Positions 1 through 64,000 of a DNA stretch of 64,000 nucleotides are shown piece by piece. Location: positions 186,001 to 250,000 of the forward strand of contig JAUNHG010000002.1 in assembly GCA_030524035.1 (NCBI GenBank), given 5' to 3'. This DNA is from Kocuria sp. (GTDB taxonomy: Bacteria; Actinomycetota; Actinomycetes; Actinomycetales; Micrococcaceae). The notes under the pieces were generated by a model. It saw nothing but the letters and a program-made list of their open reading frames with translations, made no database searches and was not told the DNA's origin. A program made the translations under genes and the position numbers. Position 1 is the first letter of the stretch. Each line of letters starts with the position of its first letter.

Positions 1-237
1 CGCGGCCCGGGTCTTCGGGTCCATGTCGGCATCGGATAGGAACCTGCGGGCCATCTGCCATCGGTGATCAGAGGCGTAGTCTCGCCCCTCGAGGCGATGG
101 GCTCGAAACTCGACCCGAAGGGTGCTCAGCCGGTGTTTTCGCAGCCAGCGAGTGAACGGTGCCAGCGCGTCGCGTTGGCTAGGCGAATCGGTCAGATACG
201 CGTCGAGTAGGCGCTGCGGGAACGTCGCCCTGCTCAC
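1..237 (-). pseudogene. Partial integrase-like coding fragment, cut by window edge
   Basis: Reading the minus strand from about position 237 leftwards gives 79 codons with no stop, running off the window. The translation contains RWLRKHRL, RDYASDHRWQMARRFL and MDPKTRAA. This style resembles the middle part of actinobacterial integrase-like or tyrosine-recombinase-like proteins on plasmids and ICEs, where a line of the form 'RWQ.ARR.L.D..MDP..RAAG' is familiar; that assignment is from memory and is weak. A stop codon lies in frame just upstream of the first usable start (GTG at 237), and the rest of the N-terminal part expected for such a protein would have to overlap the DUF4913 gene. It is therefore probably a 5'-truncated remnant, though a short gene starting at GTG 237 is possible. 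Confidence 0.4.
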
Positions 238-259
238 GGCTCACGATCTCGAACAGGAG

Positions 260-697
260 ATGCTGGAGCTGAATCGGTGGGTCAACTGGCTTCGGATCGA
301 GTACGGACTGCCGGCCTCGGAGATCCCGCCGTACTGGCACCGGCATCCGGAGCTGCTCTGGGAACTCTCAGCGCTGCACCTGCACTGGCTCTGTGCCTAT
401 GACCCTGACCAGGATGGCTCAGCGCCGTTCGGCTGGCACCGCGACTTCGCGGATGCGCGCGGGCGACTCCGCGATTGGGTTGCCGCCTGCGGTACCAAAC
501 GGGATCGCGACCGGCCTACCAGGCAGACGCCGTGGCCGGGCGAGAACCGCGACCAGGAGATCGTCGAAGAAGTCATCACCGACCGTGACGCTGACTTCGT
601 GAAGTTCGTGCTCGACGCGGTCTCGGCCCGACAAGCGGCTGAAGATGCGTTCTTCGCCCACGCTGACCCCAGCACGGGCGAGGTGCAGGAATCGTGA
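260..697 (+). CDS. DUF4913-like protein of mobile elements
   Basis: The product (about 145 residues from this start) shows the pattern I associate with DUF4913: LNRWVNWL, then PPYWHRHPELLWELSALHLHW and APFGWHRDFADAR..LRDWV. Proteins of this family are common near relaxase or replication genes of actinobacterial ICEs and plasmids; their function is unknown. The start is uncertain. The frame stays open back to GTG 122, but the stretch 122-237 is antisense to what looks like real coding sequence on the other strand, so ATG 260 is used here although it has no good ribosome site. The gene may also be 5'-truncated. Its stop overlaps the next gene's start (GTGA at 694), so the two are translationally coupled. 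Confidence 0.6.
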   Translation: MLELNRWVNWLRIEYGLPASEIPPYWHRHPELLWELSALHLHWLCAYDPDQDGSAPFGWHRDFADARGRLRDWVAACGTKRDRDRPTRQTPWPGENRDQEIVEEVITDRDADFVKFVLDAVSARQAAEDAFFAHADPSTGEVQES

Positions 698-897
698 GCG
701 GGCACTACGAAAAGCAGACTGACCGTCGGAGCCGCGAGGAGCGCCGTCTGAGCATTCGTGCGGTTCACCGCGAGCAGCCGGATCTGAACCTGCTGACTGA
801 ACTCATGATCCGCTTCGCCCTACAGGACCTCGGCGAGCGTCGCGCGGCAGAGTCGGGCGACAAGATTTTCGATGCGAGCAGAGAGGGGCAAGCGTAG
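694..897 (+). CDS. Small hypothetical protein of the element
   Basis: A 67-residue, strongly charged protein with many Arg and Glu residues in the N-terminal half (KQTDRRSREERRLSIRAVHRE) followed by a likely helix (LNLLTELMIRFALQDL). Its GTG start overlaps the TGA of the preceding gene, which supports it being translated in the same operon. I do not recognise a family. The charged first half and helical second half would suit a small nucleic-acid-binding or partner protein, but that is a guess. The 180 nt between it and the recombinase hold a short hairpin (around 942-961) and no further gene. Confidence 0.5.
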   Translation: MSGHYEKQTDRRSREERRLSIRAVHREQPDLNLLTELMIRFALQDLGERRAAESGDKIFDASREGQA

Positions 898-1077
898 AAT
901 GCAACCGTCCGCCGTAGCAGCGGATGTTGTGGTTCTTAAACCCCCGAGCTTCGGCACGGGGCACGTAAACGTGGTCCTTCTGGACCTAGGCCTACAGCCT
1001 TCGGGCTCTTCTCACGATCAACATTCGCAGTTGACGATTCCGCGGCGGGCGCTGTCAAGCACACGCGGAGAAGAGCC

Positions 1078-2760
1078 ATGACCACGAACACCACAGCCGT
1101 ATCCCCATCGAGCGGGTTGATCCATCCTGCTTATGCGACCGGCGGTCCGGTCGCCGTCATGTACCTGCGTGTCTCCACGAAGGAGCAGGCGGAGAAGGGC
1201 GGCACCGACGAGGGATATTCGATCCCAGCGCAGCGCGAGGCGAACCTGCGTAAGGCGGAGTCGCTCGGGGCGACGGTGATCGAGGAGTTCGTCGACGCGG
1301 GCGAATCAGCCAGGAAAGCTGACCGGCCGCAGTTGATGAAGATGATCGAGTACGTCACCGCGCATCAGGTGAACTACTGCATCGTCCACAAAGTCGACCG
1401 CCTTGCCCGCAACCGTGCCGACGATGTCGCGATCCACCTGGCGCTGCGTGACGCGGGCGTCACCCTTGTGTCGGCGAGCGAGAACATCGACGAAACCCCG
1501 TCTGGCATGCTGCTGCACGGCATCATGTCGTCGATCGCTGAGTTCTACTCCCGCAACCTCGCGACTGAGACGGTGAAGGGTCTGTCGCAGAAGGCGGCGC
1601 AGGGTGGGACGACGAACCGTGCACCGATCGGTTATCTGAACGTCGGTGTGCGCGATGAGCGGGGCCGTGAGAATCGGACGGTCGTGCTGGATGAGGAGCG
1701 TGCCCCGTTGGTGCGGTGGGCGTTCGAGCAGTTCGCATCGGGCAGGTGGACGCTGTCGCAGATGCAACGCGAGCTCGAAGCCCGAGGCCTGACGACTCCG
1801 CCGACGCCGAAGCGCGCATCGAAGCCGCTCGGAAAGACGAGCGTCCAAAGGATGCTCACGAACCCGTACTACCGGGGCATGGTGCGCTTCAAAGGCGCGG
1901 TGTATCCGGGGTCGCATGAAGCACTGGTGCCGAAGGAGGTCTGGTACCAGGTGCAGAACGTCCTCGAGTCGCATGTCTCGGCAGCGGACGCCACCCAGCT
2001 CCACGCGCATTATTTGAAGGGCACGATCTACTGCGGAGCATGTGGTTCGCGGTTCATCATCGTGAACGCGAACAACGGCAAGGGCAAGATCTACCCGTAC
2101 TTCGTCTGCAACGGCCGTCACTCGAAGAAGACGGGATGCACCCGGCAGGCGATCCTCATCGAGGACGTCGAGCGCATGGTCGAGAAGTACTACGAGACGA
2201 TTCAGATCTCCGCGGACCTGCGCCAGTCATTGGCGGGGATGATCCACGCGGAGTTCGACCGGCTGTTGGCGTCAGACTCGGGCGAGTTGGAAGCCTTGGC
2301 GAAGGAGCGCGCCTCCCTGGAAGAGGAGCGGCTCGTCGTGTTGCGCGCTCACTATTCGGGTGCGATCTCGCTCGAACTTCTCAAGGAAGAGCAGATGCGG
2401 ATCGAGGCCCGGCTTGATGACATCAAGGGGCGACTCTCGGCTCACCATGACGAGTACGCTGCGGCCCGTGCGAATCTCGATGACTGCCTGGCGTTGCTGG
2501 CGAACATCTCGCTGATTTACAGCCGGTGCGACAACCAGAACCGGCGTCTGTGCAATCAGGCGTTCTTCCGCAAGATCTTCATTGACGAGGATCGGGAAGT
2601 GAAGGTCGAGTACCAGCCGTCGTACGAGGCGCTCTGTGATGTGCAGTCTCAGGCGAACGCTCTGAACTGGGCTGCCGAGGCGAAGAAAAAGGACGAGGTC
2701 CAAACCTTTTCAAGAGTGGAGACTCTTGTCGAAGGTTTGAACCTCGCCCATATGGGGTGA
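1078..2760 (+). CDS. Large serine recombinase (site-specific integrase)
   Basis: A 560-residue serine recombinase that would integrate and excise the element. Visible parts in order: resolvase catalytic domain (about 25-170) with the nucleophile Ser33 in YLRVSTKEQ and the active-site segment DRLARN; recombinase domain (about 185-300) with APIGYLNVG, a DEERAPLVRWAFEQF segment and LTNPYYRGMVRFKG; zinc ribbon (about 320-360) with CGACG and a later FVCNGRHSKKTGC; then a coiled-coil-like region rich in Glu, Leu and Arg (about 400-470) and a C-terminal tail. Length and order are those of large serine integrases. ATG 1078 follows a GGAGAAGAG ribosome site. The last codons run over a 39-nt inverted repeat and into tRNA-His, so the final residues and the stop are provided at the integration junction and could differ in the circular form. 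Confidence 0.93.
   Translation: MTTNTTAVSPSSGLIHPAYATGGPVAVMYLRVSTKEQAEKGGTDEGYSIPAQREANLRKAESLGATVIEEFVDAGESARKADRPQLMKMIEYVTAHQVNYCIVHKVDRLARNRADDVAIHLALRDAGVTLVSASENIDETPSGMLLHGIMSSIAEFYSRNLATETVKGLSQKAAQGGTTNRAPIGYLNVGVRDERGRENRTVVLDEERAPLVRWAFEQFASGRWTLSQMQRELEARGLTTPPTPKRASKPLGKTSVQRMLTNPYYRGMVRFKGAVYPGSHEALVPKEVWYQVQNVLESHVSAADATQLHAHYLKGTIYCGACGSRFIIVNANNGKGKIYPYFVCNGRHSKKTGCTRQAILIEDVERMVEKYYETIQISADLRQSLAGMIHAEFDRLLASDSGELEALAKERASLEEERLVVLRAHYSGAISLELLKEEQMRIEARLDDIKGRLSAHHDEYAAARANLDDCLALLANISLIYSRCDNQNRRLCNQAFFRKIFIDEDREVKVEYQPSYEALCDVQSQANALNWAAEAKKKDEVQTFSRVETLVEGLNLAHMG
2701..2739. repeat. 39-nt inverted repeat beside the tRNA-His junction
   Basis: Outer arms CAAACCTT (2701-2708) and AAGGTTTG (2732-2739) and inner arms CAAGAGT (2711-2717) and ACTCTTG (2722-2728) are perfect reverse complements, with a TT/TCG internal mismatch and a GGAG loop. 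It lies in the last codons of the recombinase, 14 nt from the tRNA-His CCA end. It may be part of the recombinase attachment site (serine integrase att sites are imperfect inverted repeats of about 40-50 bp) or a terminator for tRNA-His transcription; there is no T-tract, which favours the first. Confidence 0.6.
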
Positions 2761-2829
2761 GCGACGGGGGTTGAACCCGCGACCTCCTGGACCACAACCA
2801 GGCGCTCTGCCAACTGAGCTACGCCCACC
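2753..2829 (-). tRNA. tRNA-His (GTG)
   Basis: On the minus strand the cloverleaf folds with acceptor GUGGGCG/CGCUCAC, D arm GCUCAGUUGGCAGAGC, anticodon stem CCUGG/CCAGG around loop UUGUGGU (anticodon GUG), and a T arm with GGUUCAACC. The extra base G-1 opposite C73 expected for tRNA-His is present. The CCA is encoded. The gene follows oligoribonuclease on the same strand, a common actinobacterial arrangement. Its 3' end overlaps the last codons of the serine recombinase (2753-2760). Confidence 0.97.
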
Positions 2830-2928
2830 ACGATGCTGATCACGACCGCAATAGGCACCGCACCCGCGAAAAGCAACGCGGATAACTATAACCCATTCGC
2901 ACCGGTGTATGTGCCGCATGTGAAGCGT

Positions 2929-3573
2929 TTAGACTTCCTGGGTGGAAGTATCGCCGGTAGAACCTGTGCGGTTGGCAACCACGGCAGCGGCTACATCCTT
3001 TGCCTGCTCCGAGGACGGGCCGGGGTCCGGGACAAATACGGCACCGCGGTAATACCGCAGCTCGTCGATGGAATCCTGGATGTCCCCGAGTGCCCGGTGA
3101 TTGCCGGTCTTCTGTGGAGCATGGAAGTAGGCACGCGGGTACCACCGGCGCGACAGCTCCTTAATCGTGGAAACGTCGATCACCCGATAGTGCAGGTGCT
3201 CCACAAGTTCTGGCATGTCCCGGACTAGGAAAGTTCTGTCCGTGCCCACAGAATTGCCCGCCAAAGGTGCTTTTCCGGGCTCAGGCACCCACTGCCGGAC
3301 GTAGTCCAAGACTTGGCGAGTAGCTTGCTCCATGGTGGTTCCGTGCGGAAGTTCTTGCAGAAGGCCGGATGAGGTGTGCATGTCGCGGACAAAGTCATTC
3401 ATCTGAGCCACAGCAGCGTCCGCGGGCTTGATCACCACGTCAACACCGTCACCTAGTACGTTGAGCTTGTCATCAGTGACCAGCACCGCCACCTCAACCA
3501 AGGCGTCATGCTCGAGGGAGAGCCCCGTCATTTCGCAATCGATCCACACGATTCGTTCATTGGAAATACCCAC
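2929..3573 (-). CDS. orn: Oligoribonuclease
   Basis: A 214-residue 3'-5' exonuclease that degrades 2-5 nt RNA oligomers (and pGpG) to mononucleotides in the cytoplasm. The DEDDh signature is clear: WIDCEMTGL near residue 10, AGNSVGTDRTFL near 105 and HRALGDI near 160, in the order of the DnaQ-like fold. Length is slightly above the E. coli enzyme because of a C-terminal tail rich in Ala, Ser and Thr. ATG 3573 is used. tRNA-His lies directly downstream on the same strand. The gene is divergent from the mannosyltransferase, with about 100 nt between the two starts. Confidence 0.97.
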   Translation of the reverse strand: MGISNERIVWIDCEMTGLSLEHDALVEVAVLVTDDKLNVLGDGVDVVIKPADAAVAQMNDFVRDMHTSSGLLQELPHGTTMEQATRQVLDYVRQWVPEPGKAPLAGNSVGTDRTFLVRDMPELVEHLHYRVIDVSTIKELSRRWYPRAYFHAPQKTGNHRALGDIQDSIDELRYYRGAVFVPDPGPSSEQAKDVAAAVVANRTGSTGDTSTQEV

Positions 3574-3672
3574 CTACGCAACTGTAATGCCACTGCCTCG
3601 CGCGTAGTGCTCCAGTTACGTACCAAGGCCCCCGGTAAGATAGTCAGCGATCAACCGCAGCAGAGGGGACCT

Positions 3673-5244
3673 GTGTCAGCACCTAACACTCAGCCCGCCA
3701 TGGGCACAGGACTCAACACCACGGATACCGCAGCCGTGAGCCCTTTTCAGCAACGCTTGAAACGCTCTCCCCTGCGAACTGTGGTGGCAGGTGCCATTGG
3801 CTCACTTCTACTGTTCATCGGATCTTTGGGTGTGGGCTGGCTGGCCGCAGTATCAGAGATCCGGCAGAACCCCGTGGTGATCGCGCTGAGGTTCACTACC
3901 CCCGGAGCTATTGTGTCCATCATTTTGGTGGCGCTGGGCGGCATGCTCCTAGTGCGTGAATGGTTACGTCTGGGCCAAAAACTTAACCACTGGGGGCCTG
4001 ACACCAGGCGTTGGGTGAATGCAGCCATGCTGTCATGGTCACTACCCATGACCCTTTCGATTCCCATGTTCAGCCGGGACGTCTACTCCTACATCGGGCA
4101 GGGCCGGGTGATGCAATCCGGGTTGAATCCCTACGAGTACGGCGTGTCAACTATCGAAAACTTTTTCCAGCTGGGTGCGGACCAGCTGTGGAGTGAATCC
4201 CCACCCCCGTACGGTCCTTTGTTTCTGTGGATGGAACAAGGGGTAGTAGCCATGACGGATGCTCACCCAGACCAGTCAGCCTTGCTGTTCCGCGCTCTGT
4301 GTGTACTGTCCGTGATCGCTATGGTCTGGATGATCCCGAAACTGGCCGCGATGCATGGGATTAACCCCACCAGGGCTTTATGGCTGTCCATAGCTAACCC
4401 ACTGTTGTTGGTCAACTTCATTCTGGCCGCTCATAATGACGCCATCATGATCGCTTTAGCATTGGGCGGTGTGTTAGTAGCTGCCACATGGCGTGATTGG
4501 CGGGGTGGGCTGTTGGGGACGTTCTTAGTCACGATGTCGGTGGCTATCAAACCCATCACCTTGGTGTTTTTGCCGTTTATTGGCCTGCTATGGGCAGGCA
4601 AAGGGGCCTCCTGGCCTCGGAAGTTCCTGGTCTGGTTTCTGACTTTGGCGTGGTCTGTTGGAATCCTGGCTGTCATGGGCTTGATATCTGACTTTGGATT
4701 CGACTGGGTTTCTGCGCTTTCCACTCCGGGGTCGGTGTTCATCTGGTATGCACCGGTTGGCATGCTGGGTTTGCTAGCCAGTGCACTGGTGGGCCCAATG
4801 GGTGGTGATAGCGCCCAAGCTATGGAATGGGTTCATCGGGCAGGACAGCTCATGGCGGTGCCCGTGATTTTCGCGATGATGTTTTTGGGTCGGGATGAAA
4901 AAATCATTCGCAGATTGACCTGGGCTTTTGCGGCGATTGTGATCTTCGCCCCCATGATCCAAGCATGGTACGTAGTGTGGCTCATCCCGTTGTTTGCTGT
5001 CACAGGTATTCGTTCTGACTGGCACGTGGATGTGCTGTTTTTTCTCACGGCGTTTTTCATGATCTACGCCGTATCTGATCAGCTTGATGTGTTCCCGTAC
5101 TTGGATATTGACCTCAGTTCAGGTCGGACCATTGCGGCAGTGATCGCGATTGCCTATGGGGCATATCTGTGGTTCTTGGATCCCGCCACTAGGCGACTGT
5201 TCCGAGGTAAGTACCGCAATACCTTGCAGTCAACGGTGATCTAA
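3673..5244 (+). CDS. mptB: MptB-like alpha-1,6-mannosyltransferase (GT-C)
   Basis: An integral membrane protein of about 523 residues with some 12-14 hydrophobic helices, spread along the whole length. It matches the actinobacterial MptB type, polyprenol-phosphomannose-dependent transferases that extend the alpha-1,6-mannan core of lipomannan-like cell envelope polymers. Supporting segments are PMFSRDVYSYIGQGRVM with GLNPYEYGV, SPPPYGPLF, and the loop ANPLLLVNFILAAHNDA. The frame is open further upstream to 3508, but GTG 3673, preceded by AGAGGGGAC, gives a normal N-terminus; the upstream extension would overlap orn. The gene is monocistronic, with tRNA-Arg converging from downstream. Exact glycan product is inferred from family only. 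Confidence 0.85.
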   Translation: MSAPNTQPAMGTGLNTTDTAAVSPFQQRLKRSPLRTVVAGAIGSLLLFIGSLGVGWLAAVSEIRQNPVVIALRFTTPGAIVSIILVALGGMLLVREWLRLGQKLNHWGPDTRRWVNAAMLSWSLPMTLSIPMFSRDVYSYIGQGRVMQSGLNPYEYGVSTIENFFQLGADQLWSESPPPYGPLFLWMEQGVVAMTDAHPDQSALLFRALCVLSVIAMVWMIPKLAAMHGINPTRALWLSIANPLLLVNFILAAHNDAIMIALALGGVLVAATWRDWRGGLLGTFLVTMSVAIKPITLVFLPFIGLLWAGKGASWPRKFLVWFLTLAWSVGILAVMGLISDFGFDWVSALSTPGSVFIWYAPVGMLGLLASALVGPMGGDSAQAMEWVHRAGQLMAVPVIFAMMFLGRDEKIIRRLTWAFAAIVIFAPMIQAWYVVWLIPLFAVTGIRSDWHVDVLFFLTAFFMIYAVSDQLDVFPYLDIDLSSGRTIAAVIAIAYGAYLWFLDPATRRLFRGKYRNTLQSTVI

Positions 5245-5294
5245 ACACCGCACGTTTCACGCTGGCATCCTGCGGGATGTGCGTGATCTCAAAG

Positions 5295-5367
5295 CGCCCC
5301 GGGAGGGAGTCGAACCCCCGACCAAGAGATTAGAAGGCTCCTGCTCTATCCACTGAGCTACCGAGGC
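5295..5367 (-). tRNA. tRNA-Arg (TCT)
   Basis: Minus-strand cloverleaf: acceptor GCCUCGG/CCGGGGC, D arm GCUCAGUGGAUAGAGC, anticodon loop CUUCUAA (anticodon UCU) and T arm GGGGGUUCGACUCCC. CCA is not encoded. The base pair 31-39 of the anticodon stem is a C-U mismatch. It converges on the MptB-like gene. The 220 nt between this tRNA and the next gene show nothing I can assign beyond the ssb ribosome site. Confidence 0.95.
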
Positions 5368-5586
5368 TAGCCGGGACAGTCTAATCCAACCCTCTGCCAG
5401 GTCCAGCACTCCACAACGTGAAAATACGGATTGTGATGCGTGGGGCTTTCCCCGGCTGATCGGGCATGCCGCCAGGCGAACATGCATCAGCGCCGCATAG
5501 TGATCACCAATACCCGGATCATGACCGGGGCCCGAGCGAGGAGATAACTGCCAGGGCCAACTCATTCTCTCAAGGAGGAACACCTG

Positions 5587-6108
5587 ATGAACGACATGAT
5601 TACGGTGCGTGGGTTTATCGCCACCAAACCGTCGTTGCGGCAGACCACCAACAACACGGATGTCACAGATTTCCGGCTGGCGTCCACAGCACGACGGTAC
5701 GACGCGGATAAGGGCGAATGGGTGGATGCCGGCGGTCCCAACTGGTACACGGTCAACTGTTACCGTTTTTTAGCGCAGAATGTCACAGATTCTGTCAGTG
5801 TTGGTGATGCGGTTCTGGTGCACGGGCGATTGAAAATCCGCGAGTGGTCAAATCATGCCGGGGCCAAGCGTCACAGCGTCGAGATTGAAGCATCTTCGGT
5901 CGGCCCGGACCTTGCCTTGGGAACCGCGACGTACACCAAAACCGCAGGCCGCGTTTCTCACCCCATGCACGAGCCTCAGAACACGAAGACCGGTGGTGTG
6001 GGACCGAGCTCGGGTGATGTGGTGGACTTGGACGCCGAGTCGCGTGTGGAGTTCCGTCTGCTTCGTGGGCATGAACCAGCGCCTGTGGCTGAAGCTGCTA
6101 CGAGCTAA
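5587..6108 (+). CDS. ssb: Single-stranded DNA-binding protein (SSB family)
   Basis: A 173-residue protein with the N-terminal OB fold of SSB: MITVRGFIATKPSLRQT, DFRLASTARRYD, WYTVNCYRFLAQNV, VGDAVLVHGRLKIREW and a final strand before about residue 110. The rest is a polar tail. The tail does not end in the usual acidic DDDIPF-type motif that recruits replication and repair partners; it ends PVAEAATS. With the location away from rpsF-rpsR this suggests a second, accessory SSB rather than the main replicative one (inference). A strong AAGGAGG lies 8 nt before ATG 5587. A second in-frame ATG at 5599 is less likely. Confidence 0.88.
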   Translation: MNDMITVRGFIATKPSLRQTTNNTDVTDFRLASTARRYDADKGEWVDAGGPNWYTVNCYRFLAQNVTDSVSVGDAVLVHGRLKIREWSNHAGAKRHSVEIEASSVGPDLALGTATYTKTAGRVSHPMHEPQNTKTGGVGPSSGDVVDLDAESRVEFRLLRGHEPAPVAEAATS

Positions 6109-6172
6109 GAGACGGTGCTGCGTAGGGGCGTGGGTTTCCCACGCATAGCTGGTGCACGGGTAGCCTGGGGAC

Positions 6173-7855
6173 ATGGCGGAATTCATTTACACCATGAACA
6201 AGGCCCGCAAAAAAGTGGGCGACAAAGTCATCCTTGACGACGTTACGATGTCGTTTTACCCCGGTGCCAAGATCGGTGTGGTGGGGCCTAACGGGGCCGG
6301 TAAGTCCACCATCCTGAAGATCATGGCGGGGTTGGATGAACCATCGAACGGTGAGGCCCGCCTGTCCCCGGGGTATAGCGTCGGCATCCTGCTGCAGGAG
6401 CCGCCGTTGAATGAGGACAAAACTGTGCTGGGCAACGTCCAAGAAGGCGTGGGTCAGATTAAAGACAAACTGGACCGTTTCAACCAGATATCGGAAGAAA
6501 TGGCCCAGCCGGATGCAGATTTTGATGCTCTGATGGAAGAGATGGGCTCTTTGCAAACGGACATTGACGCCGCTAACGCGTGGGATCTGGATTCGCAGCT
6601 GGAACAGGCTATGGATGCTTTGCGTTGCCCTCCGGGTGATACCCCGGTGACTCACTTATCCGGTGGGGAACGCAGGCGGGTGGCATTGTGCAAGCTGCTG
6701 TTGGAAAAACCTGACTTGTTGTTGCTCGATGAGCCCACTAACCATTTGGATGCGGAGTCTGTGCTGTGGCTGGAGCAGCATTTGGCGTCTTATCCCGGTG
6801 CTGTGTTGGCGGTGACACACGACCGCTATTTCTTGGATCACGTGGCTGAGTGGATTTGTGAGGTGGATCGAGGCCGCCTGTACCCCTATGAGGGGAACTA
6901 CTCCACGTACTTGGATACCAAAGCCAAGCGCATGGAGGTCCAGGGTAAGAAGGATGCCAAGCAGGCCAAGCGTCTTAAAGACGAACTTGAATGGGTTCGT
7001 TCTAATGCAAAGGGGCGCCAGGCTAAGTCCAAGGCTCGTTTGGCACGGTACGAAGAGATGGCCGCAGAAGCGGAAAAGACCCGGAAGCTTGATTTTGAGG
7101 AAATCCAGATTCCGCCTGGGCCGCGGTTGGGCAATCAAGTGATCGAGGCTAAAGACTTGCAGAAAGGATTTGGTGAACGTTCACTGATTAATGGTCTGTC
7201 TTTCACCTTGCCACGCAATGGCATTGTGGGCGTTATCGGCCCCAATGGTGTTGGTAAGTCCACTCTGTTCAAAACCATCGTGGGAATTGAGGAGCGCGAT
7301 GGCGGCGAACTGAAAATCGGCGACTCCGTCAAAATTTCCTATGTGGATCAGAACCGAGAAAATATTGACCCGGAAAAGTCCTTGTGGGAGGTAGTTTCTG
7401 ATGGCTTGGATTTCATCAACGTGGGTCAGGTGGAAATGCCGGCGCGTGCCTATGTGTCCGCCTTTGGGTTTAAAGGGCCAGATCAGCAGAAAAAAGCTGG
7501 GGTGCTCTCTGGTGGTGAACGTAACCGATTGAACTTGGCGCTGACCCTGAAACAGGGCGGCAACCTACTGTTGTTAGACGAGCCCACCAACGACCTTGAC
7601 GTTGAAACTCTGGGGTCCTTGGAAAACGCGCTGCTGGACTTCCCCGGCTGCGCCGTGGTGATTTCCCACGATCGGTGGTTCCTGGACAGAGTGGCCACAC
7701 ACATTCTGGCGTGGGAAGGCACCGACGAGAACCCGGATAACTGGTACTGGTTTGAAGGTAACTTTGAATCCTACGAGGAGAACAAAGTGGAACGGCTCGG
7801 CCCTGACGCCGCCCGACCCAAGAGAGTGACGCACCGTCGCCTGACCCGGGACTGA
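6173..7855 (+). CDS. ettA: Energy-dependent translational throttle protein EttA (ABC-F)
   Basis: A 560-residue ABC-F ATPase with two nucleotide-binding domains and no membrane segment. It binds the ribosomal E site and gates entry into elongation according to the ATP/ADP ratio. NBD1 has Walker A GPNGAGKST, signature LSGGERRRV and Walker B LLLLDEPTNHLD; NBD2 has GPNGVGKST, LSGGERNRL and LLLLDEPTNDLD. Between them lies a Lys/Arg-rich linker (about residues 240-305: RMEVQGKKDAKQAKRLKDEL) that fits the P-site tRNA interaction motif. Length and the FIYTMNKARKKVGDK start match EttA. A strong hairpin terminator follows. The tail PDAARPKRVTHRRLTRD matches the family. Confidence 0.96.
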   Translation: MAEFIYTMNKARKKVGDKVILDDVTMSFYPGAKIGVVGPNGAGKSTILKIMAGLDEPSNGEARLSPGYSVGILLQEPPLNEDKTVLGNVQEGVGQIKDKLDRFNQISEEMAQPDADFDALMEEMGSLQTDIDAANAWDLDSQLEQAMDALRCPPGDTPVTHLSGGERRRVALCKLLLEKPDLLLLDEPTNHLDAESVLWLEQHLASYPGAVLAVTHDRYFLDHVAEWICEVDRGRLYPYEGNYSTYLDTKAKRMEVQGKKDAKQAKRLKDELEWVRSNAKGRQAKSKARLARYEEMAAEAEKTRKLDFEEIQIPPGPRLGNQVIEAKDLQKGFGERSLINGLSFTLPRNGIVGVIGPNGVGKSTLFKTIVGIEERDGGELKIGDSVKISYVDQNRENIDPEKSLWEVVSDGLDFINVGQVEMPARAYVSAFGFKGPDQQKKAGVLSGGERNRLNLALTLKQGGNLLLLDEPTNDLDVETLGSLENALLDFPGCAVVISHDRWFLDRVATHILAWEGTDENPDNWYWFEGNFESYEENKVERLGPDAARPKRVTHRRLTRD

Positions 7856-7874
7856 CGTTTCTTTCCTATTCATC

Positions 7875-7916
7875 TAGCAAAGGGGAGGGGGCAATATGAG
7901 CCCACTCCCTTTGCTA
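7875..7916. terminator. Hairpin terminator after ettA
   Basis: TAGCAAAGGG...CCCTTTGCTA forms a long stem closed inside by GGGGC/GCCC around an AT-rich loop. It lies 20 nt after the ettA stop. There is no long T-run, as is common in high-GC bacteria. Confidence 0.75.
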
Positions 7917-7959
7917 TCGGTACAAGGTAAAGACGTCGGGTGATGTTGTGGAGGCAGTC

Positions 7960-9162
7960 ATGCTGAAAATTCTGGTGATCGGCGCGGGATTCGCCGGTGT
8001 GTGGAGCGCGGCTTCAGCTACGCGTGTCATCGAAGAAGCTGGTCAGGGTAAGCAAGTGCAGGTCACTGTGGTGGCCCCGCATGACGACATCGTGATCCGG
8101 CCGCGGCTTTACGAGGATAACCCGGAAAAAATGCGAGTTGCCCTGGATCGTGTGTTGGGGCCCATCGGAGTGCGTCGTATCGCTGCCACGGTGACGTCCA
8201 TCGACACCGACGCGCACACCGTGACTGCGATTGATCGTACTGGCGCAGAGCAACAACTCTCTTACGATCGGCTGGTGCTGGCCGCCGGCAGTTCGTTGGT
8301 TGCTCCGAATATTGCCGGTGCTGAGTACTTATTTGACGTGGATACTATGCCCGCTGCGGCCCGGTTGCACGCACATATTGGTACCTTGACGCGCTTGAAC
8401 GAGCATCCAGGGCAATTCACCGCCGTTGTAGTGGGCGCCGGTTTCACGGGCCTGGAGGTGGCGACCGAGCTACCTTCACGCCTTACTGCCGTTGCTGGCG
8501 AGCGCGCCGTCCGGGTGGTGCTGGTAGACCGCGGCCAGCAGGTGGCGGCACATCTGGGTGATGGTCCGCGGCCGCAGATTGTTGCGGCACTGGAGCGGCA
8601 CGGCGTGGAGGTTCGCCAGGGTGTTTCGGTTGCCGCTCTTGATGACAGAGGCGTCACGCTCACTGACGGATCTATCATTCCCAGTGCAACCGTGATCTGG
8701 ACTGCGGGAATGCGTGCTAGTGCGCTGACTGAGATGGTCCCTGGGCGACGTGACTCCTTGGGTCGCTTGAAAGTGGATGAGTTCCTCCGCGTTGTAGGTG
8801 TCGCGGACGTGTACGCCACAGGCGACTGCGCGGAGGCGTCGGTGGATTCCGAACACACAGTGATGCAGGCCTGTCAGCACGCCGTCCCCTTGGGTAAACA
8901 CGGTGGGCATAACGTGGCTGCGGACCTCTTGGGGCTGGAGTCAGTGACGTTCGCGCCGGAGGATTACGTGACTTGTCTGGATCTGGGCCCTGGCGATGCC
9001 GTGTTCACCACGGGGTGGGAACGCACGGTGAAGCTGATAGGCGAAGAAGCCAAATCACTGAAAACGCAGATCAACACCGAGTGGATCTATCCACCCGTCG
9101 ATGATCCTGAGACCATTCTAGGCCTGGCTGACCATCGGATCACGTGGCCGATCGAGCAGTAG
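7960..9162 (+). CDS. NADH dehydrogenase-like FAD oxidoreductase (type II NDH family)
   Basis: A 400-residue two-dinucleotide-fold flavoprotein. The N-terminal FAD site is VIGAGFAGVWSA, the NAD(P)H site is VVVGAGFTGLEVA near residue 155, and the second FAD contact is DVYATGDCAEA near residue 285. This is the architecture of type II NADH:quinone dehydrogenases and related carotenoid/NAD(P)-FAD oxidoreductases. No clear C-terminal membrane anchor is seen, so the electron acceptor is open. ATG 7960 has GGAGG 5 nt upstream and is preferred over GTG 7948. The stop is TAG; the same frame stays open for 56 further codons, ending in a helix-rich segment (see 9163-9333). Confidence 0.85.
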   Translation: MLKILVIGAGFAGVWSAASATRVIEEAGQGKQVQVTVVAPHDDIVIRPRLYEDNPEKMRVALDRVLGPIGVRRIAATVTSIDTDAHTVTAIDRTGAEQQLSYDRLVLAAGSSLVAPNIAGAEYLFDVDTMPAAARLHAHIGTLTRLNEHPGQFTAVVVGAGFTGLEVATELPSRLTAVAGERAVRVVLVDRGQQVAAHLGDGPRPQIVAALERHGVEVRQGVSVAALDDRGVTLTDGSIIPSATVIWTAGMRASALTEMVPGRRDSLGRLKVDEFLRVVGVADVYATGDCAEASVDSEHTVMQACQHAVPLGKHGGHNVAADLLGLESVTFAPEDYVTCLDLGPGDAVFTTGWERTVKLIGEEAKSLKTQINTEWIYPPVDDPETILGLADHRITWPIEQ

Positions 9163-9333
9163 GAGTGGTTTCTGTCGGATTCTGATGGGGATGGGGAAAA
9201 AGAAAGCATCAGTAGTGCTCTAGGTAATAAGGCAGAGGATGCTGCTAATAGTTTACGTGATGCCGCCAAGGAAGCGGGTAAAGTGGCAGATGACGCGAAA
9301 AATAAAATCGCAGGAATGCTGGGATTAAAATGA
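9163..9333 (+). other. Small ORF in frame after the preceding TAG, coupled to next gene
   Basis: Directly after the TAG of the flavoprotein the same frame runs 56 codons to a TGA that overlaps the next ATG (ATGA at 9330). The translation, with SDSDGDGEKES then KAEDAANSLRDAAKEAG and NKIAGMLGLK, reads like a real acidic linker plus amphipathic Lys/Ala-rich helices. There is no ATG, GTG or TTG start in frame; only CTG 9172 would serve. It could be a small protein started at CTG, the C-terminal extension of the flavoprotein reached by stop readthrough, or a decayed gene. The composition and the 4-nt overlap argue that it is or recently was translated. Confidence 0.4.
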
Positions 9334-10259
9334 CGATATATGACCCGGCTGCGCCTTACGCGATTCCATTGTTTGCTTTTTTTGCCGGGGTGGGTTACTT
9401 CATTTTCCTCCCTGCCTGGATAGGGGCAGATAAAGAATGGATCTTACACCGAGGGTGGGGGTACCCACCCCTCTTGGGGTTATCGATCGCCGCATTCTTC
9501 CAAGGGGGTATTTTTGCGTCGATTATGACAATGTTCGATCCCCCTGAGGAGGGTGTGTCCACTTTCATTGGGGCGGTTAGTTTGTTTTTGGCGGCGTTTA
9601 ATTGGTTGGTGGTGTTGCCGGTGGCGTTGTGGGGCCGGTATTTCCCGTTGCCGCGGTTTTTATTGCCGGGGTGGATTAAAGAGTTTTTAGCTACGGGGGA
9701 GTTGGACCTTAGCGATGAGTGGGGCGAGGTGATAGACGAGGATGAGGATTTAACGGGGGAGTTGCCGTTTAAGTCGAGGGTTCAGGTGGTTCGGTGGTTG
9801 GTTAGTGGTGTGGTGTGTGTGGGGTTGGGTGTGGTGAGTGTGTTGTTGTTTTGGAGTCTTGCGGTGACTGGGTCGGCGTCGGGGATTTCTCGGGTGTGGT
9901 GGCCGGCGTTTCCGGTGATGGGTGTGTTTTTGGTGGTGTTGGGTGTGTATTTCTTGTGGGGTGGGGTGCGTCCTGAGCATGTGGTGTTGGATGAGCGGGG
10001 GTTGCGGACTCGGTCGTGGGAGTTGGTGTGGGGTGAGGTAGTGGGTGTGCGTGAGTTACCGTCAAAGATTGTGGTGGAGGTCACGCAAGGGGCTGCTGAT
10101 CGTGTGCGGAAAGCGAATCGGTGGCATTCGGGACGCCCTGGTGGTGTGGGTGGTTTGTTGGCGGTGGGGAATACGGTGGGTTTGCAGTCGTCGTTACTGG
10201 ATCATGATGTGACGTATTTGATCATCAAACAAAAACTCAACGGTACTAATCGTTCATGA
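9330..10259 (+). CDS. Membrane protein of unknown function
   Basis: A 309-residue protein with hydrophobic helices near residues 10-30, 45-70, 80-110, 155-180 and 190-215, an acidic cytosolic stretch between (ELDLSDEWGEVIDEDEDLTGE) and a soluble C-terminal part of about 90 residues that may form a small beta domain (VVLDERGLRTRSWELVWGEVVGV). I do not recognise the family. Its start overlaps the stop of the small upstream ORF, so the two are coupled. From about 9560 on, the coding strand is extremely rich in G and T, with runs of GTG and TTG codons, which creates long antisense open frames that are not genes. It converges on entA and overlaps its end by 6 nt. Confidence 0.75.
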   Translation: MTIYDPAAPYAIPLFAFFAGVGYFIFLPAWIGADKEWILHRGWGYPPLLGLSIAAFFQGGIFASIMTMFDPPEEGVSTFIGAVSLFLAAFNWLVVLPVALWGRYFPLPRFLLPGWIKEFLATGELDLSDEWGEVIDEDEDLTGELPFKSRVQVVRWLVSGVVCVGLGVVSVLLFWSLAVTGSASGISRVWWPAFPVMGVFLVVLGVYFLWGGVRPEHVVLDERGLRTRSWELVWGEVVGVRELPSKIVVEVTQGAADRVRKANRWHSGRPGGVGGLLAVGNTVGLQSSLLDHDVTYLIIKQKLNGTNRS

Positions 10260-11018
10260 TTGACTGGACCCGCCGTCAATAACAATATCTCCTAATGTCA
10301 TGTGAGAAGCGTCGTCACTGAGTAAAAAGCTAATCAAAGGTGCAATGTCGCCCGGTTGGCCAATGCGCCCCAAAGGAATTCCGGGCTGATACGTCGCGAG
10401 ATTGCCTTCCACTGTCTGTTCACTACGGTCCTGCCCATCCCACATGTCCTGAACCATGCGTGTGTTGGTGGTGCCCGGGGAAACCACCATGCAGCGGATT
10501 CCGTGACCTGCCACCTCAAGCCCTAAGCTGCGGGTGAACTGCGATGCAGCAGCTTTTGTGGCGGAATAGGCGGCAAGATGTGCCCGTGGACGCCGGGCGG
10601 AATTAGAGCCAATTGTTAACAGACAGCGTCGATTGCCAATACCACGTGGATCCTGAGCCACCATCACCCTGGCTGCTGCTGTCAAAACATGAATAGTCCC
10701 CAGCAGATTCACGTGCACGACATGTTCCACGGCGGTGCTTTCGGTAGTCAGTGCGGGTCCGTTCACCAAAACGCCGGCGGCGTGCACCACGGAATGTAGG
10801 GCATATTTTTGCCCAATGTTTTGCAAGAACAATTCGCACGCAGCAGCATCCGTCACGTCAAGCTTATCCGTGCCCGTACCGTGATCCGCCGTGAGATCCG
10901 TCCGCACCACCGTGAACCGTCGTTTACCGGAAGGCGTCGTTAATCCTGACAGGTGATCAGCAATAGTTCGTCCAATGCCGCCGTGCGCCCCGGTGACCAG
11001 AACTGCTGGTGTGCTCAC
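10254..11018 (-). CDS. entA: 2,3-dihydro-2,3-dihydroxybenzoate dehydrogenase (EntA)
   Basis: A 254-residue short-chain dehydrogenase that would oxidise 2,3-dihydro-DHB to 2,3-dihydroxybenzoate with NAD+, the last step of the catechol branch. It shows the cofactor loop GAHGGIGR, the NxAG-like HAAGVLV, the catalytic Ser in TIGSNSARRPR and YSATK, and the late GRIGQPGDIA segment. The start is GTG at 11018, overlapping the TGA of the aryl carrier protein gene (GTGA), which couples the two. A longer frame to 11066 would overlap the carrier gene and is rejected. Role is assigned mainly from context, as the fold alone is generic. Confidence 0.9.
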   Translation of the reverse strand: MSTPAVLVTGAHGGIGRTIADHLSGLTTPSGKRRFTVVRTDLTADHGTGTDKLDVTDAAACELFLQNIGQKYALHSVVHAAGVLVNGPALTTESTAVEHVVHVNLLGTIHVLTAAARVMVAQDPRGIGNRRCLLTIGSNSARRPRAHLAAYSATKAAASQFTRSLGLEVAGHGIRCMVVSPGTTNTRMVQDMWDGQDRSEQTVEGNLATYQPGIPLGRIGQPGDIAPLISFLLSDDASHMTLGDIVIDGGSSQS

Positions 11019-11263
11019 TGGCCATCCGTTGTGGCATGAGGGGAATCGCCCAGCAGTTTCGCCCACGACGCTAGTTTGGGTTCGGCGGCCAGATCCGCAT
11101 AATCGACGGGGTATCCCGCAGCCAGCACCTGCTCTACCAGGCTCATGATGCGTACAGAATCAACACCCATATCGCTCAAATCAGCCTGATCATCTACTTC
11201 ATCAGGCGTACCCCCCACCATAGTGGCCACTTCTTTGCGTAGTTGCGCGATGATTTCAGCCAT
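11015..11263 (-). CDS. Stand-alone aryl carrier protein for DHB
   Basis: An 82-residue carrier protein with the phosphopantetheine site DMGVDSVRIMSLVEQV (Ser at about residue 36). The GVDSVRIM form is typical of aryl carrier domains such as the one at the C-terminus of EntB. The EntB-like protein in this cluster ends before that domain, so this small protein should carry DHB from EntE to the first condensation domain of the NRPS. It is the first gene of an operon with entA, divergent from the NRPS gene, with an iron box between. It needs activation by the phosphopantetheinyl transferase at 39798. Confidence 0.92.
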   Translation of the reverse strand: MAEIIAQLRKEVATMVGGTPDEVDDQADLSDMGVDSVRIMSLVEQVLAAGYPVDYADLAAEPKLASWAKLLGDSPHATTDGQ

Positions 11264-11330
11264 CTAAGTCCCCGATTTCCGCAGGATACTCCTGCTCAGT
11301 CTGGTCATTCACTCGACTTCTCAAACTAAC

Positions 11331-11349
11331 ATAGGTTAGCCTAACCTAA
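11331..11349. promoter_or_regulatory. DtxR/IdeR-type iron box, carrier protein-entA / NRPS
   Basis: ATAGGTTAGCCTAACCTAA is a near-perfect 19-bp match to the DtxR/IdeR operator consensus (TTAGGTTAGSCTAACCTAA), differing at one base. It is in the divergent region and ends 38 nt before the NRPS start, so Fe2+-bound repressor would block both directions. Confidence 0.92.
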
Positions 11350-11387
11350 TAGAGTTGTATTGCTTGTGACGTGGGGGAAAGGGAAGT

Positions 11388-14300
11388 ATGCAGGACGCAG
11401 TGCCTGGTCCAGACCAGCGGGATGCCTCGGAATGGTTCCCACTGTCCGGGGCCCAACAGGGGATCTGGAACGCACAGCGTTTGGAGCAGGCCTCTCCCTT
11501 CTACGTAGTCGGTGAAGTAGTGGAAATCGGCCCAGGGTGCATTGACATCCAGGCACTGGCAACAGCCGTTCAGACAGTCGTGGAAGAAACTGAAACACTG
11601 CGTCTGCGATTCCGTGAAAGCGATTCAGGCCCCCAACAGAAGGTAGACGACGGCCCTATTCCGTTACCCGAAATTCGTGATTTACGTACCGCCGTTGCCC
11701 CTTGGGTGTTGGCTCAGGCGATCGTGGATGCTGAGCGCACCACTATGGCAGAACACTGTGCGGGGATGACTAGCCGGTCCCTGTGTAGGTACGTGATCCT
11801 GCAACTGGATGGCAACACAGTCTGGCTGATCCAGCTTTACCACCACTTGGTCATCGACGGTTATTCGGCAGCCCGCCTGACACGCCGCATTGCCACTGTC
11901 TACCGCGCAATCGTGGCCGGGGCGGAAGTGCCTAGGCCCGGGCATTACCCGATTCGTGAACTGGTGGACCAGGACCGTGACTACCGTACCGGTGCGCAGC
12001 ACGCAGTAGACCGCGACTACTGGGTAGAGGCTTTTACACCCCTGCCCATCATGAATGCCCGGGATGCTTCGCCCAAAAACCCTGGAGCGCGGACAGTTTT
12101 TGTGTCAACAGAGCTCAGCGCAGATGAGGTGGAACGGCTGAAAACTGTGGCTGCAGAAGCCGGAGTGAGCTGGGTGGACGTTCTGCTGGCTGGGTACGCC
12201 GCGTTCATTCATCGGCTGCTGGGAGATCGTGATGTTGTGATCGCCTTCCCCATGATGGTCCGGCAAACCGCAGCATCGCTCAAAACCCCAGGGATGGCGG
12301 TAAACGTCCTACCCCTGCGTGTGACAGTAGATCCCACCCATACCGTGAAACATCTTGCGCGTCAGGTGGCGGAGGTGATGGCCCAGATGCGTCGTCATCA
12401 AATGTACCGGGGTGAAGAGCTCCCGGGGGCTTTGGCCACTCCGGGAGCTCGTTCATTACTGCACGGTGTGGGCGCCAACGTGAAGGTTTTCAACCCCATG
12501 CTGGATTTTGCGGGCGTGCCGGGGGTGCTACGCAACGTAGCTGGTGGTCCTCCAGAAGACCTGGGCTTGACCGTCACACCCCTGCCCCAAACACCGGGAA
12601 GTTCCCCGGGCCGTATACAGCTGAGTTTTGAGACGGATCCCGCCCGTGTATCCCGCCCCCGTGCTAGGAAACGCATGGAGAGCTTCACCCACTTATTGCG
12701 TGGACTGCTGGAGCCTTCTGAACCGTTAGTGGGCAGCGTCAGCACCCACGAGGCGCGGGATATTGAAACCATGCAGCTACTGCGTTCAGCGGACACACAA
12801 ATATGCCCCCAGGTTCCTCAGCTGGAAGAACTGATCCGCTCCATCCCGCAATTTTCTGGTGACCTTCCCGTTCTGGTGGACGCACACGACCGGCTGACAG
12901 GCGCTGACGTTCTGGATCGAGCCCAACACCTCGCTGCCGTTTTGCAAGACAACGGCGTGGGGCCGGAAGACGTTGTATTACTTGACCTTCCGCGCGGACA
13001 CCGCATTGTGATAGGGATCCTGGCAACTCTGCTGGCGGGGGCGGCTTTTCAGGTGCTGGATCGCGCCCACCCCGTGCAGCGGCGTCGGGATACGGCGAAC
13101 GATGGTGCGGCCCGTGTGGTGCTCACAGACGCTGACGGCGACTCCCTGACCCGTCCGGAAGCCACCCATGTGCGCTGGGAGGACATCGACTGGCACCAGC
13201 GTCGCTGCCCTGTGTCGCAGAACACCAACGACGCCGCACTCGCGTACATCCTGCACACCTCAGGAACTACCGGGCGGCCCAAGGGGGTGCAGATCACCCG
13301 GGGAGCATTGCGTCACCTGATCGGACACCACCTGCATCACCTGTTCCCGTCTGCCCAGACAGCAGCCAGTCGAGACCGGGTGAAAGTAGCGCACACCGCG
13401 TCCTTCTCGTTTGATGCTTCCCTGGACCAGCTCTCGTGGATTTTTGGTGGGCACAGTGTTTATATCTACGACGCCGCAGTCACCGGCGATGCCTTGGCGT
13501 TTCTGGAGGCGCTTTCCGCTGATGACATAGACGTCTTAGACACTACGCCGTCCCTTGCATCCGTGCTGGTGGAGTTCGGCCTTCTGACATCGGACAACGC
13601 CCCGAGCACGCTAATTTTTGGTGGTGAGGCACTGCCCGGGAATCTATGGCGTTCCTTGGTGGCGTCCGGCGTGAAAGCTTGGAATCTGTACGGCCCCACG
13701 GAAGCGACCGTGGACGCAATAGCGGCACCTGTGACTGGTCATACCCCGACCATCGGACGTCCCTTGGCAGGAACTCAGGCGGTGGTCCTGGATGCGGACC
13801 TGTACCCGGTGCCCGATGGTGAAGTAGGTGAACTGTACCTGGGTGGCCCCCAGGTGGCGCGGGGGTACCTGGGGCGGCCTGCCGAAACCGCAGTACGTTT
13901 TGTGGCTGACCCCTACAATCCAGGGCGCCGGCTTTACCGCACCGGGGATGTAGTTCGATGGGAACCCGGGGTGGGGTACATCCACCTGGGACGTGCCGAT
14001 GATCAGGTGGAAATTCGCGGTCAACGGGTGGAACTAGCGGAGGTAGAAGCCGCGCTGAACGATTTACCGGGGGTGTCCACCGCCGTAGTGGGAACCGTAG
14101 GGGAGGTAGGGGAAGCCGCCCTGATAGCTCACGTTTTACCAGCCCACGGCGCCACGATGACTCCGCATCATGTGCGTGATGCGTTAGGTGAACGCGTGCC
14201 GCCGTACTTGATTCCCGCCCACGTGATGGTTCTCGATAGCCTTCCCACCACGGTGGGCGGCAAGGTGGATCGGGCTGCGTTGCCCATGCCCCACGACGAG

Positions 14301-17300
14301 CCCCACCAGGGTGAACGCACGCAAGCGGCAGCCACCCCTGCAGAGGAAGTTTTAACAGATGTGGTGGCGCAGGTTTTGGCCCGTTCCGGCAGAAGTGCTC
14401 CCGCAAGTATCAGCATGGACCAGGACTTCATCACACAGGGCGGCGACAGCATTGCAGCTCTGACCGTGATGGGGCAAGCCAAGCAACGCGGCATGGTGAT
14501 TGCTGCCCAGGATTTGCTCAGCTCAACACCATTGGCGGCTGTGGCAGCACGAGCCACCATAGTGGAGAAACCTCAAACGTTCGCCCCCGGAACTCTTAAA
14601 CTCACTCAGGAGGGGGATCACCAGGAAAAACACGTCGAGATGCCCGCTGCTGATGAGCTTGAGGGTTCCTTGACAGACCTTCCGGTGGGGTCAATGCCGT
14701 TATCACCGGTGATGCACACGCAGTTGCGCGCAGCACCAACTCATGATGCGTTGCGCGGGCACGCTCAATGGGTGGTCGTGGACACCGGAGCCTGCCTGGT
14801 GATTGATGCTTTGGAAGAGGCAATTCAAAGCCTGTTGGATCGCCACGACGCCTTCCGGGCAGTGCTGTACCGCAGCCTTACCCCTCACTTACTGATTCGG
14901 CGTGCTGGAGCTGTGGAGGCCGCAGATGTCCTGACAACGCTCCCGGCGGATCAACACCCAGATGCCGAAGACACTGTGGCACAGCAGCTGGTCGAGGGAC
15001 TCGACCCCGAAACCGGTGACATGATCCGGGTGGCAGTGCTCCCGGGGAGCCGGGGCGACAAACTCCTGATCCTGATCCACCACATGGCTGTTGACGCGGT
15101 GTCCTGGCAAATCATTCTGCGTGACCTCCAACAGTTCTACGACGTCTCAGCACACGGAACATGTTTGTCCGTGGAATCCGTGGGGACTTCATGGCGTCAC
15201 GCGTCACGCAGTGCCCAGGCACGGGTCAACAGCGGGCAACTGCGCGAACGACTTGACCAATGGCAGCGCATACTGGGGGCTGGGCCAGACATCGCCTTGG
15301 GGCGTCGTCGCCTGGATCCAGGGCAGGACACCGTGATAACGGCGCGTCGACGTGTGTCAAGGGTAGATCCCAAACTTAGCCGGGCGATCACCCAAGAGCT
15401 AACCGCCGCTTACCGTATGCGGCCTGATGAGGTCTTACTGGCGGGCCTGAGTCTGTCCTTGGCCATGTTTGACCATGAACAGCAACGCTCCGCTGCTGCC
15501 TTACGGCCCGTGACATTAGAAAGCCATGGGCGTGACGTGTTAGAAGATGCGGATCTTTCCGAAACGGTGGGGTGGTTCACCACAGAATTCCCGGTTCATG
15601 TGAGTTCCCCCGTGGTGGGAACGGCCCAAGGACCGGACCGGGTGATGGATCACGCCACGGTTCGTTCAATAACGGGCGGTGGGGAGGCCGCTCGTGCTTT
15701 GCTGCTAGCGGCCAAAGAATCCTGCCGGGCTATCACAGATACCTCCTCCTACGGGTACCTGCGCCATCTGGACTCCGAAGGCAAACAGAAGCTAGGGCAC
15801 CTGCCCGAACCCGAGGTTGTGCTCAACGTAGTGCAGGGCTTCACCGCAGCAGAGACTGCTTGGAAGCTGGAGGGTGACCGTGCTTTTCGTGTCATCGAAT
15901 CCCCCCAACGCCACCTCACGGAGCCATTGACAGTCAACGTGTTCCTTCCGGCAGATGCGGATTCAGAACTGGTAGTGGAATGGACCTGCGCGGGGAAAAT
16001 CTTCTCTGAGGACGACCTAGACCGGTTGCATGAACATTTTCACCGTGCGCTCTGCGCCCTGGGGACACATGCGGCCACAAGTGCTACGGCGGGGTGGGCC
16101 AGCCCATCTGATGTTTCGTTACTGAACGCGGATCAACAAGGCCTGGACGAACTCCAGGGGCGGCACGGGGCTGTTCAGGACGTCCTGCCGTTATCCCCGC
16201 TGCAAGAAGGCCTTCTTTTCCACGCTCTATCTGATGGCAGTGACGACTCCTACGTTTTGGCGGCTGCCTTGGAGATCGAGGGGCATACAGACCCCGGACG
16301 GTTACGCGAAGCATTCACTGCCATGTTGTCACGCCATCCTGTGCTCAAAGCAGCCTTTGACATCACCGCCTTCCCGCAGCCCATTCATGTTGTGCCGCAC
16401 GAAGTGGAGGTACCCTGGCAGTTCGTGGATCTGTCAGCGATCCCAGAAGAGGCCGCACAACACGCGGTGGATAGCGTTTTGACGGAAACTGCCCACCGTG
16501 CCGTGGATGTGACCAGCTCACCATTGCTGAAAGCCACACACCTGAAACTTGCTGAAGACCGTTCGGTTCTTGTGTTGGGTGCCCACCACTTGGTAACCGA
16601 TGGATGGTCCACCCCCGTGATGGTGCGGGACATGATGGCTTTCTACCGTGGGGAACAAACCGATCTTCCCGCTGCTGCACCCTTTGCAACATATCTGCGG
16701 CGGTTGAGTTTGACCACGGCCGATGCTGCCTTGGCTGCGTGGAGCACACATCTGGCCGGGCTGACAGAACCTACGTTGCTGCAGAACATAGCTGACGTTG
16801 AATCTGTGGCTGATCATGCAGCGGGAGGCCCTGACACCATACGGAAAGTTTTAGATCTTGCCCCCGGTGCTGTGGAACAACTTGATCAGCTTGCCCGCGA
16901 TCATGCCTTAACCGCTAACACCCTGTTGCAGGGTGCTTGGGGCAGTGTGGTGGCGCGTGCACTGGGGCGTGAGGACGTCGTTTTTGGGGTCACCGTATCC
17001 GGGCGGCCCACCGATATTCCGGGGATCGCCGACACCGTGGGGCTGTTTGCCAACACCCTGCCAGCCAGGTTCACGATCAACCCTGATGAACCCTTACTGG
17101 AAGCGTTCACTCGGCTGCAAGGCGATCAGGCCAGAATGGGTGAGCACGATGCGGTGTCCCTGGCCATGATTGACCAGCAAGTGGGGCTGGGCCCCCTGTT
17201 CGATTCGTTGGTGGTGTACCAAAACGCCCCCAGCGTCGTAACGGATACCGGAATCCCCAGGGTGGCGTGTGTGCGCAGTGCGGGAGGCACCCATTACCCC

Positions 17301-20300
17301 GTGAATGTGATGGTGCCACCCGGTCAGGCATGGCGAATGATCGTGGAACATGACCCCGCCAGGATTGACGATCGCACAGCGCGGATGTTGCGTCATGGGC
17401 TGGTGCGTGTGCTTGAGGCGCTATGTGTTGATCCCACGGTGAGCTTGCGGCAGATTGACCTGGACCAACCTGTTGAGACTACTGGCGTTGTTGCTGCCTC
17501 TCGAGATGCGACTGAACACATCAGCACTCCCCGTGAGGCTGTGCGTTCAACGCCGGCTGACAACGGTACAGACATGCCGCAGGTGGCCAATGCAGAAGCG
17601 CTGATCGCCGCCGAAATGGGTGAGGTCTTAGGGCGTCCGGACGTTACCGAAGGCGATGACTTCTTCAGCCTCGGTGGGCACTCCTTGACTGCTATGCGCT
17701 TACTCGGACGATTACAGCGTCGCGGGGTGGCAATCACCCTGCCCCAGATCCTGGAAGAACGGACCCCCGCACTGATCGCCGCCCGTGCCCAGGGAAAAGT
17801 GCAGTGCGACTCTACGGAACCTGCACAGAAAACCACTGTGACCACCGACCGTGGCCCCACGCTCAGCCCGGCGGCCCAGCGTTTGTGGTTCCTGCACCGC
17901 CTTGAAGGTAGTTCGACGGTCTATAACGTCCCCGTGGCCCTTGAACTGAGAGGGGAACTGAATCCGCGCGCACTTCAGCAGGCCTGGGACGACGTGCTGC
18001 AGCGCCATCAGGTGCTGCGCACGATGTACCCGGAGCGCGCCGATGGCACACCCACCGCAGAACTTGTGCCGCCCCAACAGCTGCCGCGCCTAGTGGACGG
18101 GGCACCGGATTCCTTATCCGGTGCCGCGCAGGACGCCGTGCAACATAGCGCTGAGGCTTGGTTCCGTGACCCGGATCTGGCTATGGATATCACTCGTGAA
18201 GCTCCGGTGCGGGCGGCTTTATGGCGGGTGACGGACCACCATGCGGTACTGCTGTTGGCAGTCCATCACATTGCCATTGACGCCGAATCCATCGACCCCT
18301 TACTGGCTGATCTATCGGCGGCCTATCGAGCTCGGGCGGCAGGCCAATCTCCGTCGTGGCCGGATGTTGCGGCGCAGTCCCCGGAACCGGTTCCACTCGA
18401 ACAACTCAGCGATGATGAACACTATTGGGCGGCTGAACTGTCCGGTGTGCCGGATGAACTTGACCTTCCCACGGACCGACCCAGGCCTCAAACCCCGTCG
18501 TATCAGGGGCACACCCAGATCCAGGATCTTGCCCCTGACCTACAAGTTGCACTAGACCAGGCGTGTGTGCGGCATGGTGTGACTCCGTTGATGATGCTGC
18601 GCACCGCCGTGGCGGTGTCGTGGTCCATGCTGGGCGCGGGGATGGACATCCCGCTCGGGTCCACAATGGCTATGCGTGATGACCTTGCTGATACCCACAG
18701 GAGTGTGGGCTATCACGTGAATTCCATAACTGTCCGCTGTCGCCTTGATGCACACTCCACGGTGGAGCAGACGATCAGTACAATCCGGGCAGCTTCTCTG
18801 AACGCCCTAGAACACGCAAGGTTGCCTTTTGAACGGGTGGTTGAGATCGTGGAACCTGCCCGTGATCGGGCACGTCACCCACTCTTCCAGACCTTGGTTT
18901 CCTACGAGGTTCCTGCGCAAGTTCCAGGTATCGGGGACTTAGACACCCACGAAATCACCATTAGAACGGACACCTCCCGCTTTGATATCGCGGTGTGGCT
19001 CGTGGAACCCGAACAGGGGCCACACGCGTTGCGTGTGGTGGGCTCCAGTGACCTCTTTGACTCCCGCACCGTGGCCCTTATGGCCGATACCGTGCAGCAG
19101 ACACTCCGGCAGATGGTGGAATCGCCACATGCCCGTTTACATGAACTGACCATGACGTCACAACCGGTGGCAGACCCCCCGATGCGCGGCAGTGTGCTGC
19201 TGAGCGTTCCGCAGGCAGTGGATGCGCAGGCGGGGCGAACACCAGAGCGGGTGGCAGTCACAGATACTGACGGTCAGCTCAGTTACGGGCAACTCATAGA
19301 ATCCGTGGAATCACTCGCGGCGCGTTTGATGGCGGCAGGTGTGGGTGAAGGAACGGTGGTGGCGGTTGCTCTGCCTCGTGATCGTCGGTTGGTGGTGGCC
19401 CTATTAGCTGTGCAGCGTCTGGGGGCGGTATATCTTCCGCTGGATCTTGAGCATCCTCCCTCCCGTCTGAGCCCCGTGCTCGACGACGGTGCCCCGCACT
19501 GTGTGTTGAGCACCTCCAACGATCAGCACCGCCTACCCATTGGCTCGCCCGATGTTGTGGCAGTGGACCAACCGCCGGGTGGTGGGCAGATTCACGATGT
19601 CACCCGGCTACCGGATCTCCCGACAGCCGATGAGTCTTTGGCCTACATTCTGCACACGTCGGGTTCTACGGGACGTCCCAAGGGTGTGATGGTCACTCGG
19701 GCTAACGTGGCGGCTTTCTTGGCATCGGCGCTCCAGCTGGGGTGGGTGCGTGACGGTGAATCCCTGCTGGCTGTGACCACCGTGTCTTTTGATATTGCCG
19801 GGTTGGAACTGTTTGCTCCGCTGATGGTGGGTGGCACCGTACATATCGCAGACCGGGATACTGTGGTGGACCCCACACTTCTATATGGGGCGTTGGTCAG
19901 AAGCAATGCGACTGTATTGCAGGCAACTCCTTCCCTGTGGCGTGGTCTGGTGGAGGCTTCCGGCGCCGCTGCGGGAGCGGGACTATCCGGTGTGCGCGCC
20001 GTGGTGGGTGGGGAAGCAATCCCCCCTGATCTTGCGCAACAACTAGCAGAATGTTGTTCTGAGGTCCACAACGTGTATGGTCCGACGGAAACGACCGTAT
20101 GGGCCACCACAGCCCCGATCACCCAAGGATCGCCAGTACGCATTGGCGCCCCGTGGACTGACGTGAGGGTTCGGGTGTTGGACGATTTCCTGCGCCCAGT
20201 GTCCGACGGGGTAGCGGGAGAGTTGTACATCGGTGGCGCCCAAGTGGCGCGGGGCTATCTGGGACGTCCGGCGCACACCGCATGCCGTTTCATCGCAGAC

Positions 20301-23300
20301 CCTGAATACCCGGGCCAGCGGCTGTACCGGACGGGCGACCTGGTGAGCGTACGTGACGGTGTGCTCCAGTTCCTGCGCAGGGCAGATGACCAGGTAAAGA
20401 TCCGTGGTCACCGTGTAGAACTCGGAGACGTTGAGGCCGCCTTGCGACAGGTCGACGGTGTACGACAGGCCGCCGCTACCATCCGCACCGATAACCGCGG
20501 GGTATCGCAGTTACTGGGCTACGTGGTGATGAGTTGTGATGGGGCGGCAGTTACACATCCCACGGTTGCCGCCGATATCCGTGCGCAGCTCACTGCGGTG
20601 CTTCCCGGATACATGATCCCGGCCATTATTACTGTGGTTGATGCGATACCCATGACCACTAACGGCAAGATCAACTGCTCTGCGCTCCCTGCCCCAGACG
20701 TTCTCACTCATCAGGGCAGGGGAGCACACACACCGGCTGAAAACATCCTCTGCGGTGTTGTGGCGGAGGTGTTATCCCTTGAGGTTGTGGGGCCGGATGA
20801 CGATTTCTTTGCCTTGGGCGGGGACAGCATTATGTCCGTGCGTGTGGTTGCACGTGCTCGTGAGGCAGGGCTGATGCTGACCGTGGCCCAGGTTTTTGCC
20901 ACACCACGTCTTGGGGCTCTGGCTGCAGCCGGTGTGTGGGCGGATGGTACGGAAGCACCCAGTAGTGACACCGCGCCTGACCACGGCCTATGGGCTCCGG
21001 AGGTGACCGACGAACTGCGTGGTGTACTGGATGCTTTAGCACCTGAATGGACTGAGGTGCTTCCCACCACCCCCTTGCAAGAAGGCATGTACCTGCAATC
21101 CATGGTGGATGGTTCCGCCGGAGCAGACGCTTACGTCGTACAGCACCGGTTTACCCTGGAAGCCCCGGTCCGTCCCGATGTCATTCGTCAAGCCTGTGAT
21201 GCCCTATATGTGCGTCACCCCATGTTGCGTGCCGGGTTCACACACCGTGGTGTGTCATCGGTCATCCAGTTCCTGTTACCGGAAGGCCGAATGCCATGGG
21301 TGCAGCGTGCGCTGCCTGACCACGCAGTACTTGATGCCGAGGCCTCCGCACAGTTCCACCGCTGGATTGACCCCCAGTGTCCTCCGCTGATCCGAGCATT
21401 TTTGGGGACGCTGCCGGATGGTTCAGCGCAGTTGATTATTACCCAGCACCATCTGCTCACAGACGCATGGTCTCAGGCGGTGCTATTCGACGAACTGTTC
21501 ACCCTGGTCCACCACATTGCTCACGTGGAGCCTGGCCAATCATGGGATGCAGCATCGGTGTGCGGACCGGCGCCGGACTTTCGGGAGCACCTGCGCCACC
21601 TTGCACAACAACCGCACGATGCTGGGTTGCAGGCGTGGAGCGATTATCTGGAAGGCTTCACCGAACCGACCATCCTGGTGGGGGAGGGTGCCGTGACAGA
21701 ACCGGTGCCGGAAAGCATCGAAGCCGTGGTGCCCGCCAGCACAGAGCACGCCCTCGATGACGTAGCACGAGTGCTGGGTGTCAGCCGTGCCACCGTGCTG
21801 CAGCTGGCCTGGGGATTAACGCTGCAAGAACTCACTGGCGTGGACGACGTCGTCTTCGGCATCACCGTTTCCGGCAGGGACCCGGCTGTACCAGGGGTGG
21901 AATCCATGGTGGGGCTGACGTTGAATACACTCCCGTTACGCGTCCAGGTGAGGCCGTACCATTCACTCAAGGACGTAGCGCAGCGAATATTCCACGAACA
22001 CGGTGTTTTAAGCGCGCACCATGGAATTGGGTTGGGGCAGATCCAGCGGGCGGTGGGGCAGTTGCCACTGTTCGACACCTTGATGGTTTACCGTAATACT
22101 CCTCGCGATACCGGTGCACGGAACAGGGTGTTTACGCAGGTCGGAGTGATCCAGGCGCAAGCACTCGATGCCACACACTACGGGCTTGTGCTCGATGTGG
22201 ACCCTGGTGGTGCTGATACCCCCGGGTGTGTGCGGATTGAATACCACCCGGAACGGGTCACGACTTCACGAGTCCGGCACGTCATTCAGCGATTCACCCA
22301 AATACTGGAATGCATCGTGGCGGCTGAGCCCCAGGATTCCGTGGCATCGGTGCTAAAAACTCAGGTCACCACGACCACAAGTACGGCCCTCACGCCGCAG
22401 TATCAACCAGCCCCGTCGGCGAAAGAACCTGGTGGCACCGTTGATGCCCTGCTACGGGAAATGGCCGGACGTTGGCCAGACAGAGTGAGTTTGGTGGGGC
22501 GCGACTTTTCCTTAACTGCCCACGAGCTGAACACTCGGGTAGAGCGAATGGCTCGGATTCTGGCGGCTCAAGGTGTGGGGTGTGGCGATGTAGTGGGGAT
22601 TTTCTTGCCACGCATCGCTGACCACGTGGTGGCGATTTTTGCTGTGATGCGCGCCGGTGCTGCCTATTTGCCGTTGGAACTCGGCCAGCCTATTCACAGG
22701 GTTCATCAACTGCTCACGGATTCTGGTGCTGCCGTACTGATCACCGGGCACGGAGCTAATTCAGAGTCATCTGTGCAAGTGCCCCACGGGTGTGTGGTGC
22801 TCGACCTGAACGACGCTACGGTGCAGGCCATCGTGGGAGGAACTCAAACCCCGCCGTCTGTACCACACACGGCGGTCGACGGACCACACCACCTTGATCA
22901 GCCGGCTTATGTTATCTACACATCAGGATCGACGGGAACACCCAAAGGTGTGGTTGTTGGTCACCGTGGGTTGGCCACGATGTACCACAACCACGTGGAG
23001 AAAATCTTTGATCCACTTGCGCAACGCTTGGGGCGCCCCGCCCGGGTGGCCCATACCGTGAATTTCGCCTTCGATATGTCCTGGGAAGAACTGTTGTGGA
23101 TGTTGCGCGGTCACCAAGTTCACGTGATTGACGAAACTATGCGACTCACACCGGGCCCACTGGTGAAGCATTACCGCGCTATCGGGATTGACGTGGTGAA
23201 CGTGACCCCCTCCTATGCCCGGGAACTCCTGGCAGCGGGACTTCTGGAGCACACCACACACCCTGCCTTAGTCATGTTGGGTGGCGAAGCGGTTCCGGAA

Positions 23301-25070
23301 GACCTGTGGAGCCTGTTGCGTGAACGCAAAGACGTTGATGGTTACGACCTTTACGGCCCCACCGAATTCACCATCAACGCCTTTGGGTCCCCGGTGGATG
23401 GCAACGAGCGGCCCTGTTTGGGGCAACCGGTGCGTAACGCGCGTGCACGCGTCCTAGATGCATTCCTGCGTGAGGCGCCCGTGGGGGCGGTGGGTGAACT
23501 GTATCTATCCGGTGATGGTTTGGCCCATGGTTACCTAGGACGTCCCGCATTAACCGCTGCCACTTTTGTCCCTGACCCAGATGTCACGGGCGCTCGCATG
23601 TACCGTACTGGCGATATGGTGCGCCGTGGTGAACAGGATGTTGTGACGTACCTGGGGCGCACCGACCGCCAGTTGAAGGTACGGGGCATGCGTGTTGAAC
23701 CTGGCGAAACGGAGGCAGCGGCTATGGCGCTGCCGGGTGTGGGCGGCTGTGTCGTGGACGTTCGTGCCCCGTCAGATGCGACTTCCCCGGCTCGGTTGGT
23801 GGCATGGGTGACGCCGGATGGGGAAGGGCAACCAGACCCAGTGCAGATAAAGTCCCAGCTACGTGAGGTGTTGGCAGCCCATCAGGTGCCGTCACAAGTG
23901 ATGGTGGTCCCTGAAATCCCGCTGACCCCCAATGGGAAAAGCGATCGCGCCGCTCTGCCGGACCCCGGCGCGGCAACCGGTGGTACACGTCCCCCCCATC
24001 CCGGTGCTGAAACTGATGTGTGCGTTCTGGTGGAGCGGATCTTGGGGCTAGAGCCCGGTGCCGCTGACCCCGACGCCTCATTCCGTGACCTGGGTGGGGA
24101 TTCCCTGACCGCCATGCGGTGTTCCAGCGCCGCTGAAGGGCAGCTGGGGCTCAGCCTCCCCGTGGCGGACCTGCTCGGTGGCCGAACGCTGGCGTCATTG
24201 GCTGGTGATGTGCACCCCATGACCGACGGCCAACGTGTTGCGCCCCGGACCCACGAGCACGTTCTGCGTCTTCGTCATGGGACGGGGGAGCCGCTTTTCT
24301 GCATCCATCCTGGGGGAGGGTTCGCCTGGCCATTCCTTGCATTAGGCCGATGCCTGCCGGGCAACCGACCCATGATTGGCCTGCAACTGCCACCGGAAGT
24401 TTCCCCTGCGCAGAACACCTGTGACGGGACAGAACCCCTGACCATGGGGGATCTTGCGCGGGACTATGTGCACACCATCCGCTCACTACAACCGGACGGA
24501 CCCTACTACCTATTGGGGTACTCCTTTGGTGGAACCATGGCGCACCACATCGCCGCCGAATTAGAGGGAAATGGAGAACGGGTGGCTTTTATGGGGGTCC
24601 TTGACGCGGAACCCGCAGGCCAAAGCGGACACCGTCACGCCGGAGACACCACAAACTTTACTGATGTCTTATCAAGAGAGGATGTAGCAGAGCTTGCTGG
24701 AATACCCGATGACTTCCAGGAACGTTCCCCAGAACTCATGGATGTGCTACGTACCAACTTGCAACGGTGCACACGGTTGCTGGCCACTTCGCGTCCCCGG
24801 GTCTTCACTGGTCCCGTCACCTTGGTCATCGCAGATCAGCTGCCCCACGCGGTATCCCCAGGTTGGCACGACGCCCGTGTGGCTCGCCCCGGGGATACCG
24901 CGTGGGCACCTGAACAGCACTGGCGGCAAAGCCATACAGGGCCGTTGACCGTGCACCATCTGCCATTTACCCATTCCCGCCTTGTCACCCCTGAAGGGTG
25001 GGACCACATAGCTGCTCTGTTGGCGTCAACTCCCGTTGTGAGTAGAGACACCAGCAGAAACTCACCGTAA
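11388..25070 (+). CDS. Siderophore NRPS, C-A-T-E/C-T/C-A-T/C-A-T-TE
   Basis: A 4560-residue peptide synthetase. Approximate domains: C1 15-450 (HHLVIDGYS), A1 480-970, T1 near 1016 (GGDS), E 1085-1530 ([10 protein letters not shown]), C2 1585-2010 (HHLVTDGWS), T2 near 2095 (GGHS), C3 2150-2580 (HHIAIDAES), A2 2610-3080, T3 near 3142 (GGDS), C4 3200-3640 (HHLLTDAWS), A3 3680-4165, T4 near 4235 (GGDS), TE 4290-4555 (GYSFGG). Hand-read pocket codes are A1 DADDIGLVDK (two acidic pocket residues, so probably a basic amino acid), A2 DILQVGVVWK (glycine type) and A3 DMENMGLINK (N5-hydroxyornithine type). Module 2 has C and T but no A domain. C1 should accept DHB from the aryl carrier; TE releases by hydrolysis or cyclisation. 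It is iron-regulated by the box at 11331 and followed by fepB and mbtH. Confidence 0.97.
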
Positions 25071-25170
25071 ATCTGTCCCACCCCTGGGGACGGGTTTCGA
25101 AAAAGGCAGCGGTGACCGCCGCATGCCGCACATTTGTACACATCTACACAGAAGTAGAAGGAGCCAATCC

Positions 25171-26190
25171 ATGAACTCCACAATCCTCCATCGGAGGGGG
25201 CCGTTGAGCCTCCTCGGTATGTTCGTGGTCGCACTGATCGCCATGTTTGTTCTGGTCGCATGTGGTAGTGGGAACAGCAGCGATGACTCGTCGTCTGGTC
25301 ATGAAACCAGCGGTGAAACTCGTACCATCAAGACTGACCAGGGCGACATCGAGGTACCGGCTAACGCTGAACGTGTGGTCGTGTTGTCGGGAAGTTTGGC
25401 CGGTTACGCGTTTGCTTTGGACGCCCCGGTGACTGCCACAGACACCCGTGTGATTGGGGTGACTGACCTCTCTGATGAATTCCCCGAAGCTTGGGCGGAT
25501 GAAGCCAAAGAACAAGGCACTGAAGCTTTGCCCGGCGGCGAACAGCTCAGTGTGGAAGCCGTAGCGGCAGCCGACCCCGATCTCATCATCGGTGGTGGTC
25601 AGGGCATCACGGCAGTCCAGGCTGAGGAAGCCTATGACGAACTGTCCGAAATCGCTCCCACCGTTCTTGTTCCGAGCTCCGTGACGGACTGGCAGGGCGA
25701 ACTGAACATGATTGCCGAAACCCTGGGGAAAGAGGACAAAGCGAAAGAAATGATCTCCGCCTACGACAGCCGGGTGGAAGAAGTGAAAAATGCCATTACA
25801 GTCCCCGAGGGCGAATTTGAGGTTTTGTTGAGTTTGTCCACTCATGAACCCAGCTTGGTCCCGGCAGATGCCGCACTGCCTAAACAGCTTGAAGCACTCG
25901 GCTTTAGCGCCTCTGATGTCTACACCAAAGCCGATGAGCCCGAGCTGTACGGTTCCGGGGACTCCTTCAACGTCAGCAACGAAGTCCTGCCCACGGTGGC
26001 AGATGCTGATACCGCCTTTGTGATCAACTTGGGTGGAAAGACCGTGGATGAACTCAAAGACGATTCGGTCTACTCGCAGCTACCAGCTTTCGAAGAAGAC
26101 CAAGTCCACGAGCTTCCCGCCGCCAGCTACCGCCCGGACTATGACGGTGCTATGGGAACCCTGGACAGGATCGAGGAAATGTTCGGCTGA
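25171..26190 (+). CDS. fepB: Ferric-siderophore binding lipoprotein (FepB-like)
   Basis: A 339-residue periplasmic-binding-type lipoprotein that should capture the ferric siderophore outside the membrane and hand it to FepDG. The N-terminus has positive residues, a hydrophobic stretch and the lipobox LVAC (Cys near residue 31) followed by a Gly/Ser/Asp linker. The mature part begins [23 protein letters not shown], typical of class III (BtuF/FhuD-like) proteins, with [10 protein letters not shown] and [11 protein letters not shown] further on. ATG 25171 has AAGGAG 8 nt upstream; the frame is open further back but without a ribosome site. It lies 100 nt after the NRPS with no iron box of its own, so it is probably cotranscribed. 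Confidence 0.93.
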
Positions 26191-26215
26191 GCATAGCCCT
26201 AGGAAAGGAGTAACC

Positions 26216-26419
26216 ATGACCAATCCGTTTGATGACGAAGACGGTATGTTCCGCGTGTTGGTGAACGCTGAAGAGCAGCACTGCCTGTGGCCAGTTTTCC
26301 GGGATGTTCCGGAGGGATGGACTGTCGTCCACGGTGACGGTGATGGTGCTTCACGTGCGCAATGCCTGGAGTACGTTGAAAGCCACTGGACGGACATGCG
26401 CCCACGCTCCATTCGGTAA
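26216..26419 (+). CDS. mbtH: MbtH-like protein
   Basis: A 67-residue MbtH family protein, the small partner that binds adenylation domains and is often needed for their solubility or activity. It has the full signature: NPFDDEDG, then [20 protein letters not shown] and the final [11 protein letters not shown]. The ATG is preceded by AAAGGAG. It is the last gene of the NRPS-fepB-mbtH run and is followed by a strong hairpin. Confidence 0.98.
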
Positions 26420-26426
26420 CGCACCC

Positions 26427-26462
26427 GCGGGTGGCTGGGTTTTTAAGGGCTCAGCCACCCGC
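26427..26462. terminator. Bidirectional hairpin between mbtH and entC
   Basis: GCGGGTGGCTG (26427-26437) pairs perfectly with CAGCCACCCGC (26452-26462) around a loop with TTTTTAA. It lies between the converging mbtH and entC genes and overlaps the last codons of entC. Confidence 0.8.
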
Positions 26463-27632
26463 CACGGGAGAAAGACCGATATGTTCCTGCAGCCAATGAC
26501 CGCTGCCCAGGGCTGACAACATCGGGGAGAATTTCAGATAGGTTTCGGCCAGTTCGTGCTCCGGGTCAGAGTCGGCCACAATCCCGCCACCGGCGTGCAT
26601 CGTCATGGTCTGGCCGCCGTCACTGAGGTGACCCGCTCGCAGCAGTACCCTCCAATGCCCATCACCAGAGGCATCTGACCATCCCACCGCTCCGGCGTAG
26701 AAACCGCGCTCGCCTTCCACTTCACGAATGTGTTGCATGGCTTCGGCGCGTGGGGTTCCCGCGACGGCGGGCGTTGGGTGCAGAGCCAATGCGAGCTCTA
26801 GTGCGGTGGTTTCGGTGGAAGCTAAGGTGCCTCGAATGGGAGTGCCCAGGTGCCACACATGGTCGGTGTGGGTCAGCGTGGGTAGTGGCGGAACATCAAG
26901 TTCATGGCACCAAGGCTGGAGTGCTTCTTCGATGGCTTCGACCACAAACCGGTGTTCGTCTAGGTCTTTACTGGAGTTCTGTAACGCCAGTGCTGTGTGA
27001 CGGTCTGCATCCCGATTGTCTAGGCGGCGTGCGGCGGTACCCGCCAGCGGATAGGTGAAAATGCGGCTGCCGCGTCGGGTGATCAGGATCTCTGGGCTGG
27101 AGCCGACGATGTGGGTGTTTGCGTAACAACCACCTGCGGCATCTAGAGAGGCCAGAAAACCGCGGCCATCGTGGTCTGCGGTCACTAATCGGTCGAGCAT
27201 ACGGATGACTGACAGTGGTTGGCGGAAGCGGGTTGTAAGACTGCGTGCCAGGACGACTTTGTCCATGTCACCGCGTTCTATTCGCTCTACGGCCGATGCA
27301 ACGCGGGCGATGTGTTCTTGGGGGGAAGGGATTTCCTGCCAGCTTTGTGGGCTATCGGATATGGAGGTCTGCTCGTTTGGTGTCTGAGCATCACCAACAT
27401 CACGACGCTGTAGTTCCAACCAGCCGGTGTTGTAGTGCTGCCACGTGTGGGGTGTGAACAGCGCGGTGGGGTGGTCGGGGTTGAACGGAATGCACCCGGC
27501 TACCACTTTCGCCCCTCCAGTTGAAAGCGCTGATGCTGCTGCTTGTGCAGTGGTGAATTCCTGGGTGCTTCCGGTTCCAACAACAGTGTGATTTTTGTCG
27601 GTAAGAACAAAGGATGGAGTGTGCGCTGACAA
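26451..27632 (-). CDS. entC: Isochorismate synthase (EntC/DhbC)
   Basis: A 393-residue chorismate-binding enzyme converting chorismate to isochorismate, the first step to DHB. The C-terminal two thirds show the family blocks: KVVLARSL, SPEILITRRGSRIFTYPLAGTAARR, DLDEHRFVVEAI, HLGTPIRGTL, LHPTPAVAGTPR and GFYAGAVGW with a final GGGIVADSDPEHEL. The start is TTG at 27632, the only reasonable initiator in this frame, with GGGAG upstream. Divergent from entB across an iron box. The closest alternative, salicylate synthase, is disfavoured by the presence of entB and entA. Confidence 0.93.
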   Translation of the reverse strand: MSAHTPSFVLTDKNHTVVGTGSTQEFTTAQAAASALSTGGAKVVAGCIPFNPDHPTALFTPHTWQHYNTGWLELQRRDVGDAQTPNEQTSISDSPQSWQEIPSPQEHIARVASAVERIERGDMDKVVLARSLTTRFRQPLSVIRMLDRLVTADHDGRGFLASLDAAGGCYANTHIVGSSPEILITRRGSRIFTYPLAGTAARRLDNRDADRHTALALQNSSKDLDEHRFVVEAIEEALQPWCHELDVPPLPTLTHTDHVWHLGTPIRGTLASTETTALELALALHPTPAVAGTPRAEAMQHIREVEGERGFYAGAVGWSDASGDGHWRVLLRAGHLSDGGQTMTMHAGGGIVADSDPEHELAETYLKFSPMLSALGSGHWLQEHIGLSPVAGG

Positions 27633-27678
27633 AGTGATGACGGCTCCCGGTAGCTCACAAGGGCATACAAATCACAAT

Positions 27679-27697
27679 TAAGGGTAGGCTAACCTAA
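27679..27697. promoter_or_regulatory. DtxR/IdeR-type iron box, entC / entB
   Basis: TAAGGGTAGGCTAACCTAA is a good though imperfect match to the DtxR/IdeR operator, with a perfect right half. It lies in the 102-nt divergent region between entC and the entB operon and would control both. Confidence 0.85.
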
Positions 27698-27734
27698 GCA
27701 GTGCGTCTATGCCCCGACCCTGGAGAGGACCGAG

Positions 27735-28391
27735 ATGTCGATTCCTAAGATCGATAGCTACCTGATCCCGTATCCAACGGAAACGGATCGGGTGGCGTGG
27801 GATATTGATCCTTCGCGGTGTGCTGTATTGGTGCATGACATGCAGAATTATTTCGTTGAGGCATACACCAAAGATCAGGATCCCGTGGCTTTGGCGGTGC
27901 GGAACATGCAGCAGATTCTCCATGCGGCACGTTCTCAGGGCGTACCCGTGGTGTATTCCGTGCAACCGGGCGACCAGCACCCCATGCGACGTGGGTTGTT
28001 GAAGGATTTTTGGGGTGCTGGGATGAGCAGTGGCGCGGACACGCAGGTCATTGAGCAGTTAACGCCCCACCGGGAAGACATTGTGGTGACCAAGTGGCGA
28101 TATTCAGCTTTTCAACGCACAGATTTGCGGGATCTGCTTCACCGTGCTGGTCGTGACCAGCTTGTGATTATGGGTCTTTACGCACATATGGGCTGCCAGC
28201 TCACGGCGGCGGAGGCGTTTATGCAGGATATTGAGCCGTTTTTGGTGTATGACGCTATCGCTGATTTTTCGCACGCAGAACATTTAGGGGCGATTGATTA
28301 TGTGGCAAAACGGTGCGGCCGGTCGGTGGCCTCCGATTATGTGCTCGATGCTCTGAGCGGACACGGCGTACCGGAGGTTACTGATGCCTGA
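27735..28391 (+). CDS. entB: Isochorismatase, EntB-like without carrier domain
   Basis: A 218-residue isochorismatase that hydrolyses isochorismate to 2,3-dihydro-DHB and pyruvate. It carries the EntB N-terminal pattern: PKIDSYLIPYP, VLVHDMQNYF (catalytic Asp), VVTKWRYSAF (Lys) and MGLYAHMGCQLTAAEAFM (the Cys-loop region). It stops after the hydrolase domain (DYVLDALSGHGVPEV), whereas E. coli EntB continues into an aryl carrier domain; here that role is taken by the separate protein at 11015-11263. It overlaps entE by 8 nt. Iron box upstream. Confidence 0.95.
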   Translation: MSIPKIDSYLIPYPTETDRVAWDIDPSRCAVLVHDMQNYFVEAYTKDQDPVALAVRNMQQILHAARSQGVPVVYSVQPGDQHPMRRGLLKDFWGAGMSSGADTQVIEQLTPHREDIVVTKWRYSAFQRTDLRDLLHRAGRDQLVIMGLYAHMGCQLTAAEAFMQDIEPFLVYDAIADFSHAEHLGAIDYVAKRCGRSVASDYVLDALSGHGVPEVTDA

Positions 28392-30024
28392 GGCGAACAG
28401 CTCATATGTCACTCATGCCGTGAGCGCGTCGGGGAGCGTCGTGCTACCAACGGGTGTACCGGAGTCGGTCGCCCAGCAGTATCGAGACCTGGGGTTGTGG
28501 GTTGGGCAAACCCACTGGGATTTTCTGATTGAGGCAGTGCAGCGTCATGGTGATGCGCCTGTGGCGCGTGATAGTTACCGGAACCTCACGTACCGGCAGC
28601 TTCAAGAGTCTGCAGAGCGACTCAGCACAGAATTGGCCGCGCGTGGTATTTGTGCGGCTGACAGGGTGGTTGTTCAGTTACCTAATTCGGTGGTTTTCTT
28701 AGAAGTGATTTTTGCACTGTTCCGGTTGGGGGCTGTGCCTGTTTTTGCTCTTCCTAGTCATGGGTCATTGGAAGTTCACCATTTCTGCCGGATTGCAGAG
28801 GCAGTGGCTTATGTGGGGTCGTCTCGCGCTCAGGGGAACGCAAAAGCTGTGGTTGATATGCTGCGATCTGATCAGCCGTCAATGATCATTATTGACATTG
28901 ATACTGCCGCGACTAACCCGTGGAAGGCATTACCGGAACAGGAGCTCAGGGAGCCCGCCGCTGTGTCCGCTGATGCTCTGGCTTTCCTGCAACTATCCGG
29001 AGGAACTACAGCCATTCCTAAATTGATCCCCCGCACTCATGACGATTATTTGTACTCAGTGCGTCGTAGCGTGGAATTATGTGATCTTCGCGCGGGGGAC
29101 GTGATGATGGTTGTTCTGCCATGCGCTCATAACTTCACCATGAGTTCGCCAGGGATTTTGGGTGCAATATACGCTGGGGCGCAGATTGTTATAGCAGCTG
29201 ACCCTAGCCCCACTACTTGTTTGAAAACTCTTGAGCGCCGTCGGGTCACTCAGGTGGCTTTGGTTCCGCCATTGCTGTTGTCCTGGCTTAATGCGCCAAC
29301 TCTGCCTGAATATAACCTCAGTTCTTTACGCACTGTGTGGGTGGGGGGAGCCAAGCTGAGCGACACAGTTGCCCGCAGAGTGGGTCCGGAACTGGGCTGT
29401 CAATTGCAACAGGTTTTTGGTATGGCTGAAGGCCTGGTGAATTACACGCGGTTAACGGATGACGTGAACACCGTGGCGACCACCCAGGGTAAACCTATGT
29501 CTGAATATGACGAGATACGGGTGGTGGATCATCAAGGAAATCACGTTCCCACCGGACAAGAAGGTCTGCTTTACACTCGAGGGCCGTACACCATTCGTCA
29601 GTATTACAAGGCACCTGAACACAATGCTAGGTCATTTACTCATGATGGTTTTTACCGTACGGGGGATATTGTTCGTCAGCTGGACACTGGGCATGTGATT
29701 GTGGTGGGACGGGATAAGGATCAGATCAATCGTGGTGGGGAAAAAATTGCTCCTGAAGCGGTGGAAAACGAATTACTGGCCCACGACTGTGTTCATGATG
29801 TCTCAGTGGTTGGGCTGCCCGACGACATCCTCGGTGAACGAATCTGCGCTTACGTTATACCGCGCGCAGGATGCGTTGATCGTATGCCCAGCATCGTGGA
29901 GTTCCGGAATTTCTTGCGAGAACGTGGACTAGCTTCTTTTGCGATGCCCGATGTTTTGCGGATTGTTGATCGTTTTCCTCATACCGGAGTTGGGAAAGTC
30001 AGTAAAAAGGATCAGCGTCAGTGA
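28384..30024 (+). CDS. entE: 2,3-dihydroxybenzoate-AMP ligase (EntE/DhbE)
   Basis: A 546-residue stand-alone adenylation enzyme that activates DHB and loads it onto the aryl carrier protein. Core motifs are LQLSGGTTAIPKLIPRTH (P-loop), PCAHNFTMSSPG (the Asn and Ser that read the catechol in DhbE), QQVFGMAEGLVNYTR, YRTGDIVRQ and DQINRGGEKIAPEAVENEL, and the C-terminal lysine region TGVGKVSKKDQR. Length matches the family. The start overlaps entB and its stop overlaps the start region of the monooxygenase gene, indicating one operon from entB through the ABC transporter genes. Confidence 0.97.
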   Translation: MPEANSSYVTHAVSASGSVVLPTGVPESVAQQYRDLGLWVGQTHWDFLIEAVQRHGDAPVARDSYRNLTYRQLQESAERLSTELAARGICAADRVVVQLPNSVVFLEVIFALFRLGAVPVFALPSHGSLEVHHFCRIAEAVAYVGSSRAQGNAKAVVDMLRSDQPSMIIIDIDTAATNPWKALPEQELREPAAVSADALAFLQLSGGTTAIPKLIPRTHDDYLYSVRRSVELCDLRAGDVMMVVLPCAHNFTMSSPGILGAIYAGAQIVIAADPSPTTCLKTLERRRVTQVALVPPLLLSWLNAPTLPEYNLSSLRTVWVGGAKLSDTVARRVGPELGCQLQQVFGMAEGLVNYTRLTDDVNTVATTQGKPMSEYDEIRVVDHQGNHVPTGQEGLLYTRGPYTIRQYYKAPEHNARSFTHDGFYRTGDIVRQLDTGHVIVVGRDKDQINRGGEKIAPEAVENELLAHDCVHDVSVVGLPDDILGERICAYVIPRAGCVDRMPSIVEFRNFLRERGLASFAMPDVLRIVDRFPHTGVGKVSKKDQRQ

Positions 30025-30086
30025 TGGATCATCAACCACAACAACGCATTAAACCATCCATCTCCTCAAGGAATGAGGCACATTTT

Positions 30087-31358
30087 ATGTACGACGTTAT
30101 TGGAATCGGGTATGGTCCCGCTAATTTGGCTCTGGCGATTGCCATTGATGATCACAATCGGTCGAGTGCTTCAGGCCGGAAAATCTCTGCACTTTTCCTG
30201 GAACGGCGTGAAAAATTTTCCTGGCACCCGGGCATGATGTTGCCGGGAGCAACTATGCAGATCTCTTTCTTAAAAGATTTAGTTTCTTTCCGTGATGTTA
30301 CGCATAGATTATCCTTTTTGGGGTATGCGCAAGCTCGGGGCCGGTTAGAACATTTCGTGAATAAACAGACGTTCTTTCCTACGCGTGAAGAGTTCGCTGA
30401 CTATCTGGGGTGGGCGGCAGAAGCGGTGTCGGAATATGTCTGGTATGGGGCTGATGTGGTGTCGGTCAGTGTGGTGGACGCTGAGTCAGCTGCCATGGTT
30501 CAGCTGGGCTCTGGCGAGCAACTCCGAGCCAAGGCGATTGTGCATGCGCCGGGATTGCAGCCGTACTTGCCAGAGGGCGTCGAAAGCTCAGGCCGAGTGG
30601 TCCATACCAGTGACATCCTTGATGCGGTTACCGCACGGGATAGTCCGCTGCGTGAGGTGGTGGTCATTGGCGCGGGGCAAAGTGCTGCTGAGGTGGTTGA
30701 ATACTTGCATGATCGTGATGATCAGACCGTTGTGCATTCTGTCTTTAGTAAGGTGGGATACACCCCGGCTGATGACAGTCCTTTTGCCAATCGGATTTTT
30801 GATCCAGACATGGTTGACCGCTGGCATGCAGCCCCTCAGGATGTTCGCGACCGGATGTTCGCATATCATCGCGGAACTAATTACTCGGCAGTGGATCCCG
30901 AGCTCATTGAGGCCTTATACAATCGTGAATACGAAGAACGAGTCAATGGAGACCGCCGGTTGTTCATGCACAATTGCACACAAATGGTGGCCTGTGTGGA
31001 AGACGCTGATGGTGTGAACGTCACGGTACGTGATCTGATGACAGGCGAGGTGGACACCTTGCGCGCGGACATGGTGGTTTTTGGCTCCGGTTATCGCCAA
31101 GCTGATCCTGTTGAGCTCTTTGGTGAGGACTCCCGGTGGTACGGCCATGATGGCCAACGCCCTGAGGTGCTCCGCGATTACCGCTGGGCGCCCAAGCGGG
31201 AGAACGTGCCCATGGTCTTCCTCAACGGAGGGGTTGAGCATACTCACGGGCTCACGTCTTCTCTTTTGTCCAATCTTGCTGTGCGCAGTGGGGAAATTCT
31301 CGCGAGTCTGTTGCATCGTGGCGTGGGGCATGAGGATTCTGTGAGCGCGGCGCGATAG
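30087..31358 (+). CDS. L-ornithine N5-monooxygenase (lysine/ornithine N-hydroxylase family)
   Basis: A 423-residue FAD/NADPH enzyme that hydroxylates the side-chain amine of ornithine (or lysine), giving the hydroxamate precursor. It has the FAD loop GIGYGPANLALAI, the family blocks FLKDLVSFRD, LSFLGYAQARGRLEHF and FFPTREEFADYLGWAA, the NADPH loop VVIGAGQSAAEVVEYL, and NYSAVDPELIE and HGLTSSLLS near the C-terminus. Ornithine is favoured because the terminal NRPS adenylation pocket reads as N5-hydroxyornithine. ATG 30087 (AAGGA upstream) gives the usual N-terminus; a longer frame from GTG 30021 overlaps entE and adds 22 untypical residues. No formyl- or acyltransferase gene follows, so the hydroxylamine is probably incorporated free and cyclised or left as such. 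Confidence 0.94.
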   Translation: MYDVIGIGYGPANLALAIAIDDHNRSSASGRKISALFLERREKFSWHPGMMLPGATMQISFLKDLVSFRDVTHRLSFLGYAQARGRLEHFVNKQTFFPTREEFADYLGWAAEAVSEYVWYGADVVSVSVVDAESAAMVQLGSGEQLRAKAIVHAPGLQPYLPEGVESSGRVVHTSDILDAVTARDSPLREVVVIGAGQSAAEVVEYLHDRDDQTVVHSVFSKVGYTPADDSPFANRIFDPDMVDRWHAAPQDVRDRMFAYHRGTNYSAVDPELIEALYNREYEERVNGDRRLFMHNCTQMVACVEDADGVNVTVRDLMTGEVDTLRADMVVFGSGYRQADPVELFGEDSRWYGHDGQRPEVLRDYRWAPKRENVPMVFLNGGVEHTHGLTSSLLSNLAVRSGEILASLLHRGVGHEDSVSAAR

Positions 31359-31401
31359 CCCCAATGTTTCATCCGCCGACGAAGTTATTGAGAGGGAGGC
31401 A

Positions 31402-33246
31402 ATGCAACGGACCAGCAGGCAGACGACCGTCTATCCGATCACCATTCGCCAGTTAGAGGTGCTTCGGGTCCACGACGTCACGCCGGGTATGCGGCGTGTG
31501 GTCCTGGGCGGTCCAGGTCTTGCGGAACATGAACGCAATGGGGTGACGATTCCGCAGTTTTGTAGCAGTGGTTTTGACGATGACGTCAAGATTATTGTTC
31601 CTGATCCGGTGACTGGACTGTGTCCGATTCCGCAGCCTCAGCCAGGGGGCACGGTGGCCTGGACGGAAGAAGCAATTGCTTTGGCTCGGACGTACACGGT
31701 GCGTTCTTTTGACGCTGATTTAGGTGAGTTGGCCATTGATTTTGTGCTGCACGGTACAGGTTTGGCTTCCAGTTGGTTGCGCAGAGTTACACCAGGGGAG
31801 TCGGTCTATCTGGCGGGCCCCAAGGTTTCCGCTGCCGTGCCCACGGACACCGATTGGATGTTGTTGGTAGGCGATGACACCGCTTTACCGGCGATCGCCC
31901 GTTGCTTGGAAGACGTGCCCGCCGGAACCAGGGTTCGGGCTGTCGTGGAAGTTCCCACGGAAGCTGATCGCCAGAGCCTCCACACTCAGGCCGACTTAGA
32001 ACTGACATGGGTGGTGCGCGATGCCGGGGAAGACCTGGTGGAAACCGTCAAGGCGATTGACTGGTGGGACGGTGAGCCTTTCGTTTGGGTGGCCGGTGAA
32101 GCGAACGCCATTAAGCCCTTGCGCCGCTGGTTTAAGCAGGAGCGGTCTGTGCCCCGGGAACACACTGATATTTCCGGTTACTGGCGGCAGCGGGAAGTGG
32201 TCAGCCTGGAAAATGACATGCAGACTGTTGACGTCGCAGCCACCGGTCCTAGCGCGGAAATGCGACTGCATGAGATGACGGAGCTGGCGCCGGCTTTAGC
32301 TGTTCGCGCGGCGTGCGCCATGGGGATTTTCCCGCTTGTGGATGACGGGGTAAACACTGTTGCTGACCTTGCCAGCCGCACACAGACACATGAAGAAGCC
32401 CTCTATCGGTTTGTGCGGCTCCTGATATGCCATGACTTGCTGGAAGTTGATAGTGACGGGCGACTTCAGCTGACTGAAATGGGGCAACTACTGTCTGATC
32501 CCGATTCGCGCATGGTGCGCTCGTTGTCTCAGGCGGCCACGATTGCAGAGCTGTCATTAAGCGGTGTGCAGGAGGTTCTGCGGGCCGGGAATGGCCCGGT
32601 TGCTGTGGATGCCCATGGGCGGACCTGGACACAGATTCGTCGCGCTGAACCAACCTTGGCAGCGCAGGCGGATGAGTACATCTCAGAAGAAGCATGGTTT
32701 ACAGCCCCCGCGTTACCCGGTGTGCTGGGACTGGAATCGGAGCACAGCGTAACGCTGACGGGCAGTGGGGCGGGCGTGTATGCCGACGAAGCTGTGCGTC
32801 GAATCGAGGGGTTACGCGTAGTCTTAGCCGGTTCACCGGAGGCGGTGCAGCGCGAACTACGTGAAATTTCCCCGGAACGCCAAGGGTCTGTCACAACCTC
32901 CGAAACGACGTCTGGGAAGATCACACTCACCACGGACACAGTAATTTCCATTGATCCATTTGGCACGATGCCCCGAGAAGAACACGTGACGTATCTGAAA
33001 CACCTGGTGGACCATGCCCAGCGTGTGGTGGTGGTATCGGCCTTGGTGGATGAATCCACACTGGATGAATTTGATGTCGAAGAAGACATTCGTCGACTCT
33101 GCCTCTACGGCGGCGAATTGCCCAGTAAGCGGCGATTAGCCCAGATTGCGGCGGATGCCGGGGGGATCGTGCACAAGCTCACCGCAGTCGGGTGGGGCTT
33201 GTGGGCAGTGGAACTAGCTGCGACTACCACCGACCACGCGGACTGA
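31402..33246 (+). CDS. Siderophore-interacting flavoprotein fused to methyltransferase-like domain
   Basis: A 614-residue two-part protein. Residues about 10-275 match the siderophore-interacting protein (SIP) family of FAD ferric-siderophore reductases: [10 protein letters not shown] (FAD contact), [23 protein letters not shown] and [18 protein letters not shown], ending SGYWRQ. Residues about 285-614 resemble a class I O-methyltransferase of the plant-caffeate/hydroxyneurosporene type: a winged-helix dimerisation part ([33 protein letters not shown]) and a Rossmann part. The SAM loop is degraded ([14 protein letters not shown] with no acidic ribose contact at the next strand) and the usual catalytic LHDW segment is absent ([13 protein letters not shown]). 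The reductase half should release iron; the second half may be a pseudoenzyme. It precedes the IrtAB-like ABC genes. Confidence 0.85.
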
Positions 33247-33263
33247 CGATTATCGTGCGTGCC

Positions 33264-34874
33264 ATGCTCACCCCGCCGGTGCACGAAGATCGTCGGCGCA
33301 CCGTGCATATTGACCAGAACACCACGGTTGTGGGGTTGGTATGGCAGGTGATCGTTTCCCGCCCGTGGATGACCCTGGGTGCAGCGGTTTTGGCGATAGC
33401 TCACCAGGTGGGGGAAGTTTTGGTGCCGGTGATCGTTGGACGAACTGTGGATGGTCCACTGGCTCGCGGCGACCTCCAGGGCACCGTGTTGGCTGTCGTG
33501 GCATTGGGGCTGGCCTTTCTTATGCTGTCCACGGCCTATCGGTTTGGTGCGCGGCTGGGGCACAGCGCAGCAAGTTTTGTGCAGCATGAGTTACGCATGA
33601 TCATCACGGATCGGTTGACCGCTCGTGGTGGTCTTGGCGGTAAACAGCGTTCCACCGGGGACCTACTGACCGTTGCCGGGACGGACACCGAAGCGGTATC
33701 GATGACCAAGTTGTTGGCTTTTCTGCCCATCGGTGACGTTGCTGCGGTGGTTGTTGGTGGTGTGGTGCTGATTAATGTGTGGTGGCCACTGGGCATTGGC
33801 ATTCTGTTAGGGGCATCGGCAACAGCGTGGGCCGCTGACCGCAGCGCCGCACCCCTGGCCGTTCGCCAAGGCCAGGCGCAGTTCCAGGCGGGGGACGCCG
33901 CCAATGTCGCCGTCGATTATCTGTCCGGACTGCGAGTCGTGACGGGGCTAGGGGCATCGCATGAAGCCGCACGACGTTACCGCACGACGTCACGCAGTGC
34001 CTTGCAAGCCGCTTTGCGAGCCAATACGGCCCGTGCCCAGCTCGGTGGGATCACACAACTGACCGGCGGGCTCTTTGTGGTCATCACAGCCTTGTTAGCC
34101 ATTCAACAAACCGTCAATGGTCGCCTGAGCGTGGGGGAATTGGTGGTGGTGGTCGCTATCTCACAAATGTTGATTGAACCCATGTCAGTTCTGGGGCGGA
34201 ACGTTGGTGTGGCCTGGGCAGCTGGAGTGGCATCCGCGCAGAGGGTTCTGGATCTCTTACAGGCGCCCCCGGAAGATTTTCATAACCCTGGGCAGGCATG
34301 GCAACAGATGCTCCGCGCCACGGAACCATCAGGTTTGCTGGTAGTGAATGCACCAACCGAGGTGAAAAATGAGCTGGTGCACAACATCCGGAGTCTTTCT
34401 GCATCGGTTGGTGTGTTGAAGACTTCTGTGCCAGTGGTTGCATCTGGCCGGGACTACATATTCGCCGGTGATGTGGCAGAGAACGTCGGATTAGGCCGGA
34501 TTGGGTCGAGGCGTCAGGCGCGAGCGCTGCAAGCCGCTGCGTGTGAGGACTTTTTGGACGGGTCGCGGGATGGCCGGGATGTGTCCGTTGGTGAAGCCGG
34601 AAACCGGCTATCTGGTGGGCAGCGGCAACGAGTGGTCCTTGCCCGCGCATTGGCGGCTGATCCAGAACTGTTAGTCCTGGACGAACCAACCTCAGCGGTA
34701 GATACGGTGACGGAAATGTCCGTTGCCCAAGGCGTTAAAACATATCGGGCATCTCGCAGAACAATAGTTTTTTCGTCGTCCACGGTATGGCATGAAATTG
34801 CTGACCACACCATGGAGATAAGCCGTGCCCGTCCCACAGGACGGCATCGGTTGTCTGGTCGGCGGCGAGCATGA
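33264..34874 (+). CDS. ABC exporter-fold subunit with degenerate ATP site (IrtA/B-like)
   Basis: About 536 residues: a six-helix transmembrane domain ([47 protein letters not shown] is a coupling-helix region) followed by an ATPase domain. The Walker A loop is lost ([15 protein letters not shown] in place of GxxGxGKST) and the switch His is replaced (IVFSSSTV), but the signature LSGGQRQRV, Walker [13 protein letters not shown] and D-loop are intact. It therefore supplies the signature half of the one working ATP site of a heterodimer. The start is uncertain (GTG 33255 or ATG 33264). It follows the SIP fusion gene by under 20 nt and overlaps the next ABC gene. It probably imports ferric siderophore, as IrtAB does; export of the product is the alternative. 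Confidence 0.88.
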
Positions 34875-36733
34875 AGCACGCACAAACCCCTTCTGATCTC
34901 CACACGCGTTCATACAGTGACACCGCGATTCCGTGGGCCACCGGTGGGCAGGTGCTGCGTGTGTTAAGCCGATCTGTAGCCCAGTACCCACTGCGTATGG
35001 CGGGTGCAGTGGTGGCCTTGCTTGGCGCTGCCGTATGCAGTTTGGCGCTCCCAGCGGTCCTGGGGGCTTTTATGGATGTGATGGTTGGGCACAGCGGGGG
35101 GCATTGGCTGGTTGGCGATGGAAACGTGGCACGGTTGGCTGCCGTTTTGTTGGGGGCAGTGGTGCTGGGGGCGGCGTGCAGCATGTTCGGCACTATCTGG
35201 TCATCTGGGGTCGCGGATAGGGCTATTGCCTCTTTGCGTGAGGACGCTGTGAGTGCTGCGTTGAACCGTAGTCAACAACGGATTGAACGTACGGGGTCCG
35301 GGGAAGTGGTAGCGCGCTCCAGTGATGATGTTGCAGCGGTCACCGTCGCGATTAACACCGCGCTCCCTTCGGCTGTTGCCGCGATTAGCGCCATTGTGGT
35401 GACGGCGGGGGGTATGGTCGCCATTCATTGGTCGTATGCGGTGGTGCTGGTTGTTGTCACCGGACCGGTGTATTACGTTGCCGTCCGGCGTTACTTGCGT
35501 GAAGCTCCTGTGTTGTACGCACAGGAAAGGCAGCTGAGGGCACAGCGCGCTGGTGTGGTGCTCGATGTTGTTCGGGGGAATGCGGATATCCGCACGTACC
35601 ATGCCGCTGGCTTTATGCGTAGTCGGCTTGTGGGACCATCGTGGTCGGTGTCCCGCATGGTGGTGCTCACCCAGATTGCCACCACCAAGCTGTTTGGTGG
35701 GGTCAACCTGGCGGAATTTTTAGGCATGGCCTCTTTATTGGGCACCACCGTGGTGCTTTTGCAGCGGGATGCGGTGACGTTGGGCGCAGCCACTGCTGCG
35801 GTGCTGTTCTTTATGCAGTTGTATGCACCTATTGGCACGGCTCTCATGCTGCTGGACAAATTGCAGGCTGCGGCGACATCGCTGAGCCGTATTGTGGGGT
35901 TGATTCAGAGTACAGACGCCGACAGTAGTACTGCTGATGGTCGCAGGACTCGCTTTGACAGGCGGATTTTCGTGCCGTCGGTGGCACCTTTACAGAGCAC
36001 CGCAGCCCCTGGCGAGGTGATTGTTGAGGCATTGCGGGCCGGCTATGGGAGCAAAGCCGTGGTGCACGGAGTTAGCTTTGTGGTTCCCCATGGCAGTTCA
36101 GTGGCCCTGGTGGGTGCCTCCGGTGCCGGGAAATCCACCGTGGCGTCCGTGGTGGCAGGGGTCCGGGAACCAGCGTCGGGGGTTGTGCGTATTGGCGGCC
36201 AGAATCTTCACCGTCTCACCGGTTCTGCACGCACGCGTAGGGTGGCCCTGATTGCCCAGGAAGGCTACGTCTTCTCCACCACACTGCGCCAGAATTTGGA
36301 TATTGGCCGTCCCGGGGTCAGCGACCGTATTTTGTGGCGCTGTCTGGAAGATGTGGGGTTGCGGGAGTGGGCGGAAAGTTTGCCGGAAGGTTTGGACACT
36401 CGGCTGGGGCCGGGAACCACACTGTTGGCGGATCATCAAGCCCAGCAACTGGCGTTAGCCCGCGCCGTCGTCGTAGATCCCGCCGTTGTGGTGCTTGACG
36501 AACCTAGTTCACGAGTGGGGGAAGAAGAGTCACGAATTTTAGAGGCGGCGGTACGGGGCGTGAGTCAAGGCCGGACCAGCATCACTATCGCGCATCGACT
36601 GTCACAGGCCAAGACATGCGACAAGATTTTGGTGATGAAGGCTGGCCGGGTGGTTGAGGAAGGCAACCACGATCAACTTTTATCTGCCGGGGGTAACTAC
36701 GCACGGCTCTGGGAGGCCAGTGGAGGACAGTGA
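34871..36733 (+). CDS. ABC exporter-fold subunit with intact Walker A (IrtA/B-like)
   Basis: A 620-residue half-transporter: hydrophilic N-terminus, six membrane helices (about 35-330), then an ATPase domain. Walker [11 protein letters not shown]-loop IAQEG, Walker [10 protein letters not shown] and the switch His in TIAHRLSQ are present, but the signature is degraded ([17 protein letters not shown]). This is the exact complement of the partner at 33264: one composite site has intact Walker A plus intact signature, the other has neither. The ATG overlaps the partner's TGA (ATGA). It is the last gene of the entB operon and converges on fepC. Confidence 0.9.
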
Positions 36734-36746
36734 CCGTGAGCCGGGT

Positions 36747-37592
36747 TTATACGGTGGTATTGAGCACCGTAGTGTGACGCCGACCGATCGGGACAATGAG
36801 GGGGCGGCCACTGACGGGGTCGTCCATGATGTGTGCGTGCAGGCCAAAGACATCAGCCAGGAGTTCTTCACTGATGACATCTGACGGATGGCCGGAGGCG
36901 GCAATGCGTCCTTCGTGTAAAACCACGAGGTGATCGCTATAACGGGTGGCCAACAGAAGGTCGTGTAGCACCATTACTACGGTGCGGCCGCGTTCTTCAT
37001 GCAAGGTGTCCACCAGGTCCAGCAGCTCCAAAGAATGTGCCAGGTCCAGGTAGGTTGTTGGCTCATCCAATAACAGGATGTCGGTGTCTTGGGCCAGCGT
37101 CATAGCCAGCCATACCCGCTGCCGTTGGCCCCCTGAGAGGGCAGCTACGGGCCGATCGGCCAGATCGGCTACGGACGTCAGCTCCAAAGCCTGTTGGACG
37201 TGTTCGGCGTCTTGAACAGACCACTGTTGTAACCAGCCACGGTGCGGGTGTCGGCCCAAGGTGACTAATTCCGATACGGTCATGCCTTCCGGAGCCACCG
37301 GTGTTTGCGGCAACAGGCTGATGTTTTGTGCGAGCTTTCGGGGAGTTAGGGAGTAGACGTCTTCCCCGTCGAGTGTGACGCTGCCGGATTGCGGTTTTAA
37401 TAGCCGTCCCAACGCGTGTAAAAGGGTGGATTTGCCGCATCCGTTTGGTCCAATGATCGTGGTGATGGCGTGTTGCGGTATGTGTAGCGATAAATCACGA
37501 ATTACGGCGGTGTCTTGGTAGCCGACGTCAATTCTTTCTGCGCTCAGGCGTGCCGGTGAATGGTTGTGTTCGGTGGGTACGGTGCTGTTCAC
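36747..37592 (-). CDS. fepC: Ferric-siderophore ABC transporter ATPase (FepC-like)
   Basis: A 281-residue ATPase of the iron-complex importer class that powers FepDG. Motifs are Walker A GPNGCGKSTLL, Q-loop LLPQTP, signature [13 protein letters not shown], Walker B ILLLDEPTTYLD and the His in VMVLHDLL. The C-terminal DPVSGRPLIVPIGRR is typical for FepC/FhuC. The ATG overlaps the stop of the permease gene fepG (ATGA at 37589-37592). Last gene of fepD-fepG-fepC. Confidence 0.96.
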   Translation of the reverse strand: MNSTVPTEHNHSPARLSAERIDVGYQDTAVIRDLSLHIPQHAITTIIGPNGCGKSTLLHALGRLLKPQSGSVTLDGEDVYSLTPRKLAQNISLLPQTPVAPEGMTVSELVTLGRHPHRGWLQQWSVQDAEHVQQALELTSVADLADRPVAALSGGQRQRVWLAMTLAQDTDILLLDEPTTYLDLAHSLELLDLVDTLHEERGRTVVMVLHDLLLATRYSDHLVVLHEGRIAASGHPSDVISEELLADVFGLHAHIMDDPVSGRPLIVPIGRRHTTVLNTTV

Positions 37593-38674
37593 AGGGTGGT
37601 CTTTCGTCGATTGGTTACGATCACGTAGAGCAGGAACGGGCCGCCAATGGCTGCGGTGACGATGCCTACGGGCAGTTCCCAGGGCAAGGCAACGCGAGCA
37701 ACCAGGTCAGCGGTCAGGACAAGAACACCGCCGCAGATGGCGCTACCGGCTAGGGGTGGGTGCGGAGTGCGCTGCAGCCGTAGGGCTAATTGTGGTGCCA
37801 CAAATGCCACGAAGGACACTGGCCCGGCGGCAGCCACGGCAACCGCAGTGAGCGCCACCGCCGCCAGGAGCATCAGAAGACGGAACCTGGAGACGTTCAC
37901 CCCCAGGGATAACGCTGAGTTTTCCCCGAGCTGTAGGGGGTGTAGGTGACTTGCGGCTGGAGTGAGCAAAAGTGACACCATCGCCAGAACGATGAGAATC
38001 GGTATGAGCTCACCCAAACCACGGCCGTTCACGCTACCGGTGAGCCATACGATGGCCAGGGCGGCGCTGTCTGATTCGGCGGAAGCTAGCACAAAGCTGA
38101 CGGCTGAACTGAGCAGCGTGTGGACCCCGATGCCAATGAGCACCAGACGGTAGGTTTGAGTATTGCCGCCGTGTGCTAGCAGCACAATGACTACTGCGGT
38201 GACTGCGGCGCCAAGTATTGCCACCAGCGGGACGATTGCAGGGTGTGCAAGGTGGGGGCCGAACCCAATGACCCAGACGGCAGCTGCGGAGGCCCCCATG
38301 GAAATCCCCAGAATGTCGGGGCTGGCCAGGGCATTGCGGGCAATACTTTGGGTGATGGCCCCGGCCATTCCTAAGGCCAGTCCGACTGCTACGGCAACGA
38401 GTGATCTTCCTAGCCTCCATTCAAAAACCACCATGCGTTGCAGCCGGGTGCCTTCACCCACTAGTACCCCAACCACCTCCCCGGGAGTGAGGGGGTAATC
38501 ACCAGCTCCGAGCCCCACAATGAACACTGCCATCCCGGTGATGATCGCGGTGAACATCACGATGCAGGACCTCAGATCGAGTCCCCAGGATGACAGAAAC
38601 TGCCCTGAGAGTGACGGGGGAAGCTGCTTCAGGGTGGAGGTGAGGCTAGCCATGGGCTTGGGGGCAGTTGTCAT
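37589..38674 (-). CDS. fepG: Ferric-siderophore permease (FepG-like, FecCD family)
   Basis: A 361-residue FecCD permease with about nine hydrophobic helices. Family blocks are EWRLGRSLVAVAVGLALGMAGAITQSIARNALASPDILGISMGA (read 38200-38410), the LTGSVNGRGL region, and GPVSFVAFVAPQLALRL followed by LAGSAICGGVLVLTADLVAR and ELPVGIVTAAIGGPFFLYVI-type end. With FepD it forms the translocation pore. Both ends overlap neighbours by 4 nt, which indicates tight coupling. Confidence 0.95.
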   Translation of the reverse strand: MTTAPKPMASLTSTLKQLPPSLSGQFLSSWGLDLRSCIVMFTAIITGMAVFIVGLGAGDYPLTPGEVVGVLVGEGTRLQRMVVFEWRLGRSLVAVAVGLALGMAGAITQSIARNALASPDILGISMGASAAAVWVIGFGPHLAHPAIVPLVAILGAAVTAVVIVLLAHGGNTQTYRLVLIGIGVHTLLSSAVSFVLASAESDSAALAIVWLTGSVNGRGLGELIPILIVLAMVSLLLTPAASHLHPLQLGENSALSLGVNVSRFRLLMLLAAVALTAVAVAAAGPVSFVAFVAPQLALRLQRTPHPPLAGSAICGGVLVLTADLVARVALPWELPVGIVTAAIGGPFLLYVIVTNRRKTTL

Positions 38675-39699
38675 GGCATCACCGGAATGCTTCGTCGGAC
38701 CATCATGATGAAAAGAGGGGCACCTACAAAAGCCAGCATGATGCTCGCTTGCACCTCAGAAGGCGGGACAATAATCCGACCGATGGTGTCGGCCACAACC
38801 ACTAGGATGGCTCCTAATAGCCCAGAGGCCGGAATGACCCAGCGATAATCTGGTCCCCCCAGGATTCTGGCGATATGCGGAACCATCAAGCCCACAAAAG
38901 CGATGGGCCCTGCGATGGCTGTGGCGGTTCCCGCGAGTACCACGATGGCGGCAAAACCGCTCCAGCGGATCATCCCGGGGCGTACCCCCAGAGAGCGTGC
39001 CGTTGAGTCCCCAAGTCCTAAGAGGGTCAACGCCCGGCCAGACAGCAAAGCGATAACCGCCCCGAGAATCAGATAGGGCAGCAGTTCCACGAGGACGCTC
39101 ATATCCCGTCCCGCTACTGAGCCTGCCTGCCAATATCGTTGGACGTCCAGCGCCCCTCGGTCGGAGAGCACAAGCATGGTGGTCATGGCAGTGAGAAAAG
39201 CGCTGAGTGCTGAACCTGCCAGGATTAACGTCAGGGGATTAGTGGCCGAACCTCCCAAGGCGCTGATCACAAAAACCGCCGCCGCCCCCAGAATGGCGCC
39301 GCCGAATGCAAACCACACCTGCACACTGGGGGCGGTGATACCTAAGAAAAACGCTGCTGCCACGATGGAGAGGGATGCCCCACTGGTCACCCCCAGAAGC
39401 CCGGGATCTGCTAAAGGATTACGGGTGTGTCCTTGCGTCAAAGCTCCAGCCATCCCAAGAGCCGCTCCCACGGCAATGCCGACAGCGATGCGTGGCAGCC
39501 GTAATTCTTGAACGAGGACCGCGATTTCCCGCGGGGAGCTTTGTGGGCGAAGCAGAGCGTGCCAGATATCGTGCGGAGCCACTCCTCGGGAGCCAAGGAA
39601 TAGGCTCAGACTTGAACATGCCACAACGACCAAAAGTAAAACGCCCAGAATAATGACCTGGGTGCGGGCACGAGTAGGCCCTGTGTGGCTTCGTGGCAT
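38671..39699 (-). CDS. fepD: Ferric-siderophore permease (FepD-like, FecCD family)
   Basis: A 342-residue FecCD permease, partner of FepG. It has an N-terminal helix (VIILGVLLLVVVACSSLSLFLG), the block LRLPRIAVGIAVGAALGMAGA with GHTRNPLADPGLLGVTSGA, and GPIAFVGLMVPHIAR late in the sequence. First gene of the fepDGC operon, divergent from the phosphopantetheinyl transferase gene with an iron box only 14 nt from its start, so iron repression is expected. Confidence 0.96.
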   Translation of the reverse strand: MPRSHTGPTRARTQVIILGVLLLVVVACSSLSLFLGSRGVAPHDIWHALLRPQSSPREIAVLVQELRLPRIAVGIAVGAALGMAGALTQGHTRNPLADPGLLGVTSGASLSIVAAAFFLGITAPSVQVWFAFGGAILGAAAVFVISALGGSATNPLTLILAGSALSAFLTAMTTMLVLSDRGALDVQRYWQAGSVAGRDMSVLVELLPYLILGAVIALLSGRALTLLGLGDSTARSLGVRPGMIRWSGFAAIVVLAGTATAIAGPIAFVGLMVPHIARILGGPDYRWVIPASGLLGAILVVVADTIGRIIVPPSEVQASIMLAFVGAPLFIMMVRRSIPVMP

Positions 39700-39712
39700 G
39701 GGCGTATTTTAG

Positions 39713-39731
39713 CATGGTTAGCCTTACCTAA
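39713..39731. promoter_or_regulatory. DtxR/IdeR-type iron box, fepDGC / entD
   Basis: CATGGTTAGCCTTACCTAA matches the DtxR/IdeR operator well in the core (GGTTAGCCTTACC). It sits in the divergent region between fepD and the phosphopantetheinyl transferase gene, the third such box in the island. Confidence 0.85.
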
Positions 39732-39797
39732 CTTCATGGTGGCTTGTGTGCACCGTCATACCGGCCAGAAAGTACACCCGAGCGGCAGGATGTTGAG

Positions 39798-40502
39798 ATG
39801 GCCTTTGAACACGCTGATCACCACAGGGTTCAGAACGGCATGCGCTCAATCCTGCCAGGAAACGTCACGGTGGTTTCCAGCCGCCGCTACCGAGACGAGC
39901 CACTAATGCCTGGGGAAGAAGAAGTTGTGGCCCGCGCGGTGCAGAAGCGCCGTGCGGAATTCACCACGGGCAGAGCATGCGCGAGGGACGCATTGCGCCA
40001 GTTGGGGTGCGAGCCAGCGGCGATCAGTCGCGGTGTACGGGGTGAACCGGTGTGGCCTGCGGGAATCGTGGGGTCGATCACGCATTGTGCGGGATACTAC
40101 GCGGCGGCGGTGGCCCGCGCGGATTGTGTCGCGGCGGTGGGTATCGACGCCGAACCACATGAACCGTTGCCAGATGGTGTGCACTCTGCCGTGCTGACAT
40201 CCACAGACAAGAAAAATATTCGCATGCTCCACGACAGCGATGCTGGAGGGAATCCCCAGGAACTGATCTACGGGGACCGACTAGTTTTTAGCGCGAAAGA
40301 ATCTGTATATAAGGTTTGGTACCCCTTGATGGGGACTTGGCTGGGATTTGAAGAGGTCACGATTTCCGTGGAAACCGATGGGCGGTTTCGAGCCAGCTTG
40401 CCCCGTGCTGTTGGCGCGCAGGGTGCATATGGAGATCAGGTCGTGGGGCGGTGGAGTATCGACAACGGAATTGTGCTCACGGCTATTGTGCTTGCCCCGT
40501 GA
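39798..40502 (+). CDS. entD: Sfp/EntD-type 4'-phosphopantetheinyl transferase
   Basis: A 234-residue EntD-type enzyme that transfers phosphopantetheine from CoA to the carrier domains of the NRPS and to the aryl carrier protein. Motifs are RRAEFTTGRACARDAL, GSITHCAGYYAAAV, VGIDAEP (Mg2+-binding Asp) and FSAKESVYKVWYP (Glu and Lys of the catalytic WxxKES-like motif). The frame is open from 39744, but ATG 39798 gives the usual N-terminus; this choice is uncertain. Divergent from fepD across an iron box. Last gene of the island; the thioesterase gene converges on it. Confidence 0.93.
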   Translation: MAFEHADHHRVQNGMRSILPGNVTVVSSRRYRDEPLMPGEEEVVARAVQKRRAEFTTGRACARDALRQLGCEPAAISRGVRGEPVWPAGIVGSITHCAGYYAAAVARADCVAAVGIDAEPHEPLPDGVHSAVLTSTDKKNIRMLHDSDAGGNPQELIYGDRLVFSAKESVYKVWYPLMGTWLGFEEVTISVETDGRFRASLPRAVGAQGAYGDQVVGRWSIDNGIVLTAIVLAP

Positions 40503-40531
40503 ACCTTGAGCTGCCTTGCTGGGAAGGAATG

Positions 40532-41446
40532 TCAGGGTTCATCCGGGTCTCGGAATTCGGGCAGTCGGATCATGCCTTCTTGCATGACCGTGGCGACCAA
40601 GTGGCCATCACGGTTGAACATGCGTCCTGATCCCAAAGCGCGAGCCCCGGAAGCTGACGGAGATTCCTGGATGTACAGCAACCAGTCGTCAGCCCGTGCC
40701 GGGCGATGCCACCACATGGCGTGGTCCAGGGATGCAATGTTCATGCCTTGCTCCGTCCAGGCCTTTCCGTGACGACGCAGGGTGGGCTCCAGCATGACGT
40801 AGTCGGAGACGTAAGCCAAGGCTGCTTGATGTATCCGGGGATCGTCTGGCAAGAGCTTGTGCGTCCGTACCCACACGGCGTTGAACGGTGTGTGATCATG
40901 ATCTGGGTCAAGATAGATCGCGGGGGTGATGTAGCGCAGATCAAATGGGCGCTGCAATATGGCCCGCGCCTGCGGAAGGTCTAGATGCCCTACAAGGTCC
41001 TGTGGAGTGGGCAACGATTCGGGATCGGGCATCCCCGGGGGGCATTCATCGTGATGCTCCAATCCGACTGAGGGGGCTTGGAAGGAAAAGATACTGGACA
41101 AAATGGGTTTGCCGAATTGATAAGCGTGTACCCGCCGCGTCGAAAATGATCGGCCATCCCGCATGCGCTCCACCCCGAATGTGATGGGTTCATGGATGTT
41201 ACCGGCCCGCAAAAAATACCCGTGCATGGAGTGGACGACCCGCTCATTTTCCACGGTTCGCATGGCCGCGGTGAGTGCCTGCGCCATCACCTGCCCGCCA
41301 TACACAGAACCGCGGGCGGGGGAGATGGTACGCCCCACAAAAATATCTTCCAGGGTGCGTACTCCGCCTTCATTCTGCAGATCAAGCATGTCCAGGAGGG
41401 CCTGGGTGGGATCTAACGTGTCATCGCTGGCGGGCTGAGTGTTCAT
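40532..41446 (-). CDS. tesB: Acyl-CoA thioesterase II (TesB family)
   Basis: A 304-residue double-hotdog thioesterase that hydrolyses acyl-CoA. It shows the TesB pattern: ARGSVYGGQVMAQAL near residue 45, RVVHSMHGYFLRAG, GRSFSTRRV and, in the second half, MNIASLDHAMWWHRP with LLYIQESPSASGARALGSGRMF (Asp, Gln and Thr/Ser region of the active site). ATG 41446 is used; an upstream TTG in the same frame would overlap the divergent gene. It marks the return to core chromosome after the siderophore island. Confidence 0.93.
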   Translation of the reverse strand: MNTQPASDDTLDPTQALLDMLDLQNEGGVRTLEDIFVGRTISPARGSVYGGQVMAQALTAAMRTVENERVVHSMHGYFLRAGNIHEPITFGVERMRDGRSFSTRRVHAYQFGKPILSSIFSFQAPSVGLEHHDECPPGMPDPESLPTPQDLVGHLDLPQARAILQRPFDLRYITPAIYLDPDHDHTPFNAVWVRTHKLLPDDPRIHQAALAYVSDYVMLEPTLRRHGKAWTEQGMNIASLDHAMWWHRPARADDWLLYIQESPSASGARALGSGRMFNRDGHLVATVMQEGMIRLPEFRDPDEP

Positions 41447-41501
41447 AAATGTCACTCTATGATGCTCCTGTGTTCGGACGGTGATGTGCTTGTATGGGTG
41501 T

Positions 41502-42020
41502 ATGACGTCCAAGAGTTTTCCGGTTCACATGCGTTTTGGCGATATTGACTCTTATGGGCACGCCAATAACGTCATTCAACTCCAGTACTTTGAAGACGCC
41601 CGTGTTCGGTTGAGCGAAATGCCGGTCCAGGGCATTGACGGCATTGATGGCGGTACAACGTTCCGCACCCTGAGTGACGCATACCTGACTGTGGTGGGTC
41701 GTCAAGAAGTTGAGTACCTTTCTCAACTGTATTACCGGCTAGATCCCATATATGTGCAGCTGTGGACTTCTCACATTGGAGTAGCGTCCTACGTGCTTAA
41801 TTACCGCCTGCAAGAACGCGACAGCACGGAAAACCTATCGGATGCTGACGGGCAGTCACGGGGCGTGGGTACAGTTTATGCAGTGGCGCAGTCCACTACC
41901 GTACAAATTGACCGGGCCTCGGGCCGCCCGACGCCATTGACTGACCAACAGCGTCGTTTCTTGGAGTTCTATCAAGATGAGCCTGTGATGTTTAGGCGGC
42001 GTCCCACGAACGGTAAGTAG
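41502..42020 (+). CDS. Hotdog-fold acyl-CoA thioesterase (4HBT-like)
   Basis: A 172-residue single hotdog domain. FPVHMRFGDIDSYGHANNVIQLQYFEDARV is the standard 4-hydroxybenzoyl-CoA thioesterase/YbgC start, with the catalytic Asp-His region DIDSYGHANN. The remaining part continues through LYYRLDPIYVQLWTSHIG and TVYAVAQSTTVQID. Substrate unknown. It is divergent from tesB with only about 55 nt between starts and is followed within 6 nt by an unknown gene, likely in the same transcript. Confidence 0.88.
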   Translation: MTSKSFPVHMRFGDIDSYGHANNVIQLQYFEDARVRLSEMPVQGIDGIDGGTTFRTLSDAYLTVVGRQEVEYLSQLYYRLDPIYVQLWTSHIGVASYVLNYRLQERDSTENLSDADGQSRGVGTVYAVAQSTTVQIDRASGRPTPLTDQQRRFLEFYQDEPVMFRRRPTNGK

Positions 42021-42026
42021 CACGGT

Positions 42027-42722
42027 ATGGCACGTCTCTTTACTCTGGTTGATGCTGATTCCGTGGAAGACGTTCGCACGTACCTCGTTCGAGCACGGGC
42101 TGTAGACCCTGATGCTGTGGTGCGATTCCAGGGTGTTGGCGGGGCTGTAGGGGTTTGGACGTGCGTGTTGGCTCAGGCTGGACTACTGGACTCCACTCCC
42201 ACCGTGTTGGGTCTACGGACTGCCGGGCTAGGGGAGGCGTCTTCATTGGACGCTGTGGTGAGCGTGAGTGCCGTGTTGGACCGCATGCCGCGATCCCGAG
42301 ACACACAAAGGACTCAGGTGCTTTTGCCGCCTTATGACGAACAGGCTGCATGGGCGGGTATTTCACCGTCATTATCCGGATGGAACGTCGTGGGTTCGGT
42401 GGAAGCACACCATCTAGTGGGCACCGCAAAAGCTGGGGTGGAGGAAGTAGCCCAAGCGGTTCCAAAAGATTCCGGTCGTGAAGTGGTGCAGCGGGTTCGT
42501 TCCGCGATCTGGGGTCGTGTATCGCCATGGGGCAGTGCCTCTGCTGTTGCGCAAGGCGCAGAACATGACACCTTTCCCGATATTCCTGACGCTGCTGCAT
42601 TCGCCGCTTGGGCTCTGGGTTTTCTGCGCTCAGATGACACATCCCGGGTGCCCGTTGCAGTGAATGCTTCCTGGCTTCGGTTGTCCTGCCCCGGTGGGTT
42701 CGTGCTGGTCCGTACCTTTTAA
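42027..42722 (+). CDS. Conserved-looking hypothetical protein
   Basis: A 231-residue soluble protein. I do not recognise a family. The first half has regular strand-like segments (AVVRFQGVGGAVGVWTCVLAQ and TPTVLGLRTAGL), then a PPYDEQAAWAGISPSLSGW stretch and a C-terminal VNASWLRLSCPGGFVLVRTF end. There is no signal peptide or membrane helix. The start lies 6 nt after the stop of the hotdog thioesterase, suggesting one operon. It converges on the haemoglobin gene. Confidence 0.75.
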   Translation: MARLFTLVDADSVEDVRTYLVRARAVDPDAVVRFQGVGGAVGVWTCVLAQAGLLDSTPTVLGLRTAGLGEASSLDAVVSVSAVLDRMPRSRDTQRTQVLLPPYDEQAAWAGISPSLSGWNVVGSVEAHHLVGTAKAGVEEVAQAVPKDSGREVVQRVRSAIWGRVSPWGSASAVAQGAEHDTFPDIPDAAAFAAWALGFLRSDDTSRVPVAVNASWLRLSCPGGFVLVRTF

Positions 42723-42750
42723 CGGCTACTCGCGGTCAGGGATTACGGCA

Positions 42751-43296
42751 TCAGCCCGGGGAGTTCACGAGCGAATGGGCTGCCCTTTGCAAGTAGTCCC
42801 ACAAAATGCCGTCGTGCAGAGCCGGTAAGTCCAGCGAATCCAAGGCGGTGCGCATGTGTTTGAGCCACGTATCCCGGGCGTGGGCATCAACGCGGAAGGG
42901 CGCGTGACGCATCCGCAGACGTGGGTGACCACGTTCCTCAGAGTAGGTGGTTGGCCCACCCCAGTACTGTTCCAAGAACATCCGTAGTCGTCGTTCAGCC
43001 GGTGCTAAGTCTTCGTCGGGGTACATGGCCCGGAACTCGGGGTCAGCGGCCACCGCCTTGTAGAACTCGTGTGCCAGCTTGTTGAAGGTTTCGTGCCCGC
43101 CGATTTGATCGTAGAACGATGCCCCACTCTGAGGGCCGGTACTGTCACGGTTGTCACCCACCTGCCGCATGGGGCGGCGCATCGCAGATAGGGGTCGTCC
43201 TACGGGGATTATCCGGGCATCTGCGGTTGCTGCCGCCTGCGGGTTGAGTTCTGCGTCCCCAACGTCGTGAGCTTTGGGGTGGAGGTGATCGTTCAT
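42751..43296 (-). CDS. glbO: Group II truncated haemoglobin (GlbO type)
   Basis: A 181-residue protein whose last 120 residues form a truncated globin: [19 protein letters not shown] (Tyr B10 region), [18 protein letters not shown] (proximal His F8) and a Trp G8 in RDTWLKHM. This is the group II pattern of mycobacterial GlbO, linked to O2 or peroxide/NO chemistry at the membrane. The first 55 residues are a polar extension with no match. The ATG overlaps the pepN stop (ATGA), so the N-terminal extension is likely real and the two genes are coupled; pepN and glbO are also close in mycobacteria. Confidence 0.94.
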
Positions 43297-45848
43297 CGCG
43301 CCGTAGCGTCTATTTTCTGAGCAGCCACTGCGCGGGCTGTTCGGTCGCGACCCTCCAGGATCAGACGCCGCAGACCGTTGAGGTCCTCGGGTAGGTCAGC
43401 AAGGAAAGCATCGGCGGCATCCACCGTGGACTGCTGAGCGATTCGCGGGAACATACCCACTGCGATTTGTGAGGCAATTTCATGGGATCGTTCACGGTAA
43501 ATATCGGTGATAGCTTGGAAGTATGCGCTGACGTACGGGGCTAGTAGTTGGTCATCGTCTGCCTGTTGGAAGCCCGCAATGGCTGCTTCTTGCAAAGAGT
43601 TCGGCAAAGACCCTTCTTCTACCACTGCCTTCCATACTGCAGCCTTAGCTTCCGGAGTCGGAATGGCAGCTCGCGCTTGTGCCGCTGCTATGGCACCGTG
43701 TTCGGTGTTGTCCTGTTCCAGGGCGGTGTCGACAGCGTCGGCGGCCCAGCGACCACCGGCGGTCAAGCAAGTCAGCAGGGCCCACCGAAGGTCTGTGTCA
43801 ATATCCAGGCCGTCTAATACCAAGTCCCCGGAGTGCAGGCGCTCAACTCGATTTAGTTGTTCGGCACTCCGGGCCCGCCTGGCGTATGCCCGCACGAATT
43901 GCAGTTGTTGGTCGGAGCCGGGTTGTGCGGTGTTCGCTAATTCCCACAGACGTTCTGCGGTATCCACACCGATCTTCTCCCGGTCTTCCGGGGTAATGTA
44001 GCGTTCCACCACAGTGTCCAGATGGCGCAACTGCACCAACACAGCGGTGGAATCTGTTTCCGCCCCAATATTTTTTAGCACGGTGTGCACGTATGTGCGG
44101 GCAGGGCTAACGGCGTCGTACACGCCGTCCCACGCGGCCTGCCACACGAGGGAGCGCGGCAAAGATTCCGCAAAATCTTTGAGGTGTTCGGTGGCGGTGT
44201 CTTGGGAATATTCATCCAAACGGATCTTGGCGTATGCCAGGTCATCATCGTTGATCAACACCAGGTCGGGTGCTTCCATGCCGACGAGTTCAGCAACTTC
44301 CGTGAAAGCCCCGGCTATATCAATTTCCACGCGGTGGTTGCGGGTGAGTTTTCCGGTGGTTTCATCAATGTCATAGAACCCGATGGCCACGCGGTGTTGA
44401 CGTAACGTGGGGTGTTCTTCGGTTGCTGTTTGTTCGATAGCGAACGAGGTAATGATGTTGTCGTCGTTGCGCACGTAGTCTGGGCGCAGGGTATTAACTC
44501 CTGCTGTTTCCAACCATCGGGTGGTCCAATCCTGAAGGTCACGACCGGAGGCAGCTTCGAGCTCAATTATCAGATCCTTGAGCTCGGCGTTACCCCACCC
44601 GTGTTTGCGGAAGTACGAGCGTAAACCAGTCATGAACTGTTCTTGACCCACCCAGGCCACCAGTTGTTTGAGAACAGACGCTCCTTTGGCGTAGGTAATG
44701 CCGTCAAAATTGACCAGGACGTCCTCTAGATCGGCAATCTGTGCCTTCACGGGATGGGTGGTGGGGAGTTGGTCTTGCTCAAACGCCCAAGACTTTTCCA
44801 TGACCGCGAAGGCGGTCCACGCGTTCTTGTACTGGGTGGCTTGCACTGTGGCCAGGGTGGATGCGTATTCGGCGAAGGATTCGTTCAACCACAGGTCGCT
44901 CCACCAGCGCATGGTGACCAGGTTGCCGAACCACATGTGTGCCAATTCGTGCAATACCGTGACGGCGCGTCGTTCTACCCTAGCCTGCGTGGGGCGTGAA
45001 CGGAACACGTAGGACTCCACAAACGTCACGCATCCGGCATTTTCCATGGCCCCGGCGTTGAACTGGGGTACAAAAAGTTGGTCGTATTTCTCGAACGGAT
45101 ACGGGGTATCGAACTGCGATTCATAGAACGAGAATCCCTGTTTGGTCAGTTCAAAAATCTCGGGGGCATCGACGTATTCCATGAGGGATTTTCGGGCAAA
45201 GACTCCCAAGGGAATAGTGCGCCCGTCGGAGGACGTGAGTTCGTCACGGACGACCTCGTAGGGTCCTGCTACTAACGCGCTGATGTAGGGGGGGATCACC
45301 GCAGTGGGGGAAAACTTCCAGGTCGCGGCATTGTTACCGGCGGGTGTGGGCTCGGGTGTGGGCTGGTTGGAAACCACTTGCCAGTGGTCAGGGGCTGTGA
45401 CCGTAAACGCGAACCGTGCTTTGAGGTCGGGCTGCTCGAAAACTGGGAACATGCGGCGGGTGTCCGCTACCTCAAACTGTGAGTACAGGTACACCTCACC
45501 ATCGACGGGATCCACAAACCGATGTAGACCTTCCCCGGTGTTGGTGTAGAACATTTCGGCATCCACCGTCAGTTCGTTGTGCTCACGCAGATCAGGTAGT
45601 TGAATCCGCGCGCCATCGGCTACATCGGCCGGGTTGAGTTGCTGGCCGTTGAGCTGGATGGAGTTGATTGACGCGGTGAAAGCATCAATGAAGGTGGATG
45701 CACCCGGCGTTGCGGTGAATGTCACGGTTGTTGTCGTGTGAAAAGTGGTCTCCCCGGTGGTGAGGTCCAACGCCACGTCATAGGAATTAACAGTGAGCAG
45801 TTCCGCGCGTTCGGCGGCTTCAGCCTGAGTGAGATTTTTTCCGGACAC
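43293..45848 (-). CDS. pepN: Aminopeptidase N (M1 family)
   Basis: An 851-residue zinc metallopeptidase removing N-terminal residues from peptides. It shows GAMENAG (substrate recognition), the zinc motif HELAH with the second Glu in NESFAEY about 18 residues later, and the ERAP-like C-terminal half of the actinobacterial PepN. The start is GTG 45848 ([17 protein letters not shown]), preceded by AAAGGA; the open frame reaches back to 45986 but the extra residues are untypical. Coupled with glbO. Divergent from rpiB across 185 nt. Confidence 0.96.
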
Positions 45849-46033
45849 TTCGTGTGCAGTCCTTTCAACGGAACGCCACCCAGCGTTCCCTAACAGGGGG
45901 AAGACGTGCAGAGGGTATCGCCCCATGATGCCATGGCTCGGGCTCTGTGGATTAGGCTGGCCACGACTGAGTGCCGGTGTGGCCACGGCGGCAACAGCCG
46001 TTGGCGGTCGTTTCTCGTAAAGGAGTTGCGTGG

Positions 46034-46567
46034 ATGCGCGTTCATATTGCCACTGATCATGCCGGTATGGAGTTATCGGGGTACGTAATCCGCCAGTTGA
46101 CCGCTGACGGTTATGACATGGTCGATCACGGGCCTGTGGTGTATGACGCCGTGGATGATTACCCCGCTTTTTGCATTCATGCTGCTCAGGCGGTAATGGC
46201 GGATCGAGCCGACGGTTTGGATTCTTTGGGCATCGTGTTGGGGGGCTCCGGCAATGGTGAGCAGATAGCGGCTAATAAGGTTCCGGGTGTTCGCGCGGCG
46301 TTGGCCTGGAGTGTGGCTACTGCACAGTTGGCTCGCGAACATAATGACGCCCAGGTGGTGGCGTTGGGAGGGCGGCAGCACACCCCAGAAGAAGGGTTGG
46401 AGATCATCAGAGCGTTCTTGTCCACGCCGTTTTCTGGTGATCAGCGACACGTGCGCCGGATTAACCAGATCGCCGAGTTTGAAAACTCTGGGGATATCCC
46501 GGGATTATTAGCTGGGGTTCAGGCGCGGCCTTTTGCGGCGGAAGAACCGGGGCCTGCGGGTGCCTGA
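46034..46567 (+). CDS. rpiB: Ribose-5-phosphate isomerase B
   Basis: A 177-residue RpiB/LacAB enzyme interconverting ribose-5-phosphate and ribulose-5-phosphate in the pentose phosphate pathway. It has MRVHIATDHAGMEL at the N-terminus and GIVLGGSGNGEQIAANKVPGVRAAL, where Glu takes the place of the E. coli active-site Cys, as in the mycobacterial enzyme. ATG 46034 follows AAAGGAG. It overlaps nei by 8 nt, so the two are cotranscribed. Confidence 0.96.
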   Translation: MRVHIATDHAGMELSGYVIRQLTADGYDMVDHGPVVYDAVDDYPAFCIHAAQAVMADRADGLDSLGIVLGGSGNGEQIAANKVPGVRAALAWSVATAQLAREHNDAQVVALGGRQHTPEEGLEIIRAFLSTPFSGDQRHVRRINQIAEFENSGDIPGLLAGVQARPFAAEEPGPAGA

Positions 46568-47492
46568 AGGTCATTCTATTCATCGGCTGGCCACACAAAT
46601 AAGTGATGTTTTTGTGGGGCAGCAGCTTGCGGTCTCTAGTCCCCAGGGGCGTTTTGCCAGGGGGGCGGCTTTGTTGAATAACCGTCGGTTGGTGTCTGCT
46701 CACGCTTACGGTAAACAGCTGCATTTGATGTTTGAATCTCCGCAGGACATTGAGGATCGTTTGGTGATGCGCTCCCATTTGGGGCTCTATGGTGCGTGGA
46801 ACTTTACCGGTGATTCTCATTTTGTGGCGGCTTCCAGCATTGGAGCTCCTCGGAAGATTGGGGAAAGGGAAACCGCCGGTGCCGCAGCGCAGGAGTGGGA
46901 TTATGACGATGCTGGTCGGATCATTCCAGCGCCCCCGGTGGGTGCGGTGCGTGCCCGGTTGGTGGGGGCTCATGGCTGGGCTGATTTGCGGGGTCCGGCG
47001 GAGTGCCGGGTAGAGACGGTGTCGGAAGCTGCAGCGGCGCTCAAGCGCTTGGGGCCTGACCCTTTGGATTCCAAGGCTGTGCCGGATCTTTTTGTGGCTC
47101 GTGCGGGGCGCTCTGGGCGGCCTATTGCTGCGCTGTTATTAGAACAGCAGGTGATTTCCGGGGTGGGTAATATTTATCGTGCTGAATCGTTGTTCCGTCG
47201 CGCGGTGGATCCGTTTTTGTCCGGCAACCAGGCCGGTGAGGATGTTTTGGTGGGTTTGTGGGAGGAAAACCGGGAGCTGATGCGCACCGGGGTGCGGTTG
47301 GGGCGGATCGTGACTACGGACCCGCAGGATCGCCCGGGGATTCCGGAAGCTGCTGCGTGGCCTAAACACGCAAATTATGTGTATAAGCGGGCTGATCAAC
47401 CCTGCCTGCGGTGTCAGACGCCTGTGCAGACCATGGATTTAGCTGGCCGGAGTTTGTATTGGTGCCCTGGGTGTCAGACGTCTGGGGAGTGA
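46560..47492 (+). CDS. nei: Endonuclease VIII-like DNA glycosylase (Fpg/Nei)
   Basis: A 310-residue Fpg/Nei glycosylase-lyase for oxidised bases. The start GTG 46560 gives V-PEGHSIHRLA, so that after Met removal Pro is N-terminal as the catalysis requires, followed by the Glu. Later parts are LLLEQQVISGVGNIYRAESLFR (helix-two-turns-helix) and the zinc finger CLRCQTP...WCPGCQ at the end. The gene is directly behind rpiB, as nei2 is in mycobacteria. Its end overlaps the converging acetyltransferase gene by 19 nt. Confidence 0.95.
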   Translation: MPEGHSIHRLATQISDVFVGQQLAVSSPQGRFARGAALLNNRRLVSAHAYGKQLHLMFESPQDIEDRLVMRSHLGLYGAWNFTGDSHFVAASSIGAPRKIGERETAGAAAQEWDYDDAGRIIPAPPVGAVRARLVGAHGWADLRGPAECRVETVSEAAAALKRLGPDPLDSKAVPDLFVARAGRSGRPIAALLLEQQVISGVGNIYRAESLFRRAVDPFLSGNQAGEDVLVGLWEENRELMRTGVRLGRIVTTDPQDRPGIPEAAAWPKHANYVYKRADQPCLRCQTPVQTMDLAGRSLYWCPGCQTSGE

Positions 47493-48091
47493 CGATCCTC
47501 AGGGGCATTCAATCGGTGCTCGAGGCCTGCTTTCACGGCTGGCCATTCAATATCCAGAATCGAATATACGACGGTGTCCCTGATTGTTCCGTTGGGAATG
47601 ATCTGATGACGCCGTAGGGTTCCTTCGTATTGTGCGCCGAGTTTTTCGATAGCACGGCGGGAGTGCGTGTTCATCGAATGGGTGCGTAGCTCTATACGCC
47701 TGAATCCTTGATTTTCGAAAGCCTCGCGTAATAACAGCAATTTGGCCTCCGGGTTTACGTTGCTTCCTTGGGCGCTTTGCGCGTACCAGGTGGAACCTAT
47801 TTCAGCTACCCGGTGAGTCCGGTCAATATTCATCAGCGTGGTCATGCCAACGATCTGTTGACGCCCCTGCGGACTTAATCGAAAAACCGTGTAGGGCTGC
47901 ATAAGACCTTCAGAGAGCAGGTGTAGACGGCGTTGTATTTCTTCGGTCATCATCTCCGGGGTCGGGATAGCGGTCCACCACAGGTTCCAGAGCTGTCCGT
48001 CTTTGACGGCTTCCACAAGGCCGTCGTGATGATCCATGTGTAAAGGCATGAGCATGGTGTGTTGTCCGGTGAGCACTGCCAGGGAATCCAT
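47474..48091 (-). CDS. GNAT acetyltransferase (RimJ/RimL type)
   Basis: A 205-residue acetyl-CoA-dependent N-acetyltransferase. It shows the RimJ/RimL layout: PLHMDHHDGLVEAVKDGQLWNLWW, IVGMTTLMNID, the acetyl-CoA region NVNPEAKLLLLREAFEN and RIELRTHSMNTHSRRAIEKLGAQYEGTLRRH. The substrate is unknown. ATG 48091 is chosen over an open frame reaching 48190, which would run through the hairpin between this gene and tRNA-Gly. Confidence 0.88.
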   Translation of the reverse strand: MDSLAVLTGQHTMLMPLHMDHHDGLVEAVKDGQLWNLWWTAIPTPEMMTEEIQRRLHLLSEGLMQPYTVFRLSPQGRQQIVGMTTLMNIDRTHRVAEIGSTWYAQSAQGSNVNPEAKLLLLREAFENQGFRRIELRTHSMNTHSRRAIEKLGAQYEGTLRRHQIIPNGTIRDTVVYSILDIEWPAVKAGLEHRLNAPEDRHSPDV

Positions 48092-48148
48092 GCTGCCAAG
48101 CCTAGGCCTCGATGGCTTTTTGAGGCGTTTGACACCAAGCTGAACATG

Positions 48149-48187
48149 AAAAACACCCCGGTGCGCGAACGGGCCACCAGCGGGGTG
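48149..48187 (-). terminator. Rho-independent terminator behind tRNA-Gly
   Basis: On the minus strand CACCCCG pairs with CGGGGTG and is followed by TTTTT. It sits 14 nt after the 3' end of tRNA-Gly and before the acetyltransferase start. Confidence 0.8.
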
Positions 48188-48200
48188 CATAGATATACAG

Positions 48201-48271
48201 AGGGGATGACGGGAATCGAACCCGCGTAGCCAGTTTGGAAGACTGGGGCTCTACCATTGAGCTACATCCCC
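48201..48271 (-). tRNA. tRNA-Gly (TCC)
   Basis: Minus-strand cloverleaf: acceptor GGGGAUG/CAUCCCC, D arm GCUCAAUGGUAGAGC, anticodon loop CUUCCAA (anticodon UCC), T arm GCGGGUUCGAUUCCCGU. CCA is not encoded. Followed by a terminator. Confidence 0.96.
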
Positions 48272-48531
48272 ACACACGAGGACAGATGCGGCCAAGGCCA
48301 GAATCGTTATCGTGAGCGATGCAACGGTACCTGAGTTTCTGGCGCACAGCCAAACTGATGGCCGTTTGGCGAGTTCTGGTGAGGCGTTAAAAGCCCCTTT
48401 CGGTCGCTGTGTGGGCGGGGTGAATTCGCACATGGGCTAGCACGCGCTAGACTCAGCTGATGTCTGTGTGTGGAACTTGTGTTCCAGCGTGGCGTTCCGG
48501 CGGAGTTTGGGCACCATCAGCAGACCATCCA

Positions 48532-48604
48532 CGGGGTGTAGCGCAGTGGCTAGCGCGCCTGCTTTGGGAGCAGGAGATCGCAGGTTCGAGTCCTGTCACC
48601 CCGA
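48532..48604 (+). tRNA. tRNA-Pro (TGG)
   Basis: Cloverleaf with acceptor CGGGGUG/CACCCCG (C1-G72 as usual for bacterial tRNA-Pro), anticodon stem CCUGC/GCAGG around UUUGGGA (anticodon UGG) and T arm GCAGGUUCGAGUCCUGU. CCA is not encoded. It lies directly upstream of tig. The 260 nt between tRNA-Gly and this tRNA contain no gene I can support. Confidence 0.96.
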
Positions 48605-48643
48605 CGTTCAACTACTGTCCACCCAATCAGGAGCGTAGCCCCA

Positions 48644-49975
48644 GTGCAGAGCACCGTTGAAAACGTCAGCCCCACTCAGGCGAAGATCGAGCTGGAGATC
48701 CCCTTTGAGGACCTCAAGCCGTTCGTTGAACGCACCTTCAAGTCCTTAGCCAACCAGATCCAGGTCCCTGGGTTCCGTGCAGGCAAGGTGCCCGCCAAAC
48801 TGATTGAGCAACGCGTGGGGTATGACTTGGTGGTGGAAAACGCCCTGAACGATGCCATGGACACCTTCTTCCAGCAGGCGTTGTCCGAGCACGAACTCAC
48901 ACCCATCGCTCAGCCTCAGCTGGAAGTTTCCCAGCAGCCTACGGCCGACGATCGTGAAGCTGACACCAAGGCCACGATTGACCTCACCGTGCGCCCAAAG
49001 ATTGAACTGCCCGATTACAAGGGCCTCAAGGTTGAAGTAGAAGCTCGCGCTGCCGGTGACGAGGACGAGCAAAAGGCTTTAGACGAACTGCGGGGCCGTT
49101 TTGGCACCCTCAAGACTATTGACACCCCGGCAGCGGACGGCAACTTTGTCTCCTTGGACCTCCAAGCCCTGATTGACGATCAAGAAGTTGATGCCGCCAA
49201 CGACCTTTCCTACGAAGTCGGTTCCGGCACCATGCTGGAAGGACTAGACGAAGCCGTTACCGGACTTTCCGCAGGTGAAGATGCCACCTTTGACACCAAA
49301 CTGGCCGGTGGTGAACACTCCGGTCAGGACGCCACCGTCAAGGTCAAAGTCACTGCGGTGAAGGAACGGGAGCTGCCGGAAGCTGACGACGACTTTGCAC
49401 AGCTGGCTTCTGAATTCGACACTATCGAGGAGCTACGCGCTGATCTGCGCAAACAAGCCGCTGACTCCGTGGTGACAGAGCAGGGGGTGGAAGCCCGCGG
49501 CAAAGTCCTGGAACAATTGGTTGACCTAGTTGAGGTGGAGGTGCCCGAGGCGGTAATCACCGAACAGGTGCAACAGCATTTCAATAACCCCAATGCTGAC
49601 GCCGATCACGACACCGCTGAGCATCGCGCAGAAGTTGAGGACAACGCCAAGAGCGCTTTCCGCCACGAAATCATTCTGGATGCTGTTGCTGACCAAGAAG
49701 AACTGGGTGTTGAGCAGTCAGAGCTGATTGACTACATCATTTCCACCTCCCAGCAGTACGGCATGGACCCCAACCAGTTCGCACAAATGCTCGATGGCTC
49801 CGGCCAAGCGGGCATGATGGTTGGTGAGGTGCGGCGCCGTAAAGCATTGGCGAAAGTTCTGGAATACGCCGAGGTGGTGGACACAGACGGTAACGCTGTG
49901 GACCTCAGCGCTTTTGTGACCCCGGCGAATGCGGAAGGCGAAGAAACCACCGACGAAGAGCCCAATAACGCGTGA
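48644..49975 (+). CDS. tig: Trigger factor
   Basis: A 443-residue ribosome-associated chaperone and peptidyl-prolyl isomerase. The N-terminal ribosome-binding domain has [19 protein letters not shown] (the GFRxGxxP signature), the FKBP-like middle domain covers about 155-240 (with [18 protein letters not shown]), and the rest is the chaperone domain with [17 protein letters not shown]. The tail is acidic. GTG 48644 has AGGAG 10 nt upstream. Same order as in mycobacteria (tig-clpP1-clpP2). A strong hairpin after the gene separates it from clpP1. Confidence 0.97.
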
Positions 49976-50007
49976 TTTTCCCGTGGGAATGTAAGTCCCA
50001 CAAACGC

Positions 50008-50046
50008 AGCGATGCCTGACCGAACGACTTTCGGCCAGGCATCGCT
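50008..50046. terminator. Long hairpin terminator after tig
   Basis: AGCGATGCCTGACCGAA (50008-50024) pairs almost perfectly with TTTCGGCCAGGCATCGCT (50029-50046). No T-run follows on the plus strand. A smaller hairpin (GTGGG/CCCAC) lies just before, at about 49983-50001. Confidence 0.8.
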
Positions 50047-50183
50047 TGTCATCTCTGACGGTATTGCGTTTACCGGGCACAAGCCCCCAGCGAACACCCT
50101 GCGGACAACCGATAACTGCGCGAGCGGGTCAACTAGGCTCGAACCCGACAGACCATGAACTTCTGCGAAAGAGGGATACCCTG

Positions 50184-50834
50184 ATGACCTCTCCGTTGAC
50201 CCCGGAGGTTTCCTCCGCACAGCCACGGATGGACAGCCAACCCGTGGCAGGCCAGGACGACTATGTTTACAACCGTCTGCTGAAAGAACGCATCATTTGG
50301 CTGGGCTCCCAGGTGGAAGATCGCAACGCTAACCTGATCTGTTCCCAAATGCTGTTGCTGTCCGCCGAAGACCCTGAAGCGGATATTTACCTATACATCA
50401 ACTCGCCGGGTGGTTCCGTAACCGCCGGTATGGCGATTTATGACACCATGCAGTTGATTCCCAACGATGTGGTGACCGTGGCCACCGGTTTGGCCGCATC
50501 TATGGGACAGTTCCTGTTGTCTTCTGGTACGCCGGGCAAGCGTTACGCCACCCCCAATACCCGAATTTTGATGCACCAACCTTCCGGTGGAATGGGTGGT
50601 ACAGCATCGGACGTCCGTGTGCAGGCCGAACTGATCATGGATATGAAGCGGCGTCTGGCGGAACTCACAGCACAGCAGACCGGTCAGACCATCGAAAAAA
50701 TCCTGGAAGATAACGACCGTGACAACTGGTTCACGGCGGAGCGTGGTCTGGAGTATGGCTTCTTTGACCACATTGCACAAAACGCTTCCGGTGTTTCCGG
50801 TGGCGGCGGAACCATGAAGGACCAGGAGTCCTGA
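50184..50834 (+). CDS. clpP1: ATP-dependent Clp protease proteolytic subunit 1
   Basis: A 216-residue serine protease subunit of the ClpP1P2 chamber. The catalytic Ser is at about residue 106 in [12 protein letters not shown] and the His in [29 protein letters not shown] is the family block. ATG 50184 follows GAGGGATA and removes a long untypical N-terminus. It is 56 nt before clpP2, the second subunit; actinobacteria need both for activity. Confidence 0.96.
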
Positions 50835-50890
50835 ACGCACTGCAGTTCCCACCGTCAGATCACGGTTCACGATTTCAAAGGAAAACTTTC

Positions 50891-51583
50891 ATGAACTCTA
50901 TGTTTGGACAGACTGGTGCGGCACCTTATGTGCCCGGTTCAGCCGCCGGAAACCTGCCCACCAACCGTTATGTGCTACCCGATTTTGAGGAACGCACCCC
51001 CTACGGTTACCGCCGTCAAAACCCGTATACCAAGTTATTCGAGGACCGCATTGTGTTCCTCGGCGTACAGGTGGACGATGCTTCAGCGGATGACGTTATG
51101 GCTCAGTTATTGGTGCTTGAAGCTCAGGATTCCGACCGGGACATCACGATGTACATCAACTCACCCGGTGGCTCCTTCACCGCGATGACCGCCATCTACG
51201 ACACGATGCAGTTCATCCGCCCCGAAATCCAGACCGTGTGCCTGGGCCAGGCAGCCTCCGCAGCATCCGTGCTACTGGCGGCTGGCACACCGGGCAAGCG
51301 CCTGGCCCTGCCGAACGCACGGGTGTTAATCCACCAACCGGCTATGCAAGGCCAAGGCGGCGGACAAGCGTCAGATATCGAAATCCAAGCCAACGAGATT
51401 GTACGGATGCGCACATGGCTGGAAGACACCATGGCCTTGCATACCGGTAAAAACTCCGAGGACATCAACCGGGACATTGAGCGCGACAAGATCCTGACAG
51501 CAGCAGAAGCCAAGGATTACGGGATCGTTGATCACGTCTTGGAATCCCGCAAAGCTGTTAAACCGAAGACAGTGGCGAGCTGA
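50891..51583 (+). CDS. clpP2: ATP-dependent Clp protease proteolytic subunit 2
   Basis: A 230-residue ClpP paralogue, catalytic Ser in [20 protein letters not shown] and His in [11 protein letters not shown], with [20 protein letters not shown]. The N-terminal 30 residues are longer than in ClpP1, as in actinobacterial ClpP2. ATG 50891 is preceded by AAAGGAAA. It forms a mixed tetradecamer with ClpP1 and is the subunit that contacts ClpX in other actinobacteria. Followed by a very stable hairpin. Confidence 0.96.
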
Positions 51584-51617
51584 AGCTCTAGCGTCTGATC
51601 GGCCCACAGGGGTATTG

Positions 51618-51659
51618 ACGGGTGGTGGCGGTGGCTTGGCGGTCACCGCCACCACCCGT
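51618..51659. terminator. Perfect 16-bp hairpin between clpP2 and clpX
   Basis: ACGGGTGGTGGCGGTG (51618-51633) is an exact reverse complement of CACCGCCACCACCCGT (51644-51659), with a 10-nt loop. It should end clpP1P2 transcription, so clpX (177 nt further) probably has its own promoter. No T-tract follows. Confidence 0.8.
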
Positions 51660-51835
51660 ATATGAAGGAAATCCCACGGGATGCGCTCGTGGTGTCGCGT
51701 TGGTGCCTGTCAGTGCCCTCGCGTATCGTGGGCTTCCGGGAGCAGTAGGTGCGAGCCCTGCTGCTGACAGAATCGGACGGACTACGTTAGATCGTCCTCA
51801 TGCACCGTGATCGCAATCAGCTCTAAGGAGTGCCC

Positions 51836-53125
51836 ATGGCCCGCATCGGCGAAAGTGCTGATCTGCTGAAGTGCTCTTTCTGTGGAAAAAGCCAGAAGCA
51901 GGTTCGGAAGCTCATCGCTGGGCCTGGTGTGTACATCTGCGATGAATGTATCGAGCTGTGCAATGAGATCATTGAAGAAGAACTGACTGAGGTTGAAGCC
52001 TCGGAGGAGTCTGCTCTCCCCACGCCTCGGGAAATTTTTGAGCACCTTCAGCAGTATGTTGTGGGTCAGGAAACTGCCAAACGTGCGCTATCCGTAGCGG
52101 TGTACAACCACTACAAGCGGGTTCGGGCGTCGCAGTCTGGCAAGCCCTTGCAACTGGCCACTGCTGCCGGTGATGAAGACGTAGAAATCGCCAAATCCAA
52201 TATTTTATTGGTAGGTCCCACAGGGTCCGGTAAAACCTATTTAGCGCAGTCTCTAGCTCGTCGCTTAAACGTGCCTTTTGCGGTGGCTGATGCCACATCA
52301 CTCACGGAGGCCGGGTATGTGGGTGAGGATGTCGAAAATATTCTACTCAAACTGATTCAAGCCGCTGATTTTGACGTCAAACGGGCAGAATCCGGGATTA
52401 TTTATATTGACGAAATCGACAAGATTTCACGAAAGTCAGAGAACCCGTCGATCACTCGGGATGTTTCGGGTGAAGGTGTGCAGCAGGCGCTATTGAAGAT
52501 TCTGGAAGGCACCGTCGCCTCAGTCCCGCCGCAGGGCGGACGGAAGCACCCGCAACAAGACTTCATCCAGATTGACACCACCAACGTGTTGTTCATTGTG
52601 GCCGGGGCCTTCGCGGGACTGGAGGACATTGTGGAATCCCGTGCAGGGAAAACCTCCATCGGGTTTGGTGCCCCCATGGAGCAAATTGCGCAGGGCCCGG
52701 TGTCGGAATTAATGGGTAAGGTCATGCCGGAAGACTTGCTGAAATTTGGCTTGATCCCGGAATTCATTGGTCGGTTACCCGTTATTACGGCCCTTCGTGA
52801 GCTCACGGATGAGGATCTCAAACGCATTTTGGTAGAGCCTAAAAACGCGCTAACCAAGCAGTACCAAAAGATGTTCGAGTTGGATGGCGTTACGTTGACC
52901 TTCACCCCTGAAGCCCTCCAGGCTGTTGCGGAAAAAGCCATCGAACGGGGCACCGGTGCCCGTGGTCTACGGGCGATTATGGAAGAAGTCCTGCTCCCCG
53001 TGATGTTCGATTTACCCACGGCGGAGAATGCTGCAGAAGTGATCGTGGATGCCAACAGCGTGACCGACGGTGTGACACCGCAGGTCATTACCGCAGGTGA
53101 AGCTGACGAATCCAAGTCCGCCTAA
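51836..53125 (+). CDS. clpX: ATP-dependent Clp protease ATP-binding subunit ClpX
   Basis: A 429-residue AAA+ unfoldase feeding ClpP. It has the N-terminal zinc domain ([11 protein letters not shown] and CDECIELC), Walker A GPTGSGKT, Walker B IIYIDEID, the pore and sensor regions, and the IGFGAP ClpP-docking loop (about residue 280). ATG 51836 is preferred, with AAGGAG 8 nt upstream, over GTG 51830. It is downstream of clpP1P2 behind a hairpin. Confidence 0.97.
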
Positions 53126-53196
53126 GCTGAGCCAGGAGAAAAATAATCCTACGCACCCGCCCGCCAGCGGCGGTGTGTGCCGACGAAGGAGACTTC

Positions 53197-53802
53197 ATGA
53201 GCGATAGCGTCGATTTTTGGTTTGACCCCCTGTGCCCGTGGGCGTGGATGACGTCCCGTTGGATGGGGGAGGTGCAGCAGATTCGCGACGTAGACGTGAA
53301 CTGGCGGGTTATATCGTTGGGCATACTTAACGAAAACAACCCACAGAACCAGCACCACGGGCACATCGAGTCCATGTGGCCCGTGCGCGTGGTGGAGGCT
53401 GCGGCGCAGCAGCATGGCGACCAGTACCGTAAGCCGCTTTATGACGCCATCGGCACCCGGATTCACCCCGGAGGACGCGGCAGCGACGCTGAACTGCTCA
53501 CGGTCCTTGAGGAAGCACTGCAAGAGGTTGGACTGCCGGTGGAGCTAGCGCAAGCCCGTGATTCCGACCAATACGACGACGTCCTGCGCGTCTCCACCGA
53601 AGCCGCCCAGAAAGTAGCAGGTCAGGACATTGGAACTCCGTGCATTGCGGTGAACGGCGTGGGGTTCTTTGGTCCCGTGTTCACGCCCGCGCCCAAGGGC
53701 GACGAAGCCGGCCGGATATGGGACGCCGCACTGACACTATCCGCATATCCGGGCTTCTACGAACTCAAGCGCGGGCGGGAAAAAGGCCCCGACTTCAGCT
53801 GA
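53197..53802 (+). CDS. Mycothiol-type DsbA family oxidoreductase (Rv2466c-like)
   Basis: A 201-residue thioredoxin-fold protein with an inserted helical domain. FWFDPLCPWAWMTSRWM carries CPWA in place of the DsbA CxxC pair, the pattern of Rv2466c, a mycothiol-dependent reductase of actinobacteria, and IGTPCIAVNGVGFFGPV contains the cis-Pro loop region. ATG 53197 follows GAAGGAG. In M. tuberculosis the homologue lies next to rpiB and pepN; here it is behind clpX. The stop overlaps the converging valS by 8 nt. Confidence 0.88.
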   Translation: MSDSVDFWFDPLCPWAWMTSRWMGEVQQIRDVDVNWRVISLGILNENNPQNQHHGHIESMWPVRVVEAAAQQHGDQYRKPLYDAIGTRIHPGGRGSDAELLTVLEEALQEVGLPVELAQARDSDQYDDVLRVSTEAAQKVAGQDIGTPCIAVNGVGFFGPVFTPAPKGDEAGRIWDAALTLSAYPGFYELKRGREKGPDFS

Positions 53803-56446
53803 GTTCGGGGGCATCCTCCGGTTGCGCCAAGACTACGTCGGTGACCAGCAGGGTGCCGTCTTCCACGGCCCCCTGCGTCACTGTGAGACTTCTAGCGTTG
53901 CCTGCGGCCTTGAGGTCATTCAAGCCAGCCTGCACCTGCGCTACCTGAGCAGCCGAACCGGTCACGGTGGCGGAAACCACCTCCGTGCGTTGCTTCACCT
54001 TGGCCTCGGATTTAGCTTTTCGCAGGCCCGACAGGGCCTGCCCTACTGTCGTTAGAACACCCGGATCAGCGTCAGCGACCGCGTCTGCAAACGAGTCAGT
54101 TGTGGGCCACGCCGCCCGATGCACCGAACCCGCCCGCCACCAGGACCACACTTCTTCCGTGGCAAATGGGATAAAGGGAGCAAACAGACGCAACATGGTG
54201 TCCAAGGTGGTAGCCAGTGCGGCGTGCACGGATGCTTGTTCGGCGTCGCCGCGGGCACCATACGCGCGATCCTTGACCAGCTCCACGTAATCGTCCGTGA
54301 AAGTCCAAAAGAAAGATTCAGTGACCTGCAAAGCACGGGCGTACTCATAATTCGCTAACGCCGTGGACGCGGTGTGAACGACGTCGCGCAAACGAGCCAA
54401 CAAAGCCCGGTCTAGGCCATTGGACACCACGGAAACATCCACAGTGCCTTGGTGCCCAAGAACGGAAGCTTCCGTGACTCCCTGGCCCAGGACAAACTTT
54501 GAAGCGTTCAGCAGTTTGATCGCCAAGCGTCGGCCGATTTTCATCTGGCCTTCGTCATAAGCAGTATCCGCCCCCAATCGGGCAGAAGCTGCCCAATACC
54601 GTACGGCGTCTGACCCATACTTTTCTAAGACATCGTGGGGGACTACCACATTGCCTTTGGACTTGGACATTTTCTTGCGGTCAGGATCCAGAATCCACCC
54701 GGACAACGCGGTGTTGGTCCACGGTGCAGCATCAGCCAAAGAGTGCGAACGCACCACGGTGGAAAACAACCAGGTTCGGATGATGTCATGCCCCTGCGGG
54801 CGCAAATCCATGGGGAAAGTTGCCGCATGCAAGGCGTCATCCACGGCCCACCCCGTGGCGATCTGCGGAGTCAGTGAGGACGTGGCCCAGGTATCCAGCA
54901 CATCAGGGTCCGCAGTGAAGCCACCGGGCTGATCCCGCTGGCTTTCGGTGAAACCCGGTGCGGGGTCCGCCGCCGGATCCACCGGCAACTGGTCAGCGGT
55001 GGGCAGAACGGGGTTTTCGTAGTCGGGATCACCATCGCCATTGACCGAGTACCACACAGGAATCGGCACACCAAAATACCGCTGACGTGAAATCAGCCAG
55101 TCACCGTTGAGCCCTTCAATCCAGTTGTCGTAGCGGGAACGCATAAAACCCGGATGCCACGTCATGTGCCTGCCACGGCTGAGCAAAACATCACGCCGCT
55201 GAGCATCACGCCCACCATTGCGGATATACCACTGACGTGAGGCCACTACTTCTAAAGGCTTATCGCCCTTTTCGTAAAAATTCACAGGATGGGTGATTTT
55301 GCGGGGTTCACCGTCAAGGTCCCCGGATTCACGCAGCATCTCCACCACGGCCTGTTGGGCAGAGAACACGGTTTTACCGGCCACATTGGCATACCGTTCC
55401 GCCGGGAGACCATCGGCAATCCAGTCCGGGGTATCAGCGGCAAAACGGCCGTCCCGCCCGATCACGGCACGAGTGGGCAGGTCCAATTCCCGCCACCACG
55501 TGACATCGGTGAGGTCACCAAAAGTACAGATCATAGCGATGCCCGACCCTTTATCCGGTTGGGCTAGCGGATGAGCTCTGACTTCTACCTCAACGTCAAA
55601 CAGCGGGGAACGCACGGTGGTACCAAAAAGCTGCTGATACCGTTCATCATCGGGATGAGCCACCAAAGCTACACAGGCCGGCAGAAGCTCAGGCCGTGTG
55701 GTTTCAATGAAAACTTTCTGACCATCGGGGCAGCGGAAGCACACGCGATGGTAAGCGCCGTCGCGCTCCCGGTCCTCAATTTCGGCCTGGGCCACGGCGG
55801 TGCGGAAAGTGACGTCCCACATGGTGGGAGCCTCAGCCATGTAAGCGTTCCCGGATTCCAAATCTTTCAGAAAAGCCAGCTGGGACACCATGCGTGAATG
55901 CGCATCAATGGTGCGGTAGGTCAGGTTCCAATCCACGGACAGGCCGAGCGTGGCAAAAAGATGCTCAAAAACTTTTTCATCTTCGACCGCCAGTTCCTCA
56001 CAGAGTTCGATGAAGTTACGGCGGGAAATGACGTCCCAGTCACGTTGATTTTTGGCCGGTTTTTCCGGCGGCCGGTACCCCTCAATGTAGGGGTAGGTGG
56101 GGTCGCAGCGCACACCGTAGTAGTTCTGGACGCGACGCTCCGTGGGCAGACCGTTATCGTCCCATCCCAAGGGGTAAAAAACGTTTTTGCCCATCATGCG
56201 TTGGTAGCGGGCGATGACGTCAGTTTGGGTGTAGGAAAACATGTGCCCCACATGCAAGGAGCCAGAGGCGGTGGGGGGCGGGGTATCAATCGAATACACC
56301 TGATCGCGAGTGGTATTCGGATCAAAAGCAAACGTGCCTTGATCCCGCCACTGCTGGGAGTATTTTTTTTCCAGACCTTCCAACGCGGGTTTGTCTGGGT
56401 AGTTCACGGTTGCGGGCGTGTCTGTGCCCTGCGTGTTATCAGCCAT
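53795..56446 (-). CDS. valS: Valyl-tRNA synthetase
   Basis: An 883-residue class I synthetase charging tRNA-Val. It has PPPTASGSLHVGHMFSYTQ (HIGH motif, here HVGH), the editing domain in the middle, KKMSKSKGN (KMSKS) and the anticodon-binding domain. The last 90 residues (TTVGQALSGLRKAKSEAKVKQRT) form the usual coiled end. ATG 56446 is chosen over an open frame to 56581, whose extra residues (HSLRHAPNATAN) are untypical. Divergent from the SDR gene with 96 nt between the starts; no T-box is apparent there. Confidence 0.97.
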   Translation of the reverse strand: MADNTQGTDTPATVNYPDKPALEGLEKKYSQQWRDQGTFAFDPNTTRDQVYSIDTPPPTASGSLHVGHMFSYTQTDVIARYQRMMGKNVFYPLGWDDNGLPTERRVQNYYGVRCDPTYPYIEGYRPPEKPAKNQRDWDVISRRNFIELCEELAVEDEKVFEHLFATLGLSVDWNLTYRTIDAHSRMVSQLAFLKDLESGNAYMAEAPTMWDVTFRTAVAQAEIEDRERDGAYHRVCFRCPDGQKVFIETTRPELLPACVALVAHPDDERYQQLFGTTVRSPLFDVEVEVRAHPLAQPDKGSGIAMICTFGDLTDVTWWRELDLPTRAVIGRDGRFAADTPDWIADGLPAERYANVAGKTVFSAQQAVVEMLRESGDLDGEPRKITHPVNFYEKGDKPLEVVASRQWYIRNGGRDAQRRDVLLSRGRHMTWHPGFMRSRYDNWIEGLNGDWLISRQRYFGVPIPVWYSVNGDGDPDYENPVLPTADQLPVDPAADPAPGFTESQRDQPGGFTADPDVLDTWATSSLTPQIATGWAVDDALHAATFPMDLRPQGHDIIRTWLFSTVVRSHSLADAAPWTNTALSGWILDPDRKKMSKSKGNVVVPHDVLEKYGSDAVRYWAASARLGADTAYDEGQMKIGRRLAIKLLNASKFVLGQGVTEASVLGHQGTVDVSVVSNGLDRALLARLRDVVHTASTALANYEYARALQVTESFFWTFTDDYVELVKDRAYGARGDAEQASVHAALATTLDTMLRLFAPFIPFATEEVWSWWRAGSVHRAAWPTTDSFADAVADADPGVLTTVGQALSGLRKAKSEAKVKQRTEVVSATVTGSAAQVAQVQAGLNDLKAAGNARSLTVTQGAVEDGTLLVTDVVLAQPEDAPELS

Positions 56447-56542
56447 GGGGTCAAGTCTTTCACGTTTGTCAGCTCCGCTCGACGCTACGAGGTGAAGAGC
56501 ATGTGTGTCTGACGCAGCCGTGTTGGCGGTAGCGTTAGGCGC

Positions 56543-57337
56543 ATGACGGAGACTGTGCGGGATGTAGTCCCCATGAATCATGACGGGCGGCAGCTGGTGG
56601 CTGTGGTGACCGGGGCGTCGTCGGGTATTGGGGAGGCCACGGCGCGGCGGCTGCGGGCCGATGGCTGGGTGGTGTACGCCGCAGCCCGGCGTGTGGAACG
56701 GTTGGAAGTATTGGCTGCGGATACGGGTGTGATTCCGGTGCCCACGGATATCACGGATCAGGATCAGGTTCAGGTTTTGCGGGATCGTGTGCTTTCTGAG
56801 CAGCCAACCGTGGATGCTGTGGTGAATATTTCCGGCGGTGCATTCGGCGTGGACCCGGTAGGGGACGCCAAGGATGAAGACTGGCAGTCCATGTTCGAGC
56901 TCAACGTGTTGGGCACCATGCGGGTCATCCGGGCGTTCTTACCCGCCTTACGGGATAACGGTGAGGGCACCATTTTGAACCTGACTTCCACGGCAGCTGA
57001 GCACGGCTATGAAGGTGGTGGTGGTTATAACGCGGCTAAGGCGGGGGAGCGCGGCATGACTGAAGCGTTGCGTCTGGAGGAAGCGGAGCACAATATTCGA
57101 GTGATTGAGGTGGCACCGGGCATGGTGCACACCCCGGAATTTTCACTTAAACGGTTGGGCGGGGATCAGTCCAAGGCGGATAACGTGTACCGAGGTGTTG
57201 ACAGGCCACTGACGGCAGATGACGTCGCGGATGTGTGCGCATATGCCCTCAACCTGCCGCATCACGTGAATCTGGATCTGATCACCATGCGCCCGGTGGC
57301 TCAGGCCGCGCAGTACAAGGTGATCCGCAAGGGGTAA
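56543..57337 (+). CDS. Short-chain dehydrogenase/reductase
   Basis: A 264-residue SDR with cofactor loop VTGASSGIGEATA, NISGG (NxAG position), catalytic Ser and YNAAKAGERGM. The Ser is in ILNLTSTAAEHGYEGGGGYNAAK, and the RPLTADDVADVCAYALNLP region is a standard SDR end. Substrate unknown; similar to cytosolic NADP-dependent YdfG/serine-type dehydrogenases. The first 14 residues are a polar extension. It converges on purU. Confidence 0.9.
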   Translation: MTETVRDVVPMNHDGRQLVAVVTGASSGIGEATARRLRADGWVVYAAARRVERLEVLAADTGVIPVPTDITDQDQVQVLRDRVLSEQPTVDAVVNISGGAFGVDPVGDAKDEDWQSMFELNVLGTMRVIRAFLPALRDNGEGTILNLTSTAAEHGYEGGGGYNAAKAGERGMTEALRLEEAEHNIRVIEVAPGMVHTPEFSLKRLGGDQSKADNVYRGVDRPLTADDVADVCAYALNLPHHVNLDLITMRPVAQAAQYKVIRKG

Positions 57338-57353
57338 GCCGCTGTTAATCCCG

Positions 57354-58259
57354 CTATCCAAAGACGACTGTGCGGTCGCCGTCTAGAAAAATCCGCCCTT
57401 CGCAGTGGGCACGTACCGCGCGGTAGAGCACATTGCGTTCTACGTCTGCTCCGGATTGCACGAGCTGATCTTTGGTGTGGCGGTGATCAACCCGCACCAC
57501 GTCTTGTTCAATGATCGGTCCTTCATCCAGGTCTGCCGTGACGTAGTGCGCGGTAGCTCCAATCATTTTGACGCCACGATCGTGGGCGCGCTGGTAGGGG
57601 TTTGCTCCAATGAACGATGGCAGGAACGAGTGGTGAATATTGATGATGGGCGCGGGGGCTTTTTGCAGGAAGTCATCGCTGAGGATCCGCATGTAGCGCG
57701 CCAGTACAATCACGTCCACGTCAGTGCCGATGGCCTCAAGGACTGCGGCCTCGTGTTCTTCTCTGCTCATATCCGTGTGAGGGACGAACACATAGGGGAT
57801 GCCGTGGAATTCACACAGTGCCCGATGGGTGTCGTGATGAGCGACTACCGTGACGACTTCACCGGCCAATTGGCCGGTCTGGGAACGGCGGATCATTTCC
57901 ACCAGACAGTGGTCTGTTGTGGATGCCAAGACCACCACGCGCAATCTGGAAGGGTGAGGTTGGATGTCTACGGTGGATTCGTCCACCGAGTTGGTTAGTC
58001 GTTCCTGTAGACGGTGGAATTCAGCATTGGCGGCGGCATCGTCCGGGGTGCGTTCGGCGGGGGACTCCACCACGGCGCGGAAGAAGAAAGAACCACCGGA
58101 GGCTCCATGGACGGGTGAGCCGGTTTGGGGGAGAGCGTCACCATCGGTGAACTGATCCAGCGTCAAGATGTTCATGCCGCGGTCGGCGAATGCGGTGGTG
58201 ATAGTGCTGACCAGACCGGGGCGGTCGGGGCAGGTAACACGGACGATACGTTGGGCCAT
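57354..58259 (-). CDS. purU: Formyltetrahydrofolate deformylase
   Basis: A 301-residue enzyme releasing formate from 10-formyl-THF, providing formate for purine synthesis. The N-terminal ACT domain (RIVRVTCPDRPGLVSTITTAF) is followed by the formyltransferase-type domain, with IINIHHSFLPSFIGANPYQRA and ATAHYVTADLDEGPIIEQDV containing the Asn-His-Asp triad. ATG 58259 gives the usual N-terminus; the frame is open to 58379 but without conserved sequence. Confidence 0.95.
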   Translation of the reverse strand: MAQRIVRVTCPDRPGLVSTITTAFADRGMNILTLDQFTDGDALPQTGSPVHGASGGSFFFRAVVESPAERTPDDAAANAEFHRLQERLTNSVDESTVDIQPHPSRLRVVVLASTTDHCLVEMIRRSQTGQLAGEVVTVVAHHDTHRALCEFHGIPYVFVPHTDMSREEHEAAVLEAIGTDVDVIVLARYMRILSDDFLQKAPAPIINIHHSFLPSFIGANPYQRAHDRGVKMIGATAHYVTADLDEGPIIEQDVVRVDHRHTKDQLVQSGADVERNVLYRAVRAHCEGRIFLDGDRTVVFG

Positions 58260-58344
58260 GAAGCTGGGCCTCCAAGAGTTCGTAGGCGGGGTGGGACTGC
58301 CGACCATGTTTGCATAGGTAGCAGACGCTGGGGGCGCGCCACCA

Positions 58345-58548
58345 TCACTTCTTGTCTTGGCGTTGTTGGGGCTTTTCACGAACGTACCGCACTATGACAG
58401 CTACCGCGTATAAAACCCCCAGGGTGATCATGACGATTCCTAATACTGGGTTTTGTGCGATAGGCAGTGCCCCCACCTGCACGGGGCCGGAAAGTATGCC
58501 CGCCCCAGCTAGAACGGCTGCAGCGGCGGAAATCATAGACTGTATCAT
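58345..58548 (-). CDS. Small membrane protein
   Basis: About 67 residues from ATG 58548 (MIQSMISAAAAVLAGAG), with two hydrophobic helices: residues about 5-27 (ISAAAAVLAGAGILSGPVQVG) and 35-60 (VLGIVMITLGVLYAVAVIVRYV), and a Lys/Gln-rich tail. No family recognised. The start could also be ATG 58584, which would overlap the frame upstream of the HAD gene. It lies between purU and the HAD gene, in a more AT-rich stretch. Confidence 0.5.
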   Translation of the reverse strand: MIQSMISAAAAVLAGAGILSGPVQVGALPIAQNPVLGIVMITLGVLYAVAVIVRYVREKPQQRQDKK

Positions 58549-58631
58549 GAAAGATGTTGAGTTATAGGTAAATATTGTTTTCATGGAAAACTCGTTCCGT
58601 AAACTCCCCTTTTTCGGTGTACGATATCAAT

Positions 58632-59321
58632 GTGAAAAATTGTAACCCGATTCAGGGTAATCATCTAAGTCGGGTAGCTGTTTTTGACTTAGACGGAACC
58701 TTGGTTGCAGGGGATTCGTTCGGAAAGTTCCTCAAGTGGCGTATTACCGACAGTGCCGCGCGTTTCTTTGCCGCGCTCGTCACATCTCCAGTGTGGCTCG
58801 TGCTGTTGTTATGTCCCAGGACGCGCATTCTGGGGGAGAGGTGCTTGATATGGTTAGCAAGTGCTGGGCTTGATTCTGTGGCCTACGAAGCGGTCATTTA
58901 TGAATTTTCTATAGACCATGTCGCATCGGATAAAAGCTCATCCTCTCAAGATGCCATTTCTCGCTTAAGGGAGTATCGCGCGAATGGTTACCGTGTATTA
59001 GTAGTCACAGCGTGTGCGGAGCCCTTAGCTACCGCTGTATGCCAGGCCGCACAGATCCACGGTGTGGAGGTCATCGCCTCCACACTGACGCGCACTGTAT
59101 GGGGATTTCCGCGCAACATGTGTGTCGTTCGAGGTGAAAATAAGCCCCGCGCACTGGAGGCTGTCGGAGTTGATCTCCCCGTGGATCACGCCTATTCCGA
59201 TAGTTGGTCAGATCTCCCATTGCTGACCTCGGCCCGCACCCCACACCTGGTGGCTCCGTCAACCAGAGATCTTGCACGGTTCAAGAGGGTGTTTGGTGAA
59301 CGTGTCGACGTTCTTTCATGA
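58632..59321 (+). CDS. HAD-superfamily hydrolase
   Basis: A 229-residue haloacid dehalogenase-type phosphatase of the IB (SerB-like) kind. The first motif is VAVFDLDGTLVAGDS with the nucleophile Asp, the second a Thr in VLVVTAC, and the fourth YSDSWSDLPLL. An inserted helical cap has hydrophobic stretches (AARFFAALVTSPVWLVLLL), which may be a membrane-associated hairpin. GTG 58632 is the probable start. Its 5' end faces the small membrane protein. Substrate unknown. Confidence 0.85.
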   Translation: MKNCNPIQGNHLSRVAVFDLDGTLVAGDSFGKFLKWRITDSAARFFAALVTSPVWLVLLLCPRTRILGERCLIWLASAGLDSVAYEAVIYEFSIDHVASDKSSSSQDAISRLREYRANGYRVLVVTACAEPLATAVCQAAQIHGVEVIASTLTRTVWGFPRNMCVVRGENKPRALEAVGVDLPVDHAYSDSWSDLPLLTSARTPHLVAPSTRDLARFKRVFGERVDVLS

Positions 59322-59404
59322 CACCACGCTGCGGGTTACTCACGGCGTGAACCTGGCCCTATGAGCACGTACACTGGTGCCCATCGCGAGCGATGATCCG
59401 GCCA

Positions 59405-59634
59405 TCACCGGGGAGTTCTTCGGAAGAACGGATCCTTGAAGTGTGGTTCAGGATCTCATTAGAACCGAACGGGTCAGGCCCGTCATCGCCTGTTATGAAG
59501 CGGTAGGTACATCAAATGGCCGTTGCTGAGCCTTTATGTACCTACAAGCGAGGTGGTACCGCGTCACCTGCCAGCCAGGGTAGGGGCGTCCTTGCAGCCC
59601 GTGTGACCAGATGAGCAAGGCAAGGAAGTCCGCA
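59405..59634 (+). promoter_or_regulatory. ileS T-box riboswitch, ultrashort stem I, translational
   Basis: A T-box leader that reads tRNA-Ile charging. A short stem GGTTC/GAACC (59445-59466) encloses a loop with the Ile codon ATC (59453-59455) as specifier, which is the ultrashort stem I form found in actinobacterial ileS. Further helices are ACGGG/CCCGT (about 59468-59483) and a perfect 10-bp GTAGGTACAT/ATGTACCTAC (59503-59545). The T-box proper is AGGTGGTACCGCG (59551-59563), whose TGGT pairs with the tRNA ACCA end. Downstream, CGTCCT (59587-59592) can complete the anti-sequestrator, or TCCTTGC (59589-59595) can pair with GCAAGGA (59620-59626), hiding the ileS ribosome site. This makes the control translational. 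Confidence 0.93.
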
Positions 59635-62600
59635 GTGAACCATCCGCTGTACCCCAAAGCGAGCGCCACCTCTCATACCCAAGGCGTCCCAAGTTCTCCC
59701 CGCTTTCCGGAAATTGAAGAACACGTGCTTGAGTATTGGGAACGCGATCAGACGTTCCAGGCCAGCATTGACCAACGCCCGGCTGGGGAGGACGGCGCCA
59801 ACGAATTTGTGTTCTACGACGGCCCGCCCTTTGCCAATGGCCTACCCCATTACGGGCACCTGCTCACGGGCTACGCCAAAGACCTGGTGGCCCGTTATCA
59901 AACTCAAAAAGGTCGGCGTGTGGAACGCCGCTTTGGCTGGGATACCCACGGCCTGCCTGCCGAGCTTGAAGCTATGAAGCAACTGGGCATGAGCGATAAA
60001 AAACAGATTGAAGCTATGGGCATTGACCGCTTCAACGACGCCTGCCGTGAATCCGTCATGAAATACGCCACCGAATGGCAGGACTACGTAACCCGCCAGG
60101 CGCGCTGGGTGGATTTTGACAATGACTACAAAACACTCAACGTCGAATACATGGAGTCGGTGATCCATGCCTTCGCGCAGTTAGACGCACAGGGATTGGT
60201 GTACAAGGGTTACCGCGTGCTGCCGTACTGCTGGAAAGACGAAACCCCGCTGTCCAACCACGAACTACGCATGGACGACGACGTCTACCAGGACCGCATG
60301 GACCAAACGGTTACCGTGGCGTTCCGGCTGACCGGACAGGTGGCAACCACCGGGAAAACAGGCCATGCTGCCCCAGCTGCGGCCACCGCGCAGCTGGCCG
60401 CAGAACTCGATGGTGTGGAAGCCCTGGCCTGGACCACTACGCCGTGGACTTTGCCCACCAACCAAGCATTAGCGGTTGGCCCCCAGATTGATTATGTGGT
60501 GGTGGCAGGTGCCGGCGACCTGGATGGTCGTAGGTTCTTGCTGGCAGAAAACCTGTTACCTGCCCACGCCAAAGCCCTGGGGCATGACGACGCGCATGCT
60601 GCGCAGAACGCTGTGCTGTCCTGCTACACGGGGGCGCAGCTGGAAGGCCTACAGTACGAACCCCTGTGGGACTATCTTGCGCACCTGCCGTCCACGCAGG
60701 TGGAACTAGCCCCCGGGCAGAATGTTGCGAATTCTTGGCAGATCATTGTGGCCGAGTATGTGACCACCACGGACGGTACCGGTTTGGTGCACCAAGCACC
60801 GGCTTACGGCGAAGATGATCAAAAAGCCACGGCCGAATACGGCATCCCGGTGGTGTTATCAGTAGATGACTCCGGTAATTTCCTGCCTTGGTTAGCTGAT
60901 ACGTCCGTTTCAGCGGGGGCTGCCCTGGGGCAGATCGCCGGGATGAATGTGTTTGATTCGGAGGTTTCCCGCACCATCATCCGTAACCTGCGGGAACGGA
61001 ATGTTTTGATCAAACAGGATTCATACCAGCACGCGTATCCGCATTGCTGGCGCTGCCGTAACCCCCTGATATACAGGGCTGTTGATTCTTGGTTTGTGGA
61101 AGTCACTCGCTTGAAAGAGCGCATGCTGGAATTGAATGAACAGATCAACTGGATTCCCGGCAACGTTAAACACGGTCAATTTGGCAAGTGGCTAGAAAAT
61201 GCCCGGGATTGGTCTATATCTCGTAACCGATACTGGGGGTCGCCTATCCCTGTGTGGGAATCAGATGACCCGCGGTTCCCGCGTCGGGATGTTTACGGAT
61301 CGCTAGCGCAGATGAAGCGAGATTTTGGTCGCTTGCCGCGTAATGCTTCAGGTGAGGTGGATTTGCACCGTCCGTGGATTGACGACCTCACTCGTCCACA
61401 CCCGGCCCCGGAAGCAGCTGCCGCCGGTGCCGTGATGCGCCGTGTGCCGGAAGTCCTGGACGTATGGTTTGATTCCGGGTCCATGCCCTACGCACAGGTT
61501 CATTACCCTATGGATAATGAACAGTGGTTCACCACCCATAATCCCGGCGATTTTATTGTGGAGTACATTGGCCAAACTCGTGGCTGGTTTTATACTTTGC
61601 ACATTTTAGCGACAGCGTTATTTGACCGCCCGGCATTCCGCAACGTGATTTCCCACGGCATTGTGCTGGGATCAGACGGGCAAAAAATGTCTAAGTCCTT
61701 ACAGAATTACCCGGACGTCCATGAGGTTTTGGACCGTGATGGTGCCGACGCCATGCGGTGGTTTTTAATGTCCAGTGCCATTCTGCGCGGTGGCAACTTG
61801 ATTGTCACGGAAGAAGGTATCCGGGAAGCCACCCGCCAGATGCTATTGCCCCTGTGGAACACGTGGTACTTCTTCAGTTTGTATGCCAACGCCTCACACA
61901 ACGGTGCTGGTTACCAGGCATCGGAACGTTACACCTCAGAGAACGTGATGGATCGCTACGTGCTCACCCGCACGGGGGCTACTGTGCGGGAGGTCGGCCA
62001 GCGTTTCGATGACTACGACATTTGGGGTGCGGCTGAAGCTCTTCGTCACCACATGGAGTTGGTGACGAATTGGTATGTACGCCGTTCCCGTGACCGCTTT
62101 TTTGCCGAAGACTCGGTGGCTTGCGATGTGCTTTACACAGTGCTGGAGACCACCACCCGTTTAGTAGCCCCTCTACTGCCGCTCATCAGTGAGGAAATTT
62201 GGCGGGGGCTCACCGGAGGACGTTCGGTGCACCTGACGGACTGGCCTGATGCTGACCTTTTCCCCCACAGCCACGATGATCTGCAGTTGGTAGAGCGTAT
62301 GGACACCACCCGCGCGGTGGCTTCTGCTGGGTCAGCGCTGCGCAAGGCGCACACATTGCGTGTGCGTCAACCCTTGGCGGGTTTGACCGTGGCGGTGGCC
62401 GGTGGCAAAGAACTGGCTGGAACCTTTGAACAGATCATTGCTGATGAACTGAATCTGAAATCCGTGACCCTGCTGGAAGCAGCAGATACCAGCCCTGCTG
62501 ATTTTGGGATTTCCCAGCAGATCAAGGTCAATGCCCGTGCTGCTGGTCCCCGTCTAGGCCAAGGGGTGCAGGCGGTTATCAAGGCCGCCAAGTCTGGTGA

Positions 62601-63000
62601 TTGGCAGATTGCCGACGACGGCACCGTGACTGCCGGTGGTGTCGAATTGGTGGATGGTGAATATGAGGTGGAGACCGTGGTATCTGAGGCCGCTGGATCC
62701 GAAGCAGTGTCAGTGTTACCCGGAGGGGGTTTCTTGGTACTGGATACTCAGCTGACTCCGCAGCTGGAAGCGGAAGGCACGGCACGGGACATGATTCGTA
62801 CTATCCAACAGGCCCGCAAAGACGCCGGGCTGTATGTTTCGGATCGAATTCGCACGGTGATCAAGGACCGCCAGGAAGTTGTGGAGGCCATTGAGTCCAA
62901 TCGTGATTTGGTCTGCTCTGAAACTTTAACCCTGGACTTGGTGTTGGAGCCTGTGGATGATCAGATCGCAGTATCCGTTGAGCGTATGGAGGTGGCCTGA
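59635..63000 (+). CDS. ileS: Isoleucyl-tRNA synthetase
   Basis: About 1121 residues, class I synthetase for tRNA-Ile. It shows [21 protein letters not shown] (HIGH motif as HYGH), the editing domain with [19 protein letters not shown], the WDTHGLPAE and [10 protein letters not shown] (KMSKS) segments, the catalytic [13 protein letters not shown] and a C-terminal anticodon domain. The start is GTG 59635: AAGGAAG lies 7 nt upstream and it is this site that the T-box can mask; ATG 59611 has no ribosome site. folC starts 1 nt after the stop, so the two are coupled. Confidence 0.96.
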
Positions 63001-64000
63001 ATGACTTCCGATGCATGGGACGCACCCCAGGCCCATACGGTGGAGGAGGTATACCGGTTCCTTCTGGACCGGGCACCGGAGCACACCATGGCCCCGCGCC
63101 TGGACGCTGTACGTGAGGCAGTGGATGTTTTGGGGCAGCCCCACCGTTGTGCTCCGGTTATTCACGTCACGGGCACTAACGGCAAAACCTCCACCGCACG
63201 CATGATCGAGGCTTTACTGCTTGCCCAGGATCTACGGGTGGGGCGGTACACCTCCCCGCATCTCGAACGAGTGAGTGAACGGATCAGTGTGGACGGCGAA
63301 CCGGTGGACGATGACACGTTCGTTCGGGTATTCAACGAAATCGCGCCGTACATGGCGGTAGTGGACTCCCGATTGGCAGCAAAATCAGCCCCACGCCTGA
63401 CCTACTTTGAAGTGTTGACCGTCCTGGCTTTTGCGGTATTTGCGGATACCCCGGTGGACGTCATGGTGTTGGAAGTGGGGTTGGGCGGAGTCTGGGACGC
63501 CACCAATGTGGCGGACGCTGCGGTATCCGTCGTGACGCCCATTGACTTAGACCATACGGATCTACTGGGCGACACAGTCGAGGACATCGCACTGGAAAAA
63601 GCCGGAATCATGAAGCCCAGTGGATTTTTGGTTTCTGCTGCGCAGGATCCTTCCGCAGCTCAAGTGCTTTTGGACAAGGCCCAGGAGCTGAATATTCCCT
63701 TCCGGTTTGAAGGTGTGGAATTTGCAGTGGAAGACCGCCTACCAGGAGTGGGCGGTCAACAGATGACGGTGCGTGGGTTAGCAGGGGCGTACCCTGACCT
63801 GTTGCTTCCGGTTTTGGGTGCCCATCAGGCCTCCAATGCTGCTTTAGCTATTGCCGCCGTTGAAGCTTTTGTAGGAGGTGGGCACACACCGCTAGCTCAG
63901 GAGATCGTGGCAACGGCGCTGGATGCCGTTCGCTCACCGGGGCGTCTGGAGTTAATGCAGCCTTCGCCCCCGGTGGTGATTGACGCCGCTCACAACCCAC
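63001..64000 (+). CDS. folC: Folylpolyglutamate synthase / dihydrofolate synthase (3' end outside window)
   Basis: The first 333 codons of a FolC enzyme that adds glutamate to folates (and may make dihydrofolate from dihydropteroate). The P-loop HVTGTNGKTSTARMI is present, with the second segment YTSPHLERVSERI, the Mur-ligase-like VMVLEVGLGGVWDATN and TPIDLDHTDLLGDTVEDIALEKAGIMK and, near the cut, SPGRLELM and VVIDAAHN. ATG 63001 is directly after the ileS stop, so translation is coupled. In mycobacteria folC lies next to valS; here it is behind ileS. The gene is complete only beyond the window. Confidence 0.96.
   Translation, partial: MTSDAWDAPQAHTVEEVYRFLLDRAPEHTMAPRLDAVREAVDVLGQPHRCAPVIHVTGTNGKTSTARMIEALLLAQDLRVGRYTSPHLERVSERISVDGEPVDDDTFVRVFNEIAPYMAVVDSRLAAKSAPRLTYFEVLTVLAFAVFADTPVDVMVLEVGLGGVWDATNVADAAVSVVTPIDLDHTDLLGDTVEDIALEKAGIMKPSGFLVSAAQDPSAAQVLLDKAQELNIPFRFEGVEFAVEDRLPGVGGQQMTVRGLAGAYPDLLLPVLGAHQASNAALAIAAVEAFVGGGHTPLAQEIVATALDAVRSPGRLELMQPSPPVVIDAAHNP

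Follow-up and report, generated by a model that had tools for sequence, protein, structure and literature searches.

HtbG, the synthetase of heterobactin, reportedly has a second module of the order C-PCP-A, and heterobactin A is said to bear a second DHB on the guanidine of Arg. In the fuscachelin synthetase FscG each Gly module reportedly possesses its own A domain. DHB, Arg and two glycines, which may recur in the product predicted below, make up each product arm of that system according to the available text of PMC8097023 and PMC13251462, and the latter also predicts that the first cellulochelin NRPS adds D-Orn, L-Orn and Gly. A-less modules that depend on an A domain located in a different module are described for capreomycin and viomycin (CmnI and VioI) in the available part of PMC12400406, which reports that CmnA-A1 loads CmnI in E. 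coli and in vitro; the modules there are separate proteins and the donor A domain belongs to an earlier module. In the literature that we searched, which covers the primary heterobactin studies incompletely, neither a C-T-C-A-T layout nor an A domain placed like A2 (see below) and loading two carriers is described, and the same holds for the available text of PMC5550956, PMC7358434, PMC7502451, PMC2947987, PMC13347742, PMC13206832 and PMC12971057.

The Kocuria synthetase and its gene cluster

The window analysed here, a stretch of 64,000 nucleotides from Kocuria sp., carries a siderophore cluster around a single ORF that encodes an NRPS of 4560 aa. The NRPS comprises five domains of the C superfamily (counting the E domain), four carriers and three A domains. 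The features are as follows:

10254..11066, -, EntA, 2,3-dihydro-DHB dehydrogenase (best NCBIfam match, 207.9 bits, below the equivalog cut-off of 312)
11015..11263, -, stand-alone carrier with DMGVDS, presumably the ArCP for DHB (Pfam PP-binding exceeds its cut-off; nothing matched in NCBIfam)
11388..25070, +, NRPS, C1-A1-T1-E-C2-T2-C3-A2-T3-C4-A3-T4-TE (Pfam and NCBIfam profiles, motifs)
11436..12452, +, C1 (best NCBIfam stretch the N-terminal C domain of MxcG, next EntF)
12915..14090, +, A1, signature DADDIGLVDK, read as Arg/Orn from the code
14349..14549, +, T1, GGDSI (motif)
14793..16061, +, E domain of module 1 (aligned to PRK05691 2790-3218; TIGR01720 match below cut-off)
16173..17477, +, C2, directly after E, DCL-like, HHLVTDG intact (Pfam, PRK05691 alignment, motif, tree)
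17604..17777, +, T2, GGHSL, carrier without its own A domain (Pfam, motif)
17862..19160, +, C3, LCL-like, HHIAIDAES (Pfam, motif, tree)
19281..20474, +, A2, Gly according to its signature DILQVGVVWK; proposed loader of both T2 and T3
20748..20927, +, T3, GGDSI (Pfam, motif)
21057..22349, +, C4, DCL-like, HHLLTDAWS (Pfam, motif, tree)
22521..23756, +, A3, signature DMENMGLINK, read as N-hydroxy-Orn
24018..24206, +, T4, GGDSL (motif)
24291..25016, +, thioesterase TE (profile), for release and, by analogy with heterobactin, probable cyclisation of N-OH-Orn
25123..26190, +, FepB-like substrate-binding protein for siderophores (equivalog cut-off not reached)
26213..26419, +, MbtH-like protein
26451..27632, -, isochorismate synthase EntC/DhbC (TIGR00543 exceeds its cut-off)
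27735..28391, +, isochorismatase, no carrier domain detected in the profile scan
28384..30024, +, DHB-AMP ligase EntE (best match, 630.7 bits, below the equivalog cut-off of 723.55)
30021..31358, +, Lys/Orn N-monooxygenase (profile scan)
33192..36733, +, two ABC transporter membrane/ATPase proteins, possibly an exporter
36747..39699, -, siderophore ABC importer, FepC-, FepG- and FepD-like (profile scan)
39744..40502, +, 4'-phosphopantetheinyl transferase, PptT-like (below cut-off)

The reading of DADDIGLVDK as Arg/Orn follows general tables of the A-domain code. The domain that precedes C2, with its motif at 15078, is the epimerization domain of module 1, which adds to the initial annotation of this stretch. 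Elsewhere in the genome a single additional carrier passes the Pfam cut-off (C4:145585-145782); we rejected it as a second ArCP, as the ORFs on its two sides, identified by eye, are FabF-like and FabH-like, and it looks like the fatty-acid ACP.

A second module without an A domain

Analysis of module 2 bears out the claim of the initial annotation that it consists of C and T domains about 1 kb apart, without an A domain and with the carrier Ser intact. Pfam at E<=10 over 16140-17780 places Condensation at residues 12-446 of this piece (1.1e-64) and PP-binding at residues 489-546 (8.8e-12), and yields no match to AMP-binding. HHLVTDGWS lies at 16584 and the GGHS of the carrier at 17673, with 1089 bases between them, and the motifs TSG[ST]TG, YGPTE and YRTGD, each found three times in the whole protein, do not occur in the C2-T2 interval.

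Comparison of related loci reveals three types of layout: type I with the order C-A-T-E-C-T-C-A-T (20 loci including the window), type II, a collapsed form from the Rhodococcus lineage (ten loci), and type III, whose module 2 includes an A domain (two loci). We made an A-domain HMM from four NRPSs, that of the window and those of three relatives, and applied it with its filters disabled. It scores 402-405 bits in the two type III relatives, whereas the window junction between C2 and T2 gives E 1.4, i.e. no trace of an A domain, and among all 30 junctions of types I and II the best value, in L139, is E 0.052 (3.1 bits). The A-domain match between C2 and T2 that would speak against the annotation is thus absent from both the Pfam and the HMM search, and these junctions show no remnant of a lost A domain.

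Type I is represented by four loci in Kocuria (the window and three more among 27 genomes of the genus) and 16 elsewhere in the class, in several families. It was found in another genus of the same family (G303), another family of the same order (G493), another family of the same class (G998), and in 13 of 34 further loci. Over C2-T2 the three other Kocuria genomes share the layout at 55-56% identity. Because the same layout recurs in 19 other loci, a sequencing error or a loss in a single strain is an unlikely cause of the missing A domain. In a concatenated tree the A domain of module 2 requires two changes, which may be gains or losses; L128 (type I) adjoins the bimodular outgroup and L088 forms a long branch.

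By alignment columns, HHxxxD is intact in C2 and C3 of all 20 type I loci, which likewise all retain the GGHS of T2; the motif of the E domain deviates in L128, and in L143 it either deviates or is misaligned. Across four pairs of type I loci dN/dS is 0.09-0.27 for C2, 0.17-0.26 for T2 and 0.18-0.32 for C3, with similar values in the other domains, and judged by these ratios C2, T2 and C3 are under purifying selection in the pairs tested.

The initial annotation had also suggested a C-domain phylogeny and a comparison with heterobactin. In the tree C3 groups with LCL domains: all nine of its nearest references follow a T domain, and its mean nearest path is 1.97 to after-T references vs 3.62 to after-E references. 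C2 lies directly after E and aligns with the after-E C domain of PRK05691, and by the tree it may loosely be called DCL type. Its nine nearest references comprise three after E, five protein-initial (three of which directly follow a partner ending in E) and one after T, and its mean distances, 1.79 to after-E and 1.92 to after-T references, are nearly equal; the after-E references themselves are scattered in the tree and do not form one group (6 rows, 6 changes).

In our comparison HtbG is represented by the ten type II loci, one of which is matched to Rhodococcus qingshengii JCM 15477. They share with the window the A-domain signatures and their order (Arg/Orn, Gly, N-OH-Orn), the E domain after module 1, the A-less C2-T2 and similar DHB genes nearby. 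They differ in what follows T2: 243-251 aa that lack HHxxxD and correspond to an LCL C domain in its C-terminal half, followed by A2 and, only 29-30 aa later, C4, so that the N-terminal half of C3 and the whole of T3 are gone, which yields C-PCP-A, and T2 is the sole carrier between T1 and T4. Judged by domain order, the window NRPS is a relative of HtbG and not HtbG in the strict sense, because it retains C3 and T3 intact and does not have the C-PCP-A arrangement.

Candidate loaders and roles of the second carrier

The A-domain signatures are nearly constant across the 20 type I, ten type II and two type III loci (for L153 the available stretch ends before A3, so that A1 and A2 are compared there). 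The consensus forms are DADD[IVL]G[LMV]VDK for A1, DILQ[LV]GV[VI]WK for A2 and DMEN[ML]GL[IV]NK for A3, with A2 of L143 (DMLQLGMVWK) as an exception. The A domains in module 2 of the two type III relatives have the signature DVAEYGTVDK, which is not a glycine code and resembles known codes for Orn. Residue 2 need therefore not be Gly throughout the family.

Since type II lacks T3, the Gly A domain there has T2 alone to load. We consider it fairly probable that module 2 of the window is a working A-less elongation module as well, with A2 loading both T2 and T3 and giving a product with two Gly residues. A2 is our candidate because no other amino-acid A domain of the genome exceeds the cut-off, because C2, T2 and C3 are intact and, in the pairs tested, constrained, and because A2 of type II has no carrier of its own left; our confidence rests on the type of C3, on there being one set of A domains and on the loci of type II. 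Among the three options offered by the initial annotation, loading in trans from within the chain thus has the best support, whereas a relay and the attachment of a second DHB are both disfavoured. Module 2 resembles CmnI in possessing C and T with an intact carrier Ser and lacking A, but here a downstream A domain of the same chain would be the donor. Likeness among carriers is uninformative as a pointer to the loader of T2, which is equally similar to T3 (mean identity 33%, n=19), T1 (32%, n=20) and T4 (32%, n=18); that T2 is no closer to T3 counts against its loading with Gly by A2. In FscG, which we liken to the window NRPS by description only, PCP2 and PCP3 are 65% identical in the available accounts, vs about 33% for T2 and T3 of the window.

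Loading of T2 by A1 or A3, with Arg/Orn or N-hydroxy-Orn as residue 2, appears rather unlikely. All three A domains share one chain, the type III signature points towards Orn, the cellulochelin prediction includes a second Orn (available text of PMC13251462), and the capreomycin donor sits in an earlier module (available text of PMC12400406). Against this, the Rhodococcus form without T3 leaves T2 alone for the Gly of A2, and, for A3, none of the cluster ORFs scanned (some in one library only) encodes an acyl- or formyltransferase that could make an inner N-hydroxy-Orn a hydroxamate.

A stand-alone A domain as loader was rejected: TIGR01733 matches 19 places in the genome, and the three over the cut-off (317.4 bits) all belong to this NRPS, so that no stand-alone amino-acid A domain exceeds it. 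The remaining 16 places, the best with 220.4 (C5:15256-16455) and 213.8 bits (C5:13408-14595), might include an acyl-CoA-ligase-like enzyme that loads T2, which we find scarcely credible, as the four proteins compared (two on C5, one each on C4 and C6) are only 24-28% identical to A1-A3, three of them match EntE best, and the cluster contains no AMP-binding protein besides the NRPS and EntE.

It is unlikely that T2 acts as a pass-through relay (T1-T2-T3 without an added residue) or lies idle, with a heterobactin-like product containing one Gly. A relative with the same layout has been published as a heterobactin cluster: L124, whose genome is matched to Prescottella sp. R16, has the order C-A-T-E-C-T-C-A-T-C-A and is presumably the htb cluster of that strain, which the available text of PMC10972888 files simply as heterobactin-like, drawing heterobactin A as the product. 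The NRPSs named in that text are two (htbG and htbH); our scan of the main ORF of L124 found no T4 or TE. In the Rhodococcus lineage, heterobactin B of R. erythropolis (m/z 438.197 in the available part of PMC7824959) fits DHB+Orn+Gly+N-OH-Orn-4 H2O (438.198), i.e. one Gly; the fit covers heterobactin B, the heterobactin S2 value of 694.212 being left out. What disfavours a relay is C3, which is LCL-like and would have to take a D-residue donor. C2, T2 and C3 are moreover intact and, in the four pairs, constrained, and a relay would not need C2 to catalyse on an amine acceptor.

That C2-T2 adds a second DHB, e.g. on the side chain of residue 1, recalls the DHB said to sit on the Arg guanidine of heterobactin A, but is very improbable, because the cluster has its own ArCP-like carrier (11015-11263) and T2 of type II is the last carrier left for Gly.

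Predicted assembly and its meaning

With A2 as the loader of T2, C1 would link DHB from the stand-alone carrier to the Arg (or Orn) held on T1, and the E domain would epimerise this residue, whereupon C2 would move DHB-D-Arg onto the amino acid on T2. A2, the Gly A domain two domains downstream, would load T2 as well as its own T3, C3 would couple Gly(T2) with Gly(T3), C4 would add N5-hydroxy-Orn, and TE would release the predicted DHB-D-Arg(or Orn)-Gly-Gly-cyclo(N-OH-Orn). The loading of T2, its loader and the final product are all predictions from sequence.

A-less modules served in trans are already known; an A2 that loads two carriers within its own chain would be new. We give about even chances to the wider proposal that throughout this family, which extends over several actinobacterial families, one Gly A domain loads both an upstream carrier, beyond an intact C domain, and a downstream carrier in the chain to which it belongs, and that C-PCP-A is a collapsed remnant that lost half of C3 and the whole of T3, retained the upstream T2 for A2 and makes a peptide one Gly shorter with A-domain specificity unchanged.

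If true, Kocuria, Prescottella sp. R16 and further actinobacterial genera would make an unreported siderophore with one Gly more than heterobactin, and clusters of this kind would no longer be classed simply as heterobactin. The odd C-PCP-A module of HtbG would also be explained. The family would then offer a natural series, from a module 2 that includes A through the A-less to the collapsed form, in which the change of peptide length by domain loss and the choice of carriers by an A domain could be tested.

Adenylation-less module 2 and its recurrence

The initial annotation held that module 2 of the NRPS has C and T domains and no adenylation (A) domain, and domain searches bear this out: positions 16140-17780 comprise a Condensation and a carrier domain, with no other domain at E<=10.

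11388-25070, + strand: NRPS, ORF of 4560 aa

Motif positions and domain searches give the order C1-A1-T1-E-C2-T2-C3-A2-T3-C4-A3-T4-TE, in which the E domain lies immediately upstream of C2. TIGR01733 exceeds its cut-off at three of 19 matching places in the window's genome, all three inside this NRPS.

A search with the C2-T2 protein matched nine of 27 genomes of the window's genus; the whole NRPS is present in four of the nine (the window, G017, G020 and G026), with an identical layout read directly in each. Identity to the window in these relatives is 58-59% for C2, 57-60% for T2 and 17-24% for the linker. Wider searches, for which C2-T2 alignments served as query and some of the matches were read, matched 15 of 395 genomes of the family (1e-60), 6 of 396 of the order (1e-80), 44 of 394 of the class (1e-90) and 171 of 301 of the family of G998 (1e-100). 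The window's layout is present in G303 (family), G493 (order) and G998 (class), and absent from L078, L090 and L091, the three loci read among ten extra-genus family matches besides G303. A further 34 loci, i.e. 33 places in 32 genomes from the search of G998's family, mostly among its highest-ranking matches, plus one class-search match, G824, comprise 13 of type I (the window's layout, C-A-T-E-C-T-C-A-T), 10 of type II (the Rhodococcus form), two of type III (with an A domain in module 2) and nine other NRPSs; with seven read earlier, type I totals 20. Because the C-T layout was read directly in further genomes, the A-less module 2 is unlikely to be an artefact. In a tree, types II and III each form one clade (100/100 in both cases), while type I does not.

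Identity of 100% was found between G006 (window's genus) and Kocuria flava plasmid NZ_CP013255.1 (11,500/11,500 bases), G1326 (type II) and Rhodococcus qingshengii JCM 15477 NZ_CP096564.1 (15,000/15,000), and G1271 (type I) and Prescottella sp. R16 NZ_CP130944.1 (11,500/11,500). On the strength of the G006 match, the window's genus is assigned to Kocuria. Scanning the main ORF revealed no TE in six of the 20 type I loci (L122, L124, L135, L137, L139, L142) and no T4 in L124; L143 is split, one ORF carrying C3 and a second one spanning A2 to TE. A-less C-T units directly after E occur in other actinobacterial NRPSs (L084, L086, L087, L154), which are different assembly lines.

The Rhodococcus form and heterobactin

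Type II has the order C-A-T-E-C-T-(half C)-A-C-A-T, matching the C-PCP-A order reportedly described by Bosello in 2013. In each of its ten loci 243-251 aa separate T2 from A2; judged by eye and by weak HMM matches, they look like the latter half of an LCL C domain and contain no HHxxxD. The dN/dS of this half C (0.24-0.33, three pairs, the first two with few synonymous differences) exceeds that of C2, A2 and C4 in each pair. A2 is separated from C4 by only 29-30 aa, vs 107-167 in 19 unsplit type I loci; T3 is therefore gone, and T2 is the sole carrier left for A2. The simplest history would be that A2 was able to load T2 even before the loss of T3. The heterobactin B mass (PMC7824959) agrees with one Gly, and both R. 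erythropolis and R. qingshengii are reported to have conserved heterobactin clusters (PMC7358434, PMC13206832).

Conserved residues and typing of C domains

The C2 motif HHL[VL]TDG is retained in 20/20 type I, 10/10 type II and 2/2 type III loci, the C3 motif HHxAxD in 20/20 type I and 2/2 type III loci, and GGHS of T2 in all 32. In four type I pairs, chosen without the window, which is too distant from its nearest relative, dN/dS is 0.09-0.27 for C2, 0.17-0.26 for T2 and 0.18-0.32 for C3, values that all fall within the 0.04-0.35 obtained for the remaining domains.

In alignments to a single NCBIfam profile, C2 and C4 match its after-E C domain and C3 an earlier one. In a quick tree that places the window's C domains among 46 references (C and E domains), all nine references nearest to C3 follow T (mean nearest path 1.97 to after-T references, vs 3.62 to after-E ones). 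C2 is placed less clearly: its nine nearest comprise three that follow E, five at the start of a protein and one after T, with mean paths of 1.79 (after-E) vs 1.92 (after-T), and the after-E references are scattered in the tree. A C3 that accepts an L or achiral donor would agree with a residue being added on T2, and not with a relay of D-Arg. C4 (21057-22349) is DCL-like and T3 (20748-20927) carries GGDSI, a form usual before E domains, with no E domain between them. Perhaps one was lost there, a loss that may have been tolerated because Gly is achiral.

Substrates, surroundings and predicted product

At the signature positions of GrsA, the A domains carry DADDIGLVDK (A1), DILQVGVVWK (A2) and DMENMGLINK (A3), which by A-domain code tables would correspond to Arg/Orn, Gly and N-hydroxy-Orn. 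The signatures are nearly invariant across the three types; A2 of L143 deviates (DMLQLGMVWK). The fourth A domain of the type III loci L144 and L145, in module 2, has the signature DVAEYGTVDK; besides each other, the two are closest (46-47%) to the second A domain of L146 and L147, which are bimodular NRPSs.

Genes for DHB supply (EntA-like, EntC, EntE-like, isochorismatase and a stand-alone carrier) are accompanied by an MbtH protein and an Orn/Lys N-monooxygenase.

31402-33246: siderophore-interacting protein with ~350 extra C-terminal residues

The sole match of these residues is to an O-methyltransferase dimerisation domain (27.3 bits, cut-off 25.6); three relatives in the genus, as well as the Prescottella locus, retain the protein at full length (99% coverage). 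The 309-aa ORF at 9330-10259 has no match in Pfam or NCBIfam and no counterpart in the NRPS-flanking stretches of ten relatives. Upstream of the EntA-like gene, at a distance of ~7.5 kb, lies a large serine recombinase (1078-2760), XisF/CcrC-like at scores far below cut-offs. Across the NRPS region (9001-27000, compared with L012, L015 and L018) the window has a G+C content of 59%, against 63% for G020 and 74% for both G017 and G026; at 2.3 Mb, the genome that carries the window is small.

From sequence, we infer that A2 would load T2 as well as T3, and that the product would be DHB-D-Arg-Gly-Gly-cyclo(N-OH-Orn), with a predicted [M+H]+ of 537.242, or 495.220 if residue 1 were Orn.
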